Shown here: piece after piece, positions 1-58,590 of the stretch | How the letters are laid out: each line of letters opens with the position of its first letter | How positions within the stretch are numbered: the stretch's first letter is position 1 | From: Olsenella urininfantis | Lineage (GTDB): Bacteria; Actinomycetota; Coriobacteriia; Coriobacteriales; Atopobiaceae | Direction: 5' to 3' | DNA: 58,590 nucleotides | Assembly (NCBI RefSeq): GCF_900155635.1 | Contig: NZ_LT732540.1 | Coordinates: 1,361,412-1,420,001 of the forward strand | Translations under genes and position numbers: made by a program | Notes under the pieces: generated by a model | Seen by the model: the letters and a program-made list of their open reading frames with translations, nothing else | What the model was told of the DNA's origin: nothing | Databases searched by the model: none

Positions 1-1
1 C

Positions 2-886
2 CCCTTTGTCAGGATCGCGGTGCTGTTGGCGGCCCTGCTCGTGCTCGGCATGGCCCTGCGCCTCACGCTCTGCAGGCATGCGGGCCCAAGCGTGGGCCCG
101 CTCCCAGAGATCATCCAGCCCCAGGGCATAGACATGGGCGTCAAGGATGGCACCAAGCTCTACGAGACGCCCTTTGACTGGGACCTCCTCAACATCAAGA
201 GCAACCACTACTCCTACGTCAGCCGCGGCAGGACCATCTCCAAGCTGGGCGTGGACGTCTCGGAGCACAACGCGAGCATCGACTGGCCCAAGGTCAAGGC
301 GGATGGCGTCAGCTTCGCCTACATCCGCATAGGCTACCGGGGGTCCGTGGCTGGGAACATCGCGATGGACGCCAGGTTCAAGGAGAACTTCGCCGCGGCC
401 CAGCAGGCTGGCCTGAGCATCGGCGTCTACTTCTTCTCGCAGGCGACAACCGTGCAGGAGGCGCGCGAGGAGGCGGACTTCGTGGCCAAGACGCTGGCGG
501 GTGCCAATCTTGCCTACCCCGTCGCCTTTGACATGGAGCCCGCCACCGACGGCACGGACCGCCTGGGCAAGCTGACCAGCAGCGAGTTCACTGCGATCGC
601 CAAGGCATTCTGCGAGCGGTGCGAGTCCAACGGCTACCGCGCCGTGATCTACGGCAACCAGTACGATCTCTCGATGTACGACCTCACCCAGCTGCGCCAG
701 TTTGGCTACTGGTATGCGGAGTACGACTACCGTCCCACCATGGACCTGCGCTTCGGCCTCTGGCAGTACACCACCAAGGGCGAGGTTGACGGCATCAGGG
801 GCACGGTTGACCTCGACCTCGACCTCACCCAGGTTATCACCGAGGCGGATGGTACCCCCAATGCCGCGGAGGGTGTGCAGGGATAG
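2..886 (+). CDS. GH25 muramidase (lysozyme-like), 5' end probably outside the window
   Basis: Predicted glycoside hydrolase family 25 enzyme, which cleaves the MurNAc-GlcNAc bond of peptidoglycan. The reading frame is open to the left edge; a GTG at 20 is the first possible start, but in-frame codons continue upstream, so the true start may be missing. Counting from that GTG, residues 1-17 form a hydrophobic membrane anchor or signal segment. The GH25 barrel begins about residue 75 with GVDVSEHN (family Asp on strand 1), continues through WPKVKADGVSFAYIRIGYRG, and carries the catalytic pair in FDMEP (Asp171, Glu173). It ends with the WQY and VDLDLD strands typical of the family. The enzyme is probably exported or membrane-tethered and acts in wall remodelling. 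No repeat or wall-binding domain is visible. Family assignment is firm; the start is not. Confidence 0.88.
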   Translation, partial: PFVRIAVLLAALLVLGMALRLTLCRHAGPSVGPLPEIIQPQGIDMGVKDGTKLYETPFDWDLLNIKSNHYSYVSRGRTISKLGVDVSEHNASIDWPKVKADGVSFAYIRIGYRGSVAGNIAMDARFKENFAAAQQAGLSIGVYFFSQATTVQEAREEADFVAKTLAGANLAYPVAFDMEPATDGTDRLGKLTSSEFTAIAKAFCERCESNGYRAVIYGNQYDLSMYDLTQLRQFGYWYAEYDYRPTMDLRFGLWQYTTKGEVDGIRGTVDLDLDLTQVITEADGTPNAAEGVQG

Positions 887-925
887 TCGCAGCCCAGCGT
901 GCCAGCACCGTTCGGACAAATTCCC

Positions 926-990
926 TTGACAGCAAAAGGTCTTGAATCCTATAGTCTCACCATATATTATGAGTAATTGCTCATATATTA
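926..990 (+). promoter_or_regulatory. Sigma-A-like promoter followed by ArsR/SmtB-type operator
   Basis: A consensus -35 TTGACA (926-931) and -10 TATAGT (950-955) are separated by 18 bp. The start region is followed at once by an AT-rich imperfect palindrome (961-990) centred on ATGAGTAATTGCTCAT (969-984), with TATGAG/CTCATA arms. Palindromes of this type between a promoter and a metal-efflux gene are the usual binding site of ArsR/SmtB (CadC, CzrA) repressors. The ATPase start lies about 55 bp downstream. No arsR-family gene is seen in the window, so the regulator is inferred. Confidence 0.68.
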
Positions 991-1043
991 AGTCATGAGG
1001 GAAACGGGACGGTTGGGGCTACGTCCAAGACGGGAGAGGTTCC

Positions 1044-2936
<1,893 letters not shown>

Positions 2937-2957
2937 GCGGGCTTGTGCCCCTCGCCC

Positions 2958-3752
2958 CTAGAGGAGGCCCAGCCTGAAGCAGGCGTTGTAGATGCCGCCT
3001 GAGTCCACGTCATCGGTGACGTAGTCTGCCTGCTCCTTGACCTCGGGGTTCCCGTTGCCCATGGCTACGGAGGTGCCCACCACGCCGAACATGGCAAGGT
3101 CGTTGCCGCCGTCGCCGAAGGCGACCGCCTCCTCGGGGGCGATTCCGTAGCGCTCGAGCATGCGCCTCACGGCAGCGTGCTTGCCGCCGTACTGGGGAAA
3201 CACGTCCACGAAGTGCGGAGACCAGCGCGTGAACTTGCAGTGGCTCGCCGCCTCCTTGGCAATGCCCGTCTGCCCAGGGCCCAGGTAGATGTTGAGCTGG
3301 TAGACGTCGTTCTCCAGGGCCTCCCCTATGTCGCCGTCCGGGAAGACGGAGCCGCTTGCCTGCTCGATGGCACGAACGCCGTCGTCGTGGCCGCTCGCGT
3401 AGCAGCGGCCACGCTCCATGAAGACGCAGTTGTAGAGTCCTGACCTGACCTGCTCCACCACCGCCGCAACATCGCCCTTGTCCAAGCACTCGTCGTGGAA
3501 GACCTCGTCGCGCGTCAGGCAGAGCTGGCCGTTGAAGAGGATGAAGGCCTCGAAGCTGTCCACGGGAACCTCATCCACCTGATAGGGGGCGCGACCTGTT
3601 GCAAGAAAGCACTTCACACCCCTCTTTCCCAGCTCGGTGAGGGCCACGAGGGCCGTCTCGGGGATGCGGTGGTCCTTGAAGGAGAGAAGGGTCCCGTCCA
3701 CGTCAAAGAACGCCGCCTTGACGGGTGCGGGGGTGCTCCATATTGATGACAT
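2958..3752 (-). CDS. Cof-type HAD-IIB family phosphatase
   Basis: 264-residue haloacid dehalogenase-superfamily hydrolase of the Cof/YbiV type, probably acting on sugar phosphates or other small phosphorylated metabolites. Motif I is DVDGTL near residue 18 with the nucleophilic Asp, motif II is LATGR, and motif IV is GDGGNDLAMF, followed by the VAMGNGNPEVKEQADYVT segment typical of the family. The cap region between motifs II and III is of IIB size. Start ATG at 3752 has AGGAG seven bases upstream. It lies 44 bp downstream of msrA on the same strand and may be the last gene of a three-gene unit with the acetyltransferase. The substrate cannot be read from sequence. Confidence 0.88.
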   Translation of the reverse strand: MSSIWSTPAPVKAAFFDVDGTLLSFKDHRIPETALVALTELGKRGVKCFLATGRAPYQVDEVPVDSFEAFILFNGQLCLTRDEVFHDECLDKGDVAAVVEQVRSGLYNCVFMERGRCYASGHDDGVRAIEQASGSVFPDGDIGEALENDVYQLNIYLGPGQTGIAKEAASHCKFTRWSPHFVDVFPQYGGKHAAVRRMLERYGIAPEEAVAFGDGGNDLAMFGVVGTSVAMGNGNPEVKEQADYVTDDVDSGGIYNACFRLGLL

Positions 3753-3796
3753 CGATTGACTCCTGGTGACTGTGGGCCCGCCGCGACACGCGCCCG

Positions 3797-4360
3797 CTAG
3801 GCCTCCTCGTAGTAGCTCGGGTCGTACTCCATCTGGGCGAGCCGGGCAATGGTGGCCCGGGGAACGTGACAGTAGCCGTCGGGGTTCTTGTCCAGATAGT
3901 CCTGATGGTACTCCTCGGCAGGGTAGAAGTTCTCAAGCGGCTTCACCTCCACGGCAAAGCCCGGGTGGCGCGAGCGCTCCATCCCGCAGATGCGCTCCAC
4001 AGAGGCGGCAATGGACTTGTCCTGCGCCCTCCAGTACACGCCAGCCTGGTACTGGCTTCCCACGTCGTTGCCCTGCTGGTTTCGAAGCTCCGGGTCTATC
4101 ACCTGGAACAGCGCGTAGAGCAGGGCGTCCACGGAGGTGACCCAGGGATCGAAGTCAACGCGGACCGTCTCGCGAAAGCCCGTCTCGCCCGTGCAGACCG
4201 TGCGGTAGTCGGCGTCCCCCTGGGGGTCGCGCGTCCCGTTCGCATAGCCGCAGCAGGTGTCGGTGACGCCCGGCAGGGCCTTCATCAGGTGCTCTATTCC
4301 CCAGAAGCAGCCACCTGCCAGGTAGATGCTCCCGCAGACCGGTTCCGAAGCGCTGCTCAT
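3797..4360 (-). CDS. msrA: Peptide methionine-S-sulfoxide reductase MsrA
   Basis: 187-residue MsrA, which reduces the S-epimer of methionine sulfoxide in proteins and protects against oxidation. The catalytic GCFWG box is at residues 17-21. The family's GNDxGxQY segment is present as GNDVGSQYQAGVYW, and the FDP and EEYHQDYL boxes are kept. The usual TGHAE motif reads TGFRE here: the Glu is kept but the His-Ala pair is replaced. No C-terminal resolving cysteine pair is obvious, although extra cysteines occur at TCCGY. No MsrB domain is fused and no msrB is seen nearby. The gene overlaps the upstream acetyltransferase by 4 bp, implying translational coupling. Confidence 0.93.
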   Translation of the reverse strand: MSSASEPVCGSIYLAGGCFWGIEHLMKALPGVTDTCCGYANGTRDPQGDADYRTVCTGETGFRETVRVDFDPWVTSVDALLYALFQVIDPELRNQQGNDVGSQYQAGVYWRAQDKSIAASVERICGMERSRHPGFAVEVKPLENFYPAEEYHQDYLDKNPDGYCHVPRATIARLAQMEYDPSYYEEA

Positions 4361-4935
4361 AGCTCCTCCTCGTCAATGCGCCGCAGCACGCGGCAGGGGT
4401 TGCCAACGGCGATGACTCCCGCGGGCAGATCATGCGTGACCACGCTGCCCGCGCCCACGACGGTGCCGCTGCCGATGCTGACGCCCGGCAGCACGCTCAC
4501 TCCCCCGCCGAGCCACACGTCGTCCCCAACGCTGATGGGGAGGGCAAGCTCGAGTCCCGCGCCGCGCCTCCTCGCGTCAAGCGGATGCGCCGCGGTGTAG
4601 AAGCCGCAATTGGGGCCCACCAGGACGTTGTCGCCAAAGCTCACCGTGGCGCAGTCAAGGATGACCCCGCCGTAGTTCATGTAGAAGTTCTCTCCCACCT
4701 CTATGTTGTAGCCATAGTCGCAGTGAAAGTCCGAGAGGATCTCGAGCTGCCTGCCATGACGTCCCAGCAGCTGGAGGAGGATCTTCTGGCGCGCCTGCGC
4801 CTCCGAGGGGCGCGTGTGGTTCAGCTCAAAGCAGAGCTCGGCCGCATGAGCGCGCTCCGAGACCAGCTCCGCGTCGCTTTCGGCGTTGTACAAAAGGCCC
4901 TGGAGCATCCTCTGCCTCTCGCTCGGCACCGGCAT
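4357..4935 (-). CDS. Sugar O-acetyltransferase (maltose/galactoside acetyltransferase family)
   Basis: Predicted acetyl-CoA-dependent O-acetyltransferase of the LacA/Maa group, 192 residues from the preferred start. The N-terminal Mac domain (ERQRMLQGLLYNAESDAEL) precedes a left-handed beta-helix of hexapeptide repeats. The family signature region FYMNYGGVILDCATVSFGDN is followed by GFYTAAHPLDA, which contains the catalytic His, and by the C-terminal VGAGSVVTHDLP/VGNPCRVLR segment. I chose ATG 4935 because GAGGGGAG lies about six bases upstream; ATG 4956 and GTG 4962 are in-frame alternatives without a comparable site. It overlaps msrA by 4 bp. The acceptor sugar is unknown. Confidence 0.86.
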   Translation of the reverse strand: MPVPSERQRMLQGLLYNAESDAELVSERAHAAELCFELNHTRPSEAQARQKILLQLLGRHGRQLEILSDFHCDYGYNIEVGENFYMNYGGVILDCATVSFGDNVLVGPNCGFYTAAHPLDARRRGAGLELALPISVGDDVWLGGGVSVLPGVSIGSGTVVGAGSVVTHDLPAGVIAVGNPCRVLRRIDEEEL

Positions 4936-5194
4936 GCCCGTCTCCCCTCGTGGCATTTCCACTTGTCAACAACAGGGTAGCCCTGTCCCGCCAGGACGAA
5001 AAGCGCGTCTCCCTCGTCATACCCATACACGAACACACAATTCCTACATATCTGTTTTCAGGCGCCAACTGGGACTTTGCGTGCCTCGGCGGCCGTTCAC
5101 CGAGCGGACCCCCGGACACAATAGTAATGACAGTCAGAACGCGCATTTTCTACCTGCGGCTTAATGCTTCTCAACAAGCTTTGAACAGACTTAT

Positions 5195-5242
5195 CAACTA
5201 TATCTGGTGGTTAACTTATGGTTTTGCCCCAAGAACTTGTGG
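5195..5242 (+). promoter_or_regulatory. Tandem NrdR boxes upstream of nrdD
   Basis: Two sequences resembling the NrdR box consensus acaCwAtATaTwGtgt lie 32 bp apart, start to start: CAACTATATCTGGTGG (5195-5210, 11/16 matches) and CCCCAAGAACTTGTGG (5227-5242, 10/16). Spacing of about three helical turns is the known arrangement for NrdR, the ATP-cone repressor of ribonucleotide reductase genes. The rest of the 374-bp gap (4936-5309) is AT-richer than its surroundings and holds no other feature I can support; CATGAT at 5244-5249 could be a -10 element. The second box would overlap such a promoter, fitting repression. Confidence 0.6.
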
Positions 5243-5309
5243 CATGATAGGTTCCACGTAAACATTCCTGCAGCGAGTCCAGCAGGACGGGCCAGACAGA
5301 GGGATCGCC

Positions 5310-7532
5310 GTGAAGATCATCAAGCGCAATGGTTCAGAGGTTCAGTTCGATCTTCAGAAGATCGTCAATGCCATCTCGGCGGCCAACGCAGAGGTTGGCG
5401 AGGACGAGCGCCTGACCGAGCGCGAGGTCCGCTTTGCCTCGGCCAACGTCGAGGACGCCTGCAAGGCCGCTGGCCACACCGTCACCGTCGAGGAGGTCCA
5501 GGACCTCGTCGAGGACCAGATCATGGCCCTCGACCGCTTCTCCGTGGCCCGAAAGTACATCATCTACCGCTACGTGCAGAGCCGCAGGCGCCAGAAGAAC
5601 ACCACGGACGACAAGATCCTGTCCCTCATCGAGTCCAACAACGAGGAGGTCAAGCAGGAGAACTCCAACAAGAACCCCACCGTGGTCAGTGTCCAGCGCG
5701 ACTACATGGCCGGAGAGGTCTCCAAGGACCTCGCCATGCGGGAGCTGCTCCCCCCTGACGTGGTTGCCGCCCACAACGAGGGCATCATCCACTTCCACGA
5801 CGCGGACTACTACGCCCAGCACATGCACAACTGCGACCTCGTGAACCTGGAGGACATGCTCCAGAACGGCACCGTTATCAGCGGTACCATGATCGAGAAG
5901 CCCCACAGCTTCTCGACCGCCTGCAACATTGCCACGCAGATAATCGCCCAGGTCGCCTCCACCCAGTACGGCGGCCAGTCCATCTCGCTTGCCCACCTTG
6001 CCCCCTTCGTGGACGTCAGCCGCAAGAAGATCCGCCGCCAGGTGTTCGCGGAGATGGAGGCCATAGGGGCAAATCCCGGCCAGGAGAAGATCGACGTCCT
6101 GGTCGAGAGGAGGCTGCGCGAGGAGGTCGCCCGTGGCGTCCAGACCATCCAGTACCAGGTGGTCACGCTCATGACCACCAACGGGCAGGCCCCCTTCATC
6201 ACCGTGTTCATGTACCTCAACGAGGCTAGAAGCCCTCAGGAGAAGCACGACCTCGCCCTCTGTGTCGAGGAGATGCTGCGCCAGCGCTACCAGGGCGTGA
6301 AGAACGAGGAAGGCGTCTGGATCACCCCCGCCTTCCCCAAGCTCATCTACGTGCTCGAGGATGACAACATCCGCGAGGACAGCGAGTACTTCTACCTCAC
6401 CAAGCTTGCCGCCAAGTGCACCGCCAAGCGCATGGTCCCGGACTACATCTCCGAGAAGAAGATGAGGGAGTACAAGCTCTCGACGGGCGAGACCGAGGGC
6501 AACGGCGACGTCTACACCTGCATGGGCTGCCGCTCCTTCCTCACGCCCGACCGCTCCGAGGGCGGCTACGGCAACGTGGCCAACGCCGGCAACTACGAGC
6601 CTGGCAAGCCCAAGTACTACGGCCGCTTCAACCAGGGCGTCGTGACCATCAACCTGCCTGACGTGGCACTGTCCTCCGGTCAGGACGAGGACAGGTTCTG
6701 GGAGATCTTCGACGAGAGGCTCGAGCTCTGCCACAAGGCCCTTCGCTGCAGGCACGACCGCCTCAGGGGGACGCTCTCCGACGCCGCCCCCATCCTGTGG
6801 CAGTACGGGGCCCTCGCCCGCCTCAAGAAGGGCGAGCCCATCGACAAGCTGCTCTATGGCGGATACTCCACCATCAGCCTTGGGTATGCCGGGCTCTACG
6901 AGTGCGTGAAGCACATGACGGGCCACAGCCACACCGACAAGGAGGCCACGCCCTTTGCCCTCGCCGTCATGCAGCGCATGAACGACAAGTGCGCCGAGTG
7001 GAAGGCCGCCGAGGACATCGACTACTCCCTCTACGGCACGCCCCTGGAGTCCACCACCTACAAGTTCTCCAGGTGCCTGCAGAAGCGCTTCGGCAACGTG
7101 AGGGGCATCACCGACCACGGCTACATCACCAACTCCTACCACGTGAACGTCCGCGAGGAGATCGACGCCTTCACCAAGCTGCAGTTCGAGAGCGAGTTCC
7201 AGAGGCTCTCCCCGGGAGGAGCCATCTCCTACGTGGAGGTGCCCAACATGCAGGACAACCTGGAGGCCGTGCTTCGCCTCATGCAGTACATCTACGACCA
7301 CATCATGTACGCGGAGCTCAACACCAAGAGCGACTACTGCCAGGTCTGCGGCTACGACGGGGAGATTCAGATCGTGGAGGACGACGGCAAGCTGGTCTGG
7401 GAGTGCCCGCACTGCCACAACCACGACCAATCGAAGATGAACGTCGCCCGTCGCACCTGCGGCTACATTGGCACCCAGTTCTGGAACCAGGGCCGCACGG
7501 AAGAGATAAAGGACCGCGTGCTGCACCTGTAG
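5310..7532 (+). CDS. nrdD: Anaerobic (class III) ribonucleoside-triphosphate reductase
   Basis: 740-residue oxygen-sensitive enzyme that reduces NTPs to dNTPs with a glycyl radical. Residues 3 to about 95 form an ATP-cone, beginning IIKRNGSEVQFD, for allosteric activity control. The active-site region includes YTCMGCRSFLTPD. The C-terminus has a four-cysteine zinc site (CQVC and CPHC) and the glycyl radical loop RRTCGYIG, with Gly718 corresponding to E. coli Gly681 by motif alignment. It starts with GTG at 5310, with AGAGGG seven bases upstream. nrdG follows on the same strand, and upstream tandem NrdR boxes indicate repression when deoxynucleotides are plentiful. No class I or II reductase is visible here. 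Confidence 0.97.
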   Translation: MKIIKRNGSEVQFDLQKIVNAISAANAEVGEDERLTEREVRFASANVEDACKAAGHTVTVEEVQDLVEDQIMALDRFSVARKYIIYRYVQSRRRQKNTTDDKILSLIESNNEEVKQENSNKNPTVVSVQRDYMAGEVSKDLAMRELLPPDVVAAHNEGIIHFHDADYYAQHMHNCDLVNLEDMLQNGTVISGTMIEKPHSFSTACNIATQIIAQVASTQYGGQSISLAHLAPFVDVSRKKIRRQVFAEMEAIGANPGQEKIDVLVERRLREEVARGVQTIQYQVVTLMTTNGQAPFITVFMYLNEARSPQEKHDLALCVEEMLRQRYQGVKNEEGVWITPAFPKLIYVLEDDNIREDSEYFYLTKLAAKCTAKRMVPDYISEKKMREYKLSTGETEGNGDVYTCMGCRSFLTPDRSEGGYGNVANAGNYEPGKPKYYGRFNQGVVTINLPDVALSSGQDEDRFWEIFDERLELCHKALRCRHDRLRGTLSDAAPILWQYGALARLKKGEPIDKLLYGGYSTISLGYAGLYECVKHMTGHSHTDKEATPFALAVMQRMNDKCAEWKAAEDIDYSLYGTPLESTTYKFSRCLQKRFGNVRGITDHGYITNSYHVNVREEIDAFTKLQFESEFQRLSPGGAISYVEVPNMQDNLEAVLRLMQYIYDHIMYAELNTKSDYCQVCGYDGEIQIVEDDGKLVWECPHCHNHDQSKMNVARRTCGYIGTQFWNQGRTEEIKDRVLHL

Positions 7533-7602
7533 GAGCACGCTCGGCAGGGACCCAGCTCATGAGGCCCCTCACTCGGGCAGCCTCGCGCCTTCGCGCTCAG
7601 AA

Positions 7603-7638
7603 CTCGCGCCGGACCTCATGGGCTGGGTCCGGCGCGAG
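7603..7638 (+). other. 13-bp perfect stem-loop in the nrdD-nrdG intergenic region
   Basis: CTCGCGCCGGACC (7603-7615) is exactly complementary to GGTCCGGCGCGAG (7626-7638) around a 10-nt loop. No T tract follows, so it is not a typical intrinsic terminator. It lies 42 bp before the nrdG start. A transcript-stabilising, processing or attenuating element that sets the nrdD:nrdG ratio is a reasonable inference. Confidence 0.6.
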
Positions 7639-7679
7639 CCCATCCACAGGGGCAGCACAGGGCGGTGGACGGAGAGGGC

Positions 7680-8237
7680 ATGAACTACTCCAACATCAAG
7701 TACTTCGACATCGCGAACGGCGTGGGCGTGCGCACCACGCTGTTCGTCTCGGGATGCCGTCTCCACTGCCCCCACTGCTTCAACGAGGTTGCCTGGGACT
7801 TCTCGTCAGGTGAGCCCTTCACCGAGGGGGTGGAGGAGAAGGTCCTGTCGTCCCTTGAGGCCCCCTACGTAGATGGGCTCTCCATCCTGGGGGGAGAGCC
7901 CATGGAGCCCGAGAACCAGCAGGGACTGGTGGGCTTCCTCGAGCGCGTGCGCGAGCACTATGGCGATGGCAAGAGCATCTGGATGTACTCGGGACACACC
8001 TGGGAGCAGTTGGCACCAGGCGGCGCCTGGAACCTGGGGGAGATCACGGACCGCATCCTGGACACCCTGGACGTGCTCGTCGACGGCCCCTTCGTGCAGG
8101 ACCTGCACGACATCACGCTGCGCTTCCGAGGATCGAGCAACCAGCGGCTCATAGACGTCCCGGCGACGCTGGAGTCGCCCGAAGGCGGCGTGGTGCCCTG
8201 GCAGGACGATCCGCTCTTCTCGTCGCACGGGTTGTAG
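7680..8237 (+). CDS. nrdG: Anaerobic ribonucleoside-triphosphate reductase activating protein
   Basis: 185-residue radical SAM enzyme that installs the glycyl radical on NrdD. The cluster motif is C26-RLH-C30-PH-C33, i.e. Cx3Cx2C, preceded by FDIANGVGVRTTLFVSG, which is typical of NrdG. The SAM-binding GGE motif appears as LGGEPM near residue 80. DVLVDGPF and FRGSSNQR near the C-terminus are also family hallmarks. ATG 7680 is preferred, with GGAG five bases upstream; an in-frame GTG at 7665 is the alternative. It acts with nrdD, from which it is separated by 147 bp containing a strong hairpin. Confidence 0.95.
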   Translation: MNYSNIKYFDIANGVGVRTTLFVSGCRLHCPHCFNEVAWDFSSGEPFTEGVEEKVLSSLEAPYVDGLSILGGEPMEPENQQGLVGFLERVREHYGDGKSIWMYSGHTWEQLAPGGAWNLGEITDRILDTLDVLVDGPFVQDLHDITLRFRGSSNQRLIDVPATLESPEGGVVPWQDDPLFSSHGL

Positions 8238-8260
8238 GAACGGGCCTTGCCCCGGGCGCG

Positions 8261-9124
8261 TTAGCGTGCGGGCCTCTCGTTTTGCAGGAAAAGCTGGTGC
8301 AGCCCCCTGAAGGTGAGGTTGGCGTCCGCCTTTGCCTCGAAGGAGACGAGCTCCGCCAGCTCATCGGCCCTCGTTCCCGTGATGACCACGGGCGCCACCT
8401 GCCCCAGCTCCGCCTGGACGCGGGCGACAAGGCCCTCCATGCGGGCAACCTCGCCCAGCACGATGCCCGAGAGCATGGCCTCCCTGGTGGAGCGGCCTAT
8501 GACCGCACCGGGCCTCCCCAGCTCAACCACGGGCAGGCGGGCAGCGTCCTGGCTCAGGGCCCGGGCGCCCATGTCAAGCCCCGGGGCTATGATGCCGCCA
8601 AGGAAGGAGCCGTCTTCCCCCACTGCCTCCACGTTGAGCGTGGTGCCCAGGTCAAGGGCAATGACGGGCGCGCCATAGCGCTCTCTGGCGGCGAGGGCGT
8701 CGGCTATGCGGTCGGAGCCTATCTCGGCAGGGTCGCGATACCGCATCTTGAGGCCTGTCTTGAGGCCCGGCCCCACCACCAGGGGCCTCCTCTCGCACAC
8801 GCGCGAAAGCGCCTGCACCCAGACCTCAACGAGGCTCGGCACCACGCACGAGAGAATGGCCGCACGAGGGCGTCTCAGCTCCCCCGCCCGAAGCCCGAGG
8901 TCTGACCCCATCAGCGAGAGGACCTGCAGCAGCGAGAGCCGTGCGTCGTCTGAGGTGAGCTGGGCCAACGTGCTGGACTCCCAGCGGGCCAGAGGCTCGT
9001 CCTGCGCGCCCGCGTCCCAGGCGAACAGGCCAAACGAGCTCCGGCTGTTGCCCACGTCCACGCACAGGACGAACGAGTCGCGTTCCGCGACGGAGGGTCT
9101 TTTCTCGAAGGCATCTGCTTGCAT
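8261..9124 (-). CDS. coaX: Type III pantothenate kinase
   Basis: 287-residue CoaX, catalysing ATP-dependent phosphorylation of pantothenate, the first step of coenzyme A synthesis. The N-terminal DVGNSRSSFGLF is the phosphate-binding loop of the ASKHA fold. The central ALDLGTTLNVEAV and FLGGIIAPGLDMGARAL segments match the CoaX substrate and dimer-interface region. The family Arg-Asp pair is visible in IGSDRIADALAA. It is convergent with nrdG, with a 23-bp gap, and divergent from the OPT transporter. The N-terminus carries about 17 extra residues before the first strand; a later start is possible, although GGGAC lies upstream of 9124. Confidence 0.92.
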   Translation of the reverse strand: MQADAFEKRPSVAERDSFVLCVDVGNSRSSFGLFAWDAGAQDEPLARWESSTLAQLTSDDARLSLLQVLSLMGSDLGLRAGELRRPRAAILSCVVPSLVEVWVQALSRVCERRPLVVGPGLKTGLKMRYRDPAEIGSDRIADALAARERYGAPVIALDLGTTLNVEAVGEDGSFLGGIIAPGLDMGARALSQDAARLPVVELGRPGAVIGRSTREAMLSGIVLGEVARMEGLVARVQAELGQVAPVVITGTRADELAELVSFEAKADANLTFRGLHQLFLQNERPAR

Positions 9125-9277
9125 GGCTGTCCCTAGTCCCCAAACGCTTGCTCTGCGCTACACTCTAGCAAGTTTGCCGCGACCGTCCCTCTCGGCAGAC
9201 ATCCCAGTAACCCGACTTCTCGCCCCACGCCAAGGCAGGGGCAGCAGGGGAAGCGGATATACGCAAAGGAGCACACA

Positions 9278-10948
9278 ATGGACAACTCACCAAGGCGCGC
9301 CTCGTGGCGCGGGCAGCTCACGCTGCGCGGAGTGATCATCGGCTGCCTCGGCTGCGCCGTCATCACCGCATCCTCCATCTACACCGCCTTGAAGCTGGGA
9401 GCGCTTCCCTGGCCCATCATCTTTGCGGCCGTCATCTCCCTCTTCTTCCTGAAGCTCCTGGGCAACGCCTCGCTCAACGAGGCCAACGTGACCCACACCA
9501 TCATGTCCGCCGGGGCCATGGTTGCCGGGGGCCTTGCCTTCACCATTCCCGGAGCCTGGATGCTGGGACTCGCGGACCAGGTTGGCTGGCTGCAGATCTT
9601 CGTCGTGGCCCTCGCGGGCACCGGCCTCGGCCTGGTATGCACCGCCTTCATCCACCACCACTTCATCGTTGACTCCGAGCTTGAGTTCCCCACGGGTCGC
9701 GCCGCCGCAGAGACCTTGCGCGCCACGGAGGCTGGTGGCAAGACCGGGCGGCAGCTCTTTGGCTCGATGGGCGTCGCCGCCGCCTACAGCGTGCTGAGGG
9801 ACCTCCTGCACCTGATTCCCCCGATGCTGTTGCAGCTTCCCGTCCCAGGGGTGAGCTTTGGCGTGTACAACTCCCCCATGATGCTGTCCGTGGGATTCCT
9901 CGTGGGTGGTGCAGCCGTGGCCTTCTGGCTTGCCGGCGGCGTGCTTGCCAACTTTGGCCTCATCTGGGGCGCGGGCAGCCTGGGCTGGTGGGACGTTGCC
10001 ACGGGCCAGGGCATCGTCAAGAGCCTGGGAATGGGACTCATGATGGGCTCCGGCATCGCCGTGGTCATCAAGGACATCCTGCCCAAGGCCGCTGTCATCG
10101 TGCGAGGGCTCGGCGGGGACGTGACCGGCTCCGAGGAGGGCATGGCCGTCTCTCTCGTCAGCGGTAGCCTGCGCCTTGACGCGGGCATCCTGGGCCTGGC
10201 CACTGCCACCATCGCAGTCCTCGTCTGCCTGGGCCTGGGCGTCGCGCCCGTTTCCGCCGTCTCCGTGGTGCTGCTCACCTTTGTGACCACCATCATGAGC
10301 GCGCAGTCCTGCGGCCAGACCGGCATAGACCCCATGGAGATCTTCGGTCTCATCGTGCTGCTGATCGTCTCCGCGATGTCCAAGACGCCCCAGGTTCAGC
10401 TCTTCTTCATTGCCGGTGTGGTTGCCGTTGCCTGCGGCCTTGCCGGAGACGTGATGAACGACTTCAAGGCCGGCCACATCCTGGGCACCGATGCTCGAGC
10501 CCAGTGGCTTGGACAGGCCATTGGCGGCGTGCTGGGCGCCCTCGTTGCCGCTGGCGTCATGGTGGTTCTGGTGAGCGCCTACGGACCCGACGCCTTTGGG
10601 CCAGACAGGACCTTCGTCTCTGCGCAGGCCTCCGTTGTCGCCACCATGGTGTCTGGCATCCCCAGCGTGTGGGGCTTTGCGATAGGGCTGGCCGCAGGCA
10701 TTGGCCTCTACTTTGCCAAGATCCCGTCCATGATGATAGGCCTGGGCGTCTACCTGCCCTTCTTCATGACGCTCACCGCCTCCTTGGGAGCGCTTGCCAA
10801 GCTCGCCTATGACAGGGCCTGTGCCAGAAGGGGCGAGGGACCCGACGAGTCCCAGGAGAGGGGGCTGGTCCTGGCGTCTGGCGTCCTTGGTGGCGAGTCC
10901 ATCATGGGTGTTGTGGTGGCGTTCCTCTCCATCTTCCTCGGCGCGTAG
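9278..10948 (+). CDS. OPT family oligopeptide/metal-chelate transporter
   Basis: 556-residue polytopic membrane protein of the OPT (oligopeptide transporter) family. The first membrane region, GQLTLRGVIIGCLGCAVITASSIYTALKLG, followed by NASLNEANVTHTIMSAGAMVAGG, matches the family's conserved N-terminal half. EFPTGRAAAETLRA is the typical cytoplasmic loop. About 14 hydrophobic segments can be counted. OPT members import peptides or siderophore/metal chelates by proton coupling; the substrate here is unknown. The start ATG has AAGGAG six bases upstream. A strong hairpin terminator follows at 11058. Confidence 0.9.
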   Translation: MDNSPRRASWRGQLTLRGVIIGCLGCAVITASSIYTALKLGALPWPIIFAAVISLFFLKLLGNASLNEANVTHTIMSAGAMVAGGLAFTIPGAWMLGLADQVGWLQIFVVALAGTGLGLVCTAFIHHHFIVDSELEFPTGRAAAETLRATEAGGKTGRQLFGSMGVAAAYSVLRDLLHLIPPMLLQLPVPGVSFGVYNSPMMLSVGFLVGGAAVAFWLAGGVLANFGLIWGAGSLGWWDVATGQGIVKSLGMGLMMGSGIAVVIKDILPKAAVIVRGLGGDVTGSEEGMAVSLVSGSLRLDAGILGLATATIAVLVCLGLGVAPVSAVSVVLLTFVTTIMSAQSCGQTGIDPMEIFGLIVLLIVSAMSKTPQVQLFFIAGVVAVACGLAGDVMNDFKAGHILGTDARAQWLGQAIGGVLGALVAAGVMVVLVSAYGPDAFGPDRTFVSAQASVVATMVSGIPSVWGFAIGLAAGIGLYFAKIPSMMIGLGVYLPFFMTLTASLGALAKLAYDRACARRGEGPDESQERGLVLASGVLGGESIMGVVVAFLSIFLGA

Positions 10949-11057
10949 GGAGGCGGACAAATCCTGTCTTCTCCTGACATGATTTCACCCGATTTTGGCT
11001 AATAACTCCCATTTGGCCTAAATATCCTGTCACCGCATGGCATGCGCCCAAGCCTGT

Positions 11058-11092
11058 AGCCAGACCCTGTCACCCACCGACAGGGTCTGGCT
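11058..11092 (+). terminator. 14-bp perfect stem-loop after the OPT gene
   Basis: AGCCAGACCCTGTC (11058-11071), loop ACCCACC, GACAGGGTCTGGCT (11079-11092), followed on the plus strand by AACTTTTATC. Position and stem strength fit an intrinsic terminator for the OPT gene, although the T run is short and displaced. Its GACCCTGTC/GACAGGGTC core recurs in the hairpin at 12374-12412. Confidence 0.7.
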
Positions 11093-11168
11093 AACTTTTA
11101 TCGTGGTGAGAAGAGATAAGCAAACATACCCTGACACTCATCGACACGATTTCTGGGCAAGCCGTTCT

Positions 11169-12188
11169 TTAAACGTGAATGTCCAATAGCCCATGGGGCA
11201 CGTTCACGGGAAAGAGCGTGTTCTCAAGACCAACCCCCATCCTCGTTGCCCTTCTCAGTCGGCGCAGCAGTCCCTTCAGGTCAGAATCCCTGGCACAGCC
11301 ACCATGCCGCTGGGGCAGCACGCTCCCCAGGAAGGATATGACCTTCTTCAGCTCTGGGAAGTATCCGATCCTCGCAAGATCAAGTGTCACTATCTGGTAC
11401 CCCATGTGAGAAAGAGCTTCCCTTCTCGCCAGGTCAGAGGTTGGGTTCTTATGAAAAGCCTCGCTGTCATACTCAAGGCCTACACGGAACTCCGGCCAGG
11501 CAAGGTCAACACGGCAGGTCTTGCGCCCCGCCAGGGCCGCGGCAATTGGGTCAAGGGTCACCTCATGGTTCAATGTCGCATGTAAAAACCCCGCACCTCC
11601 CATTGATGCGGGAAGCGTCAAAGCGCATGCCACGATAGTCTCCATGGGAGATGCGCTCCCGTCTTTCACCCACTTCAAGGCCTCCCGAGCCTTATGCGTA
11701 CCTCGCATCCTGGGAAACAGATCGATTGTCTTCCTCAACCGATCAACGCTGGTCAGTGCCGGGCGGCCGTAGAAACCCGAGACCATCTTTGGAAAATGGG
11801 AGTAGCAGCCGCAGAGCTCGTAGCCCAAAACAACGGTGGCACAAAGACTGTGATTTGCGGCAATCTGGATGAACGTGAGCTCGGAACCACAGAAATACTG
11901 ACCCTCTCCCAACTCCATCAGAACGTCCTTAGGTATCAAAGGGGTCGAGAGGGAATGCGTCCTTACAAGGTCAGAGCGGCTGCGGCGCACGGCATCTCCA
12001 ACAAGAACATGAAAGGGTGCAGAGACGCAAGATACGCCCTGATACGAGCAGGAGCCACTTGTAGGACGAAGGACCGTCGAGCACTTTTCTATCTCAAGTT
12101 CGCTCTCTAGCCTTTTTGCGATTTTCAGCTGAGGCGGTACTCCCCGAAGAAGCTCAAGCGAGCTTCCATGAGAAAAAATCACTGCCAT
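11169..12188 (-). CDS. Endonuclease-like protein of the DUF559/PD-(D/E)XK type
   Basis: 339-residue protein of uncertain role. The C-terminal half (about 175-290) resembles DUF559/Vsr-like nuclease folds: Glu in SPMET, Asp in RVDLAWPEFRVGLEYD with a following Glu, then EAFHKNP and LSHMGYQIVTLDLARI. The spacing of Glu, Asp, Glu-x-Asp is what the PD-(D/E)XK fold requires. The N-terminal half resembles the all-alpha/beta leader seen in AbiEi-like actinobacterial proteins (VSCVSAPFHVLVGDAVRRS). There is no partner gene, so it is not an obvious toxin-antitoxin or restriction pair. It stands alone in an AT-richer patch, has noticeably less GC-biased codons than its neighbours, and is flanked by related hairpins, all suggesting acquisition. 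Nuclease activity and defence function are inference. Confidence 0.55.
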   Translation of the reverse strand: MAVIFSHGSSLELLRGVPPQLKIAKRLESELEIEKCSTVLRPTSGSCSYQGVSCVSAPFHVLVGDAVRRSRSDLVRTHSLSTPLIPKDVLMELGEGQYFCGSELTFIQIAANHSLCATVVLGYELCGCYSHFPKMVSGFYGRPALTSVDRLRKTIDLFPRMRGTHKAREALKWVKDGSASPMETIVACALTLPASMGGAGFLHATLNHEVTLDPIAAALAGRKTCRVDLAWPEFRVGLEYDSEAFHKNPTSDLARREALSHMGYQIVTLDLARIGYFPELKKVISFLGSVLPQRHGGCARDSDLKGLLRRLRRATRMGVGLENTLFPVNVPHGLLDIHV

Positions 12189-12373
12189 GAGCCATCTCCC
12201 ATCACGTCGTCCCCCCCTATGGGCGCGATGGTCACAGCTGAACAGAAGTTAATCAAGGTAATTACGTGTTTTATCAGTATGCCTATGCATTAAATATATA
12301 ACTATACTGCAAGTTAGCTGCAATTTAAAAATTTTTTATCTATTTTATTAAAAAATAACCCTGACAGCACAAA
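12189..12373. other. AT-rich intergenic region upstream of the nuclease-like gene
   Basis: This stretch drops sharply in GC, especially 12240-12360, which is dominated by A/T runs such as AAATTTTTTATC and TTATTAAAAAATAA. No ORF, tRNA or clear inverted repeat is visible in it. It probably contains the promoter of the minus-strand nuclease-like gene, but several AT-rich hexamers are possible and I cannot choose one. The composition contrasts with the rest of the window. Confidence 0.5.
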
Positions 12374-12412
12374 GCCCACGGACCCTGTCATAAAGAGACA
12401 GGGTCCGTGGGC
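12374..12412 (-). terminator. 16-bp perfect stem-loop after the xpt operon
   Basis: GCCCACGGACCCTGTC (12374-12389), loop ATAAAGA, GACAGGGTCCGTGGGC (12397-12412). Read on the minus strand it follows xpt by about 100 bp and is succeeded by TTTGTGC, so it can end the relQ-to-xpt transcript. It shares its apical GACCCTGTC/GACAGGGTC core with the hairpin at 11058-11092. Confidence 0.65.
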
Positions 12413-12515
12413 AAATTAAGAAATAACAACTGCATGGGGCCTCAATCATGCCGCCAGGTGACAGGGTTCTCTCCGTAATGGACTGGGGGGCACGTGAGGT
12501 CGAGAGAAGATGGGC

Positions 12516-13106
12516 CTAGGGACGGAAGGTAATCTGGCCGGTGACGGGGTCCATGGATTCGATGATGGCCAGGGAATCCACGCGATAGCCCCTCTCGCGC
12601 AGCCTGTCGCCACCAGGTTGGAAGCCCTTCTCCACGGCTATGCCAATGCCTTCCACCTTTGCGCCTGCGGCCTGGCAGATCTCTAGCAGGCCTTCCATGG
12701 CGCATCCGTTTGCCATGAAGTCATCCACGATCAGCACGTGATCGTCTTTGCCAAGGAACTTGGTGGAGACGATCACGTCATACACGCGGCCATGCGTGAA
12801 GGAGGTGATCTGGGTGGCATACACGGTACCATCCAGGTTCACGCTCTGGCTCTTCTTGGCAAACACGACGGGAACGCCAAACTCCTCGGCAACGACGGCG
12901 GCGATGGCTATGCCGCTCGCCTCGATGGTGAGCACCTTATTGATGGGAGCGTCCTTGAAGTCCTCGCACCACTGATGCGCCATGGTCCGCAGGAGGCCAA
13001 GGTCGATCTGATGGTTGAGGAAGGAGTCAACCTTGAGAACCTGGTCGCTCTTGACCGTGCCGTCATGCCTGATTCGATCTTCCAGAAGCCTCACGCACTC
13101 CCCCAT
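12516..13106 (-). CDS. xpt: Xanthine phosphoribosyltransferase
   Basis: 196-residue purine-salvage enzyme converting xanthine and PRPP to XMP. It aligns over its full length with Bacillus Xpt: [16 protein letters not shown] at the N-terminus, [23 protein letters not shown], and the PRPP loop [13 protein letters not shown]. It is the last gene of a minus-strand run with a histidine kinase (15-bp gap), response regulator and alarmone synthetase. XMP is a direct precursor of GTP, the substrate of the alarmone synthetase two genes upstream, so the grouping is metabolically sensible. No purine riboswitch precedes it. Confidence 0.95.
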
Positions 13107-13121
13107 CCCTCTTGGTCACCG

Positions 13122-14354
13122 TCAGAACAGGATACAGCTAAAGCTGATGATTCCGTCCCTCCAGGCCACGCGAATGCTTCCCTCGTATTGCTCACAGATC
13201 CTCTGGGCGATGGAGAGGCCTATGCCATAGCCTGACTGGTTGCTGTGGGCCTGGTCCGCGCGGTAGAAGCGCTCAAAGAGGCGACTGTAGTCCTGGTTGG
13301 CGCCCGCGGCGTAGCTATTGGAGACCACGATCCTCGCCCCGCGGCGGCGCGGGCCCGAGATGGCGGCCCTCCTGACGCCCGTGACGGCCACCTTGATGCG
13401 GCCACCCTCGTCACAGTACTTGGCGGCGTTGTCCACCAAGAGACGCACCAGCTGCCTCAGGCGCCCCTCGTCAGCCAGCGCGACGACGCCAGGCTGCAGC
13501 GACCGCTCGAGGCCTATGCCGCGGCTCTGCGCCACCGCCTCGTAGGGCTCGATGACATCGGCCACCACGGCCGAGACGTCCTGCTCCTGCACGGAGTCGT
13601 CGTCCCTCTCGTCCGCGCGGGCTATCTCCACCAGGTTCTTCACAAGGCCGTCGAGGTAGTCCACCTGCCTCAAGGTGGAGGAGGTCCACTCGCTGCTGCC
13701 CTGGAGGGTCTCCATGAGCTCCGTGTTTGCCCGGATGACGGCGAGCGGCGTCTTGAGCTCATGGCTCGCGTTGGTGACGAACTCGCTTTGCCGTCGGGCC
13801 GCCTCGATCTCTGGGCGAATCGCACGACGAGAGAGGAAGAGCACCAGAACGAACGCGATGAGCAGGCCCCCGCCCAGGAAGAGCAGGGTCAGCGAGAGGA
13901 CCTCCCTGCCCTCCCCCAGCTCAACCGACCCATCCACAAAGGCCAGGACGGAGCCGCCGTCCGAGAGCCCCACCTGCTTGTAGTAGTAGTTGCCCACAGA
14001 CCCCAGGCGGAGGAAGGACGAGGAGACCTCACGCGCCAGCACCTCCGCCTGCATGGGCGTCACCGCATCGTCGTAGGTCCCATCGAAGTCCACCATGCGG
14101 CCGCTCTCGTCGAGCGTCACCAGGAAATAGCGCACAGCCCGATACGTCGAGGGCAGGGAGTCGTTTGCCTTCTCGTCCGGGAGCTCGCCATCGTTTTGAA
14201 CGATGGCGTCGAGCAGCGAGCCCATGCGGGCATGAGCAAGCCCGATGTAGGCACCGTTCACGAGCAGCGCGATGAGGAGCATGACCACGAAGAACGCCGC
14301 CAGCATGATGGCAACGATCTTGATGCGCAGGCGCTGTATGGCACGGGCACCCAT
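13122..14354 (-). CDS. Sensor histidine kinase (paired with the regulator at 14363)
   Basis: 410-residue membrane kinase. A first membrane helix (about 10-35) and a second (about 150-172) enclose an extracytoplasmic sensor domain of roughly 115 residues with no recognisable ligand fold. The H-box is FVTNASHELKTPLAVI with His198 as phosphorylation site. The ATPase region has LLVDNAAKY (N-box), an extended basic insert RRAAISGPRRRGARIVVSN, then FERFYRADQAHSNQSGYGIGLSIAQRI. The start overlaps nothing; GGGGG lies five bases upstream, and the regulator stop is 8 bp away. No HAMP domain is obvious. The signal is unknown. Confidence 0.93.
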   Translation of the reverse strand: MGARAIQRLRIKIVAIMLAAFFVVMLLIALLVNGAYIGLAHARMGSLLDAIVQNDGELPDEKANDSLPSTYRAVRYFLVTLDESGRMVDFDGTYDDAVTPMQAEVLAREVSSSFLRLGSVGNYYYKQVGLSDGGSVLAFVDGSVELGEGREVLSLTLLFLGGGLLIAFVLVLFLSRRAIRPEIEAARRQSEFVTNASHELKTPLAVIRANTELMETLQGSSEWTSSTLRQVDYLDGLVKNLVEIARADERDDDSVQEQDVSAVVADVIEPYEAVAQSRGIGLERSLQPGVVALADEGRLRQLVRLLVDNAAKYCDEGGRIKVAVTGVRRAAISGPRRRGARIVVSNSYAAGANQDYSRLFERFYRADQAHSNQSGYGIGLSIAQRICEQYEGSIRVAWRDGIISFSCILF

Positions 14355-14362
14355 GACGCCCC

Positions 14363-15061
14363 CTACGCCTTGTCCGGGTCAGGGCCAAGGGCCGGCCTGG
14401 AGCGCAGGCACCAGCCCTCCTCGTCCGAGCCCTCGATGCGCACGTCAGACGCCACGGAGTCCAGCTTGGAACGCAGGTAGGAGAGATAGAGCTCCAGGAC
14501 GTCGGGGCCCGTCTGCCCGTCCTCGCCCCACACCTGCCCCAGGATGAAGGCGGGACCCAGGGGCCGATCGGCGTTCATCATGAGCAGGCGCAGGAGCTCG
14601 AGCTCCTTCACCGAGAGGCGCACGCTGTTCTCGGCAGAGAGCTCCGAGCTGCCGAGGTCGAGGCGGATGTCGCCAAAGCGCAGCTCGGACGGCCCTGAGT
14701 CGGCTCGCCTCTTGGTCATGGCGCGCACGCGGGCAAGCAGCTCCTTCAGGGCGAAGGGCTTTGGCAGGTAGTCATCAGCTCCTGCGTCAAGACCACGTAC
14801 GCGATCATCTACCTGGGACTTTGCGGTCAGGAGCAGAACGGGCGTCTCTATGCCGCGCTCGCGCAGCTCTCGCAGGGCGCTGAGGCCGTCCTTGCGCGGC
14901 ATCATGATGTCCAGGATTATGCCGTCGAAGCTCTCGCCGAGCACGCGATCTACCGCCTCCTGCCCGTCGAAGGCCGAGACCACCTCGTAGCCGCTCCTCT
15001 CGAGCAGTGCCGTGAGGGCACGGTTGAGGTCGCGCGTGTCGTCTGCCACCAGAAGCCTCAT
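14363..15061 (-). CDS. OmpR/PhoB-family response regulator
   Basis: 232-residue DNA-binding regulator. The receiver domain (1-118) has the acidic pair in ADD near residue 7, the phospho-acceptor Asp51 in GIILDIMMPRKDG, Thr in LLLTAKS and Lys in LPKPFALKEL. The winged-helix output domain follows (about 135-225) with LSVKELELLRLLMMN and ELYLSYLRSKL. The reading frame is open further upstream, but the start is ATG 15061, which overlaps the TGA of the alarmone synthetase by 4 bp (ATGA). That overlap implies translational coupling to relQ. It forms a pair with the kinase immediately downstream. Confidence 0.93.
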   Translation of the reverse strand: MRLLVADDTRDLNRALTALLERSGYEVVSAFDGQEAVDRVLGESFDGIILDIMMPRKDGLSALRELRERGIETPVLLLTAKSQVDDRVRGLDAGADDYLPKPFALKELLARVRAMTKRRADSGPSELRFGDIRLDLGSSELSAENSVRLSVKELELLRLLMMNADRPLGPAFILGQVWGEDGQTGPDVLELYLSYLRSKLDSVASDVRIEGSDEEGWCLRSRPALGPDPDKA

Positions 15062-15687
15062 TGCTGCGCCTCCTCGCCCGCGCTGATCATATTGCGGATG
15101 GTCTGCATCGAGAGGTCCGTGGATGCCAGCTCGTCCGCGCAGCGCTTGAGCTCGCTGGTGATGAGCTCGAGGTCTCCCTTGAGGTCGCGCTTGTACTTGA
15201 TCTGATGCTCGAGGGCGGCCCAGGTGTCCATGGAGATGGTCCTGAGCTGGACCTCTGCCCTCGGGCCGCCATCGAGGCTCACCACCATGTGGTAGCTGCG
15301 GTATCCGTTTGGCTTGACGTGACGGATGTAGTCCGTCTCCTCCTCTATGACCATGCCCGGCAGCGCCGCGATGCGGTCGCGCACGAGGTAGACGTCGTCC
15401 AGGAAGGCGCAGACCACGCGCACGCCCACAATGTCGGTGATGTGTCGGAAGGCCGCCTCCGCCGTGGGCTCGACTCCCTTGCGCAGGCACTTTTCGCGCA
15501 GGCTCCCAGCGGTCTTGATGCGGCCCAGGCAATGCTCCACGGGATCTTCTCCGCGCGTCTCTCGCAGCTCGTGGCGAATGGACTCGATGCTGGCTAGGAG
15601 CTGCGCAAGCGCGTCTCGCAGCGCCGGCAACCGGCCGCCAAAGATGGCGTCATCTGCGGGAGGCTCTGGCATCGTGGCTTCGGTCAT
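15058..15687 (-). CDS. Small alarmone synthetase (RelQ/YjbM-like GTP pyrophosphokinase)
   Basis: 209-residue stand-alone (p)ppGpp synthetase domain without hydrolase or TGS/ACT regions. Family motifs are RIKTAGSLREKCLRKG, DIVGVRVVCAFLDDVY, YIRHVKPNGYRSYHMVV and EVQLRTISMDTWAALEHQ, as in Bacillus RelQ. It transfers pyrophosphate from ATP to GTP or GDP. The frame is open upstream to 15873, but ATG 15687 has GAGGAG six bases before it, and the extra upstream residues do not resemble the family. It is followed by a coupled response regulator and kinase, and then xpt, which supplies guanine nucleotide precursor. It could be regulated by the same two-component system. Confidence 0.9.
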   Translation of the reverse strand: MTEATMPEPPADDAIFGGRLPALRDALAQLLASIESIRHELRETRGEDPVEHCLGRIKTAGSLREKCLRKGVEPTAEAAFRHITDIVGVRVVCAFLDDVYLVRDRIAALPGMVIEEETDYIRHVKPNGYRSYHMVVSLDGGPRAEVQLRTISMDTWAALEHQIKYKRDLKGDLELITSELKRCADELASTDLSMQTIRNMISAGEEAQQ

Positions 15688-15832
15688 GTGCGGCTCCTCG
15701 AATCGGGGACTCCCCAAGTAGATACCCAAGCCGCACGGGCGCGATTCGCCCGCGACGCAAGCTTCAGAAATCGCCAGGCCAGACGGCACGCGATGGGAGG
15801 TGGGCCAACCGAAGGTGGGCGGCCGGGAGGCC

Positions 15833-16888
15833 CTACTCCTCGTCCGCAGGGAAGCGCACGCCAATTTGGACACGGGCCTCGTCCATCACGGAAAGGGCGC
15901 CCAGCGTGGTCCTCTCGGCATCTGCCACGCGCGCCAGGGCGTCGGCGTCACCACGCACGGCGGCCACGAAGAGCTCCAGCTCGCAGCGCATGTCGTTCTG
16001 GGGGTCATCCGCCTTGATGAGCTGGCCCGCGCCAGCGATGTCCCCATAGATCATGCCCTTGTCCTCGTGCGGGTTGAGAGTGACGTCGCGCGGGGCGGAG
16101 GGCTCGCCCCAGTGCAGCGTGCCGGCATCACCCGCGACCTGGGACTCCAGCAGATCGTCCGCCAGCTTGCTGTAGTTGACGTCCACCACCAGGCCGTCGT
16201 ACTCAAGGATCAGGCAGCCCCCCAGGTCTATGCAGGAGTAGCGCTCGTCCTCGCACCAGTTGGGACGCAGGGTGACCGCGCTTGCGCACACGCGCCGCGG
16301 CCTGCCGAAGAGCGCCACCGCCGGTTCCACCGAGTAGACGCCGATGTCCATGAGCGCGCCCTCGGAGAGCCTTGGGTCGAACTGGCTCACGTACTCCCCC
16401 GCCTGGAGGCGGGCGATGCGAGAGGTGACCTTGCCGAAGCGGAAGCTCGCCTGGCTAGGCGTGCCCAGCCTGGGAAGGCTTGAGCGGATGTTGGCAAAGC
16501 CCTGCGTGTAGAGGTTGCGCATGGCCTCGAGGCACACCACGCCAGAATCCCGGGCAAGCTCGAACACGCCTTGCGCCTCACGCTCGTTGGACGCAAAGGC
16601 CTTCTCGACCAGCACGTGCTTGCCCGCGGAGAGCATCTGGCGCGCCTGCGGCGCATGCAGTGCGTTGGGCGAGGCAACATAGACGGCATCTACGGAGTCG
16701 CTGGAGGCCAGCTCATCCAGGGAGTCGAAGAAGGCGCTGGCACCGCGTGGCCCCCCAAAGGCGCGCGCCCTCTCGAGGTCGCGCGAGTACGCCGCCGCAT
16801 ACGCGGCACCCTCGGTCTGCGCCAGCGCGTCCACGAATCGCTCGGTGATGGCGCTGGAGCCAATGGTCGCAAAGCGAAGCTCCCTCAT
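15833..16888 (-). CDS. Gfo/Idh/MocA-family NAD(P)-dependent oxidoreductase
   Basis: 351-residue two-domain dehydrogenase. The N-terminal Rossmann fold (about 1-120) has ATIGSSAITERFVDAL in place of the strict GxGxxG. DAVYVASPNALHAPQA and HVLVEKAFASN follow; the family EKP motif reads EKA here. The C-terminal alpha/beta domain contains GALMDIGVYSVEPAV, the G/H-type substrate segment. Members oxidise or reduce sugars, polyols or related compounds; the substrate is unknown. The start lies 2 bp after the trpF-like stop, so degV, trpF-like and this gene form one tight unit. A 145-bp gap separates it from relQ, containing only a weak short inverted repeat. Confidence 0.85.
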   Translation of the reverse strand: MRELRFATIGSSAITERFVDALAQTEGAAYAAAYSRDLERARAFGGPRGASAFFDSLDELASSDSVDAVYVASPNALHAPQARQMLSAGKHVLVEKAFASNEREAQGVFELARDSGVVCLEAMRNLYTQGFANIRSSLPRLGTPSQASFRFGKVTSRIARLQAGEYVSQFDPRLSEGALMDIGVYSVEPAVALFGRPRRVCASAVTLRPNWCEDERYSCIDLGGCLILEYDGLVVDVNYSKLADDLLESQVAGDAGTLHWGEPSAPRDVTLNPHEDKGMIYGDIAGAGQLIKADDPQNDMRCELELFVAAVRGDADALARVADAERTTLGALSVMDEARVQIGVRFPADEE

Positions 16889-16890
16889 CG

Positions 16891-17565
16891 TTACTCCTCT
16901 CGCAGTTGCGCGCCGCGCACTGCGGCAACGGTCGCGCGCATCTTATCCGGATCGTTCTCCCCGCCCGTCTCGACGCCGGAGCTCAGGTCCACTCCCCAGG
17001 GCCGCACGTCCTCGATGACCTGGGCCACGTTCTCTGGCGTGAGGCCTCCGCCCAGCATGTAGGGACGAGAGACGCCCTCGAGCACGGACCAGTCGAGCTC
17101 GCCGCGCACCAGGGGACGGCTGTCCACCAGCACGAGGTCGGCCTTGCTCTGGGCGACACGCTCCACGTCCTCGGGACCCTCCATGCGAATGACCTGCAGG
17201 ATGGGAATGTCAACCAGCTCGCGCAGGAAGGTGATGTAGGGGTTGCCCTCGCTGCCGCGCAGCTCCACCACGTCCAGGATTTCGTCCGCTAGCTCGGACA
17301 CGTATCCCAGGGGCTGGTCCTTGAAGACGCCAACCGCGGGGATGGTGGGGTCGAGCCTCGAGACCAGACGCCACAGCTGGTCTCGGTCCACATGCCTGTG
17401 GGAGCTTGGCCAGTTGACCACAAAGCCGCAGAGGTCAGGCCTGACCTCGTTGACCGTGGTGATGTCCTGCTCGCTGTGCATGCCGCAGAGCTTGACGCGG
17501 GTGAAGGGCTCGCTGCTGAACAGCACGTCGTGCGTGACGATGGTGGTGATCCTGCGCCCCAGCAT
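16891..17565 (-). CDS. Phosphoribosylanthranilate isomerase-like protein (divergent TrpF)
   Basis: 224-residue TIM-barrel protein most like TrpF, which isomerises phosphoribosylanthranilate in tryptophan synthesis. The catalytic Cys is in VKLCGMHSEQDI, the putative acid Asp is in LVLVDSRP, and the phosphate-binding end YMLGGGLTPENV with GVDLSSGVET is well kept. It is unusual in that the VQLHG motif reads VELRG and the glycine-rich GGTG before the FDW-like segment is missing (RGELDW). No other trp gene is in the window; its neighbours are degV and an oxidoreductase, 2 bp away on each side. It may be a true but divergent TrpF or a repurposed relative. Start ATG 17565 was chosen because it clears the degV stop. 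Confidence 0.72.
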   Translation of the reverse strand: MLGRRITTIVTHDVLFSSEPFTRVKLCGMHSEQDITTVNEVRPDLCGFVVNWPSSHRHVDRDQLWRLVSRLDPTIPAVGVFKDQPLGYVSELADEILDVVELRGSEGNPYITFLRELVDIPILQVIRMEGPEDVERVAQSKADLVLVDSRPLVRGELDWSVLEGVSRPYMLGGGLTPENVAQVIEDVRPWGVDLSSGVETGGENDPDKMRATVAAVRGAQLREE

Positions 17566-17567
17566 GT

Positions 17568-18434
17568 CTAGTCGGCCCTTGCGGCGAGGACCGCCATGCC
17601 AAAGGCGCCCGGCCCCGCATGGCTGGCAATGACGCAGCCGGACTTGACCCACTCGACCTCCTGGACGCCGGCACGGCGCAGCAGCGTCTCCACCAGCACG
17701 CGCGTGACGCGGTCCGGCTCGTCTCCCTCGGTGTAGGTGAGGTTCACGCGCGAGAGGTCAAGCTCCTCCCGGCCCAGGAGCTCCTCCACCGTCTGGCCCA
17801 CGCACTTGAGCATGGGGCCGCGCCGCTTCTTGGTGGCGACAAGCCTGCCGTCCACGACCTCCACCACGGGCTTGATGCGCAGCAGCGTTGCGCCCAGGAA
17901 CGCGATGTTCGAGAGCCTGCCGCCCGCGCGCAGGTAGTCGAGGCCGCCGGGGATGAAGACGAAGCGCAGGCGCTCCACCTGGTCTGCCACGAAGCCCTTG
18001 ACCTGCTCGAGGGGCATGTCCGGCTCGAGCTCTATCTGGCGTGCCAGGTTGGTGACGATGAGCCTGAGGCCACCCGAGACCGCCTTGGTGTCAATCATGG
18101 TGATGTAGTCGCGGCCCTCGGCTGCCAGATGAGCACTCTTGAACGAGATGGTGGTGGCGGCAGAGTAGGCCAGGTAGATGATGTGGGCGCTGGGCTGGGC
18201 ACCGTGGATGGCATCGAACGCGTCAATGAAGTCCTGGGGCGAGCAGCCGGCCGTCTGGGGCAGGCGGCCCGTCGCGCGATAGTGCTCGAACAGCTCCTCC
18301 GAAGGGAAGCTGTCGTCCTCGCGCGACTCATCCCCGAAGTTCACGTGCATGGGCACGATGGTGAGCCCATGGCGCCGCGCGGTCTGCTCGTGGATGTCAG
18401 AGCCTGACTCGGTGACAATGACGTAGCTGGACAT
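17568..18434 (-). CDS. DegV family fatty-acid-binding protein
   Basis: 288-residue DegV-type protein; homologues such as FakB bind a fatty acid and present it to a kinase. The N-terminus VIVTESGSDIHEQTARRHGLTIVPMHVNFGD is typical, as are AYSAATTISFKSA, MIDTKAVSGGLRLIV and the FIPGGLDYLRAGGRLS segment. The fatty-acid head-group motif, usually TSQPS, reads TAGCSPQ here. ATG 18434 was chosen: GGGAGAG lies directly upstream and the protein then begins as in other members. No fakA kinase gene is in the window. First gene of a unit with the trpF-like and Gfo/Idh genes. Confidence 0.9.
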   Translation of the reverse strand: MSSYVIVTESGSDIHEQTARRHGLTIVPMHVNFGDESREDDSFPSEELFEHYRATGRLPQTAGCSPQDFIDAFDAIHGAQPSAHIIYLAYSAATTISFKSAHLAAEGRDYITMIDTKAVSGGLRLIVTNLARQIELEPDMPLEQVKGFVADQVERLRFVFIPGGLDYLRAGGRLSNIAFLGATLLRIKPVVEVVDGRLVATKKRRGPMLKCVGQTVEELLGREELDLSRVNLTYTEGDEPDRVTRVLVETLLRRAGVQEVEWVKSGCVIASHAGPGAFGMAVLAARAD

Positions 18435-18583
18435 CTCTCTCCCGTCGTCTCGTGTCTGAAGAGCTGGGACAGGTGTGCACACAAGCATAGCAAACACGGG
18501 ATTGCGCACGAATATGCATCGCGGAGCGCTGCGATAGAATCTTCTCAGCAAACAGCTGGCAGGTCATCTATGGAGGAGGACGC

Positions 18584-19744
18584 ATGTCGGACGTCGAGCG
18601 GGACTTTGATATGGAGATTCCGGTGGCACCTGAGGTGGAGTTGGAGTTTGGCGAGGAGGCTCCCGCAGCGCCCGAGCTGACGGTCATCCCCGACGCCGGC
18701 GAGGAGGACGACATCACCTCCTCCCTCACGCCACAGGAACGCGAGAAGGTCTCGGCCTTCGTCGAGAAGATCGACATCACCAACACCGCTGGCGTTCTTG
18801 CCTTCGGCGTGGGCTCCCAGCGCAAGGTGTCGGAGTTCTCCGAGCGCGCGCTGGCCGGCGTGCGCGGGCGCGACCTGGGAGAGGTCGGCGAGGACATCAA
18901 CAAGCTGGTGGTGACCCTCAGGAACTTTGACCCGGACCAGAAGGAGGGCGGCATCCTCGGCCTCTTCAACAGGGCGAAGAACAACCTAGAGTCGCTCAAG
19001 ACGCGCTACACCGAGGTCGAGAAGAACGTGCGCTCCATCTCCGACGTGCTCGAGGGGCACCAGCGCACGCTGCTCAAGGACATCTCCATGCTCGACCAGC
19101 TCTATGCCCTGAACGAGGCCTACTTCAAGGAGCTCACCATGTACGTTGCCGCCGGCCGCGAGAAGCTCTCGCTGGTCAGGGCGGGGGAGCTGGCGCAGCT
19201 GCAGGCAAAGGCCCAGGCGAGCGGACTTGCCGAGGACGCCCAGCTTGCACGCGACCTGGCACAGAAGTGCGACCGCTTCGAGAAGCGCATCTTTGATCTT
19301 GAGCTCACGCGCCAGGTGGCCCTGCAGACGGCCCCGCAGATCCGCATGGTTCAGGCGTCGGACGCCGTCATGGCCGAGAAGATCCAGTCCACCGTGGTAA
19401 ACACCATCCCCCTGTGGAAGAACCAGATGGTGCTTGCCCTGGGCGTCGAGCACGCCAACCAGGCCGCCCGCGCCCAGCGCGAGGTGTCCGAGATGACCAA
19501 CGAGCTGCTTCGCAAGAACGCCGACAGGCTCAAGGTGGCCACCGTCGAGTCCGCCAAGGAGGCGGAGCGTGGCGTGGTTGACCTGGACACCCTGCGCCAC
19601 ACCAACGAGCAGCTCATCTCAACCCTGGACGAGGTGTCGCGCATCCAGGCCGAGGGCCGCGAGAGGCGCCGCCTGGCCGAGGCCGAGCTGGGCAAGATCG
19701 AGGGGGAGCTGAAGGCCAAGCTGCTGGCAGCCTCCCAGCATTAG
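18584..19744 (+). CDS. TelA-family toxic anion resistance protein
   Basis: 386-residue cytoplasmic helical protein of the TelA/KlaA family, named for tellurite resistance and present in many Gram-positives, with no defined biochemical role. Residues 1-50 are acidic and variable. The remainder is almost all alpha-helix with heptad patterns, including NLESLKTRYTEVEKNV and the conserved VALQTAPQIRMVQASDAVM and PLWKNQMVLALG blocks. The start has GGAGGAGG a few bases upstream. It faces xpaC across a 267-bp gap with a strong hairpin; in Bacillus subtilis the same two families (yaaN and xpaC) are neighbours, supporting a functional link. Confidence 0.93.
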   Translation: MSDVERDFDMEIPVAPEVELEFGEEAPAAPELTVIPDAGEEDDITSSLTPQEREKVSAFVEKIDITNTAGVLAFGVGSQRKVSEFSERALAGVRGRDLGEVGEDINKLVVTLRNFDPDQKEGGILGLFNRAKNNLESLKTRYTEVEKNVRSISDVLEGHQRTLLKDISMLDQLYALNEAYFKELTMYVAAGREKLSLVRAGELAQLQAKAQASGLAEDAQLARDLAQKCDRFEKRIFDLELTRQVALQTAPQIRMVQASDAVMAEKIQSTVVNTIPLWKNQMVLALGVEHANQAARAQREVSEMTNELLRKNADRLKVATVESAKEAERGVVDLDTLRHTNEQLISTLDEVSRIQAEGRERRRLAEAELGKIEGELKAKLLAASQH

Positions 19745-19812
19745 GGGACGCTGGGGCTCGCCTCGGGTGGACAGAGACGCCACTTTCGGCCTCCGGAGGC
19801 ACATTTTCACCG

Positions 19813-19849
19813 GTTCGCCCACCTCCAGGCGCCCTGGCGGTGGGCGAAC
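19813..19849. terminator. Large stem-loop between convergent telA and xpaC
   Basis: GTTCGCCCACC (19813-19823) pairs perfectly with GGTGGGCGAAC (19839-19849). Inside it CCAGG/CCTGG forms a second 5-bp stem around a CGC loop, with one T/C mismatch between. There is no T tract on the plus strand and only a weak T-rich stretch on the minus strand. Its position between two converging genes suggests a bidirectional terminator. The rest of the gap (19745-20011) holds nothing else I can support. Confidence 0.6.
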
Positions 19850-20011
19850 TCGCAACTCTCGGCCCATGCGGGGCAAAATATGCACGTCTACCTACCCGAG
19901 GAGCCCCCACAGGTGGGCAAACGCAAGGTTTGGGGCGTTGGAGCGCCTTGTGGCAGGCATTGACCCACCAGGGCGCAGCCACAAGCCGGGTGGGAACAAG
20001 GGTTTCAGCCG

Positions 20012-21133
20012 CTAGGGCCTGAGGGTGTCGTCCCCCTCGGCAAGGCCGTCCTGCTCGAGCATGGTGCGCATCACCTTGATGTCGCCCGCTATGTCCCAGG
20101 ATTGCTCCGCAAGCAGGTTGTCCAGGGCCTTGGTGAGCCCGTCGTCCACCATGTCCAGCGCCTCGCGCAGCTCGTCCTTGATGGTGGCGACGTTGCCGCC
20201 CGCCGAGCCGCTCTCCTCCAGCTGGGCAAAGGACTCCGCCAGCTTGGTGGTCTGGGGCAGGTAGTAGCTCACCACGCGCCGCAGCTGGGGGGCGCAGGCG
20301 GGATGCGACGCCAGATAGCTGGAGAGCCCCCTCACCCTGAGCACGATCCCGTCAAGCGACGACCGCACGCCATCGTCCACGATGCGCAGACGCACCTGCT
20401 GGATGCCGGTGGCGAAGCTGGCAAACGCGTCAAGCGCCTCCCGCGCGTCCGCGGGCAGCTCGCCCTGAGCCGGCTCCTGGGGCTGGGGCTGGAGCTCCCT
20501 CTGCCGGCAGGCCTCGCGATAGGCCGCATCCGTGAGGTAGAGCGTCTCGGTCCCCAGGGGGGACGACAAATGCCCTTCGGGAATGAGCCCCTTTGCTATG
20601 GCCGCCTGAAGCTGGGGGCGCAAGCGGTCCATGCTCATCTCCACGCGGACGGCAAGCTCGGACAGGGAAATGCTCTGGGCACCTCCCAGGGCTCCCGAGA
20701 CGCGCGTCACGGCATCGGAAAGCTGCCTGGAGCCGCGGGCCTTGACCAGCTGCTTCCACCCCATGCGCAAGAAGAGCGCCGAGAGGGCGATCATGGGAAC
20801 GAACCCCGGGAGCCCCGCGTCCCCCATCGCGGTGCAGGATGCCGGCAGCATGGACAGGCCGATGTATCCCAGGAAGAAGGCACCCACGTAGTTGCCCGTG
20901 CTGTGCTTCTTCAGGCTCTGGTCGCAGATGACGTAGGGAGAGGGGGCATGGCTCATGAGGCCCAGCTCGCGCGCCGCGCTCTTCGCGGCCCTCTCGATGG
21001 AGCTTGATATGCCCGCGAAGTCAACCTTGGAGATGGCGTCTCCCACCTGCCTCGCCACGTCCGTGCCCTTGCGCTCGAGCATGCGCCCGAGGTCGTCCAG
21101 GTCGTTGAAGTCCTTGTTGCCCATCGATGCCAC
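20012..21133 (-). CDS. XpaC-like protein (5-bromo-4-chloroindolyl phosphate hydrolysis family)
   Basis: 373-residue membrane-associated protein. An N-terminal helical part (to about 95) precedes two hydrophobic segments (YVGAFFLGYIGLSMLPASC and GFVPMIALSALFLRMGWK), then a region with a winged-helix-like pattern (ISLSELAVRVEMSMDRLRPQL). A long helical C-terminus, LRRVVSYYLPQTTKLAESFAQLE, matches the XpaC family. XpaC was named from phosphatase-substrate hydrolysis in Bacillus, but its role is unknown. GTG 21133 is chosen because GAGGAGG lies seven bases upstream; ATG 21124, three codons later, is the alternative. Convergent with telA, the usual partner family. Confidence 0.75.
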   Translation of the reverse strand: MASMGNKDFNDLDDLGRMLERKGTDVARQVGDAISKVDFAGISSSIERAAKSAARELGLMSHAPSPYVICDQSLKKHSTGNYVGAFFLGYIGLSMLPASCTAMGDAGLPGFVPMIALSALFLRMGWKQLVKARGSRQLSDAVTRVSGALGGAQSISLSELAVRVEMSMDRLRPQLQAAIAKGLIPEGHLSSPLGTETLYLTDAAYREACRQRELQPQPQEPAQGELPADAREALDAFASFATGIQQVRLRIVDDGVRSSLDGIVLRVRGLSSYLASHPACAPQLRRVVSYYLPQTTKLAESFAQLEESGSAGGNVATIKDELREALDMVDDGLTKALDNLLAEQSWDIAGDIKVMRTMLEQDGLAEGDDTLRP

Positions 21134-21321
21134 GCGTGCCCTCCTCATGTATGACAGGACAAGTATACGGTCTGGGACAACGAGTGCGAGGCATTCGGTG
21201 ACCTGCGACAGGGCACCGTCCAAAAACACAGACCAATGGGCGAAGCAGACACGCCGACCCCTCGGTCTTGGTACGACTACCAGCCCGCCACCTGGCGATG
21301 TCTTGCCTCGCTGCGTGCTCA

Positions 21322-21330
21322 TGGTATACA
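21322..21330 (+). promoter_or_regulatory. Extended -10 promoter for the pilin-like gene
   Basis: TGG immediately precedes TATACA (21325-21330), giving an extended -10 element about 45 bp before the start codon. There is no convincing -35 hexamer. A GGAGGGG with an ATG at 21341 just downstream is out of frame with the pilin gene and opens a shadow frame only. Confidence 0.45.
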
Positions 21331-21374
21331 GGAGGGGTTCATGGCACACCAACGACGAAGCGGAGGAATCGAAC

Positions 21375-22898
21375 ATGAGGCGTTGGATGGCCCGCGCGGG
21401 CCTGCTCTCGCTGTTGGCATTGATGATTACGGCCAGCCTGCAGGCCCGTCCCGCACTGGCGGCGGACGCGGCACCCTACTGGGACGAAAGCGCGAGGACA
21501 TCGGCCCTCGTCCTCCAGTGCGTGCCCGCCACGGGCAACACCCCGAGCATGCCCTCTACGGAAGGACTCAACGGCGTGGTCGTCTCCCTGACCGACGCAC
21601 ACGGGAACACGACCACCAAGACCTCGGCCACCCTAGATTACTTCGAAGGACGGCTGGTCTTCGAGGGCCTCGCCTGGGGATCCACATACACCATGAAGGT
21701 TGAGCAGGTGCCCAACGGGTACATGGCCGTCCACCACCTCTACAAGACAGGCGATAGCTACGAGGTGAGCGTCACCGACGAGGGATGGGTACTCGTCGAC
21801 GGGCTGCAGGGTAACGCGGGAACCCCTGACGCGAGCCTCCCCGGCGTCAACTACCTGATGGGAAAGACGCCCTTTAAGCTCTACTTCGGCGAGAAGCCCG
21901 AGGTCAAGAAGACCGTGGACGGCGGCCCAGAGGTGACGGCCGAGGCCGGAGACGCGCTGAGCTTCAAGCTCGCAAGCGTCCTTCCCCCAGCAGCCGCCTA
22001 TAACTGCGAGTATGACCCCACGAACCTGCACCTGTCCATCGCATACGAGAAGGTCGAGCTGTCCGACCTCCTCGACGCCCGCCTCAAGGTGCAAAGCGCC
22101 ACCCTCCTGCTGGATGGCTCCACCGTCACCAGCTGGGAGGCCGGCTCCGGCGCCCAGACCCCAGGCGACCTAGCGGCAATCACCGTCTCTGCCGAGGAGG
22201 GCGGCACGCGCGTGCTAGCCTCCCTCACTCCCAAGGGAATCCGTTCCCTCGCCACGAACGAGCTGTTCGGCGAAGGCAAGAGCCACGACCTCAAGCTGGT
22301 AATCAATGCGGTCATGAGCAAGGGCGTGCAGAGTGACATCCCCAACGTCGGCGTCCTGGTCGTGAACTCCCACGAGAGTCGCTCCAAGGTGGTAGTTCAC
22401 CCCAAGCCGACGAGCGCGCTCAAAGTGACGAAGACGATCGTTGCGACAGACCCCACAGCCATCGCGAACCAGAAGTTCGACTTCGTCGTTACCCTGGACG
22501 ACAAGGACGTGAGCGGAAGCTACGGCGACATGGCCTTCGAGAACGGTGTCGCTCGCCTCTCCTTGGCCTCGGGCCAGTCGGCAGAGGCCAAGGGGCTTCC
22601 CGTCGGCATCAACTACAAAGTGGAGGAGCTCCGTGCGAACCAGGACGGCTTCGTTACGTCCTCCGAGGGGGCAGAGGGCAGGCTCGTGGCCGGCGAGACG
22701 GCCGTTGCCGCCTTCACCAACACGCTTACACCCCCTCCCACACCTCCGACGCCCACCACACCCAAGCCAGGCGCACCAAAGTCGGCGCTTCCCCGAACGG
22801 GCGACCTCGGCCCTGTTACCGGCACTCTTTTCCTAGGAGCCGGTGCCGGGTCTCTGGGCCTCGGCCTGCGGCTGAGGGGCAGGAGGAGCCGAGGCTAG
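21375..22898 (+). CDS. LPxTG-anchored pilin-like surface protein
   Basis: 507-residue secreted, wall-anchored protein. A signal peptide covers residues 1 to about 29, ending ARPALAADA. The body contains an isopeptide-forming fimbrial region (about 180-340) and, near residues 350-460, an FctA/Spy0128-like domain beginning SALKVTKTIVATDPTAIANQ and ending AAFTNTL. A proline-threonine linker (PPPTPPTPTTPKP) leads to the sorting signal LPRTG at 472-476, a hydrophobic span and an Arg-rich tail. Such proteins form or decorate sortase-built pili. No sortase gene is in the window, so anchoring must depend on one elsewhere. Start ATG 21375 has GGAGG eight bases upstream. Confidence 0.82.
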   Translation: MRRWMARAGLLSLLALMITASLQARPALAADAAPYWDESARTSALVLQCVPATGNTPSMPSTEGLNGVVVSLTDAHGNTTTKTSATLDYFEGRLVFEGLAWGSTYTMKVEQVPNGYMAVHHLYKTGDSYEVSVTDEGWVLVDGLQGNAGTPDASLPGVNYLMGKTPFKLYFGEKPEVKKTVDGGPEVTAEAGDALSFKLASVLPPAAAYNCEYDPTNLHLSIAYEKVELSDLLDARLKVQSATLLLDGSTVTSWEAGSGAQTPGDLAAITVSAEEGGTRVLASLTPKGIRSLATNELFGEGKSHDLKLVINAVMSKGVQSDIPNVGVLVVNSHESRSKVVVHPKPTSALKVTKTIVATDPTAIANQKFDFVVTLDDKDVSGSYGDMAFENGVARLSLASGQSAEAKGLPVGINYKVEELRANQDGFVTSSEGAEGRLVAGETAVAAFTNTLTPPPTPPTPTTPKPGAPKSALPRTGDLGPVTGTLFLGAGAGSLGLGLRLRGRRSRG

Positions 22899-22923
22899 CC
22901 CTCAGGTGATCAGAGGCAAAGAC

Positions 22924-22957
22924 AGGGGCTCCCCCGGCATCTGCCGGGGGAGCCCCT
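22924..22957. terminator. Bidirectional 16-bp hairpin between pilin-like gene and xfp
   Basis: AGGGGCTCCCCCGGCA (22924-22939) and its exact complement TGCCGGGGGAGCCCCT (22942-22957) flank TC. It lies 25 bp after the plus-strand pilin-like gene and 39 bp after the minus-strand xfp stop, so it can serve both. No T run follows on either strand. Confidence 0.7.
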
Positions 22958-22996
22958 CACTCATGCGCTCGCACGGGGCGAAACGGGGCCCGCAGG

Positions 22997-25507
22997 CTAC
23001 TCGTCGTTGTCGCCGCCGGTTGAAGACATGGCGGCGGCGCTGTTGTCCTGGGCCTCCAGGACGTCACGCCACACCCACTCGGTGAAGCGAGGGTGGTCGT
23101 AGCCGTTGTCGCAGGCAAACTGGAACGCCTCGTCGCGGAATGCGCGCCACTCGGAGATCTTGTCGGCCCACTTGCCGGCGTCCACAAGCTCCAGGGCATG
23201 CGCCGCGAGGGCCCAGCGGTCCATCTCGTTCAGGCGCAGCATGTCGTAGGGCGTGGTGGTGGAGCCCTCCTCCATGTAGCCGTGAACGTGGAAGTTGTCG
23301 TGGCCCGGACGGTCGAAGATCAGGCCATGGATGCTGTGCGCGTAGGCGTGGAAGGCGAAGAGCACGGGCACGTCCGTGCCGAAGAGCTCGGCGAAGCGCT
23401 CGTCGGAGACGGCCTCGTCGTTCTCGCTGGCGTTCTGGATGCTCAGCAGGTCCACGACGTTGACGAACTTCACCTTGAGCCCCAGGTCCTGCAGGGCGTC
23501 AGAGGCGGCCAGCAGCTCCAGGGTGGGAACGTCGCCGCAGGAGGCGAGGACCAAATCGGGCCTCTGCCCCGCCTTGACGTTGCCCGCCCACTCCCACTCG
23601 GCCACGCCCTCGGCGAGCTCGGCCTTGGCCTCGTCGATGCTCTGGAAGGTGGGAGAGGGCTGCTTGCCCGCAAAGATGGCGTTGATCTTGTTGGTGGACT
23701 GGTAGCACCTCTCGCCCACGGCCAGCAGCATGTTGGCGTCGGCGGGATAGTACATCTTGACCACGTGATCGTTGTGGAAGTTCTTGTTCAGCAGCACGTC
23801 CACGAAGCCGGGGTCCTGGTGGGAGAAGCCGTTGTGGTCCTGACGCCAGACGTGGCTGGTGAGCAGGATGTTGAGGGAGGCGATGGGCGCCCTCCAGGGG
23901 ATGTGGCGCACGGTTGCCTCGAGCCACTTGGCATGCTGGTTGACCATGGAGTCAACCACGTGGATGAAGCTCTCGTAGCTGGACCAGACGCCGTGGCGGC
24001 CAGTGAGCAGGAAGCCCTCGAGAAGGCCCTCGCACTGGTGCTCGGAGAGCTGCTCGATGACAGAACCCGAGGAGCTCATGTGGATGTCGTTCTCGGGGTC
24101 CGCGTTGTGGCCGGCGTTCCACTGCTTGTCCGTGAGAGAGTAGGCGGCCTGCAGGCGGTTGGAGGCCGTCTCGTCAGGGCCGAAGACGCGGAACTTGGTG
24201 AGGTTGAGCTTCATGACGTCGCGCGTGTAGTCGCCGAAGACACGGCTGGCCTCGGTGGTGCCGAAGCCGTGGCCCTTCTCGTTGACGGGGATCTCGTAGG
24301 CGTGGATGTCCGGCAGCTCGAGGTCCTCGCGCAGGAGGCCTCCGTTGGCGTTGGGGTTGGCGCCCAGGCGCAGCTCCCCCTGGGGCATGAACTCGGTGAC
24401 CTCGGGTCGCAGCGAGCCGTTCTCGTCCCAGAGCTCATGGGGCCTGTAAGAGCGCAGCCAGCTGCGCAGCACGCGGAAGTGCTCGTGGGTGTCCTTCGCC
24501 GAGACCAGCGGCACCTGGTGCGCGCGCCAGCTGTCCTCGGTCTTCTTGCCGTCGATGAACTTGGGGCACGACCAGCCCTTGGGCGTCTTGAACACGATCA
24601 TGGGGTACGCCGGACGCTCGGTCTCGCCGGCGAGGGCGCGCCACTTGATGTCGCAGATCTCGTTGAAGACCTGCTCGAGAAGGGCCGCGAAGCGACGGTG
24701 GATGGAGATTACGGGCTCGTCGTCAAAGCCGGCCACGAAGGTGTAGGGGTGATATCCCATGCCACGGAAGAACTCGTTGCGCTCCTCGTCGGAGATGCGC
24801 GCGAGGATGGTGGGGTTGGCGATCTTGTAGCCGTTGAGGTGCAGGACCGGCAGGACGATGCCGTCGGTGAGCGGGTTCATGAGCTTGTTGGTCTGCCAGG
24901 AGGTGGCAAGCGGCCCCGTCTCCGCCTCGCCGTCGCCCACCACGGCAAAGGCCAGCAGGCTGGGGTTGTTGAGCACGGAGCCGTAGGCGTGGCTCAGGGT
25001 GTAGCCCAGCTCGCCGCCCTCGTGGATGGAGCCAGGTGTCTCGGGCGCGAAGTGGCTGGGGATGCCGCCGGGATAGGAGAACTGACGGAAGAACTTCTGC
25101 AGGCCCGCCTCGTCGTCAGTGATCTGCGGGTAGCGCTCGCGGTAGGTGCCGTCGAGCAGGGACTGCGCGGTGCCGGCGGGCCCACCGTGGCCCGGCCCCA
25201 TGAAGAACACGACGTTCTGGCCGTGATCGTGAATGAAGCGGTTGACGTGCCCCATCAGGAAGTTGATACCGGGCGTGGTGCCCCAGTGGCCCACAAGGCG
25301 GTGCTTGACGTCCGCACGGCCGAAGTCGCGCAGCTCCCCGGTCTTCTCGTCAGCGAAGTCGGAGCGCATGAGGGGGTTGCTGCGAAGGTAGATCTGCCCG
25401 ACTGACATGTAGTTTGCCGCGCGCCAGTACTTGTCTACCCAGGCAACCTCCTCTTCGGGCACGGGGGCATCGAGCTTCTTCCAGGGAGTACCCAGATCTT
25501 CTGCCAT
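22997..25507 (-). CDS. xfp: Xylulose-5-phosphate/fructose-6-phosphate phosphoketolase
   Basis: 836-residue thiamine-diphosphate enzyme that splits xylulose 5-phosphate (and often fructose 6-phosphate) with phosphate into acetyl phosphate and a shorter sugar phosphate. Length and sequence match bifidobacterial Xfp. The N-terminal domain has [34 protein letters not shown] and GPGHGGPA, and the ThDP-binding [14 protein letters not shown] is present. The C-terminal part has [26 protein letters not shown]. It gives the cell a phosphoketolase route to acetate and extra ATP. It stands alone, with its own 5' region holding an inverted repeat. AAAGGGAAG precedes the ATG. Confidence 0.97.
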
Positions 25508-25575
25508 TTACTTCCCTTTCTACTACCGTTCATCAGAGAGTGCGACCGTTTGCTCAACACGCTCTTGACCTGATT

Positions 25576-25600
25576 GCAAAAATGAGCTCCCTCATTTTGC
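25576..25600 (-). promoter_or_regulatory. Inverted repeat upstream of xfp, candidate operator
   Basis: GCAAAAATGAG and CTCATTTTGC form near-perfect arms (one extra A on the left) around a short spacer, 69-93 bp upstream of the xfp ATG. The sequence is AT-rich in a GC-rich genome and is not followed by a T tract in the xfp direction that would make it a terminator. A transcription-factor site is likely; the factor is unknown. The remainder of the 345-bp gap contains the lsr terminator and otherwise nothing I can support. Confidence 0.45.
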
Positions 25601-25759
25601 TCCATTTAAAGCCAAAAGAGTAAACAGAAGTCGATTTTCATGCAGAGAAATTCATTTGCTTCTCGCACGGAGGCGTATGGCGCATGGGCGTTTCCGCAGT
25701 GGGCGGGCGAGGAGGGCACATCTGACCAGGAACTCCCTGCCCACCGATGCGCAAAAGGA

Positions 25760-25793
25760 TGCCGCCGCGGGACGTGGAGGGCCCGCGGCGGCA
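25760..25793 (-). terminator. Intrinsic terminator of the lsrACDBF operon
   Basis: TGCCGCCGCGGG (25760-25771) pairs exactly with CCCGCGGCGGCA (25782-25793) around a 10-nt loop. Read on the minus strand, about 60 bp after the lsrF stop, it is followed by TCCTTTTGC, a short U-rich tail. This is the expected end of the operon. Confidence 0.72.
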
Positions 25794-25852
25794 GGGGGCG
25801 GCAAGGGAAGGAACCGCCCCGGAAGGGAAGAAGTCGGCTTGCGCCGTGTGTG

Positions 25853-26734
25853 CTAGTGCCTGGCGACGTCCTGGAAGAACTCCCATGCCTCGGCGTCGGT
25901 GGCGCCCTCGTGCACGATCATGCGCACGGCCTGGGCCATCTCGACGGGGTTTACGCTCTGGAAGATGTTGCGGCCCATGTCAACGCCGCGGGCGCCCTTC
26001 TGGATGACGCTATAGGCCATGTGCAGGGCGTCGCGCTCGGCGATCTTCTTGCCGCCGGCGACGACGATGGGCACGGGGCAGGCGGCCACGACCTCCTCGA
26101 AGTCCTCGCAGTCGTAGGTCTTCACAAGCTGGCAGCCCATCTCGGCGATGATGCGCGTGGCGAGCTTGAAGTAGCGGCCCGTGCGCTCCATGTCCTTGCC
26201 CACGGCGCAGACGCCCAGGGTGGGGATGCTGTAGCGCATGCCGGCATTGATGACCTGGCTGAGGTTGTCGATGCTGGAGAGCTGGCCGTCGCCGCCGATG
26301 AAGACCTGGGAGGCCATGCAGTCCGCGTTCATGCGGATGGCGTCCTCGATGTCAACGGCGACGACCTCATGGCTGAGGTCCGCCTGCAGCATGGAGGAGC
26401 CGGAGCTCACGCGCAGGGCGACGCCCTTGGCAAGCTCGGGGGCGACGCAGCTGCGGATGGCGCCGCGCGTGCCCATGAACACGTCCACATGGGGGGCGAG
26501 CGTCGGCAGGAGGAGGTCGAGCCTCTCGAGGCCTGCCGTGGAGCCCATGAAGTAGCCGTGGTCAAAGGCAAGCATGACGGTGTTGCCGCTCTTGGGGTCA
26601 AAGATGTTCGAGAGGTGCTTCTTCATGCCCCAGTCAAGGTTGTTGGCGCCCTTGACATAGAAGCCCTCGTTGTTGGCAAAGGGCACGTCCACGTGATAGT
26701 CCTTTGCGACCTTGAGTCCGTCCAGATCAGCCAT
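25853..26734 (-). CDS. lsrF: 3-hydroxy-5-phosphonooxypentane-2,4-dione thiolase LsrF
   Basis: 293-residue class I aldolase-like enzyme that, in enteric bacteria, transfers an acetyl group from the isomerised phospho-AI-2 to CoA, ending the signal. It aligns with E. coli LsrF along its whole length: MADLDGLKVAKDYHVD, LDWGMKKHLSNIF, VMLAFDHGYFMGST, then CQLVKTYDCEDFEE with the Schiff-base Lys, PVPIVVAGGKK and GVDMGRNIFQS. It is the last gene of lsrACDBF and is separated from lsrB by 75 bp containing a hairpin. In enterics lsrG follows; here the operon ends at a terminator. The start has a GAAAGGAA site just upstream. Confidence 0.95.
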   Translation of the reverse strand: MADLDGLKVAKDYHVDVPFANNEGFYVKGANNLDWGMKKHLSNIFDPKSGNTVMLAFDHGYFMGSTAGLERLDLLLPTLAPHVDVFMGTRGAIRSCVAPELAKGVALRVSSGSSMLQADLSHEVVAVDIEDAIRMNADCMASQVFIGGDGQLSSIDNLSQVINAGMRYSIPTLGVCAVGKDMERTGRYFKLATRIIAEMGCQLVKTYDCEDFEEVVAACPVPIVVAGGKKIAERDALHMAYSVIQKGARGVDMGRNIFQSVNPVEMAQAVRMIVHEGATDAEAWEFFQDVARH

Positions 26735-26760
26735 AGCGTTCCTTTCTCATGGCGAAAACA

Positions 26761-26793
26761 GGGCGGTGCCACGGCAGTCCCGCGGCACCGCCC
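26761..26793 (-). other. Intercistronic hairpin between lsrB and lsrF
   Basis: GGGCGGTGCC (26761-26770) is exactly complementary to GGCACCGCCC (26784-26793), with additional CGG/CCG pairing inside the 13-nt loop. There is no T run on the minus strand. Hairpins directly after a solute-binding-protein gene commonly stabilise that upstream message or attenuate downstream genes, which would give more LsrB than LsrF. Confidence 0.6.
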
Positions 26794-26809
26794 ACTTGTA
26801 GAACCGAGC

Positions 26810-27934
26810 TTAGAAGGAGTAGTTGTTCATGTTCTCCTTGGTGAAGACCAGACGCTCGGGAAGCAGGACGACGCCGTTGTTCTTGTCGCCGGTCTTTGCG
26901 CCCTGGGAGATGCTGTCGTTGGGCTCGACCTCGGCCTTGCCGATGCCGGGGATGTCGATGGTGTCGCCCACCTTGACCTCGTTGCCGGCGGCGAGATAGG
27001 CAGCCACATAGCAGCCCATGGCACCCTGGACGCCGCAGTCCCAAAGGCCCCAGTTGTGGATGGTGCCGTGCTCGCAGTAGGACTTGATGGACATGGGGGA
27101 CGCGAAGCCCGTGATGGTGATCTTGGACTGGTCGTAGCCCTTGTTCTCAGCGGCCTGGAGCTGTCCGGGAAGAGCGGTGGAGTCGTTGCAGATGATCAGG
27201 TCGATCTCGGGGAAGGCGTCGAGGACGGCCTCTCCGATGGTGATGGCCTGCTCGGCATCCTGGTTGGAGTAGTAGTTCTCGTGGACGTTCTTCCAGTTGG
27301 CGTGCTTCTCCTTGATGATCTTCTCGGCGGCAACCTGCCAGGAGTTCTGGTCGGTGACGGTGGCCTGGGAGTAGTGCCAGACGTAGGTGATCTCGTCCTT
27401 CTCGGGGTCCTTGCCGCGCTGCTTGAGGCCGTCGATGGACATATCGATCAGCATCTGGCCGAGAATCTCGGGCGTGCCCTGGGAGACCATGAGGGTACGG
27501 TCCTCGGGGTTGGCGTCGGAGTCCCAGGTGGCGACGACGATGCCGGCGTCCGTGGCCTTCTTGAGCGCGTCGGAGACGCCGCCCGCGTCGACCGTGGAGA
27601 TGCAGATGGCGTCCACGCCGTTGGCGACAGCCTGGTTGATGACGGAGACCTGGGCGGACACGGAGGCGGTGGCGTCACCGATGTAGTCGACGGTGATGCC
27701 CCAGTCCTTTGCCTTCTCCTGGGCGCCGTTGTTGGCGGACTCGAAGAATGCGTTGCCGGTCACCTTGGGGATGAACGCGACGGTCTTGCCCTTGATGTCG
27801 CCTGCGGTGGCAGCCTCGCCACCAGCTGCGGGAGCCTCCTCCTGCTTGCCGCCACAGCCCACTAGGCCAAGGCCGGCAACCGTTGCCGAAGCACCCATAA
27901 CCTTCAGGAAACTACGACGAGACACGTTCTTCAT
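26810..27934 (-). CDS. lsrB: Autoinducer-2 binding lipoprotein LsrB
   Basis: 374-residue solute-binding protein of the AI-2 ABC importer. The N-terminus has a twin-arginine-like SRRSFLK motif and a lipobox ending at Cys27, so it is a membrane-tethered lipoprotein rather than a periplasmic protein. It aligns with enteric LsrB throughout. Four of the six AI-2 contacts recalled from Salmonella LsrB are evident: Lys in IPKVTG, Asp in TWDSD, and Asp-Gln in VTDQN. The Pro-x-Ala pair (PDA in E. coli) reads N-D-S (CNDSTALPG), so the pocket is altered on one side. The C-terminus GVVLLPERLVFTKENMNNY is nearly identical to the enteric one. The gene lies between lsrD and lsrF. Confidence 0.92.
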   Translation of the reverse strand: MKNVSRRSFLKVMGASATVAGLGLVGCGGKQEEAPAAGGEAATAGDIKGKTVAFIPKVTGNAFFESANNGAQEKAKDWGITVDYIGDATASVSAQVSVINQAVANGVDAICISTVDAGGVSDALKKATDAGIVVATWDSDANPEDRTLMVSQGTPEILGQMLIDMSIDGLKQRGKDPEKDEITYVWHYSQATVTDQNSWQVAAEKIIKEKHANWKNVHENYYSNQDAEQAITIGEAVLDAFPEIDLIICNDSTALPGQLQAAENKGYDQSKITITGFASPMSIKSYCEHGTIHNWGLWDCGVQGAMGCYVAAYLAAGNEVKVGDTIDIPGIGKAEVEPNDSISQGAKTGDKNNGVVLLPERLVFTKENMNNYSF

Positions 27935-27963
27935 AGCGCAACCTCCATCTTCCCTGGCCTGTT

Positions 27964-29007
27964 CTAGGCCTTGACATTGGGGCCATGGCCCACCTTGCTT
28001 GCAAACAGCGCCCGTAGCATAGGCACGAAGCCCGTGTTACTAGCCGCAGAACGCCCAACGATGACGGCGACGAGCAGGATTCCCACCGGGATGTTCAGGT
28101 ACTGGGTGCCCACCTTGAAGCAAAGCGGCAGACCAAACTTGAGGAAGGCGATGGCAAAGGACGCGAGCGCCGTTCCGATGATGGACCCCTTGCCACCCGT
28201 GGAGAGGGTGCCTCCCAGAACCACCGCGGTGATGATGTCCATGGTGAGGCCGCCGCCCAGGTCAGACTTGGCCGTGCCAAGATATGCCGTGAGCACGATG
28301 CCGGCAATAGACGCCGCGGCGGCGCTCAGCACGTAGGTCGACATGATCACCAGCCTGCTGTTGATGCCGGAGTACTCCGCGGCCTGGGCGTTCACGCCGG
28401 TGAGGATCACCTTGCGACCGTACTTGGTCTTGTGCAGCAGGACAAAGGCGATGGCAAACAGGGCCACGTAGATGAGCAGCTGGAAGGGAACGGCCCCAAG
28501 CACCTGGTGGCTGGCGATGAACTTGAACTCGTCGGGGAAGCCTCCGATGCCCTGGTAGCTCTCCGTGCTCGAGAGCGTGGAGACGAGCAGGGCGATCCCC
28601 GAGTAGAGGAAGCTGCCGCCCAGGGTGACCACCATGGCCTGCACCCCGCAGTACGCTATCAGGAAGCCCGAGAAGGCGCCGCAGACGATGCAGATCGCCA
28701 CAGCTAGGGCGACCGCCGCCCAGATGGAGAAGCCAAAGTCCTGCCAGGCGACGCCAATGGTGATGGACGTGAGGCCCACGAGGGACGCCACCTGGATGTC
28801 GATGCCTCCGGTGACCATGACCAGGGTGACGAAAAGCGCGATCATGAACACGGGCAGGTTGTCGTTGATGCTGGTGAAGAGCAGGGCGGGGCGCAGGAAC
28901 TTGGGGTTGGCCGCGCCGAACACCACGAACTCGAGCACGAGCAGACCGATGAGGATGAGGTTCCAGCTTGCCTGGCCCCTGGTGAGAAGCTGCTTGATGC
29001 GCGACAT
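27964..29007 (-). CDS. lsrD: AI-2 ABC transporter permease LsrD
   Basis: 347-residue BPD_transp_2 (RbsC-type) permease with about ten hydrophobic segments. Typical blocks are FVTLVMVTGGIDIQVASLVGL near residue 60, the LLHKTKYGRKVILTGVNAQAAEYSGI cytoplasmic loop that docks the ATPase, and AVVLGGTLSTGGKGSIIGT. It abuts lsrC with no intervening base between the lsrC stop and its ATG. Order after lsrC and before lsrB makes it the LsrD equivalent; assignment of C versus D rests on gene order because both are alike. Confidence 0.88.
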   Translation of the reverse strand: MSRIKQLLTRGQASWNLILIGLLVLEFVVFGAANPKFLRPALLFTSINDNLPVFMIALFVTLVMVTGGIDIQVASLVGLTSITIGVAWQDFGFSIWAAVALAVAICIVCGAFSGFLIAYCGVQAMVVTLGGSFLYSGIALLVSTLSSTESYQGIGGFPDEFKFIASHQVLGAVPFQLLIYVALFAIAFVLLHKTKYGRKVILTGVNAQAAEYSGINSRLVIMSTYVLSAAAASIAGIVLTAYLGTAKSDLGGGLTMDIITAVVLGGTLSTGGKGSIIGTALASFAIAFLKFGLPLCFKVGTQYLNIPVGILLVAVIVGRSAASNTGFVPMLRALFASKVGHGPNVKA

Positions 29008-30051
29008 CTATGCCTCGCCTCCTTCCTGGTCCTTACCCTCCGCGGCCGTGGCAGCCTCCGTGCCGGAGGAGACGCGGGCGGCAAGGCGGGCGTGACGGTT
29101 CTTGACGATGGCCCGACGCTGCAGGAGCGCATCCACCACGACGATGACGATGAGGATGATGCCGGTGATGGCGTTGTCGTAGTTGGACGAGAAGCCCATG
29201 AAGACCAGCAGGTAGCTGATCGAGGCCATGATGACGGCACCGATGGCGGACCCCACGACGGAACCCACGCCTCCCAGGAGGCTGATGCCGCCCAGAACGC
29301 AGGCCGCGATGGCCTTCATCTCGTAGCCGTTGCCGCTGGCGGGGGTGACGAAGCCGATGCGGCTGCAGAAGATGATGCCCCCGACGGCGGCCATGACGCC
29401 GCAGATGACGTAAGCGAGGATCGTGGTGCTGCGCGTGGGCAGGCCGACGAGGGTAGCGCCCTGCGCGTTGTCTCCCACGGCGTGGAAGTAGCGCCCACGC
29501 TTGGTCTTGGTGAGCAGGAAGTGGACCACGGCGACCAGGACAAGGGTTGCGCAGTAGTAGACGGTCAGGTCACCGACGGCGGTCACGGACGAGAAGTCCT
29601 TGAAGCCCTTGGGCAGGTTCTCAACCCAGGCACCATTGGTGTAGACGTAGATGATGCCGCGCAGGACGCCGTTGACGCCCAGGGTGAAGATCAGCGAGGG
29701 CGCCTTCATGATGGCCACGCCCCAGGCGTTGATGAGGCCGATCAGGGCACCGATGACGACGCCCACGATGATGGCCAGGCCCAGGGACTGGCCATCGCGC
29801 AGCATGCTGCCCACGACCGCGGCAACCAGGCCGAGGTTTGCGCCAACGGAGACGTCGATCTCTCCGATGAAGAGCGTGAAGGCCATGCCCACGGCAACCA
29901 GGGTGTAGACCACCGAGGTGTTGAAGCAGGCGGAGACGTTGGAGGGCGTCAGGAACGCCGGGTTGATCAGGCCAACCACCAAGAAGAGGATGACCAGGAA
30001 CACGAGGCTGCTCATGCTGCGCGCATGGAGAAGGTTCTTGATGCGTCCCAT
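29008..30051 (-). CDS. lsrC: AI-2 ABC transporter permease LsrC
   Basis: 347-residue sugar-type ABC permease with about ten membrane segments. Conserved blocks are VAVGMAFTLFIGEIDVSVGANLGL, the docking loop LLTKTKRGRYFHAVGDNAQGATLVGL, and CVLGGISLLGGVGSVVGSAIGA. The tail after residue 320 is polar and Ala/Glu-rich, longer than in lsrD. The ATG overlaps the last base of the lsrA stop (TAATG), and lsrD follows directly, so the three genes are translationally coupled. It forms the membrane channel with LsrD. Confidence 0.88.
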   Translation of the reverse strand: MGRIKNLLHARSMSSLVFLVILFLVVGLINPAFLTPSNVSACFNTSVVYTLVAVGMAFTLFIGEIDVSVGANLGLVAAVVGSMLRDGQSLGLAIIVGVVIGALIGLINAWGVAIMKAPSLIFTLGVNGVLRGIIYVYTNGAWVENLPKGFKDFSSVTAVGDLTVYYCATLVLVAVVHFLLTKTKRGRYFHAVGDNAQGATLVGLPTRSTTILAYVICGVMAAVGGIIFCSRIGFVTPASGNGYEMKAIAACVLGGISLLGGVGSVVGSAIGAVIMASISYLLVFMGFSSNYDNAITGIILIVIVVVDALLQRRAIVKNRHARLAARVSSGTEAATAAEGKDQEGGEA

Positions 30052-31628
30052 TACTCGGTCACCGCCTTCGCTTCTGCCTGATACACGCCAAACGCCGCCG
30101 CGGTCAGGTTCTCCTGGACTATCTGGTCCCTCTCGAACTCCTGGACAATGCGGCCCTGGTACATGACCAGCGCGCGGTCGGAGAGCTCGACGACCTCCTC
30201 CATGTCGGAGGAGATGAGCAGGATGGACACGCCCGTGTCCCTGAGCTCCTGCAGGACCGCGTAGACGTCCCCACGGGCCGCTGCGTCGATGCCGCGGGTG
30301 GGCTCGTCGAGGATGACCACCTTGGGGGAGGTGGAGAAGGCGCGGCCGATGACGATCTTCTGCTGGTTTCCGCCCGAGAGTCCGCCAACCTCCTGGTCAA
30401 GCCCCGTCACCTTGGTGCGGAAGCGGTCCACGTAGCTCTGGGAGACCCTCTCCTCCTCCTTGGCGTTGAGGAAGAGCCTGCCCATGCGGCTGCTGGAGAG
30501 CAGCGCGCTGGTGGTGTTCTCCGCGACCCCGCGGATGCGGTAGAGGCCGTCGTTGAAGCGGTCCTCGGGAACGTAGTTGAGACCCATGGATATGACCTGG
30601 CGGGTCTTGCGGCCGGTGATGTCCTGACCGTTGAGAAGCACGCTGCCGCCCAGGGCCTTGTCCATGCCAAAGATGGTGGTTGCCATCTCGGTGCGGCCGG
30701 CGCCAACGACTCCCGCCAGGCCCACGATCTCCCCGGGATAGATGTCAAAGCTGATGTCCGAGAAGCCGTAGCCGCAGAAGCCCTGAACCTTGAGGACGGG
30801 ATCCTGGGAATAGTCGATCTTTCGCGCGGCGCCCCTGGCCTTGCCGGAGGACAGGCTGGCATCCGCCGGGAGCAGGCCGCGCACGAGGTCGTCACGGGTG
30901 AACTCGAAGACGTTTCCCTGCGTGGTGACGATGCCATCACGCAGTATGGCCACCGTGGTGCCGATCTCGAAGACCTCGGCCAGGCGGTGGGTGATGTAGA
31001 TGATGCCTATGCCCTTGTTCTGCAGCTCCTGGACGCAGGCCAGAAGGCTCTGGACCTCGTCGAAGGTGAGGGCGGAGGTAGGCTCGTCGAGGATGAGCAC
31101 CTTAGGGTTGCGCATGAGGCCGCGCAGGATCTCCACCATGCCCTGCTCGGCGATGGAGAGGGTGGACGCCTTGCGGTCGAGGTCGAGCGACCAGCCAATC
31201 TCGTCCATGACGGACCTGAGGCGGCTCTCGAGCTCCGAGGCACCCTCGTCGAAGCCGATGACTATGTTCTCGCGCACGGTCATGTTGGGGAAGAGCATGG
31301 GCTCCTGCGGCACCATGTAGATGCTGTGCGCCAGGGCGGCCTTGGGGTTGGAGATGTCCACCTTCTCGCCCGCGATGGTAATCTCTCCCCTGTCCGCGGA
31401 GTAGATGCCCATGATGATCTTCATCAGAGTGGACTTGCCCGCTCCGTTCCCTCCGATGAGCGCCAGCACCTGGCCCTTGCAGAGGTCGAGGCTGATGCCC
31501 TTGAGCACCGCGTTGGAGCCGAAGGACTTGTAGATGTTCTGCACCGAAAGCAGCGTGTTGGGAACCTGATAGCTGATTCCCGACCCATCCTGCTTCGCAG
31601 CGTCTTGCTGACTGCCGGCAGCTTCCAC
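30051..31628 (-). CDS. lsrA: AI-2 ABC transporter ATPase LsrA
   Basis: 525-residue duplicated ABC ATPase of the sugar-import type. The first domain (about 25-265) has Walker A GGNGAGKST, the atypical signature LSIAEQ and Walker B VLILDEPTSAL. The second (about 275-515) has the usual degenerate Walker A GVVGAGRTE and signature LSGGNQQK. It energises import through LsrC/LsrD. The frame is open upstream to 31751, but GTG 31628 has GGGAGG five bases before it and gives a length close to enteric LsrA (511). It is the first gene of the minus-strand operon and divergent from lsrR. Confidence 0.9.
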   Translation of the reverse strand: MEAAGSQQDAAKQDGSGISYQVPNTLLSVQNIYKSFGSNAVLKGISLDLCKGQVLALIGGNGAGKSTLMKIIMGIYSADRGEITIAGEKVDISNPKAALAHSIYMVPQEPMLFPNMTVRENIVIGFDEGASELESRLRSVMDEIGWSLDLDRKASTLSIAEQGMVEILRGLMRNPKVLILDEPTSALTFDEVQSLLACVQELQNKGIGIIYITHRLAEVFEIGTTVAILRDGIVTTQGNVFEFTRDDLVRGLLPADASLSSGKARGAARKIDYSQDPVLKVQGFCGYGFSDISFDIYPGEIVGLAGVVGAGRTEMATTIFGMDKALGGSVLLNGQDITGRKTRQVISMGLNYVPEDRFNDGLYRIRGVAENTTSALLSSSRMGRLFLNAKEEERVSQSYVDRFRTKVTGLDQEVGGLSGGNQQKIVIGRAFSTSPKVVILDEPTRGIDAAARGDVYAVLQELRDTGVSILLISSDMEEVVELSDRALVMYQGRIVQEFERDQIVQENLTAAAFGVYQAEAKAVTE

Positions 31629-32050
31629 GTGGCCTCCCTTCCCTTGTGACGAGAGGGACTGGCCCCCCAGGGCCCATCCCCCAAACAGGACGATAAAACG
31701 CACGCGCCCGGCCGGCCACCGCTTGTGACACGAGCGGTAGCAAAGCGTCAACGAGTGGCAAATTGTTTCAACAAATGACGTTTGTTCTATCGTTTGATTT
31801 GTAGCACAACGAAGGCAGCCTAGTTTCGACTTTCGCCCAAAAGGCCCCAGACACGACTTGGACTATATTTGTTTCATGTCTTCTAACTGCTTTTTTGTTA
31901 ATCTTTCCTTGATATTTCCACGCCGAGGTCAGCTTCCACTCGCACGAGTTGAAATTGACATGCCCCCGCTGTGGTTGTATATCTGTTTATGAACTACTGT
32001 CATGTCATTGGACATTTGTTCCAATTTCTCTTAGCTGGGAGGCGAGCATC
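31629..32050. promoter_or_regulatory. lsrA-lsrR divergent control region with candidate LsrR operators
   Basis: This 422-bp AT-richer region separates the divergent lsr units. Three palindromes stand out: TTGTTTCAACAA (31763-31774); AACAAA-N5-TTTGTT (31770-31786), overlapping it; and ATTGGA-N7-TCCAAT (32007-32025), which ends 25 bp before the lsrR start. CGTTTG also repeats at 31779 and 31791. In E. coli, LsrR represses both directions from the equivalent region, so these are candidate operators. TATATT at 31864-31869 is a possible -10 for lsrR. Promoter placement is uncertain. Confidence 0.5.
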
Positions 32051-32965
32051 TTGTCTGAGTCCGAGTACTCTCTCACTCTCAAGGCTGCCTGGTACTACTA
32101 CATGGAGAGCTACACGCAGCAAGAGATCTCGTCTCTCATGGGCATCTCGCGCGCCAAGGTCATCCGCCTGCTGGACGAGGCCCGCCAAGGCGGGATCATC
32201 CGCTTCAGCTTCCGGGAGGAAGACCAGGTCCGCATGGACGTGGAGAGAAGGCTCATAGAGGGCTTCGGCCTCGACGACGCCATGGTGGTCCCCACCCCCG
32301 TTGACGAGTCGTCGCTTCTCGACAGCATCGCACGGGCCGCGTCGATGTATGTCACCTATCACCTCAAGCCCAACGGCTACCTCAACATCGGCTACGGCGA
32401 CACCATGGGCCTCACCCTCAGCCACCTGGCCAACAGCGGCCGCAAGGACTTCAGCGTGGTGAGCCTCACCGGCGGCGTGAGCTACTACCTGCCCAAGGTG
32501 CCTCTGGGCTCGCTGAACATGAAGCTCTACCTCACGCCCACCCCGCTCACGCTCTCTTCGGTGGAGCTCAAGGAGGCCCTGATGAGGGAGCCCTCCATCC
32601 AGAGCATCAGCCGGATGACGGCCCTGGCGGACATGAGCGTGATGAGCCTGGGCAGCCTCACCGAGGATGCCACCACCATGCGCAACGGGATCATCGACGC
32701 CAACGACCTGGCCCTCCTGCGCATGGAGGGCTGCGTGGGGGACATCCTCAACCACTTCATAGACAGCAGGGGCGAGGTCATCCCCACCAGCATCGACGAC
32801 AGGTCGGTGAGCACCAGCCTGGAGAGCCTCTGCTCCATGAAGAACGTGGTGGGGGTCGCCGGAGGAGCCGCGAAGGTCGCCGTGCTTCGCGCGGCGCTGG
32901 CGCATGACTACCTCAACGTGCTCATAACTGACGAGCAGACTGCGCTGGGCCTGCTTGGAGACTGA
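32051..32965 (+). CDS. lsrR: LsrR-like transcriptional regulator (SorC/DeoR-type)
   Basis: 304-residue regulator. The N-terminal helix-turn-helix is LKAAWYYYMESYTQQEISSLMGISRAKVIRLL, very similar in layout to E. coli LsrR (IAWFYYHDGLTQSEIS). The SorC sugar-phosphate-binding domain follows from about residue 60, with NIGYGDTMGLTLSHL, SLTGGVSYYLPK, GCVGDILNHFIDSRG and VGVAGGAAKVAVLRAAL. Phospho-AI-2 is the expected inducer that releases repression. The frame is open from 31949, but TTG 32051 is chosen because GGGAGG lies eight bases upstream and the protein then begins at the family's usual place. lsrK follows 19 bp later. Confidence 0.9.
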   Translation: MSESEYSLTLKAAWYYYMESYTQQEISSLMGISRAKVIRLLDEARQGGIIRFSFREEDQVRMDVERRLIEGFGLDDAMVVPTPVDESSLLDSIARAASMYVTYHLKPNGYLNIGYGDTMGLTLSHLANSGRKDFSVVSLTGGVSYYLPKVPLGSLNMKLYLTPTPLTLSSVELKEALMREPSIQSISRMTALADMSVMSLGSLTEDATTMRNGIIDANDLALLRMEGCVGDILNHFIDSRGEVIPTSIDDRSVSTSLESLCSMKNVVGVAGGAAKVAVLRAALAHDYLNVLITDEQTALGLLGD

Positions 32966-32984
32966 CGGACACACGAGCTAGGGG

Positions 32985-34556
32985 ATGATGGCATTGGAGA
33001 GGTACCTGCTGGCAATGGACGCGGGAACGGGCAGCGTGCGCGCCGTCCTGTTCTCGACAGAGGGCGACCAGGTTGCCGTCGCCCAGAGAGAGTGGGAGCA
33101 CCGGGAGGACCCCCGCTGGCCGGGGAGCATGGACTTTGACTGGGCACACAACTGGGACCTCGCCCGCAGCTGCGTGCGGGAGGTCATAGAGAGGTCCGAG
33201 GTGGACCCCAGAGACATCGCGGGGGTCTCCACCACCTGCATGCGCGAGGGCATCGTCCTCTATGACGAGAGTGGCGAGGAGATCTGGGCCTGCGCCAACG
33301 TTGACGCCCGCAGCACCGACGAGGTGGGGGAGCTCATCAGGATGAACCCCGAGCTGGAGCGCGAGATCTACCGCGAGAGCGGCCAGACCTACGCCCTGGG
33401 GGCGCTGCCCCGCCTCCTCTGGGTGAAGAGCAAGATGCCCGAGGTCTACGAGCGCTGCGCGCGCGTGGGCATGTTCAACGACTGGCTCATCTACAAGCTG
33501 ACCGGCGTCCTTGCGGTGGAGCCCAGCAACGGCAGCACCACGGGGATGATGAGCCTGGAGAGGCGCGACTGGGACCCCAGCATCTCACAGCGCTGCGGCC
33601 TCAAGGCCGACATCTTTGGCCCCGTGCTCGAGTGCGGCTCGCGCGCGGGGGAGGTCAGCGCCTGGGGCTCCGAGCAGACCGGCCTTGCCGAGGGCACGCC
33701 CGTGATCGTGGGCGGCGGAGACTGCCAGCTGGGCATGATCGGAATCGACGCCTGCGAGCCGGGGCAGGCGGGCGTCTTTGGGGGCAGCTTCTGGCAGTAC
33801 GAGTTCAACACCGCCAGCGCCGCCACCGACCCGGACTGCCGCGTGCGCGTCAACTGCCACGCCATCCCCGAGGTCTGGCAGTACGAGGCCCTGGCCTTCA
33901 AGCCGGGACTGGTCATGCGCTGGTACCGGGACGGCTTCTGCCAGGCCGAGAAGGCCGAGGCGGCAGCCCTTGGCAGGGACGTGTACGACCTCATGAACGA
34001 GAGGGCCGCGAAGGTCCCCGCCGGCAGCCATGGCATGCTCTGCTGCTTCAGCGACGTGATGAACTTCATCCACTGGACCCATGCCAGCCCCACCTTCACC
34101 AACTTCGAGCTGGACCCCGAGCGCTTCGACAAGTACTGCTTCTACCGGGCCATCCTGGAGAACACGGCGCTTCTCGTGCGCGGCCACATCGACCTGGTGC
34201 GCGAGGCGACGGGCAACGAGCCTGACGAGCTCATCTTCGCCGGCGGGGCCTCAAAGAGCCCGCTCTGGGCGCAGATCGTGGCGGACGTGTGCGGCAAGGC
34301 GGTCAAGGTCCCGCAGGTCAAGGAGGCAACGGCACTGGGAGCTGCGGTGCTCGCCGGCTACGGCGTGGGCATCTACCCCAGCATCGCCGAGGGCGCGCAC
34401 CGGGTGGTCAAGTGGGACCGGAGCTACACGCCCAACGAGCAGAACCGCGCCGTCTACGACAAGCTCTATGCCAGCTGGCGCAGGCTTTACGCGGAGCAGC
34501 TCCGCCTCAGCGAGGAGGGCGTCACCAAGGGAATGTGGAGGGCCCCGGGCATCTAG
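32985..34556 (+). CDS. lsrK: Autoinducer-2 kinase LsrK
   Basis: 523-residue FGGY-family kinase that phosphorylates imported AI-2, trapping it in the cytoplasm and producing the LsrR inducer. The N-terminal ATPase fold has LLAMDAGTGSVRAVLF, then GVSTTCMREGIVLYDESG, and FNDWLIYKLTGVLAVEPSNGST, which is typical of LsrK. The C-terminal domain has LIFAGGASKSPLWAQIVADVCGK and ATALGAAVLAGYGVG. Length matches enteric LsrK (530). Two tandem ATGs (32985, 32988) are possible starts. It lies between lsrR and a cupin gene in one transcript. Confidence 0.93.
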   Translation: MMALERYLLAMDAGTGSVRAVLFSTEGDQVAVAQREWEHREDPRWPGSMDFDWAHNWDLARSCVREVIERSEVDPRDIAGVSTTCMREGIVLYDESGEEIWACANVDARSTDEVGELIRMNPELEREIYRESGQTYALGALPRLLWVKSKMPEVYERCARVGMFNDWLIYKLTGVLAVEPSNGSTTGMMSLERRDWDPSISQRCGLKADIFGPVLECGSRAGEVSAWGSEQTGLAEGTPVIVGGGDCQLGMIGIDACEPGQAGVFGGSFWQYEFNTASAATDPDCRVRVNCHAIPEVWQYEALAFKPGLVMRWYRDGFCQAEKAEAAALGRDVYDLMNERAAKVPAGSHGMLCCFSDVMNFIHWTHASPTFTNFELDPERFDKYCFYRAILENTALLVRGHIDLVREATGNEPDELIFAGGASKSPLWAQIVADVCGKAVKVPQVKEATALGAAVLAGYGVGIYPSIAEGAHRVVKWDRSYTPNEQNRAVYDKLYASWRRLYAEQLRLSEEGVTKGMWRAPGI

Positions 34557-34613
34557 TGCCGGGGCAGGAAGGCCGTCACGCGGCATCGCGGCATATCAGA
34601 AGGGACAACGCCA

Positions 34614-34964
34614 ATGTTTATCGTCAACGAGAACGACTTCGAGTACCGATTTGGCGACTCCGGGCCCAAGTACCTCATGAAGGGCCCGCGCATGAACTAC
34701 GCCCTGGTGCAGTTCCAGCCGGGCCAGGACTTCCAGGCCCACTTCCACAACGTGATGGAGGAGAACTTCTTCATCCTCACCGGCAAGGTGGACATCGTTG
34801 TTGACGGCGTGTTGCACACGCTCTCCGAGGGAGACTTCATCCACATCGAGCCCAGCGAGGTCCACTACGTGCGCAACCCCTACGACCAGGTGGTGAAGAT
34901 GGTCTCGACGCTTGCCCCCTACCAGGAGGTTGACAAGGTCGAGGCGGAAAACCCCGTCTACTAG
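34614..34964 (+). CDS. Small single-domain cupin, probably linked to AI-2 processing
   Basis: 116-residue single cupin barrel. Motif 1 is AHFHNVMEENFFILTG, with the two metal-ligand histidines, the Glu and the FILxG strand; motif 2 is GDFIHIEPSEVHYVRN, with the third His. These would bind one divalent metal. Nothing else identifies a substrate. It follows lsrK by 57 bp in the same direction and precedes a clear terminator, so it is the last gene of lsrR-lsrK-cupin. The locus lacks lsrG, the ABM-fold isomerase of phospho-AI-2. A metal-dependent cupin isomerase in its place is attractive but unproven; a sugar-isomerase-like or sensory role is possible. Confidence 0.8.
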   Translation: MFIVNENDFEYRFGDSGPKYLMKGPRMNYALVQFQPGQDFQAHFHNVMEENFFILTGKVDIVVDGVLHTLSEGDFIHIEPSEVHYVRNPYDQVVKMVSTLAPYQEVDKVEAENPVY

Positions 34965-34986
34965 GCGACGGTCGCAACGCTCGCGA

Positions 34987-35017
34987 GGGCCTTCCGCCTT
35001 GGGCGGGAGGCCCTTTT
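34987..35017 (+). terminator. Intrinsic terminator of lsrRK-cupin
   Basis: GGGCCTTCCGCC (34987-34998) pairs with GGCGGGAGGCCC (35002-35013), with one T-G wobble and a TTG loop, and is followed directly by TTTT. It lies 22 bp after the cupin stop and is a standard rho-independent terminator. Confidence 0.85.
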
Positions 35018-35102
35018 GCCACATGTCCGGCGCGCTTGCCGCTAAGATGGAGAGCCAGCATTAGCTTGGGCGCTGGGCGCCCCAGACGAGAGGGACCACT
35101 CC

Positions 35103-36467
35103 ATGGCCATCACGCCCGAAGAAGTCGCCGAGACCCTGAGCATGGTCTCCCAGCAGAACCTCGACCTGCGCACCATCACCATGGGCATCTCGCTCTTCGG
35201 CTGCGCCGACGAGGACATGGGTCGCATGTGCACCAAGATCTACGACCGCATCACGCGCACGGCAGAGCGCCTCGTGCCCACGGCCCAGGGCCTGGAGCGG
35301 GAGTACGGCATCCCCATTGCCAACAAGCGCGTCTCGGTCACGCCCATAGCGCAGATAGCCGCGGCCTGCCCCGACGAGGACCTCTCCCCCATTGCCCGCG
35401 CCATGAACCGCGCGGCCGAGAGCCTGGGCATAGACTTCATGGGCGGCTTCTCCGCCCTGGTGCAGAAGGGCATGGGCTCCGCCGACCGTCGTCTCATCAA
35501 CTCCATCCCCGAGGCCCTCGCCTCCACGGAGCGCGTCTGCTCCAGCGTCAACGTGGCAAGCCTGCGCGCCGGTATCAACATGGACGCCGTGCTGCTCATG
35601 GCCCAGAAGATGATCGACGCCGCGCGCCTGACCACCGACATCGACTGCTACGGCGCGGCCAAGCTCGTCGTGTTCGCCAACATGGTGGAGGACTCGCCCT
35701 TCATGGCCGGCGCCATCCACGGCGGCGGGGAGGGTGACGCCGTGCTCAACGTGGGCGTATCCGGCCCTGGCGTCATGGCCGCCTCCCTGGAGCAGCTTCC
35801 CCAGGACGCAGACCTCACCGAGGTTGCCGAGAAGATAAAGCAGACCGCCTTCAAGATCACCCGCGCCGGGGAGCTCATGAGCCGCGAGGCGGCGCGCAGG
35901 CTTGGCGCCCAGAAGGGCATAGTTGACCTGAGCCTGGCACCCACGCCCGCCGCCGGCGACTCCGTGGCCAAAATCCTGGAGATCATCGGCGTTGGCGAGT
36001 GCGGTGGCCCTGGCACCACCTGTGCGCTGGCGCTGCTCAACGACGCGGTGAAGAAGGGCGGGGTCATGGCCAGCTCCAGCGTGGGCGGGCTTTCCGGCGC
36101 CTTCATCCCCGTCTCGGAGGACGCGGGCATGATCCGCGCCGCGCGGGACGGGGCCCTCTCCCTCGAGAAGCTCGAGGCCATGACCTGCGTGTGCTCCGTG
36201 GGCCTTGACATGATCGCCATCCCCGGAGACACGCCCGTGGAGACCATCGCCGGCATCATCGCCGACGAGATGGCCATAGGCGTGATCAACGCCAAGACCA
36301 CGGCCGTGCGCCTCATTCCGGCAATCGGGCGCAGCGAGGGGGACATCCTTGACTTTGGCGGGCTCTTTGGCTCGGCACCCGTCATGCCCGTGAACGCGTT
36401 TGCGGGAAGCGTCCTGGCACACCGAGGCGGCCAGTTCCCGGCGCCCCTGAACTCTCTGAAGAACTAA
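35103..36467 (+). CDS. PFL family protein of unknown function (DUF711/UPF0210)
   Basis: 454-residue cytoplasmic protein of the UPF0210 family, distantly related to the pyruvate formate-lyase fold but without a glycyl radical. Recognisable segments are [62 protein letters not shown] and [18 protein letters not shown], with the C-terminal [13 protein letters not shown]. In many Gram-positives the gene follows a small ACT-domain protein; none is present here. The role is unknown. The start has GAGAGGG a few bases upstream, and a strong hairpin follows. Confidence 0.9.
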
Positions 36468-36488
36468 GTCCCTGCCACAGGGGGCGAG

Positions 36489-36531
36489 CGGCCGCCCGGC
36501 GCTGGGAACCCCCACGCCAGGCGGCCGATTT
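36489..36531. terminator. Terminator between convergent DUF711 gene and murB
   Basis: CGGCCGCC (36489-36496) and GGCGGCCG (36520-36527) pair perfectly, extended by GGCG/CGCC across a single C/A mismatch, with ATTTCC after the stem on the plus strand. It serves the DUF711 gene and may also stop murB transcription from the other side. Confidence 0.65.
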
Positions 36532-36552
36532 CCTATCCCCGGGAAGGCGGGC

Positions 36553-37473
36553 CTACAGGAAGCGCACCTCTGGCTCGAGGCGGACGCCAAACTGGCGCTC
36601 CACCTCGTCCTGCACGTGCTCGATGACGGCATGGACATCGGCTGCGGTGGCCTCGCCCAGGTTGACCACGAAGCCCGCGTGCTTGGTGGAGACTGCCGCG
36701 CCCCCACTCTGGTACCCCTTGAGCCCCGCGTCCGTGATGAGCTTGCCGGCAAAGTGCCCCTCAGGCCTCTTGAAGGTGGAGCCGGCGCTGGGATGCTCCA
36801 GGGGCTGCTTCTCCTCCCGGCGCTGGGTGAGGTCGTCCATCTTGGCGCGGATGCCCGCGGGGTCGGCCTCGCGCAGGGAGAAGGTCGCCGAAAGCACCAC
36901 CAGGCCCTCGTCACGCACGCGGCTCTTGCGATAGCCCAGGTCGAGCTCGCCCACGCCCAGGGTCTGCACGCTGCCGTCCGGCATGAGGCAACGCACGGAC
37001 CGCAGGACGTCGGCCATGCAGCCGTCGTAGGCGCCGGCGTTCATGAAGCAGGCGCCGCCAACCGAACCAGGTATGCCACAGGCAAACTCCAGGCCAGAAA
37101 GTCCCAGCTCGCAGGCCATCTCGGATGCCTCGCGCAGGGGAACTCCCGCCTGGCAGCTCATCTCCTCGCCGTCAACGCCCACGTTCACCAGGCCGTCCGA
37201 CATCGAGACGATCACGCCACGGTACCCCTCGTCGGCAACGAGCAGGTCGCTTCCGCAGCCCAGGGGGAAGTACGGCGTCTGGGCGTCCTTGCACGCGCGG
37301 ACGATGTCGGCGACCTCCTCGACGTCGTCAGGCGTCACGAAAAGGTCTGCGGGGCCACCGATCCTGAAGGTGGTGTGCTCGCTCATGGGCTCCATCTCGC
37401 GGACGTTGTCCTCGCCCACGATGGTCCTCAGACTCCAGGTCAGCTCACGTAAGTGGTCGGCACTGCCGGACAT
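36553..37473 (-). CDS. murB: UDP-N-acetylenolpyruvoylglucosamine reductase
   Basis: 306-residue FAD/NADPH enzyme that reduces enolpyruvyl-UDP-GlcNAc to UDP-MurNAc in wall synthesis. FAD-binding blocks are TTFRIGGPADLFV, FPLGCGSDLLVADEGYRGVIV and EFACGIPGSVGGACFMNAGAY. The catalytic Ser is in HPSAGSTFKRP, and the C-terminal Glu lies in the last residues (LEPEVRFL). It is a type II MurB, lacking the extra loop of the E. coli enzyme. The frame is open to 37533; ATG 37473 fits the family length, with GGGAGAG about eleven bases upstream. Divergent from the ribU leader. Confidence 0.95.
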   Translation of the reverse strand: MSGSADHLRELTWSLRTIVGEDNVREMEPMSEHTTFRIGGPADLFVTPDDVEEVADIVRACKDAQTPYFPLGCGSDLLVADEGYRGVIVSMSDGLVNVGVDGEEMSCQAGVPLREASEMACELGLSGLEFACGIPGSVGGACFMNAGAYDGCMADVLRSVRCLMPDGSVQTLGVGELDLGYRKSRVRDEGLVVLSATFSLREADPAGIRAKMDDLTQRREEKQPLEHPSAGSTFKRPEGHFAGKLITDAGLKGYQSGGAAVSTKHAGFVVNLGEATAADVHAVIEHVQDEVERQFGVRLEPEVRFL

Positions 37474-37636
37474 GCCCAGGTCACTCTCCCCTCGCGCCGA
37501 GGCGCAACGCGGCTGGCCCCTCGCCAGCCTCACGGATCGCTTCGGCCGCTAAGTATATCAGCCTCAGGCGAGGCAGCCCTCCCCTGTCCCCATGCCCAAG
37601 TATTTTTGCCCCTTACGCTCCCTGCCCGCGCCCAAG

Positions 37637-37788
37637 TGCTATATTTTGAGTATCAGTTTCGGGGCGGGGTGCAAATCCCCACTGGCGGTGACGCGGGCCA
37701 TGGGGGACCCGCCAAGTCCGCGCGCCGCAGATCGCGGCTGACCTGGTGGGATTCCAGGACCAACGGTAACAGTCCGGACGGAAGAAAC
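37637..37788 (+). promoter_or_regulatory. Extended -10 promoter and FMN riboswitch (RFN element)
   Basis: TGC followed by TATATT (37640-37645) is an extended -10, placing the start close to 37652. The RFN element occupies about 37656-37788. P1 is GTTTC (37656-37660) with GAAAC (37784-37788). The conserved core includes GGGGTGCAAATCCCC, ACTGGCGGTGACGCGGG, CTGGTGGGATTCCAG and CAACGGTAACAGTCCGGACG. The P1 stem ends directly at GGGG (37789-37792), the ribosome binding site of ribU, and no terminator hairpin fits before the ATG. FMN binding therefore most likely blocks translation. Confidence 0.95.
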
Positions 37789-37797
37789 GGGGCCACC

Positions 37798-38382
37798 ATG
37801 GCACAGGCATCATCATCCGCGCGTCACGACATCCACTCCACCACAGACCAGGCCAACGGCTGGTCAACGAAGCGCATCGCCGTCACGGCCCTCTTCTGCG
37901 CCGTGGCCGCCATCGCCACGCTCTTCCTGGAGTTTCCCATCCTGCCCGGCGTCGCGTGGCTCAAGTACGACCCCTCGGGCATCGTTGCCCTGGTCGCCGG
38001 CTTCGTCTTCGGCCCCGCAACCGCGGCGGTCGTCTCGATCCTTCCCTACCTGGTGCACTTCGCAACCTCGTCCGGCGTCTACGGCGTGATAATGGCCGTG
38101 CTGGCCACCTTCTCGCTTGTCATGCCCGCCTCACTCATCTACCAGCGCAAGACAACCCAATCGGGCGCCATCCTCGCCATGGTGGTGGGGGCCGTGGTCT
38201 GCCTGGCCGCCTGCATGGTGGGCAACCTCATCATCACCCCCCTCTACACGGGCATGCCCGTGGCGGACGTGGCGGCGCTCATCGTCCCCGCCCTGCTCCC
38301 CTTCAACCTGCTCAAGATCGGCATCAACTGCGTGGTGTGCGCCCTTGTCTACAAGCCGGTCACCAAGGCGCTGGGCAACTAG
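37798..38382 (+). CDS. ribU: Riboflavin ECF transporter substrate-binding subunit RibU
   Basis: 194-residue S component with six predicted membrane helices that captures riboflavin. Typical segments are VTALFCAVAAIATLFLEFPI, AWLKYDPSGIVALVAGFVFGP (the KYDPS region conserved in RibU), YGVIMAVLATFSLVMP, and CMVGNLIITPLYTGMP with the conserved NLIITP. Residues 1-22 are a polar leader. The gene sits directly under an FMN riboswitch, with its ribosome binding site against the P1 stem, confirming riboflavin as substrate. The energising subunits follow in the same direction. Confidence 0.95.
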   Translation: MAQASSSARHDIHSTTDQANGWSTKRIAVTALFCAVAAIATLFLEFPILPGVAWLKYDPSGIVALVAGFVFGPATAAVVSILPYLVHFATSSGVYGVIMAVLATFSLVMPASLIYQRKTTQSGAILAMVVGAVVCLAACMVGNLIITPLYTGMPVADVAALIVPALLPFNLLKIGINCVVCALVYKPVTKALGN

Positions 38383-38395
38383 CGCGTCGCCGGCC

Positions 38396-40180
38396 ATGCC
38401 CATGGGCACCCCCTTGGTGGCAGAGCTCTCGCACGTCTCCCTCGTCTACGAGGGAGACGTGCGCGCGCTTGACGACGTGAGCCTCACCGTTGCGGAGGGG
38501 GAGCGCCTCTGCATCCTGGGCGCAAACGGATCTGGCAAGTCCACGCTGGCCAGCGTGCTCTGCGGCCTTCTGGCGCCCGACGAGGGAGACGTGACCCTGC
38601 TGGGCGAGAGGGTCCTCGCCGGCGGGAAGGTGGACTTCGCCGCCTACGGCAGGGCGAGGCGCAGGCTGGGCCTGGTCTTCCAGAACCCCGACGACCAGAT
38701 AGTCACCTCCGTGGTGGAGGAGGACGTCGCCTTTGGCCCCGAGAACCTGGGCGTCACCCCCCAGGAGATAGGCCAGCGCGTAGAGCAGGAGCTCAGGCGC
38801 ACCGCCATGGGGGAATTTGCGAAGGCGGATCCCACGCGCCTCTCGGGCGGGCAGAAGCAGCGCGTCGCCATTGCGGGCGCCCTTGCCATGCACCCGCGCG
38901 TGCTGGTGCTGGACGAGCCCGGGGCCCTTCTCGACGTGCGCGGGCGCAGGTCCGTCATGAGGGTCATGGCACGGCTCAAGGAGAGCGGCACCACCGTTGT
39001 CCACATCACCCACTTCATGGAGGAGGCCCTGGCAGCAGACCGCGTCATCGTGATGCGCGCGGGCAGGGTGGCGCTCTCGGGCACGCCGGCCGAGGTCTTC
39101 TCGCACTCAGGGGAGCTCAGGTCCCTGGGCCTGCACGAGCCCTTTGCGGCCCGGCTCGCGGGACGGCTGCAGGAGCTGGGGCTGGGCGTTCCCTGGACCA
39201 CGGACGAGGAGGAGCTTGCGCAGGCCATCTCCCACCTCGCCGAGGGCGTGGGCCCCAAGCGGGGCGCGGGCGGCCGGGAGGAGGCCCCGCCTCGTGCCGC
39301 CGCTGCCGACGAGAGGCCCCTTGCCGTCGAGCTCAGGGAGGTCTGCTACTCCTACCAGGAAGACCGCAGGTCCGCCCAGGCAAGGCGAGCCCTCGAGGAC
39401 GTCTCTCTGTGCATCGCCGCGGGGGACAGCCTGGCGATAGTGGGGCAGACCGGCTCGGGCAAGTCCACGCTGCTGCGTCTCGTCTGTGGCCTCGAGCTGC
39501 CTGACTCCGGAAGCGTCCGCGTGCTGGGCGTCAACACCGCCAGGCGCAGGGAGCGCCGGCTGCTGCGCGGTCGCGTGGGCTACGTGATGCAGCACCCCGA
39601 GCGGCAGCTCTTTGCCGAGACCGTGGCGCTGGACGTTGCCTTTGGGCCCACCAACCTGGGTCTTCCCGCAGACGAGGTAGAGAGAAGATGCCAGCGGGCG
39701 CTCGAGCTGGTGGGGCTTCTCGGCAAGGAGGGATGCTCCCCCTTCGAGCTCTCCGGCGGTCAGCAACGCATGTGCGCCATCGCGGGCATCCTTGCCATGC
39801 AGCCCGAGCTGCTCGTCCTGGACGAGCCCATGGCGGGCCTCGACCCGCTCGGGCGAGAGAGGGTGGCGGAGCTGCTCGGGCGCATCAAGGGGCGCGGCTG
39901 CACCATCGTGCAGGTAACCCACTCCATGGACGGTGCGGCGCTGGCAGACCGCGTCTTCGTGCTGGACCGTACGCGCGTGCTGGCCGAGGGGCGACCCGAG
40001 GACATCTTCTGCGCAGAGAACGAGGACGCGCTGCACGACGCCGGCCTGGGGCTCCCCACACCGCTCGCCTGGGCACTTGCCCTGCGAGACAGGGGCGTCA
40101 ACCTGCAGGCCCTCCCTCTGACCGCCGAGGGGCTGGCACGTGCCATCGCACGTGCCTGCCAGGCCGGGGAGGTGCGCTGA
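38396..40180 (+). CDS. Fused ECF transporter ATPase (EcfA1-EcfA2 in one chain)
   Basis: 594-residue protein with two complete ABC domains that energises ECF uptake. Domain 1 (about 5-235) has Walker A GANGSGKST from residue 42, the Q-loop segment VFQNPDDQIV, signature LSGGQKQR and Walker B VLVLDEP, followed by GALLD instead of the common TAGLD. Domain 2 (about 310-535) has GQTGSGKST from residue 350, MQHPERQLF, LSGGQQRM and LLVLDEPMAGLD. In most Gram-positives the two ATPases are separate genes. ATG 38396 lies 14 bp after ribU; there is no strong ribosome binding site and ATG 38402 is an alternative. Overlaps ecfT by one base (TGATG). Confidence 0.93.
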   Translation: MPMGTPLVAELSHVSLVYEGDVRALDDVSLTVAEGERLCILGANGSGKSTLASVLCGLLAPDEGDVTLLGERVLAGGKVDFAAYGRARRRLGLVFQNPDDQIVTSVVEEDVAFGPENLGVTPQEIGQRVEQELRRTAMGEFAKADPTRLSGGQKQRVAIAGALAMHPRVLVLDEPGALLDVRGRRSVMRVMARLKESGTTVVHITHFMEEALAADRVIVMRAGRVALSGTPAEVFSHSGELRSLGLHEPFAARLAGRLQELGLGVPWTTDEEELAQAISHLAEGVGPKRGAGGREEAPPRAAAADERPLAVELREVCYSYQEDRRSAQARRALEDVSLCIAAGDSLAIVGQTGSGKSTLLRLVCGLELPDSGSVRVLGVNTARRRERRLLRGRVGYVMQHPERQLFAETVALDVAFGPTNLGLPADEVERRCQRALELVGLLGKEGCSPFELSGGQQRMCAIAGILAMQPELLVLDEPMAGLDPLGRERVAELLGRIKGRGCTIVQVTHSMDGAALADRVFVLDRTRVLAEGRPEDIFCAENEDALHDAGLGLPTPLAWALALRDRGVNLQALPLTAEGLARAIARACQAGEVR

Positions 40181-40983
40181 TGGCACTGAGACTCACCCTG
40201 GGGCAGTACTACCCCGGAGGCTCCCTGGTGCACCGCCTCGACCCGCGCACCAAGCTTGCCTGCTCGCTGGCCTGCACCCTCGCGGTCTTCTTCATAGGCA
40301 CGCCGCCTCAGCTGGCGTTTGGGCTTGCGGGCGCACTCGCCGCCACGGCGCTGGCCCAGCTTCCCGCGCGCAAGGTCATCGCCTCGATACGCCCGCTGGT
40401 GGCGGTGCTTCTGGTCCTCTCCCTCTTCAACCTGCTCTTCGTGAGAGGTGGCGAGACGCTGCTGAGCTGGCGGTTCCTCACCGTCACCACGGCTGGCGTG
40501 CATGCGGCGCTCATCTTCAGCATGCGTCTGGTGGTTGCCGTCATGGCCATGGCGATACTGCTGCTCACCACCACGCCCATGCAGCTCACGGACGCCTTCG
40601 ACGCCTTCTTGGAACCGCTTGCCAGGCTGGGGCTCCCCGGGCACGAGCTTGCCATGGTCTTCTCCCTGATGCTGCGCTTCATCCCCACGCTGGCGGACGA
40701 GACGCAGGCCATCCTGGACGCCCAGTCAATGCGCGGGGCGGCCCTGGGCGAAGGCTCGCCCGCCCGCAGGCTGCGTTCGGTGGTGCCTGTGCTGGTGGCG
40801 CTTCTGGCCAGCTCCATACACCATGCCGAGGGGCTCTCGCGCGCGCTCGACGCCCGCTGCTACGCAGGCGGCGCTGGCCGCAGTCACTGGCACCCGCTGC
40901 GCATGACGGGACGAGACTGGCTGGCGCTTGCGGTGGTCGCCTCCTGGATCTTTGCCCTCATCCTCCTGGGGCATGCCCTCTAG
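40180..40983 (+). CDS. ECF transporter transmembrane subunit EcfT
   Basis: 267-residue membrane scaffold linking the ATPases to the S component. The N-terminal GQYYPGGSLVHRLDPRTKLACSLAC is diagnostic of EcfT. Several helices follow, then the coupling region with MLRFIPTLADETQAILDAQSMRGA and ALDARCYAGG, corresponding to the paired Ala-Arg-Gly-type motifs that contact the ATPases. The start overlaps the preceding stop by one base, and GGGGAGG lies eight bases upstream. With ribU and the fused ATPase it forms a complete riboflavin importer; it could also serve S components encoded elsewhere. Confidence 0.93.
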   Translation: MALRLTLGQYYPGGSLVHRLDPRTKLACSLACTLAVFFIGTPPQLAFGLAGALAATALAQLPARKVIASIRPLVAVLLVLSLFNLLFVRGGETLLSWRFLTVTTAGVHAALIFSMRLVVAVMAMAILLLTTTPMQLTDAFDAFLEPLARLGLPGHELAMVFSLMLRFIPTLADETQAILDAQSMRGAALGEGSPARRLRSVVPVLVALLASSIHHAEGLSRALDARCYAGGAGRSHWHPLRMTGRDWLALAVVASWIFALILLGHAL

Positions 40984-40996
40984 CCAGGAGCGGCAC

Positions 40997-42343
40997 CTAG
41001 GCCTCGCGCATCTCCACCAGCTCGACGGTGCGGTCCATGCCGTAGCGGTCAAGCCCCCTGCCGTCCACGCTCATCTCGCCCAGCTGGTTGTCGAAGGGGT
41101 CCTCGCGCAGCTCCTCGTCCTCGGGGACGAAGGGCGCGAAGAAGGCGGAGTTGGCCACCATGCGCCAGGGGTCTACGTTGCCGAAGTAGAACTCGCGGCG
41201 GCCCTCGTCCCCCTCGCGGCGCGCGGAAGAGCCGAAGGAGCAGTCCGCCCAGAGCCAGCCCTCGGGCTCGATGTAGAACTGGGCCCAGTCGTGGCAGCCC
41301 ACATGACTGGGCCTGACCACCAGACCGCTCTGCCAGCGCGCAGGGATGCCGCTGATGCGGCAGAGCGTCACGAACAGGAGGGCAAAGAGCCCGCAGTCCG
41401 CGCGCAGGGACTTTGCAACGTTGTCAGGGATGCAATCGAGCAGCAGGTACGGCGGCTGAAAACGGTAGTCGACGTTCTGCGTGACCCAGTCGTAGATGGA
41501 CCGTGCCTTCTCAAGCGGAGAGGTGAGGCCGCCCGTGATGCGTGCCGCCAGCAGCCGCAGGTAGGGCGTGAAGACGATGTGCGGCTCCTCCTCTCCCAGG
41601 TCGAAGGTGGGTTGCAGGCCCTCGCAGCGGATGTCCTGCGAGGCGCGGTAGGGCACGTCCACGCGAAAGCGGTAGCTGACCTCGAAGCGGGAGCAGCCGC
41701 GCACGGACCAGGAGATGGTGCGCTGCGGGGCGTCCTCGGGAGCGACCATGGCCGCCGCGGTGGCGTCCAGGATCTCTATCTGCGACTGCTGCGCGCAGGC
41801 GGCAGGGATCGGCAGCCACGCGCGCACCCGCTGCTCGGGGGTCACCGCCTCCTTGGCGCTGATGCTGGCGCGCAGCGTTATCAGCCGAGAGGCGCCTCCC
41901 CTCTCGCGCATCCCGTCCAGAAGCTCCGCGCGCTCCGCCCGGTCTGGGTCCTCGGACGCGGCAAGCCCCGGGACCTCCTGGGCGTACAGGCGCAGCGAGC
42001 GCAGGAAGCCCCGCAGAAAGCGCTGCTCGCCGTTGACGAAGCGCCAGTCGATGCGACGGCGCTCGATGAGGCGCTCCAGGTCCTCCTCCGAGAACTCAGG
42101 CACCTCGGCCCGGATGCCCTCAAGCACGTTCTCCCTGGTGACACAGTATTCCATGGGGGTGCGCAGCATGCGGGCGCGCTCCGCGCGCAGCACGGGCGCA
42201 AGGGTGGGCTGGACGCCCTCATCAAGCATGCGGTCGATGAGCGAGACCGCTCGCTCGAACTCCCCGGCAAGGCGCAGGCGCTCGAGCTCGGCGGGAAGGC
42301 CGTCCCTCAGGCGCGCAAAGTCCCTGTTCTCGTTGAATGCCAT
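40997..42343 (-). CDS. Transglutaminase-like domain protein
   Basis: 448-residue protein with a transglutaminase/protease-like core in its C-terminal half. The catalytic Cys is in LRADCGLFALLFVTLCRISGIPARW, the His in SHVGCHDWAQFYIEPEGW, and the Asp in LWADCSFG. The first 130 residues are charged and helical with a repeat-like pattern, and the middle (about 150-260) is beta-rich. No signal peptide is visible, so it is probably cytoplasmic. Bacterial relatives act as peptidases or are uncharacterised. GGGAGG precedes ATG 42343. Convergent with ecfT and divergent from purL. Confidence 0.82.
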   Translation of the reverse strand: MAFNENRDFARLRDGLPAELERLRLAGEFERAVSLIDRMLDEGVQPTLAPVLRAERARMLRTPMEYCVTRENVLEGIRAEVPEFSEEDLERLIERRRIDWRFVNGEQRFLRGFLRSLRLYAQEVPGLAASEDPDRAERAELLDGMRERGGASRLITLRASISAKEAVTPEQRVRAWLPIPAACAQQSQIEILDATAAAMVAPEDAPQRTISWSVRGCSRFEVSYRFRVDVPYRASQDIRCEGLQPTFDLGEEEPHIVFTPYLRLLAARITGGLTSPLEKARSIYDWVTQNVDYRFQPPYLLLDCIPDNVAKSLRADCGLFALLFVTLCRISGIPARWQSGLVVRPSHVGCHDWAQFYIEPEGWLWADCSFGSSARREGDEGRREFYFGNVDPWRMVANSAFFAPFVPEDEELREDPFDNQLGEMSVDGRGLDRYGMDRTVELVEMREA

Positions 42344-42529
42344 GCGACCTCCCTCGATGGAACCTCTGCAAGAGCATAGCGTGTCCGGCAAACGCCCCCT
42401 ACATGTATTTCTCTTTTCGCCACACAAAGGCAACGGCCAATAGACGCCAGGGCGGCATATCATGTGGCTGTGCGCCACGATGGCGCCCCCACACAGCCAA
42501 GCCCCAGCTCAGGAAAGGGACAACCGCCC

Positions 42530-45500
42530 ATGGTCTCACGCGTGTACGTAGAGAAGAAGCCCGGGTTCGATGTCGAGGCGCGCCAGCTGGAGGTGGAGCT
42601 GCGCGGCATTCTGGGAATCTCGTCCCTCACCGGACTTCGCCTGGTGAACCGCTACGACGTGGAAGGCATCAGCCAGGAGCTCTTCGAGAGCTGCGTGCCC
42701 ACCGTCTTCAGCGAGCCGCAGTCGGACCGTGTCAGCTTCGAGCTTCCCGAGGCCAACGGGGCCGCCCTCTTTGCCGTGGAATTCCTGCCCGGCCAGTTTG
42801 ACCAGAGGGCCGACTCGGCAAGCGAGTGCGTGCAGCTCATCAGCCAGGGCGAGAGGCCCCGCGTCCTCTCGGCCAAGCTCTACTACCTCGAGGGCGAGCT
42901 CAGCCAGGCAGACGTGGACGCCATCAAGCGCTACGTGATCAACCCCGTGGAGGCGCGCGAGGCTTCCCTCGCGGAGCGCGAGACCCTCAAGATGAGCTAC
43001 CCCGAGCCCGAGATGGTGGAGACCCTCTCGGGCTTTCTTTCCCTGGACGCGAAGGGCCTGCAGGCCCTCATCGACGAGCGCGGCCTTGCCATGGACCTGG
43101 CGGACATCAGCTTCTGCCAGCAGTACTTCGGCGAGGAGGGCCGCTGCCCCACCATCACCGAGCTCAAGATGATCGACACCTACTGGTCCGACCACTGCCG
43201 CCACACCACCTTTGGCACGCGCCTGGAGAACGTGACCATAGACGACGCGGACGTGAGGCGGGCCTTCGAGACCTACCTCGAGATGCGCCACGAGCTGGGC
43301 CGCGACGAGAGGCCCCTCTGCCTCATGGACATGGGCACCATTGGCGCCAGGTGGCTCAAGGGCCAGGGGACCCTCACGGGGCTCGACGAGTCAGATGAGA
43401 TCAACGCCTGCACCGTGAAGGTGAAGGTCGACGTGGACGGCCACGACGAGGACTGGCTCTTCCTCTTCAAGAACGAGACCCACAACCACCCCACCGAGAT
43501 AGAGCCCTTCGGTGGCGCGGCCACCTGCATCGGCGGTGCCATCAGGGACCCGCTCTCCGGCCGCAGCTACGTGTACCAGGCCATGCGCGTCACTGGCGCG
43601 GCAGACCCCCTGGCGGGCGTGGGTCAGACCATGGAGGGCAAGCTACCCCAGCGCAAGCTGGTCACCACGGCCGCCGCGGGCTACTCCTCCTACGGCAACC
43701 AAATCGGGCTTGCCACCGGCCAGGTGAGCGAGCTCTACCACCCGGGATACGCCGCCAAGCGCATGGAGGTGGGCGCGGTCGTGGGGGCCACACCGGCCAG
43801 CCACGTCAGGCGCGAGTGCCCCGCCCCCGGCGACAGGGTCGTGCTGCTGGGAGGCCGCACCGGTCGCGACGGCATCGGCGGCGCGACGGGATCTTCCAAG
43901 GCACACAACGTGGAGTCCCTCGAGAAGGACGGCGCGGAGGTCCAGAAGGGCAACGCCCCCGTGGAGCGCAAGCTCCAGCGCCTCTTCCGCCGCGAGGACG
44001 CCTGTCGCATCATCAAGCGCTGCAACGACTTCGGCGCCGGCGGCGTGAGCGTTGCCATCGGCGAGCTGGCCGACGGCCTCTCCATCGACCTCGACCTCAT
44101 CCCCAAGAAGTACGAGGGCCTGGACGGCACCGAGCTTGCCATCAGCGAGTCCCAGGAGCGCATGGCCGTGGCCCTGGCGCCAGGGGACGTGGAGGAGTTC
44201 CTGGGCTACGCCCGCGAGGAGAACCTCGAGGCCACGGTGGTGGCGGAGGTCACCGCCGAACCCCGCCTGCGCATGAGCTGGTGCGGAAGGGACATCGTGG
44301 ACGTGAGCCGCGCTTTCCTAGACTCCAACGGAGCCCCCAAGCACCAGGACGTGCATGTGCTGCCACAGGAGTCCTGGCAGCCCAGCTGGGAGGGCGCGAC
44401 GCTTGCCGAGCGCCTGCGCTCCCTGGTCACCGACGAGAACGTCGCCTCCAACAAAGGCCTCTCGGAGCGCTTCGACTCCACCATCGGCGCGGCCACGGTG
44501 CTCATGCCCTTCGGCGGCAAGACCCAGCTGACACCCGCCCTGGCCATGGCCGCAAAGCTGCCCGTGCTCGGCGAGACCACCAGCTGCTCGGGCATGGCCT
44601 GGGGCTTCAACCCCTACCTGATGAGCGCCAACCAGTACACGGGCGCGTACCTCTCGGTGGTCGAGAGCGTCTGCAAGCTCGTGGCCGCAGGCTTCGAGCA
44701 CCGCAAGGCGTACCTCAGCTTCCAGGAGTACTTCGAGAAGCTGCGCGACGTGCCCGAGCGCTGGGGCAAGCCCGTGGCCGCCGTGCTGGGCGCCCTCATG
44801 GCCCAGCGCGACCTGGGCGTGGGCGCCATAGGTGGCAAGGACTCCATGTCCGGCTCCTTCGAGGACCTGGACGTGCCCCCCACCCTAATCTCCTTCGCCT
44901 GCGCCGTGGGCAAGGTGGCAGACGTGACAAGTCCTGAGCTCAAGGGGGCTGGCCACCTCCTGGTGGAGCTTGCCCCCAGCTATCGAGAGGATGACGTCAC
45001 CCCTGAGGCGGCGAGCCTGCTCGAGGTGCTCGACCAGGTGGAGGCGCTCATCCGACAGGGCGGCTGCCTGGCCGTCAGCACGCCCGGCTACGGGTGCGCC
45101 GCGGAGGCCCTCTTCAAGATGTGCCTGGGCAACCAGCTGGGAATGAGCCTCGACGCCAACGTCACGGCAGACGAGCTCTTCCGCCTGGCCTACGGCAGCT
45201 TCGTGGTGGAGCTGGCAGATGGCGCGGAGCCCCCCACCAGCACCAGCGGCTGCCACGTGCGCCGGCTGGGGCGCAGCACCGAGGGCTACCAGCTTGAGCT
45301 TGCGGGCGAGAGGATCGAGCTCGCGGAGCTGCAGGAGCTGTGGGAGGCGAGGATGGAGCCCGTCTTCCCCTACCGCTCCGGTGGCGAGCAGGTCGGCCTG
45401 CTGAGCTTCGACGCCGCCAGGCAGGGCATCTCTCGCCCGGCTCCCCTCGTGAGGCTGGCCCGGCCGCGCGTGGTGATTCCCGTGTTCCCGGGCAACAACT

Positions 45501-46258
45501 GCGAGTACGACAGCGCCCGCGCCTTCGAGCGCACCGGAGCCGACGTCAGCACCCTCGTCATCAACAACCTGACGCCCGAGGCCGTGGCCCAGAGCACCCA
45601 AGACCTGGTTGACGAGATCGGCCGCTCGCAGATCGTCATGATCCCCGGAGGGTTCTCTGGCGGCGACGAGCCCGACGGCTCGGCGAAGTTCATCACGGCC
45701 TTCTTCCGCGCCCCCGCCGTCACGGAGGCGGTGCGCGAGCTGCTGCAGGGACGCGATGGCCTCATGCTGGGAATCTGCAACGGCTTCCAGGCGCTGGTCA
45801 AGCTTGGGCTGGTTCCCTTCGGGGACATCCGGCCCATGGACGAGAGCTGCCCCACCCTCACCTTCAACCGCATCGGCCGTCACCAGAGCCGCCTGGTGCG
45901 CACCCGCGTGTCCTCGAACCTCTCTCCCTGGCTGTCAAAGTGCCAGGTGGGAGACGTGCACACCGTTGCCATCAGCCACGGGGAGGGCCGCTTCGTTGCC
46001 AGCGAGGAGCTCCTCTCGCAGATGGCGGCAACCGGCCAGATTGCCACGCAGTACGTGGGCGAGGACGGTTGCGCCAGCATGGGCCTGGACGTGAACCCCA
46101 ACGGATCCGTCTGGTGCGTGGAGGGCATCTCCAGCCCCGACGGCCGCGTGCTCGGCAAGATGGGCCACAGCGAGCGCAGCACCGCGGGCACCTTCAAGAA
46201 CGTGCCCGGCAACATGTTCCAGCCCCTCTTCGAGGGTGGCGTGGCCTATTTCGAGTAG
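42530..46258 (+). CDS. purL: Phosphoribosylformylglycinamidine synthase, single-chain
   Basis: 1242-residue enzyme of purine synthesis that converts FGAR, ATP and glutamine to FGAM. It combines all functions otherwise split into PurS, PurL and PurQ. The N-terminal PurS-like part covers about 1-150. Two ATPase half-domains follow, with ETHNHPTEIEPFGGAATCIGG (from residue 316) and the GGKDSMSGSF segment. The C-terminal class I glutaminase has FPGNNCEYDSARAFE, MIPGGFSGGDEPDG and nucleophile Cys1083 in LGICNGFQAL. This ~1240-residue type is typical of Clostridia and Coriobacteria rather than proteobacteria. ATG 42530 has AAAGGG about ten bases upstream. No other pur gene is adjacent. Confidence 0.96.
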   Translation: MVSRVYVEKKPGFDVEARQLEVELRGILGISSLTGLRLVNRYDVEGISQELFESCVPTVFSEPQSDRVSFELPEANGAALFAVEFLPGQFDQRADSASECVQLISQGERPRVLSAKLYYLEGELSQADVDAIKRYVINPVEAREASLAERETLKMSYPEPEMVETLSGFLSLDAKGLQALIDERGLAMDLADISFCQQYFGEEGRCPTITELKMIDTYWSDHCRHTTFGTRLENVTIDDADVRRAFETYLEMRHELGRDERPLCLMDMGTIGARWLKGQGTLTGLDESDEINACTVKVKVDVDGHDEDWLFLFKNETHNHPTEIEPFGGAATCIGGAIRDPLSGRSYVYQAMRVTGAADPLAGVGQTMEGKLPQRKLVTTAAAGYSSYGNQIGLATGQVSELYHPGYAAKRMEVGAVVGATPASHVRRECPAPGDRVVLLGGRTGRDGIGGATGSSKAHNVESLEKDGAEVQKGNAPVERKLQRLFRREDACRIIKRCNDFGAGGVSVAIGELADGLSIDLDLIPKKYEGLDGTELAISESQERMAVALAPGDVEEFLGYAREENLEATVVAEVTAEPRLRMSWCGRDIVDVSRAFLDSNGAPKHQDVHVLPQESWQPSWEGATLAERLRSLVTDENVASNKGLSERFDSTIGAATVLMPFGGKTQLTPALAMAAKLPVLGETTSCSGMAWGFNPYLMSANQYTGAYLSVVESVCKLVAAGFEHRKAYLSFQEYFEKLRDVPERWGKPVAAVLGALMAQRDLGVGAIGGKDSMSGSFEDLDVPPTLISFACAVGKVADVTSPELKGAGHLLVELAPSYREDDVTPEAASLLEVLDQVEALIRQGGCLAVSTPGYGCAAEALFKMCLGNQLGMSLDANVTADELFRLAYGSFVVELADGAEPPTSTSGCHVRRLGRSTEGYQLELAGERIELAELQELWEARMEPVFPYRSGGEQVGLLSFDAARQGISRPAPLVRLARPRVVIPVFPGNNCEYDSARAFERTGADVSTLVINNLTPEAVAQSTQDLVDEIGRSQIVMIPGGFSGGDEPDGSAKFITAFFRAPAVTEAVRELLQGRDGLMLGICNGFQALVKLGLVPFGDIRPMDESCPTLTFNRIGRHQSRLVRTRVSSNLSPWLSKCQVGDVHTVAISHGEGRFVASEELLSQMAATGQIATQYVGEDGCASMGLDVNPNGSVWCVEGISSPDGRVLGKMGHSERSTAGTFKNVPGNMFQPLFEGGVAYFE

Positions 46259-46265
46259 GGGGCTA

Positions 46266-46300
46266 GGGCAGGGTGGCGCGGTAGCTGCGCCGTCCTGCCC
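46266..46300. terminator. Stem-loop between convergent purL and histidine kinase genes
   Basis: GGGCAGG-GT-GGCGC (46266-46279) pairs with GCGCC-GT-CCTGCCC (46287-46300), the two central pairs being G-T wobbles. It fills the 45-bp gap between converging genes. No T tract follows on either strand, so termination efficiency is uncertain. Confidence 0.5.
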
Positions 46301-46303
46301 CAC

Positions 46304-47407
46304 TCACTCGGGGAATGTAACGACGAACACCGTCCCCCGGGGCTCGTTGTCCTCGATGTGAACGCTCGCTCCGTGGCGGACGAGTATGCTCCTGACCAGG
46401 GAGAGGCCTATGCCTGCCCCCCCGAAGGCCCTCGATCGGGACTTGTTCACCCTGTAGAACGGATCGAACACCAGGTCACGCTGGTCGGGAGCTATCCCCT
46501 CCCCCGTGTCGGCAACTGTCACCACGACCTTCCCGCCACGATGCGAAAGGGCCAGGGCCACGCTGCCTCCCTCGCGGTTGTAGCGGATGGCGTTCTCCAC
46601 AAGGTTGGAGAACGCCCGGTGGAGCAGGGCCGCGTTGCCCATGACCCTCAGGTCGTCGCAGCCCTGAGTGGCACCCTCCAGCACGAGCGAGACCCCCCGT
46701 TGCTCTGCGAGGGGCTCGAGTCCCTCGCAGACGCCGCCCAGGAGGGCATGGAGGGGGACGGGGGAGCTGTCGGGGAGGTCACCGGTCTCCGTCAGCTCAA
46801 GCAGGTCCCCCACCACGAGAGAGAGCCTCCTCGTGTTGGCACCCACCATCTCGACCAGAGCGTCGTACTCCTCCTTGGTCCTGGGCTTCTTGCGGAACAC
46901 GTCGATCTTCGTCTGCAGCACGGCAAGCGGGGTCCTCAGCTCGTGCGCGGCGCTGGCGGCAAAGCGCCCCTGCGCGGCAAACGCCTCGTCGAGCTGCTCG
47001 GTCATCTGGTTGAATGACCTGACCAGGTCCTCTATCTCCTCTCCGCGCCCCACGGGCTCCATGCGCTCCGAAAGGGACTCTGGTCCCGTCTGGCGCATGC
47101 GGGCGGCAAGCCTGCTGATGGGCCTCGTGTACCTTCCCACCAGCACGTACGCGACGAGGCCGCCCAGGACGAGCACCACGGCAAGATAGGTCAGGGTGTC
47201 GGTGAGGATGGCGTTCTTGATTCCCTCGACGTCGAAGACGATGGAGAGGTTGCTCTGGCCCGCAAGCTGGATCTCTGCCGTGTCCAGCGTGAGCGACGTC
47301 GAGTGGTTCACGAGGAGGACCAGGATGACGCAGTTGGCCACGATGAGGGCCACCACAAGCGCCGTCAGCTGGGTCCTGATGGAGCGGAATCCCAGACGCG
47401 TGCTCAT
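46304..47407 (-). CDS. Sensor histidine kinase of the CXXC/TlpA locus
   Basis: 367-residue membrane kinase. Two membrane helices (about 15-33 and 70-90) flank a short, roughly 35-residue external segment, too small for a classic ligand domain, so it may sense membrane or redox state directly or through a partner. A HAMP domain follows (RYTRPISRLAARM to about 145). The H-box is RFAASAAHELRTPLAVL with His155, then LVENAIRYN and DTGEGIAPDQ, FYRVNKSRSRAFGGAGIGLSLV. It overlaps the response regulator by 4 bp. Its probable targets are the CXXC/4Fe-4S and tlpA units, inferred from shared promoter motifs. Confidence 0.93.
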   Translation of the reverse strand: MSTRLGFRSIRTQLTALVVALIVANCVILVLLVNHSTSLTLDTAEIQLAGQSNLSIVFDVEGIKNAILTDTLTYLAVVLVLGGLVAYVLVGRYTRPISRLAARMRQTGPESLSERMEPVGRGEEIEDLVRSFNQMTEQLDEAFAAQGRFAASAAHELRTPLAVLQTKIDVFRKKPRTKEEYDALVEMVGANTRRLSLVVGDLLELTETGDLPDSSPVPLHALLGGVCEGLEPLAEQRGVSLVLEGATQGCDDLRVMGNAALLHRAFSNLVENAIRYNREGGSVALALSHRGGKVVVTVADTGEGIAPDQRDLVFDPFYRVNKSRSRAFGGAGIGLSLVRSILVRHGASVHIEDNEPRGTVFVVTFPE

Positions 47408-48084
47408 GACTCCTCCCCTTCCCGCAGGAAGTACCCCTCGCCGACCCTGTTGCCTATGGGGTCGTAGCCAAGCCTTGCCCCAAGCTTCTTGCGCAGGGCA
47501 TGTATGTGGACCCTCACCGAGTTGCTGAACAGGTCCACGTTGCTGTCCCAGGCGTGCTCGAGAAGCTCCTCGCTGCTCACGGCCCTCTCGGAGTTTCGCA
47601 GGAGGTACTCGACGATCGCCGTCTCCTTCTTCGTGAGCGCGATGGGATCGCCCTTGGCGCGCAGGGTGCGGGAGACGGTGTCGAATGACAGGTCCCCCCT
47701 CAGGATCACGCTGCCCCCCTGCCTGTACTCACGGCGCAGGAGTCCCCTGACGCGCGCCTCCAGCTCCTCGAAGGCGAAGGGCTTGACCAGATAGTCGTCG
47801 GCGCCCGCATCGAGGCCGGCGACCCTCTCCGAGATGCTGGACCGGGCGGAGAGGACCAGAACCTTGCTCTGGGAGAGCTGCCCCCTCAGGGCGGAGAGGA
47901 CGTCCAGGCCGTCCATGCCCGGGAGGTTGAGGTCGAGCAGGATGAGGTCGTACGGCTCGACCTCGGCGGCTGCGAGGGCATCGGTGCCGTTGTCGCACAG
48001 GTCTACGTAGTAGCCATCGAGCTCGAGGCCCTCTCCTATGGACTCGAGCAGGTCGCGCTCGTCCTCGACGACCAGGATCTTCAT
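47404..48084 (-). CDS. OmpR/PhoB-family response regulator of the CXXC/TlpA locus
   Basis: 226-residue regulator. The receiver has VEDE near residue 7, phospho-acceptor Asp51 in LILLDLNLPGMDG, and Lys in LVKPFAFEEL. The winged-helix domain begins about residue 130 and includes LTKKETAIVEYLLRN and SVRVHIHALRKKLGA. The frame is open upstream to 48234; ATG 48084 starts the receiver correctly, with GGAGG about ten bases before it. It is divergent from the CXXC micropeptide gene, whose promoter carries 11-bp-spaced direct repeats of the kind bound by OmpR-family dimers. Confidence 0.93.
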   Translation of the reverse strand: MKILVVEDERDLLESIGEGLELDGYYVDLCDNGTDALAAAEVEPYDLILLDLNLPGMDGLDVLSALRGQLSQSKVLVLSARSSISERVAGLDAGADDYLVKPFAFEELEARVRGLLRREYRQGGSVILRGDLSFDTVSRTLRAKGDPIALTKKETAIVEYLLRNSERAVSSEELLEHAWDSNVDLFSNSVRVHIHALRKKLGARLGYDPIGNRVGEGYFLREGEES

Positions 48085-48157
48085 GTTGGGAGGACCTCCT
48101 TCGCCAACCAGGGTGCCACGACGATTTCCCTCTGAAAGGATACCAGCCTCTCCTGCA

Positions 48158-48191
48158 CTTAATGCGGACTTAACGCCCAGCCTGCTGTACT
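48158..48191 (+). promoter_or_regulatory. Promoter with 11-bp direct repeat upstream of the CXXC peptide gene
   Basis: CTTAAT (48158-48163) and CTTAAC (48169-48174) are direct repeats one helical turn apart, typical of an OmpR-type dimer site. Eleven bases later TGC-TGTACT (48183-48191) forms an extended -10. The same arrangement, with the same spacings and the same CTGCTGTACTGG, occurs upstream of tlpA on the other strand at 55953-55986. The divergent response regulator gene lies 74 bp away. Confidence 0.65.
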
Positions 48192-48215
48192 GGCACGGAA
48201 GGGGAGGTATGCCAC

Positions 48216-48386
48216 ATGGAAAAAGGATTCTCAATAGTCGCCCTCAAGGGGTCAAGGAGATGGGCGAGCCTGGCGCTGCTGCTGCTCTCCGTCGCGTTCG
48301 TCTGCTACGGGGCGTGGCGCGGGGAGGTCGAGACCGTGTTCTCAAAGGCCGTCAAGCTGTGCATGGAATGCGTGGGGATTGGATAG
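48216..48386 (+). CDS. CD1871A-type CXXC-motif membrane micropeptide
   Basis: A 56-residue ORF begins at ATG 48216, eight bases after a strong GGGGAGG. It has a polar N-terminus with basic KGSRRW, one membrane helix (about residues 16-34), and a conserved tail GEVETVFSKAVKLCMECVGIG with C49-x-x-C52. This matches my memory of the CD1871A family of CXXC peptides found in Clostridia and Coriobacteria, whose function is unknown. The stop lies 9 bp before the 4Fe-4S membrane protein start, so the two are one unit. A thiol exchange or electron-relay role next to a redox protein is inferred. Confidence 0.82.
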   Translation: MEKGFSIVALKGSRRWASLALLLLSVAFVCYGAWRGEVETVFSKAVKLCMECVGIG

Positions 48387-48395
48387 GTGGGCAGC

Positions 48396-49304
48396 ATGAA
48401 GAGATCTCCGTCGAAGTTTGCCGGCCTCATCAAGAGGCGCGGGGCCGTGCAGGCCCTTGCCACGTTCCTCACCAACCCCCATCTGCCGAACTTCCTATCC
48501 GGCACCATCTACACGGGCCAGGCGAAGGCCGCCTGCGTCCCTGGGCTCAACTGCTACTCCTGCCCGGCCGCAACCGGCGCATGCCCCATCGGCTCGTTCC
48601 AGGCGGTCGTGGGGTCATCTAAGTTCAGCTTCTCCTACTACATCACGGGAATCCTCATCTTCATAGGGGTCATCCTGGGAAGGTTCGTATGCGGCTTCCT
48701 CTGCCCCTTCGGGTGGTTCCAGGACCTTCTCCACAAGATCCCGTTTCCCAAGAAGCTCAGCACCAAGCGACTCAAGCCCCTGCGCTACGTCAAGTACGCG
48801 ATCCTGATCGTCATGGTGTGGGCGCTTCCCGCCCTGCTCAACAACAATGCCGGGCTTGCCAGCCCCTACTTCTGCAAGTACGTCTGCCCCCAGGGCATCC
48901 TGGAGGGGGCCATTCCCCTCTCCCTTGCCAGCTCCGGCATCCGTGCCGCCCTCGGCAAGCTCTTCACCATGAAGTTCAGCATCCTGGTGACTGTCGTCCT
49001 TTTGAGCATCATGTTCTACCGGCCGTTCTGCAAGTGGATCTGCCCCCTTGGCGCGTTCTACTCGCTGTTCAACAAGGTCTCGGTCCTGCAGTACCACGTT
49101 GACAAGGAGGCCTGCGTTTCGTGCGGAAGGTGCGCACGCACCTGCAAGATGGACGTGGACATAACCAAGGACTCCTCGCACCTGGAGTGCATACGCTGCG
49201 GCGAATGCCTGAGGGCCTGCCCCGTCCACGCCATCGACATCCGGCTGATCGAGGCCGAGCGCAAGCTCTCGAAGGCGGAGGAGCCTTCCACGCAGCGGCC
49301 ATAG
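48396..49304 (+). CDS. NapH-like polytopic 4Fe-4S ferredoxin membrane protein
   Basis: 302-residue membrane protein with a C-terminal cytoplasmic diferredoxin. Membrane helices lie about 82-100, 133-150 and 193-210. Paired Cys motifs at the membrane edge are CGFLCP (99-104), CKYVCP (160-165) and CKWICP (212-217), as in NapH/RnfB-related electron carriers. An extra cysteine cluster C47, C53, C56, C63 lies near the N-terminus. The 2[4Fe-4S] part has C240-x2-C243-x2-C246-x3-C250 and C265-x2-C268-x2-C271-x3-C275. It may carry electrons across the membrane to thiol proteins outside. ATG 48396 is preferred over an in-frame GTG at 48387. Confidence 0.88.
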   Translation: MKRSPSKFAGLIKRRGAVQALATFLTNPHLPNFLSGTIYTGQAKAACVPGLNCYSCPAATGACPIGSFQAVVGSSKFSFSYYITGILIFIGVILGRFVCGFLCPFGWFQDLLHKIPFPKKLSTKRLKPLRYVKYAILIVMVWALPALLNNNAGLASPYFCKYVCPQGILEGAIPLSLASSGIRAALGKLFTMKFSILVTVVLLSIMFYRPFCKWICPLGAFYSLFNKVSVLQYHVDKEACVSCGRCARTCKMDVDITKDSSHLECIRCGECLRACPVHAIDIRLIEAERKLSKAEEPSTQRP

Positions 49305-49374
49305 GACGGGAGAGGGGGTGGCTTCATATGCCGCGCGCATACGCACGGCACCGGCTCAATCCCTGAAAAGCAAA

Positions 49375-49409
49375 GGGCCTGACCCCTGAACGTCTCAGGG
49401 GTCAGGCCC
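49375..49409. terminator. Bidirectional 15-bp hairpin terminator
   Basis: GGGCCTGACCCCTGA (49375-49389) and TCAGGGGTCAGGCCC (49395-49409) are exactly complementary around ACGTC. TCTTGTTGG follows on the plus strand and, read on the minus strand, TTTGCTTTTC follows. It therefore ends both the 4Fe-4S unit and the adhesin gene. Confidence 0.8.
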
Positions 49410-49441
49410 TCTTGTTGGCTGGGCGGCACAACCAATGCGCC

Positions 49442-52400
49442 TTACCTTTGCCCGCGCTTCTTGAGCAGCGCCCCTCCTGTCACCGTGAGCGCCACTGCTC
49501 CGAGCAGCAACGCGCCAACGCCACCATTGCGGTCCCCTGTCCTGGGGAGAGCGCTCACCTTGGCGACGTCCTTCACCACAAGCCTGACCACGGCGCCATG
49601 CTCTTCGATCTTCACGGACGAGGACGTCCGATTAATCTCATATCCCTCAGGTGCCCTGGTCTCCACCAGCTCATAGGTACCATACGCGACGCCGGCAAAG
49701 CTCAAGGTGCCATCGGAACCCGTTGTGCCCCTTGCAACAACCTTGTTGTCTTGCCTGAGCTCAAACTCGGCGCCAGGAAGAGCCTTGCCCTCGTTTTGGG
49801 CATCAACCTTGGACACCAAAACCGAGCCCTTGATCTGCTCGTCGCCCACCGTCAGAGAGGCAACTTGGCCCTGCGTGGCAATGGTTACCTCATGTGGGGT
49901 CGCATCAAGCACATAGCCTGTTGGCGCGGCAGTCTCCACAACCTCATACGTACCATACGGCACGTCGGCAAACGAAAGCACGCCAGAGTCATCAGTGACC
50001 CCCTCGCGCACCTTCTTGCCATCGAGCCTCAGCTCAAAGCCCGTGTTCGGCAAAGGCTTGGTGGCATCTGCCTTGTCTACCTTGGACACCTTGATGGTGC
50101 CGTGGATACGAGTGTTGGTGACGGTTGCGACGGTATGAGAGCCAACTACCTTACCCTGCGCATCCCTGTCATCCTGCTGTCTGTACGCATAGGAGGCAAC
50201 ATATCCCTCAGGAACGTTCGTTTCCTTGACGGTGTACGTTATGGGCACGCCAGCAGAAGGGCTGTTTGCCAGCAGGTTGCCGTACGTTCCCTTCCATGGT
50301 GTTTCGCCCATGCTTGAGAGATTGGCCGCGGGCACTGCCTGCGCATCGATGTCTTTGGCTGCCGCGCCATCGGCAAGCAGCTCAACATTGAGCGCGTCAT
50401 GGCTGATGGTGCCACCTTCGGTGCCGTCTGCGTTCTTGCCTTCCACCCAGACCTTCTCGACATCCACCCTTGTTACCCGCGTGAGGCCTATGTTGAGCGC
50501 CATGGCATTAGCGGACTCTATGGTTACCCCTTGCACCGATGCGGACGACTGGCCATCGGCGGCAGTCATGGCCATGTCATTCTTCGTGGGTGAGAAGCGC
50601 ACAAAAGTACCCATGTCCGTGGAGGTGGGATCGGTAGGGTTGTATGCCTTTACGGTATACGCATCAAGCGTGCCGTCAGCATTGGAGGACCAGTCCTTGA
50701 GGCCCCTGAACACATACGAGCCGCTTGCGTCGGTTGTTGCAGTATCCACCAGCTTATTGCGGGCATCATAGAGCTCGATCTTCATGCCGGAAATGACATC
50801 GGCCGCTTCGCTCTTGTCAATCCTGCCATCGTAGTTGGCGTCTACCCACGCCACGCCCCCAAGCACGCCAGGGGTTGGTGTCATGGCAACGGGCTGTCCG
50901 TAACGATAGCCCTTACCAGAGCCAAGGTCGCGCAAATAGGTAGGTGTATACACGTCAATGAGCTTCTTCTCGAAGTCCTCTTTGGAGACGTCGCGCAAGG
51001 CGAGGTTGAACTTGAACTCCTGGCGGCTGCCCGCACCGAACACGCCACTTGCTGGGGAGGAGATGCGCACGAAGTTTACCGCATCCCAATCCTGCTGCGT
51101 CCATGCGGAAGTGTTGTCCTCGTCAGTCCACTCAAAACTGCCCCAGTCAAGCGCTTGGCTGGTGGGCGTGGCGTTCCTTGCGTAGGAGATGGTGTAACCA
51201 GCGGGTAACGCGCTCTTAAGGCCACCGTTCAAGAACATGTCAAACTGAAACGCCCCGTTGGGTTGGATTGCCCGACCCCAGTCTTGTCCCTTCTTGGGCA
51301 CTGGCCAATAGGTAATGAATCCGTTGGCGTCAGTCTTTGTGGGGTTGCTTGCAACCAGGCGATAATCCACCGTGCTGTTAGCGCCGATGAGCGTCTTTGA
51401 GAGGCCGTCGTAGGTAATGTATTGGGAGTCCGGCTGCGTTGCCATCTTTGCGGAGGACTTCACGACAAGGTCCGTAGGCGCCTTAATCTCCAGGGAGCCC
51501 ATGGGACGACCGATTTTGTCAGTTGTGCTGCCATTGCCATTGAGGTCCCACTTATCGTCAGCAAAACCGCTGCCATAAACTAAGTCTTCTTTGGTTGCGG
51601 TATCAAACTCATACCAAATAAGTTGAGCCCAAATACCGCCAGGCTGATCTTTTTCTGGATCAGAAGCATAGTTCATAACAATCGAACTACCACCCGTATA
51701 GGCCCAGTAAGAAGGGTTAATAGCATAGGGGACTACTTTTGCTCCTTCCCGCCATGCTACGCTGGGACCAAAAGTGCGCATGTCATAAAAATCATCTGCA
51801 GAAGTAAATTTTGAAAAATCAAGCTTATACACACGGGCCTGAGGGTACTCTGCCTTCAGCGCGTCGGATGCTGGCACCTCATAGATGTCTGGCTGCTTGG
51901 CAAGGTTGGTGTAATCATCCCACTTTCCTGCCACTCCCCAATACTCTTTACTCAAAAGAGATCTATATGCCACAGAAAGCGACATATCACTTCCGTACGG
52001 ACTTACTACGTAGATTGCCTTATAGCTCTGGATACCACGGCTTGAACCATCCCACGTTGGGGTGAAATAGTCAAAAAATTGACCTCTTTTTTGCTCGCCC
52101 AAAACCAACGACAGGGGATAAGCGGTTCCTTCATGCCAACCCGTTGTAGGTCCATGACCTTGGATGAAGCTTTTCCCGGTAAACGCGGTAAAAGTATCTC
52201 CGATAGTTACATGATCTGCCGACCGTCCGGGGTATTTGAGGACCACCTCGCCCTTACCATCATTAAAGTCCCAGGTTTTCTGGTTACGATGGTGCCAATT
52301 TGGCTCTTCGTCACCCGTGTTCTCTATGCGAATGCGGGTCTTGAACAGGCTGGGGTCATCACCCCACTTGCCCTTCTCGCGCACCTCATTGGTGAGCACC

Positions 52401-54259
52401 TGCCCATAAAACCCAAATGAAGCATCCTCGACCTTGCCCTCAAATCCGGCGTTGCTCGTACCACTCCAATCTGTCTCATAAGCCGTAAAAGCTGTTTTTG
52501 CGGGAATGGTGTCTATCTTGTACTCGATGTGCTTGAGGTACATGCCATCTATATGCTTGCCTAACACGTCTTCTACGCGAAAGCGCTGCTTAAGGGCAGC
52601 GGCATCCAGAGTGTAGCTTGAGGTTTCCCCAGTCTTGCTGTTCCAGAGCGTCACCTTAAAATCACTTATTTTTGTGGGCTGCGTTCCGTCTGCCTTGGCA
52701 CGAGAGATAAAAGGCAGGGATTGGGCGGTGACACCGGCAATCTTGGTGTCGTTTACATCATAGTCAATAAGAATGGTCTTCTTTCGGCTATCTGCAGTAC
52801 CACGATTGCCAACCGTGAAGTACCCAAGGGTACGCTCCTGTGTATGTTCAAACCCTGGAGCGCCGAGGTAGACCTCATTATCTGTAATATAGCCCTCCCA
52901 CAGAGGCCAGTCCTCACCGCTACCATACATGGTGGTGTTGACATACACGTCTTCTTTGGGCTCGACGATCTCATAGCGCATGGTCCTGAGCCGCTGCGCG
53001 TCATACGGCATGTAAGAGCTAGGACCATACGGGTTGTAGTACTTCACCCCAACGTCTATCTGGCTTATTTCTGCCACGCTGCCCACAGGAAAATCCGCCT
53101 GGGGGAAGCGCCACATGGGATTGAAGGCGCCTTCATAACCGCTGACGGGGATGGTGCTGTTGTCTGAGCGGCTCCATACATACAGCTTTTTGCCTGCGGG
53201 AACGGCATACTCTTCCCCGGTGCTTAGGGTAAGTCTCTCGCCTGGGCCAAGAACCTTGAGGTCGGCCTCTTTGACGCCGCTGTTGCCCTCCTTTGAGTAG
53301 CGTCCCAGATACTCCGCCTTCTCGGGTGCCAGCATGGCGTAGAAGTAGTCTTCGAGCATGCGACGCTCATGATTAACCCCACTCAGAGATGCCACCCAAG
53401 CGACATCATGACCGGTGGAAGAGTCCAGGCCAACCTCCAGGTTGCCTGCCTTGTTGAGAAGGTTGGCATAGTTACCTCCGAGCCCAATGAAGCCAAGCGT
53501 GTCTAGGTTAGTAACCTTGATATCCGTGGCAATCTTTGACGCCGTGGCGGCAGTCCCGGGCTCGATGTAGTTTTGTGTCACCGCAATGGCATTGGGGATA
53601 TGGGTGAGTCCCGTATCGAATCCAAAGGCGACGCCCATGGGAAGGTCAAACGTAACCTCTTGCGTAGTGTCTTGGAAACGCAAGGTAAGCGCACCCGCAG
53701 AACCAATCCCATATACGCTTGCGGGCTTCTTGTCCGCGTCGGTCTGCTGACTTGGCGCAACGACGCCATCAGCCTGAAGCTCGCCAACCCACCCTTGGGT
53801 TTTGTCAAACGCGAAGTCGGTGTCCCATTGCATGCCATAGGGCAAGGCAACCTCGATGGATTTCTCCGTTGCAGAGGGGAACACGGCATGAACGCGCAGC
53901 TTGAACCTTGTGCCCTTTGCAAGGGAAAGGGTTGCCTTGGGATCGGACAGGGTCCCATAGACCGTATTGCCATCGCTGGAGACAAGGGTTGACTCGATAA
54001 CTGCCTGACTTGCAGGATTCGCTGCCTTTGGTGCAGCCTGAGGGTCTGCCGTTTCAGCTGGCTCGCTTGCCGCCAGCGTGCTTGCGGCCTTGTCCTCATC
54101 TGCCTGCGAGGCTAGAGAAGACCCCTCCCCTGCAGGTTGCTCCGCAGCAGCAACAGCACTTGGCTGACCTTCCGCCCTGGCAATACCTGCCTGGGGAGCA
54201 AGCTGTAGGGTAAGTGACAGGGCAAGCATTACCGCAAAGAATCGTTTTGCCTGTGACAT
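49442..54259 (-). CDS. Giant LPxTG surface adhesin with SdrD_B and SpaA/Cna_B repeats
   Basis: 1605-residue secreted wall-anchored protein. A signal peptide spans 1 to about 30, followed by an Ala/Glu-rich segment to about 95. Roughly 95-1130 is a long region without a family I recognise, rich in aromatic and Asp/Asn residues, probably the binding head. Near the C-terminus are an SdrD_B-like domain (about 1132-1260, WVDANYDGRIDKSE), a Cna_B domain (about 1262-1385, VKETNVPEGYVASY) and two SpaA-type domains (about 1386-1475 and 1476-1570) with isopeptide-type KVSKVD and VVETAAP/LVETRAP. LPRTG is at 1571-1575, then a membrane span and KKRGQR. GC and codon bias fall clearly in 51.5-52.9 kb. No sortase is nearby. 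GGGGAT precedes ATG 54259. Confidence 0.85.
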   Translation of the reverse strand: MSQAKRFFAVMLALSLTLQLAPQAGIARAEGQPSAVAAAEQPAGEGSSLASQADEDKAASTLAASEPAETADPQAAPKAANPASQAVIESTLVSSDGNTVYGTLSDPKATLSLAKGTRFKLRVHAVFPSATEKSIEVALPYGMQWDTDFAFDKTQGWVGELQADGVVAPSQQTDADKKPASVYGIGSAGALTLRFQDTTQEVTFDLPMGVAFGFDTGLTHIPNAIAVTQNYIEPGTAATASKIATDIKVTNLDTLGFIGLGGNYANLLNKAGNLEVGLDSSTGHDVAWVASLSGVNHERRMLEDYFYAMLAPEKAEYLGRYSKEGNSGVKEADLKVLGPGERLTLSTGEEYAVPAGKKLYVWSRSDNSTIPVSGYEGAFNPMWRFPQADFPVGSVAEISQIDVGVKYYNPYGPSSYMPYDAQRLRTMRYEIVEPKEDVYVNTTMYGSGEDWPLWEGYITDNEVYLGAPGFEHTQERTLGYFTVGNRGTADSRKKTILIDYDVNDTKIAGVTAQSLPFISRAKADGTQPTKISDFKVTLWNSKTGETSSYTLDAAALKQRFRVEDVLGKHIDGMYLKHIEYKIDTIPAKTAFTAYETDWSGTSNAGFEGKVEDASFGFYGQVLTNEVREKGKWGDDPSLFKTRIRIENTGDEEPNWHHRNQKTWDFNDGKGEVVLKYPGRSADHVTIGDTFTAFTGKSFIQGHGPTTGWHEGTAYPLSLVLGEQKRGQFFDYFTPTWDGSSRGIQSYKAIYVVSPYGSDMSLSVAYRSLLSKEYWGVAGKWDDYTNLAKQPDIYEVPASDALKAEYPQARVYKLDFSKFTSADDFYDMRTFGPSVAWREGAKVVPYAINPSYWAYTGGSSIVMNYASDPEKDQPGGIWAQLIWYEFDTATKEDLVYGSGFADDKWDLNGNGSTTDKIGRPMGSLEIKAPTDLVVKSSAKMATQPDSQYITYDGLSKTLIGANSTVDYRLVASNPTKTDANGFITYWPVPKKGQDWGRAIQPNGAFQFDMFLNGGLKSALPAGYTISYARNATPTSQALDWGSFEWTDEDNTSAWTQQDWDAVNFVRISSPASGVFGAGSRQEFKFNLALRDVSKEDFEKKLIDVYTPTYLRDLGSGKGYRYGQPVAMTPTPGVLGGVAWVDANYDGRIDKSEAADVISGMKIELYDARNKLVDTATTDASGSYVFRGLKDWSSNADGTLDAYTVKAYNPTDPTSTDMGTFVRFSPTKNDMAMTAADGQSSASVQGVTIESANAMALNIGLTRVTRVDVEKVWVEGKNADGTEGGTISHDALNVELLADGAAAKDIDAQAVPAANLSSMGETPWKGTYGNLLANSPSAGVPITYTVKETNVPEGYVASYAYRQQDDRDAQGKVVGSHTVATVTNTRIHGTIKVSKVDKADATKPLPNTGFELRLDGKKVREGVTDDSGVLSFADVPYGTYEVVETAAPTGYVLDATPHEVTIATQGQVASLTVGDEQIKGSVLVSKVDAQNEGKALPGAEFELRQDNKVVARGTTGSDGTLSFAGVAYGTYELVETRAPEGYEINRTSSSVKIEEHGAVVRLVVKDVAKVSALPRTGDRNGGVGALLLGAVALTVTGGALLKKRGQR

Positions 54260-54294
54260 TGGTATCCCCAAAATATAGTTAGCTTATTTTAAGG

Positions 54295-54322
54295 ATAGTA
54301 TACACCAAAACCACACACGCAA
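54295..54322 (-). promoter_or_regulatory. Promoter of the giant adhesin gene
   Basis: Read on the minus strand, TTGCGT (54322-54317) and TACTAT (54300-54295) are spaced 16 bp apart, about 36 bp before the adhesin ATG. An overlapping TATACT is an alternative -10. The leader is AT-rich and short. Confidence 0.45.
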
Positions 54323-54356
54323 GGTGCGCGCCGCACGGGCTCGAGCCTCGAAAAAA

Positions 54357-54382
54357 ATCCCGCACCCCATGGGGTGCGGGAT
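54357..54382 (-). terminator. Intrinsic terminator of the tlpA-CPBP unit
   Basis: The 26-bp stretch 54357-54382 is a perfect palindrome with CCCGCACCCC and GGGGTGCGGG arms. Read on the minus strand it is followed by seven T residues and lies 33 bp after the CPBP gene stop. A strong rho-independent terminator. Confidence 0.88.
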
Positions 54383-54414
54383 CTCGTGCCACGCAATGTC
54401 CGGCAGCGTCTTCC

Positions 54415-55248
54415 TTATGCGGCCTCGGGCACGCCTCGGTGGCGGGCGTCTGGCCGGACGTCGGAATCCCCGCCCCTCACCATCTTGTACAGGACGTAAG
54501 CCGAGGGCACGATCATGGCCACGGTGAATATGTCAGGGATGGGCGCGAGCGCGGCGAATGCGGGAATGACCGACAGCATGCGGAAGGCGTTGCTCACGAT
54601 GTGGATCAGGATGGGCCAGCGCAGGTCGTGGGTCTTGTGGTACACGAGGGCAAGGATGATGCCCATCGCTGCGGCGGAGACGCCCTGCACGAACAGGCGG
54701 TTCCAGATGCCGAACAGCAGGCCCGAGACGACGACGGGAACCCACGACACCTTGGTGACCCGCTCCAGGCAGCCGCATATGATCCCACGGAAGAGCAGCT
54801 CCTCCATGATGGGGCCGAGCACGCAGACGGTGAGGACCGAGAGGGGCAGGATCCCCATGGTGAGCGACTCGTTGCCCTTCTCCATGATCTTCAGGCTCTC
54901 GGCAATGAAGTCGATGCCCGAAAGGGCGTTCTTCGCAAGGACGAGCCAGAGATAGGAGATCCCGCTCACGCCAAGGCCCAGTACCGCGGCGGACGCGGCG
55001 CCCTTGCCGAGGGAGACGTCCATCCTGGGCCCAAGCTTGCCACGCACCATCAGGTGGTAGATGACGCCAAACACCAGAATCTGGCCGACATAGGATGCCA
55101 GATCCGTGTATTCGAGCTCGAAGCGCACTCCCAGCTGCCCAAGCGCCAGGTATATCAGCATGCCGAACGCATACGGGAGAATGGACGATGCGAGGAACGA
55201 TACGATCGCCACGGCCAGTGGCGGAAGTGCATGAAGTAGCTTCTTCAC
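54415..55248 (-). CDS. CPBP-family intramembrane protein with a degenerate protease motif
   Basis: 277-residue protein with about eight membrane segments in the CPBP (CAAX protease and bacteriocin-processing) family. Motif 1 is intact: E149-E150-LLFR154-G. Motif 3 is present as H216-IVS-N220. Motif 2, normally FxxxH, reads F179-GIW-N183, so a predicted metal ligand His is Asn. The protein may be an altered or inactive protease that has kept a binding or chaperone role. It starts with GTG 55248, 35 bp after the tlpA stop, so both are likely on one transcript from the shared-motif promoter. The tail after residue 255 is polar. Confidence 0.85.
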   Translation of the reverse strand: MKKLLHALPPLAVAIVSFLASSILPYAFGMLIYLALGQLGVRFELEYTDLASYVGQILVFGVIYHLMVRGKLGPRMDVSLGKGAASAAVLGLGVSGISYLWLVLAKNALSGIDFIAESLKIMEKGNESLTMGILPLSVLTVCVLGPIMEELLFRGIICGCLERVTKVSWVPVVVSGLLFGIWNRLFVQGVSAAAMGIILALVYHKTHDLRWPILIHIVSNAFRMLSVIPAFAALAPIPDIFTVAMIVPSAYVLYKMVRGGDSDVRPDARHRGVPEAA

Positions 55249-55283
55249 GAGGCCATCCCTTCTTCCCTTTGGCTTCTCGGCAC

Positions 55284-55880
55284 CTATGCCTGGCTCTTGG
55301 CGAGGGCGTCGTTCACGCGCTGGAGGAGCTCGCTGCCCTCAAGCTGGCCGATTCCGCCCTGCATGGGCTCGCCGATGACGTTGCCGTTCTGGTCGACCAG
55401 GAAGGTGGTGGGGAAGGCCATGATTCCGTTTCCGACCTTAGCGCCCTCGGAGCTGGGGTCGATCATGAGGTTGCTGTAGGTCACGCCCTGCTTGGAGAGG
55501 ATCCCCTTGGCCTCCTCGGCAGCACTGTCCCCCTCGGCGTTCACGCCAAGGACGCCCACGCCCTTGTCCTTGAGCTGCTTGTTCAGCTGCTCGAGGATGG
55601 GCATCTCGTTAACGCACGCCGAGCACCCGTTGAACCAGTAGGAGACGACGGTGACCTTGTTCTGCTTGAAGACGCTCTCGTCAACGGACTTCCCGGTGGC
55701 GATGTCGGTAGCCTTGAAGCTGGGGAACTTGTCCCCATCCTTGAGGGCGGCCTGGGGCGCCGCGACCTCGGCGGCGGTGGTGGTCCCCCCCTGTCCTGCG
55801 CCCGCTGCGCCGCAGCCCGCAAGGCCCATCACCAGGACGGTGCCGAAAACTGCTGCCATTGCCTTGTTGCCGATCTTCAT
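55284..55880 (-). CDS. TlpA/ResA-like thioredoxin-fold lipoprotein
   Basis: 198-residue exported thiol-disulfide protein. The N-terminus is a lipoprotein signal with lipobox LAGC (Cys23), followed by a Gly/Ala/Thr linker. The AhpC/TSA-type thioredoxin domain starts about residue 45 (DKFPSFKATD). The active site is YWFNG-C86-SA-C89 and the cis-Pro is in AFPTTF (157). This architecture fits cytochrome c maturation or general disulfide reduction outside the membrane, which needs electrons from a membrane donor. The 4Fe-4S protein and CXXC peptide encoded 7 kb away share its promoter pattern and are candidates. AAGGGACC precedes the ATG. Confidence 0.92.
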   Translation of the reverse strand: MKIGNKAMAAVFGTVLVMGLAGCGAAGAGQGGTTTAAEVAAPQAALKDGDKFPSFKATDIATGKSVDESVFKQNKVTVVSYWFNGCSACVNEMPILEQLNKQLKDKGVGVLGVNAEGDSAAEEAKGILSKQGVTYSNLMIDPSSEGAKVGNGIMAFPTTFLVDQNGNVIGEPMQGGIGQLEGSELLQRVNDALAKSQA

Positions 55881-55952
55881 TGTCTGGTCCCTTCTCGAAC
55901 CCTACGGCATCGTCCGCCACGGGCGGCATGCCCTAATCTCTAGTGCGGGACC

Positions 55953-55986
55953 AGTACAGCAGCAAAGGTGTTAAGACCCCGTTAAG
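55953..55986 (-). promoter_or_regulatory. Promoter with 11-bp direct repeat upstream of tlpA
   Basis: On the minus strand CTTAAC (55986-55981) and CTTAAC (55975-55970) repeat 11 bp apart. They are followed after 11 bases by TGTACT (55958-55953), itself preceded by TGC. Layout, spacings and the CTGCTGTACTGG block match the promoter of the CXXC peptide gene at 48158-48191. The tlpA start is about 73 bp further on. Confidence 0.65.
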
Positions 55987-56047
55987 CGCGGAAATGACAT
56001 GGCTTCCGAGGCCCCGTCCGCTGGATTTCTCCCGAATTCGACCATGT

Positions 56048-56063
56048 GGGGCCCAAGGGCCCC
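56048..56063 (-). terminator. Possible weak terminator after azlD
   Basis: GGGGCCC-AA-GGGCCCC forms a 7-bp stem with a very tight loop 24 bp after the azlD stop on the minus strand. No T tract follows, so this is a tentative assignment. The remaining sequence up to the tlpA promoter holds nothing else I can support. Confidence 0.35.
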
Positions 56064-56086
56064 GTGGCTTTGCCCCCGGAGTCGCG

Positions 56087-56419
56087 CTATGCCAGCAGGC
56101 TGAGCAACGCGTAGGCGAGCATGCCCGCCACGGCGCTCCACACCAGCGACCCCGTCTTCCTCGCCACGAGCGCCACCACTGCGGCGGCCGTCAGCCGCAG
56201 CGCGAACATGAGGGGCTGGGTGGCCATCTCCGAGGGAGCGAGCAGGTCGTTTGCCACAAGGGCCGCGAACGCAGCGGCAGGGATGAGCCCCAGCGCGTCG
56301 CTCACGCGCGGCGAGAGGGACCTGCCGCGCAGCAGGAAGAGCGGGGCCACGCGAAACACGAGGATGGCCGCAAACAGAACCGTCAGCACCAGGGCGAGCG
56401 TGCCTGCCTCCAGGGTCAT
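56087..56419 (-). CDS. azlD: Branched-chain amino acid export subunit AzlD
   Basis: 110-residue membrane protein of the AzlD family with four hydrophobic segments, beginning ALVLTVLFAAILVFRVAPLFLLRG and including the VSDALGLIPAAAFAALVANDLL block that marks the family. It partners AzlC to export branched-chain amino acids or analogues. ATG 56419 overlaps the azlC stop by 4 bp, so the pair is translationally coupled. The frame is open far upstream, but that part is antisense to galE and not real. Confidence 0.9.
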   Translation of the reverse strand: MTLEAGTLALVLTVLFAAILVFRVAPLFLLRGRSLSPRVSDALGLIPAAAFAALVANDLLAPSEMATQPLMFALRLTAAAVVALVARKTGSLVWSAVAGMLAYALLSLLA

Positions 56420-57114
56420 GCGCGCACCTCCCCTCTCGCCTGCGCGAGAAGGCCTGCCAGCACGCCGCAGACCGAACCAACCAGCACGGCCACGCCCGCA
56501 AGCCCCAGAAGCTTGCAGGCGAAGACGGCTCCCACCGAGACCAGGGCCGCCACACGGCTTGGCCGAGCCTTGAGCTGGCCCACCATCAGGCAGATGAAAA
56601 TCGAGGTCATAGAGAACGACATGATGGTCACGGGCATGCTCACGAGCCCGCCCACGACGACCCCGACGGCATTTGCCGTCGCCCAGCTGAGCATGCAGCA
56701 GACGTTGAGGGCAAGGGCGTCTCGTGCGGACCAGCCAGCCTCGTGCGCGAAGCAGTCCAGGTTGACGCCGAAGGACTCGTCGGTCATGGTCGCGGCGAAG
56801 AGGAAGTTGGTTGGGGCGGCGCCCTCGGCGACGTAGGGTGCGACGCCCGCCGAGTAGAGCATCTGGCGCGTGCTCACCAAGACGATGCTGGCCAGCGTGG
56901 ATGCCATGGGCATGCCTGCGAGCAGCATCTGCGGCAGCATGAACTGGCCCGCGCCGGAATAGAACGTCACGGAGCAGAGGAAGGCGAGCGGGGCCCCGAA
57001 GCCGATCTGCGCCTCGAGCACGCCGCAGGGAATGCCAATGGCCAGGTATGCGAACATGACCGGCATGGCATGCGGCAGCGCACGGCGCAGGGCCGAAAGG
57101 GCATGTGGGCCCAC
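56416..57114 (-). CDS. azlC: Branched-chain amino acid export subunit AzlC
   Basis: 232-residue polytopic protein of the AzlC family. Typical segments are MPVMFAYLAIGIPCGVLEAQIGF, FYSGAGQFMLPQMLLAG, VSTRQMLYSAGVAPY and ATMTDESFGVNL. With AzlD it forms a branched-chain amino acid exporter (YgaZH type). It starts at GTG 57114, with a G-rich AAGGGGGGGAG about seven bases upstream; no in-frame ATG fits better. It is divergent from galE across 220 bp, where TATACT at 57275-57280 may be the galE -10. Confidence 0.9.
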   Translation of the reverse strand: MGPHALSALRRALPHAMPVMFAYLAIGIPCGVLEAQIGFGAPLAFLCSVTFYSGAGQFMLPQMLLAGMPMASTLASIVLVSTRQMLYSAGVAPYVAEGAAPTNFLFAATMTDESFGVNLDCFAHEAGWSARDALALNVCCMLSWATANAVGVVVGGLVSMPVTIMSFSMTSIFICLMVGQLKARPSRVAALVSVGAVFACKLLGLAGVAVLVGSVCGVLAGLLAQARGEVRA

Positions 57115-57334
57115 GGGCGGCTCCCCCCCTTGGCGTGAGTTCGACGACGTCAGCTAGACTAGCGCGTATGGGCGACGGACGGAAGGGCGGCGCGCGATGT
57201 CTTCTCGCGGCGTTCGCCTGGAGCCCCTTCCCACGGCAGAGAGGCCCCGTCACGCCCCACACATCCGTCCCATGTATACTTCCGAGAGCCATGCGCCCGT
57301 TTTGGGCCATGCCAGGCGACAGCAAGGAGCAGAT

Positions 57335-58390
57335 ATGAGCCAGAAGAGGGACCCCCAGGACAGCTGCATCCTCGTCACCGGCGGTGCCGGCTTCATCGGC
57401 AGCCACACCGTCGTGGAGCTGCTCGAGAAGGACTATCAGGTCGTCATCGTGGACGACCTCTCCAACGCCTCCGAGAAGGTCCTCGACCGCATCGACGCCA
57501 TCGTGGGCGAGGAGCGTGCGGCGCGCCTCTCCTTCTACCGCGCGGACGTCGGAGACCGAGACGCCCTCGAGGCGATCTTCGACGACAACCAGATAGACGC
57601 TGTGATCCACTTCGCCGGCTACAAGGCCGTGGGCGAGTCCGTCAAGAAGCCCATCGAGTACTACGGCAACAACATCGGCAGCACCCTCGCGCTGGTTGAC
57701 GTCATGCGCGAGCACGGGTGCAAGTCCATCATCTTCTCCAGCTCGGCCACCGTCTACGGCGATCCCGACAGCCTGCCACTCACCGAGGCAAGCCCCAAGA
57801 AGGCGTGCACCAACCCCTACGGCTGGACCAAGTGGATGATCGAGCAGATCCTCTCGGACCTGCACACCGCAGACCCCGAGTGGAACGTGGTGCTCCTGCG
57901 CTACTTCAACCCCATTGGCGCGCATCCCACGGGCCTCATGGGCGAGGACCCCAAGGGCATACCCAACAATCTGCTTCCCTACGTGGCGCAGGTGGCCGTG
58001 GGCAAGCGCGAGAGCGTCCACGTGTTCGGAAGCGACTACGACACCCCTGACGGCACCGGGGTCCGCGACTACATCCACGTGATGGACCTCGCGTCAGGGC
58101 ACGCCGCGGCGCTTGCCTGGATGGGCGGCCGCACGGGCGTGGAGATCTTCAACCTGGGCACCGGCAAAGGCACCTCCGTGCTCCAGATCATCGAGGCCTT
58201 CTCGAGCGCCTGCGGCAGGGAGCTGCCCTACGTCCTGGAGCCCAGGCGCGCCGGAGACGTGACCGCCAACTACGCCGACTGCTCAAAGGCCAGGGACGAG
58301 ATGGGCTGGGAGGCGCGCTTCGGCATAGACGAGATGTGCCGCGACTCCTGGAAATGGCAGTCGAACAACCCAAACGGCTACGAGGGCTAG
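57335..58390 (+). CDS. galE: UDP-glucose 4-epimerase
   Basis: 351-residue short-chain dehydrogenase-type epimerase that interconverts UDP-glucose and UDP-galactose, for galactose use and glycan precursors. The NAD-binding motif is TGGAGFIGSHT near residue 15. VIHFAGYKAVGESV, the SSSATVYG segment with catalytic Ser, NPYGWTKWM with the YxxxK pair, and LLRYFNPIGAHPTGLMGEDP are as in GalE. ATG 57335 has AAGGAG five bases upstream; the frame is open further upstream but unlike the family. The next gene starts 10 bp after its stop. Confidence 0.95.
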   Translation: MSQKRDPQDSCILVTGGAGFIGSHTVVELLEKDYQVVIVDDLSNASEKVLDRIDAIVGEERAARLSFYRADVGDRDALEAIFDDNQIDAVIHFAGYKAVGESVKKPIEYYGNNIGSTLALVDVMREHGCKSIIFSSSATVYGDPDSLPLTEASPKKACTNPYGWTKWMIEQILSDLHTADPEWNVVLLRYFNPIGAHPTGLMGEDPKGIPNNLLPYVAQVAVGKRESVHVFGSDYDTPDGTGVRDYIHVMDLASGHAAALAWMGGRTGVEIFNLGTGKGTSVLQIIEAFSSACGRELPYVLEPRRAGDVTANYADCSKARDEMGWEARFGIDEMCRDSWKWQSNNPNGYEG

Positions 58391-58400
58391 GGCCGTTCGC

Positions 58401-58590
58401 ATGAGCGCGGGCCCCAACGCCTTCGTAGGCTACCTCCTCGAGAAGAGGCCCCTGATCGAGGCCTACCTCGCCTCTCGGCTGCCGCACCCCCTGGCAGACG
58501 AGGCGCTGGTTGCGCCGTCGCTCGAGCGCTACCTCTACGAGCCGCTCGCGCGCTTCACGGCGGGCGGCGGGAAGCGCATCCCCCCCCCCC
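58401..58590 (+). CDS. Polyprenyl synthetase (isoprenoid diphosphate synthase), 3'-truncated by the window
   Basis: The first 63 codons of an isoprenyl diphosphate synthase are visible from ATG 58401. YLLEKRPLIEAYLASRLP and LERYLYEPLARFTAGGGKRI match the N-terminus of geranylgeranyl or farnesyl diphosphate synthases, where GGKRxRP binds isopentenyl diphosphate. The expected Arg-Pro after GGKRI is replaced by Pro codons because the last 11 bases are all C. This is suspicious for a sequence-end artefact. Chain length specificity cannot be judged. Ten bp after galE, so possibly co-transcribed. Confidence 0.7.
   Translation, partial: MSAGPNAFVGYLLEKRPLIEAYLASRLPHPLADEALVAPSLERYLYEPLARFTAGGGKRIPPP

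Follow-up and report, generated by a model that had tools for sequence, protein, structure and literature searches.

The window analysed here, a stretch of 58,590 nucleotides from Olsenella urininfantis, contains the genes lsrACDBF and lsrRK, which diverge from one control region as the first-pass annotation had described, together with a gene for a small cupin and a hairpin resembling an intrinsic terminator (Table 1). The interval delimited in that annotation ended on the cupin gene, which was left unnamed there.

Table 1. Features of the lsr locus (positions counted from the first letter of the window)
Feature	Position	Strand	Description
lsrF	25853..26734	-	Class I aldolase-type thiolase; NCBIfam NF006081, 402 bits (cut-off 297)
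lsrB	26810..27934	-	Predicted AI-2-binding lipoprotein; SRRSFLK twin-arginine-like motif, LVGC lipobox
lsrD	27964..29007	-	ABC permease; top NCBIfam family LsrD, 241 bits (below cut-off 500)
lsrC	29008..30051	-	ABC permease; top NCBIfam family LsrC, 257 bits (below cut-off 388)
lsrA	30051..31751	-	Double ATPase; top NCBIfam family LsrA, 526 bits (below cut-off 586)
Control region common to both divergent operons	31752..31948		Limits set by ORF ends
lsrR	31949..32965	+	SorC-type repressor; NCBIfam LsrR 177 bits, DeoR 170 bits (cut-off 486)
lsrK	32985..34556	+	AI-2 kinase; NCBIfam NF008187, 737 bits (cut-off 528)
Cupin gene	34614..34964	+	116 aa; Pfam Cupin_2 (PF07883), 63 bits (cut-off 27)
Hairpin, intrinsic-terminator-like	34987..35017	+	12 pairs, 3-nt loop, TTTT; 3′ of lsrR-lsrK-cupin

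For every lsr gene product the top NCBIfam match was the corresponding Lsr family. The curated cut-offs were passed only by LsrF and LsrK; LsrA, LsrB (330 bits, cut-off 384), LsrC, LsrD and LsrR scored under theirs. Among PDB entries, LsrF matched the LsrF structures 3gkf/3glc with 321 bits, LsrK matched the LsrK structure 5ya0 with 565 bits (next kinase, 121) and LsrR matched LsrR with 149 bits and DeoR with 120. Residues D57, K203 and D251, the catalytic lysine included, were present in all 37 aligned LsrF sequences. The LsrA family match starts at residue 64 of the ORF translation; translation of lsrA probably begins further in than the TTG at 31751, and lsrR likely starts at an in-frame TTG at 32051. 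The real control region between lsrA and lsrR is probably longer than that defined by the ORFs, at about 31.6–32.05 kb. A sigma-70 promoter scan found nothing, and a scan of positions 31500–35200 for T-rich consensus terminators found none. The region around the hairpin (34981–35021) folded at −29.8 kcal/mol (z −4.2), and it follows lsrR, lsrK and the cupin gene, a probable single transcription unit. An intergenic comparison found the word AACAAAAGT in 14 of 22 control regions; it was dropped as a candidate LsrR operator, and no operator site is claimed, because many of the control regions compared are near-copies. A phosphoketolase gene adjoins lsrF; among the loci compared for gene content it was matched only here and in one other (L001), and it was thus set aside as a partner of the system.

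LsrB matched the LsrB of PDB entry 6dsp with 489 bits (best rhamnose binder, 95 bits). The AI-2 contact sites of LsrB, which we take to be K35, D116, D166, Q167, P220 and A222, were inspected in an alignment: the first four are retained, while position 220 is N and position 222 is S. The changes in two of these six residues, the sub-threshold NCBIfam scores of LsrA, LsrB, LsrC, LsrD and LsrR, and the failure to find luxS in two of the ten genomes carrying loci L001–L010 might indicate that the operon takes up some other pentose-like compound, its Lsr names having been inherited by homology. This is very unlikely, however, since 6dsp carries the same N220/S222 pair, LsrK and LsrF pass their cut-offs, and luxS is present in 16 of the 17 LsrK-bearing Atopobiaceae genomes. 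Clostridial and treponemal rows have N/S at these sites, the four proteobacterial rows P/A, and one clostridial LsrB (L068) is identical to 6dsp over residues 11–353. LsrB is predicted, from its sequence, to have the variant AI-2 site of this solved receptor, with AI-2 as the putative ligand.

The nearest named genome is that of Olsenella phocaeensis (LsrB 93% identical), and the claim that an AI-2-type Lsr locus occurs in an actinobacterium is supported. The genes are arranged as lsrACDBF and lsrR-lsrK-cupin, in the order seen here, in five clostridial loci (L004, L005, L007, L008 and L068). The Lsr loci of Escherichia coli K-12 and Salmonella are homologous throughout and show the same divergent lsrACDBF and lsrRK. 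Close resemblance to the E. coli proteins had been noted in the first-pass annotation; it is real (LsrF 53%, LsrK 48%, LsrB 41% identity) but lower than that to clostridial locus L004 (82%, 72% and 67%, respectively). Atopobiaceae formed one clade in both the LsrB tree (16 rows) and the LsrK tree (17 rows), sister to four Clostridia loci, with the enteric and other proteobacterial copies outside; these trees were made by a quick method, have long outgroup and Lacticaseibacillus branches, and leave out rows L011, L067 and L071 as well as LsrB sequences shorter than 300 residues. Grouping with ribose or xylose transporters had been named earlier as a finding that would speak against an Lsr identity; in the LsrB tree a branch with SH-aLRT 100 separates all Lsr rows from RbsB, AlsB, XylF and YtfQ, although the outgroup branches are very long. 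The locus is a clostridial-type Lsr operon, kin to those of Clostridia.

These trees contradict the earlier proposal that a whole enteric module was transferred into this actinobacterium and then adapted. The shared divergent layout and the full-length similarity to the E. coli proteins might suggest such a transfer, yet the idea is now scarcely credible, given also that LsrG is missing and a cupin present, and that LsrB has the N/S of clostridial and treponemal rows, not the P/A of the proteobacterial ones. Nor does a ‘lipoprotein-converted’ LsrB mark an adaptation of an enteric protein, since a lipobox, called across the LsrB rows with a simple pattern, was also found in all eight clostridial rows and in the single lactobacillar row. 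A twin-arginine-like motif does distinguish the Atopobiaceae (16 of 16 LsrB) from the sister Clostridia L004, L005, L007 and L008, in which it is absent. The Actinomycetota sample of 396 genomes yielded LsrK in six, and five of these six also belong to the Coriobacteriia sample. An Actinomycetota genome (G981), with a 39% identical LsrK-like kinase, was rejected as a second actinobacterial case: the kinase scored 485 bits, under the cut-off of 528, and in the 19.5 kb inspected nothing scored above 100 bits as an lsr gene or above 40 bits as a cupin or LsrG.

Lsr loci in Atopobiaceae were already known, since complete ones have been printed (ISME J 2025; PMC12503165). According to that paper, 101 gut species carry lsrACDB together with lsrK and lsrR, and eight of these are Actinobacteriota, mainly Atopobiaceae, so that the earlier description of Lsr systems as best known from Proteobacteria and some Firmicutes is outdated. 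The criterion used there was lsrACDB plus lsrK plus lsrR, and neither LsrG nor LsrF is named in its main text. The overlooked part of the locus is the 116-residue cupin encoded directly after lsrK.

AI-2 is regarded as a common bacterial signal, and its intracellular ending, through LsrG and then LsrF, is known from E. coli and Salmonella, where LsrG follows LsrF. The first-pass annotation had all elements of the enteric system present; lsrACDBF and lsrRK are, but LsrG is missing from the window. A tblastn search of the window with E. coli LsrG gave a best match of E 5.6, so that the idea of a copy overlooked in a different frame or at another place of the window was rejected, and nothing above 42 bits was found in 36 related genomes. 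The cupin does not match the LsrG domain: it passes PF07883 only, while E. coli LsrG matches the ABM family PF03992.

A close relative of the cupin was found in 30 of 30 LsrK-bearing genomes and in none of 519 others. Among 54 lsrK loci, 40 had the cupin without LsrG, 11 had LsrG without the cupin, three had both and none had neither (this count leaves out L135, with a kinase of only 167 bits and a cupin 7.9 kb away). The genomes, from three taxon samples, are of unstated completeness, and both samples and loci are related by descent, so these counts overstate independence. In all 41 cupin loci the gene lies on the lsrK strand, after a gap of 10–305 bases. Seven loci of Sinorhizobium and other Proteobacteria also carry a small enzyme gene directly after lsrK; there, however, it encodes an LsrG-type ABM protein at the cupin's position. 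No lsrF was matched in those seven, and a class II aldolase takes its place in the five that are annotated. The idea that the cupin strictly displaces LsrG was rejected, because both genes are present in one Salmonella record (L083, where a cupin 42% identical to that of the window is encoded after lsrK) and in two E. coli records (L131 and L132); the cupin is therefore not a simple alternative to LsrG.

Metal-dependent cupins have two cupin motifs with three His and one Glu. The cupin matches this pattern and is predicted to bind metal; all 41 cupins compared share the ligand positions H43, H45, E50 and H84. No NCBIfam family scored over its cut-off. Structural neighbours of the model (pLDDT 94) at similar Z range from a DMSP lyase and a polyketide cyclase to proteins whose function is not known, which means that a particular reaction cannot be read off the fold. 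The fold is shared with small cupin isomerases, among them a Thermococcus phosphomannose isomerase (7zvy), which, like KdgF, is 13–20% identical to the window cupin, and the substrate cannot be assigned from it. Four weaker relatives (88–117 bits, 38–50% identity) occur in LsrK-free genomes, indicating that the wider family has other jobs.

We favour, as somewhat more likely than not, an operon that would import and degrade AI-2, with the cupin likely taking over the isomerisation step of LsrG. AI-2 would enter through LsrB and LsrACD and be phosphorylated by LsrK; phospho-AI-2 would presumably release LsrR. The cupin, a likely phospho-AI-2 isomerase as judged from gene context and motifs, would convert phospho-DPD into the isomer that LsrF cleaves, yielding acetyl-CoA and DHAP. 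Cupin sugar-phosphate isomerases use a metal-bound enediolate, and the isomerisation may proceed in this way. Because transporter production grows with every round of Lsr, the cupin would in addition contribute to switching the signal off. The broader proposition, for which we see the case as evenly balanced, is that this metal-dependent cupin represents a second, unrelated family of phospho-AI-2 isomerases: it would replace LsrG in Atopobiaceae, Clostridia, lactobacilli and treponemes, hold the gene position that LsrG has in Sinorhizobium and other Proteobacteria, and persist beside LsrG in Salmonella.

Some loci would also fit a cupin that acts before LsrK and interconverts cyclic, hydrated and open AI-2 after import; such an enzyme, a mutarotase or a ring opener, would provide the open form for the kinase to phosphorylate. 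A Deinococcus plasmid has lsrK and the cupin, with no lsrF or lsr-kind transporter within 10 kb, a pairing that also speaks against the reading favoured above; RbsD-type pyranase genes occur in two lsrK loci, directly after the cupin in Lacticaseibacillus and in a rearranged locus in Roseicitreum; KdgF, a structural neighbour, opens sugar rings; and Salmonella retains the cupin beside LsrG. Such a role is unlikely, though worth keeping in mind: E. coli K-12 imports and phosphorylates AI-2 although its lsr locus has no cupin, which makes the step dispensable, and the absence, among the 54 lsrK loci, of any lacking both LsrG and the cupin is not predicted by such a role. Less probable still is a non-catalytic cupin that modulates LsrK or LsrR as a binding protein, for instance by keeping phospho-AI-2 sequestered. 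AraC-type regulators use cupin domains to sense ligands, Pfam AraC_binding hits the Salmonella cupin with 37 bits, and the cupin gene is tightly linked to lsrR-lsrK in the probable transcription unit described above; against this, the four metal-ligand positions are invariant, a DNA-binding domain was not matched, and the cupin is more conserved than LsrR (77% versus 50% identity to L004).

If the cupin does perform the LsrG step, the AI-2 route becomes complete and testable in the Gram-positives and spirochaetes examined, and the cupin gene could serve as an extra marker in surveys that call Lsr systems functional. The association of a cupin with AI-2 operons is known to an annotation pipeline: for a strain of the Bacillus cereus group, PMC8876208 gives the RAST label ‘Cupin domain protein in autoinducer 2 (AI-2)-related operon’, and the passage names no function. 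The open-licence literature yielded no paper treating the cupin together with LsrG. According to PMC8092285, yeast requires the cupin Cff1p for production of the AI-2 mimic MHF. Cff1p resembles the window cupin in its cupin fold, proposed sugar isomerase/epimerase chemistry and AI-2-related product, but it makes the mimic, whereas the window cupin would consume phospho-AI-2. The Salmonella protein STM4071, listed as hypothetical, would gain a function if our reading of the cupin is true.

The genes that the first-pass annotation had assembled into an Lsr autoinducer-2 (AI-2) locus were all found in the window, on the strands claimed. For each product, the best NCBIfam match was the corresponding Lsr family, with LsrF and LsrK scoring above the curated cut-off and LsrB, LsrA, LsrC, LsrD and LsrR below it. 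The nearest PDB entries for the four proteins searched were 6dsp (LsrB), 3gkf/3glc (LsrF), 5ya0 (LsrK) and 4l5i (LsrR). An Lsr AI-2 locus in an actinobacterium is known biology: complete lsr loci have been described in Atopobiaceae (PMC12503165), and LsrB has been reported from 15 phyla, Actinobacteriota among them (PMC12268683). The part that had been overlooked is a cupin gene 3′ of lsrK, itself followed by a hairpin of 12 pairs plus TTTT (-29.8 kcal/mol, z -4.2). Between lsrA and lsrR, the control region contains the word TTTGTTC at two sites, with similar words in some relatives, which mark a possible operator.

Features of the lsr locus and of its surroundings in the window
Feature	Position	Strand	Remarks
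phosphoketolase gene	22997-25507	-	adjoins lsrF
lsrF		-	
lsrB	26810-27934	-	
lsrD		-	
lsrC		-	
lsrA		-	
TTTGTTC words	about 31781 and 32015		lsrA-lsrR control region
lsrR		+	
lsrK		+	
cupin gene	34614-34964	+	116 residues; starts 57 bases past lsrK, at the end of the interval first annotated
PRK05313 family conserved hypothetical protein	35103-36467	+	past the hairpin; 703 bits
FMN riboswitch	37651-37793	+	97 bits; 5′ of a small membrane protein ORF
1,609-residue ORF	49442-54271	-	SpaA, SdrD_B and Cna_B domains

The residues of the binding and catalytic sites suggest that the window locus is an AI-2 system. Six LsrB positions (K35, D116, D166, Q167, 220 and 222) were taken by us to be AI-2 contacts. 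The first four were conserved in 39/39 aligned LsrB sequences. Positions 220 and 222 were N and S in 35 of the 39 rows, as in 6dsp; the four proteobacterial sequences had P and A there. The LsrB of L068, a full cupin-type lsr locus from the clostridial genome G372, was identical to 6dsp over residues 11-353, and this solved receptor therefore belongs to a cupin-type operon. LsrF residues D57, K203 and D251, proposed as catalytic (PMC2728841), were conserved in 37/37 sequences.

The cupin is tightly linked to lsrK. Eleven loci were found by LsrB; one (L011), a distant transporter, was not counted as lsr, and in the remaining 10/10 the cupin followed lsrK, with 72-94% identity. Across 41 cupin loci it always lay on the lsrK strand, 10-305 bases off. 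Counting the cupin as present at 150 bits or more, and LsrK at a match of E 1e-80 or better, the cupin occurred in 17/17 LsrK-bearing versus 0/123 LsrK-lacking genomes of the Olsenella phocaeensis family, the 17 including G065, in which the locus is broken and only the last third of LsrK remains. The corresponding figures were 11/11 versus 0/107 in the Treponema family and 2/2 versus 0/289 in the class of the Clostridia genome G004 (both samples, in which the LsrK and cupin draws were taken as identical because sample sizes and listed handles agree), or 30/30 versus 0/519 for the three taxa pooled. Weaker relatives in LsrK-lacking genomes reached 117 (G501), 105 (G467), 101 (G500) and 88 bits (G241), and all other matches there 41 bits at most. 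Among 72,556 plasmid records, seven had the cupin (E 1e-12), all within the 79 LsrK records. On a plasmid of Deinococcus psychrotolerans (L084), lsrK and the cupin form a pair; no lsr transporter, and neither lsrF nor lsrR, lies within 10 kb of them. The cupin was also present in 125 of 5,426 E. coli genomes, and in 125 it is joined to the lsrK end, as shown by matches of 99% identity or more to a 546-base stretch of which no less than 80% is covered, a coverage that cannot be reached without both genes. In the two E. coli annotations read (L131 and L132), lsrG is followed by an epimerase gene, an arrangement shared with the Salmonella record, and the loci adjoin a group II intron and remnants of transposases.

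Of 36 cupin-type genomes searched with the LsrG profile, 32 gave no match and the other four had best scores of 35-42 bits; these weak matches scored 36-43 bits in a control run, in which 7/7 LsrG proteins kept out of profile building were found at 127-169 bits. Of 54 lsrK loci (13 of them hand-picked from the 79 plasmid records with LsrK and three from E. coli genomes), 40 had only the cupin, 11 only LsrG, three both and none neither; the tally was 41, 11, 3 and 1 before removal of L135 (kinase at 167 bits) and L133 (a lone 39% kinase). One LsrG-only locus, from Roseicitreum, is rearranged, with no LsrB or LsrF seen. In seven of the 11 LsrG-only loci, the Sinorhizobium locus and six other proteobacterial loci, LsrG directly follows lsrK, the position held by the cupin in window-type loci.

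In the enteric pathway, as described in PMC8016206, phospho-DPD is isomerised by LsrG, after which LsrF moves the acetyl group to CoA and frees DHAP. Since LsrF and LsrK are present where LsrG was not found, another supplier of the LsrF substrate is expected. We propose that the cupin would fill this role, as it is the remaining gene in every complete locus of this type, sits where LsrG does in the seven proteobacterial loci and, with 77% identity to the Clostridia locus L004, comes close to LsrF (82%) in conservation. Two published transcriptomes show the Salmonella cupin gene, STM4071 by adjacency, changing alongside the lsr genes. The protein passes Cupin_2 only in Pfam; H43, H45, E50 and H84 were invariant across 41 cupins, and a motif near residues 17-26 (GPKYLMKGPR in the window) invariant or nearly so. 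The structure model (mean pLDDT 94) matched many small cupins at similar Z, including phosphomannose isomerase, TM1459, DddK and KdgF, so the predicted fold alone does not select a reaction. The Salmonella locus and two E. coli loci hold both LsrG and the cupin, and Deinococcus has lsrK and the cupin alone, which argues against plain replacement of LsrG and leaves room for a cupin acting on AI-2 prior to phosphorylation. Catalysis of an LsrG-like step, predicted through guilt by association, remains our inferred role for the cupin, which makes the locus a variant worth one enzyme assay.

Transfer of the locus from enterics, as initially suggested, was not borne out. In quick maximum-likelihood trees, Atopobiaceae formed one clade for both LsrB (16 sequences, SH-aLRT 98) and LsrK (17 sequences, SH-aLRT 97), whose joint branch with a sister group of four loci from Clostridia reached 98 and 99, respectively; enteric and other proteobacterial copies lay outside this group. 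Judged from these trees, the locus probably reflects one acquisition or exchange between Atopobiaceae and Clostridia, in either direction, rather than one involving enterics. The closest named loci were those of O. phocaeensis (LsrB 93%, LsrK 90% identity) and Atopobium, which points to a host in the Atopobiaceae. LsrK was found in 17/140 genomes of the family, 10/197 sampled in the class and 6/396 sampled in the phylum, one of the six (G981) having only a 39% kinase with no lsr genes nearby. luxS was present in 97 of the 140 family genomes and in 16 of the 17 bearing LsrK, the exception being G002. The G065 locus appears to have lost an internal segment, keeping the end of lsrK, a portion of lsrB, lsrF and the cupin. 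G608 carries a pair of lsr loci whose match scores are equal and which lie ∼150 kb from each other on a single contig.

All 16 Atopobiaceae LsrB proteins had a twin-arginine-like motif (12 called by pattern, four by eye) plus a lipobox in the N-terminus, whereas the four sister Clostridia proteins had the lipobox only. The pattern also flagged the clostridial rows L069-L071, but upstream of a later possible start. A changed LsrB export route is likely in Atopobiaceae.

The phosphoketolase neighbour was 93% identical in O. phocaeensis and had no match in the other lsr loci compared; the PRK05313 family protein had none beside lsr in the other loci. The small membrane protein encoded after the FMN riboswitch resembles, by eye, a riboflavin transporter. 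The 1,609-residue ORF lies where G+C is reduced (0.53-0.61 at 48-54 kb) and likely encodes a surface adhesin or pilin-like protein.
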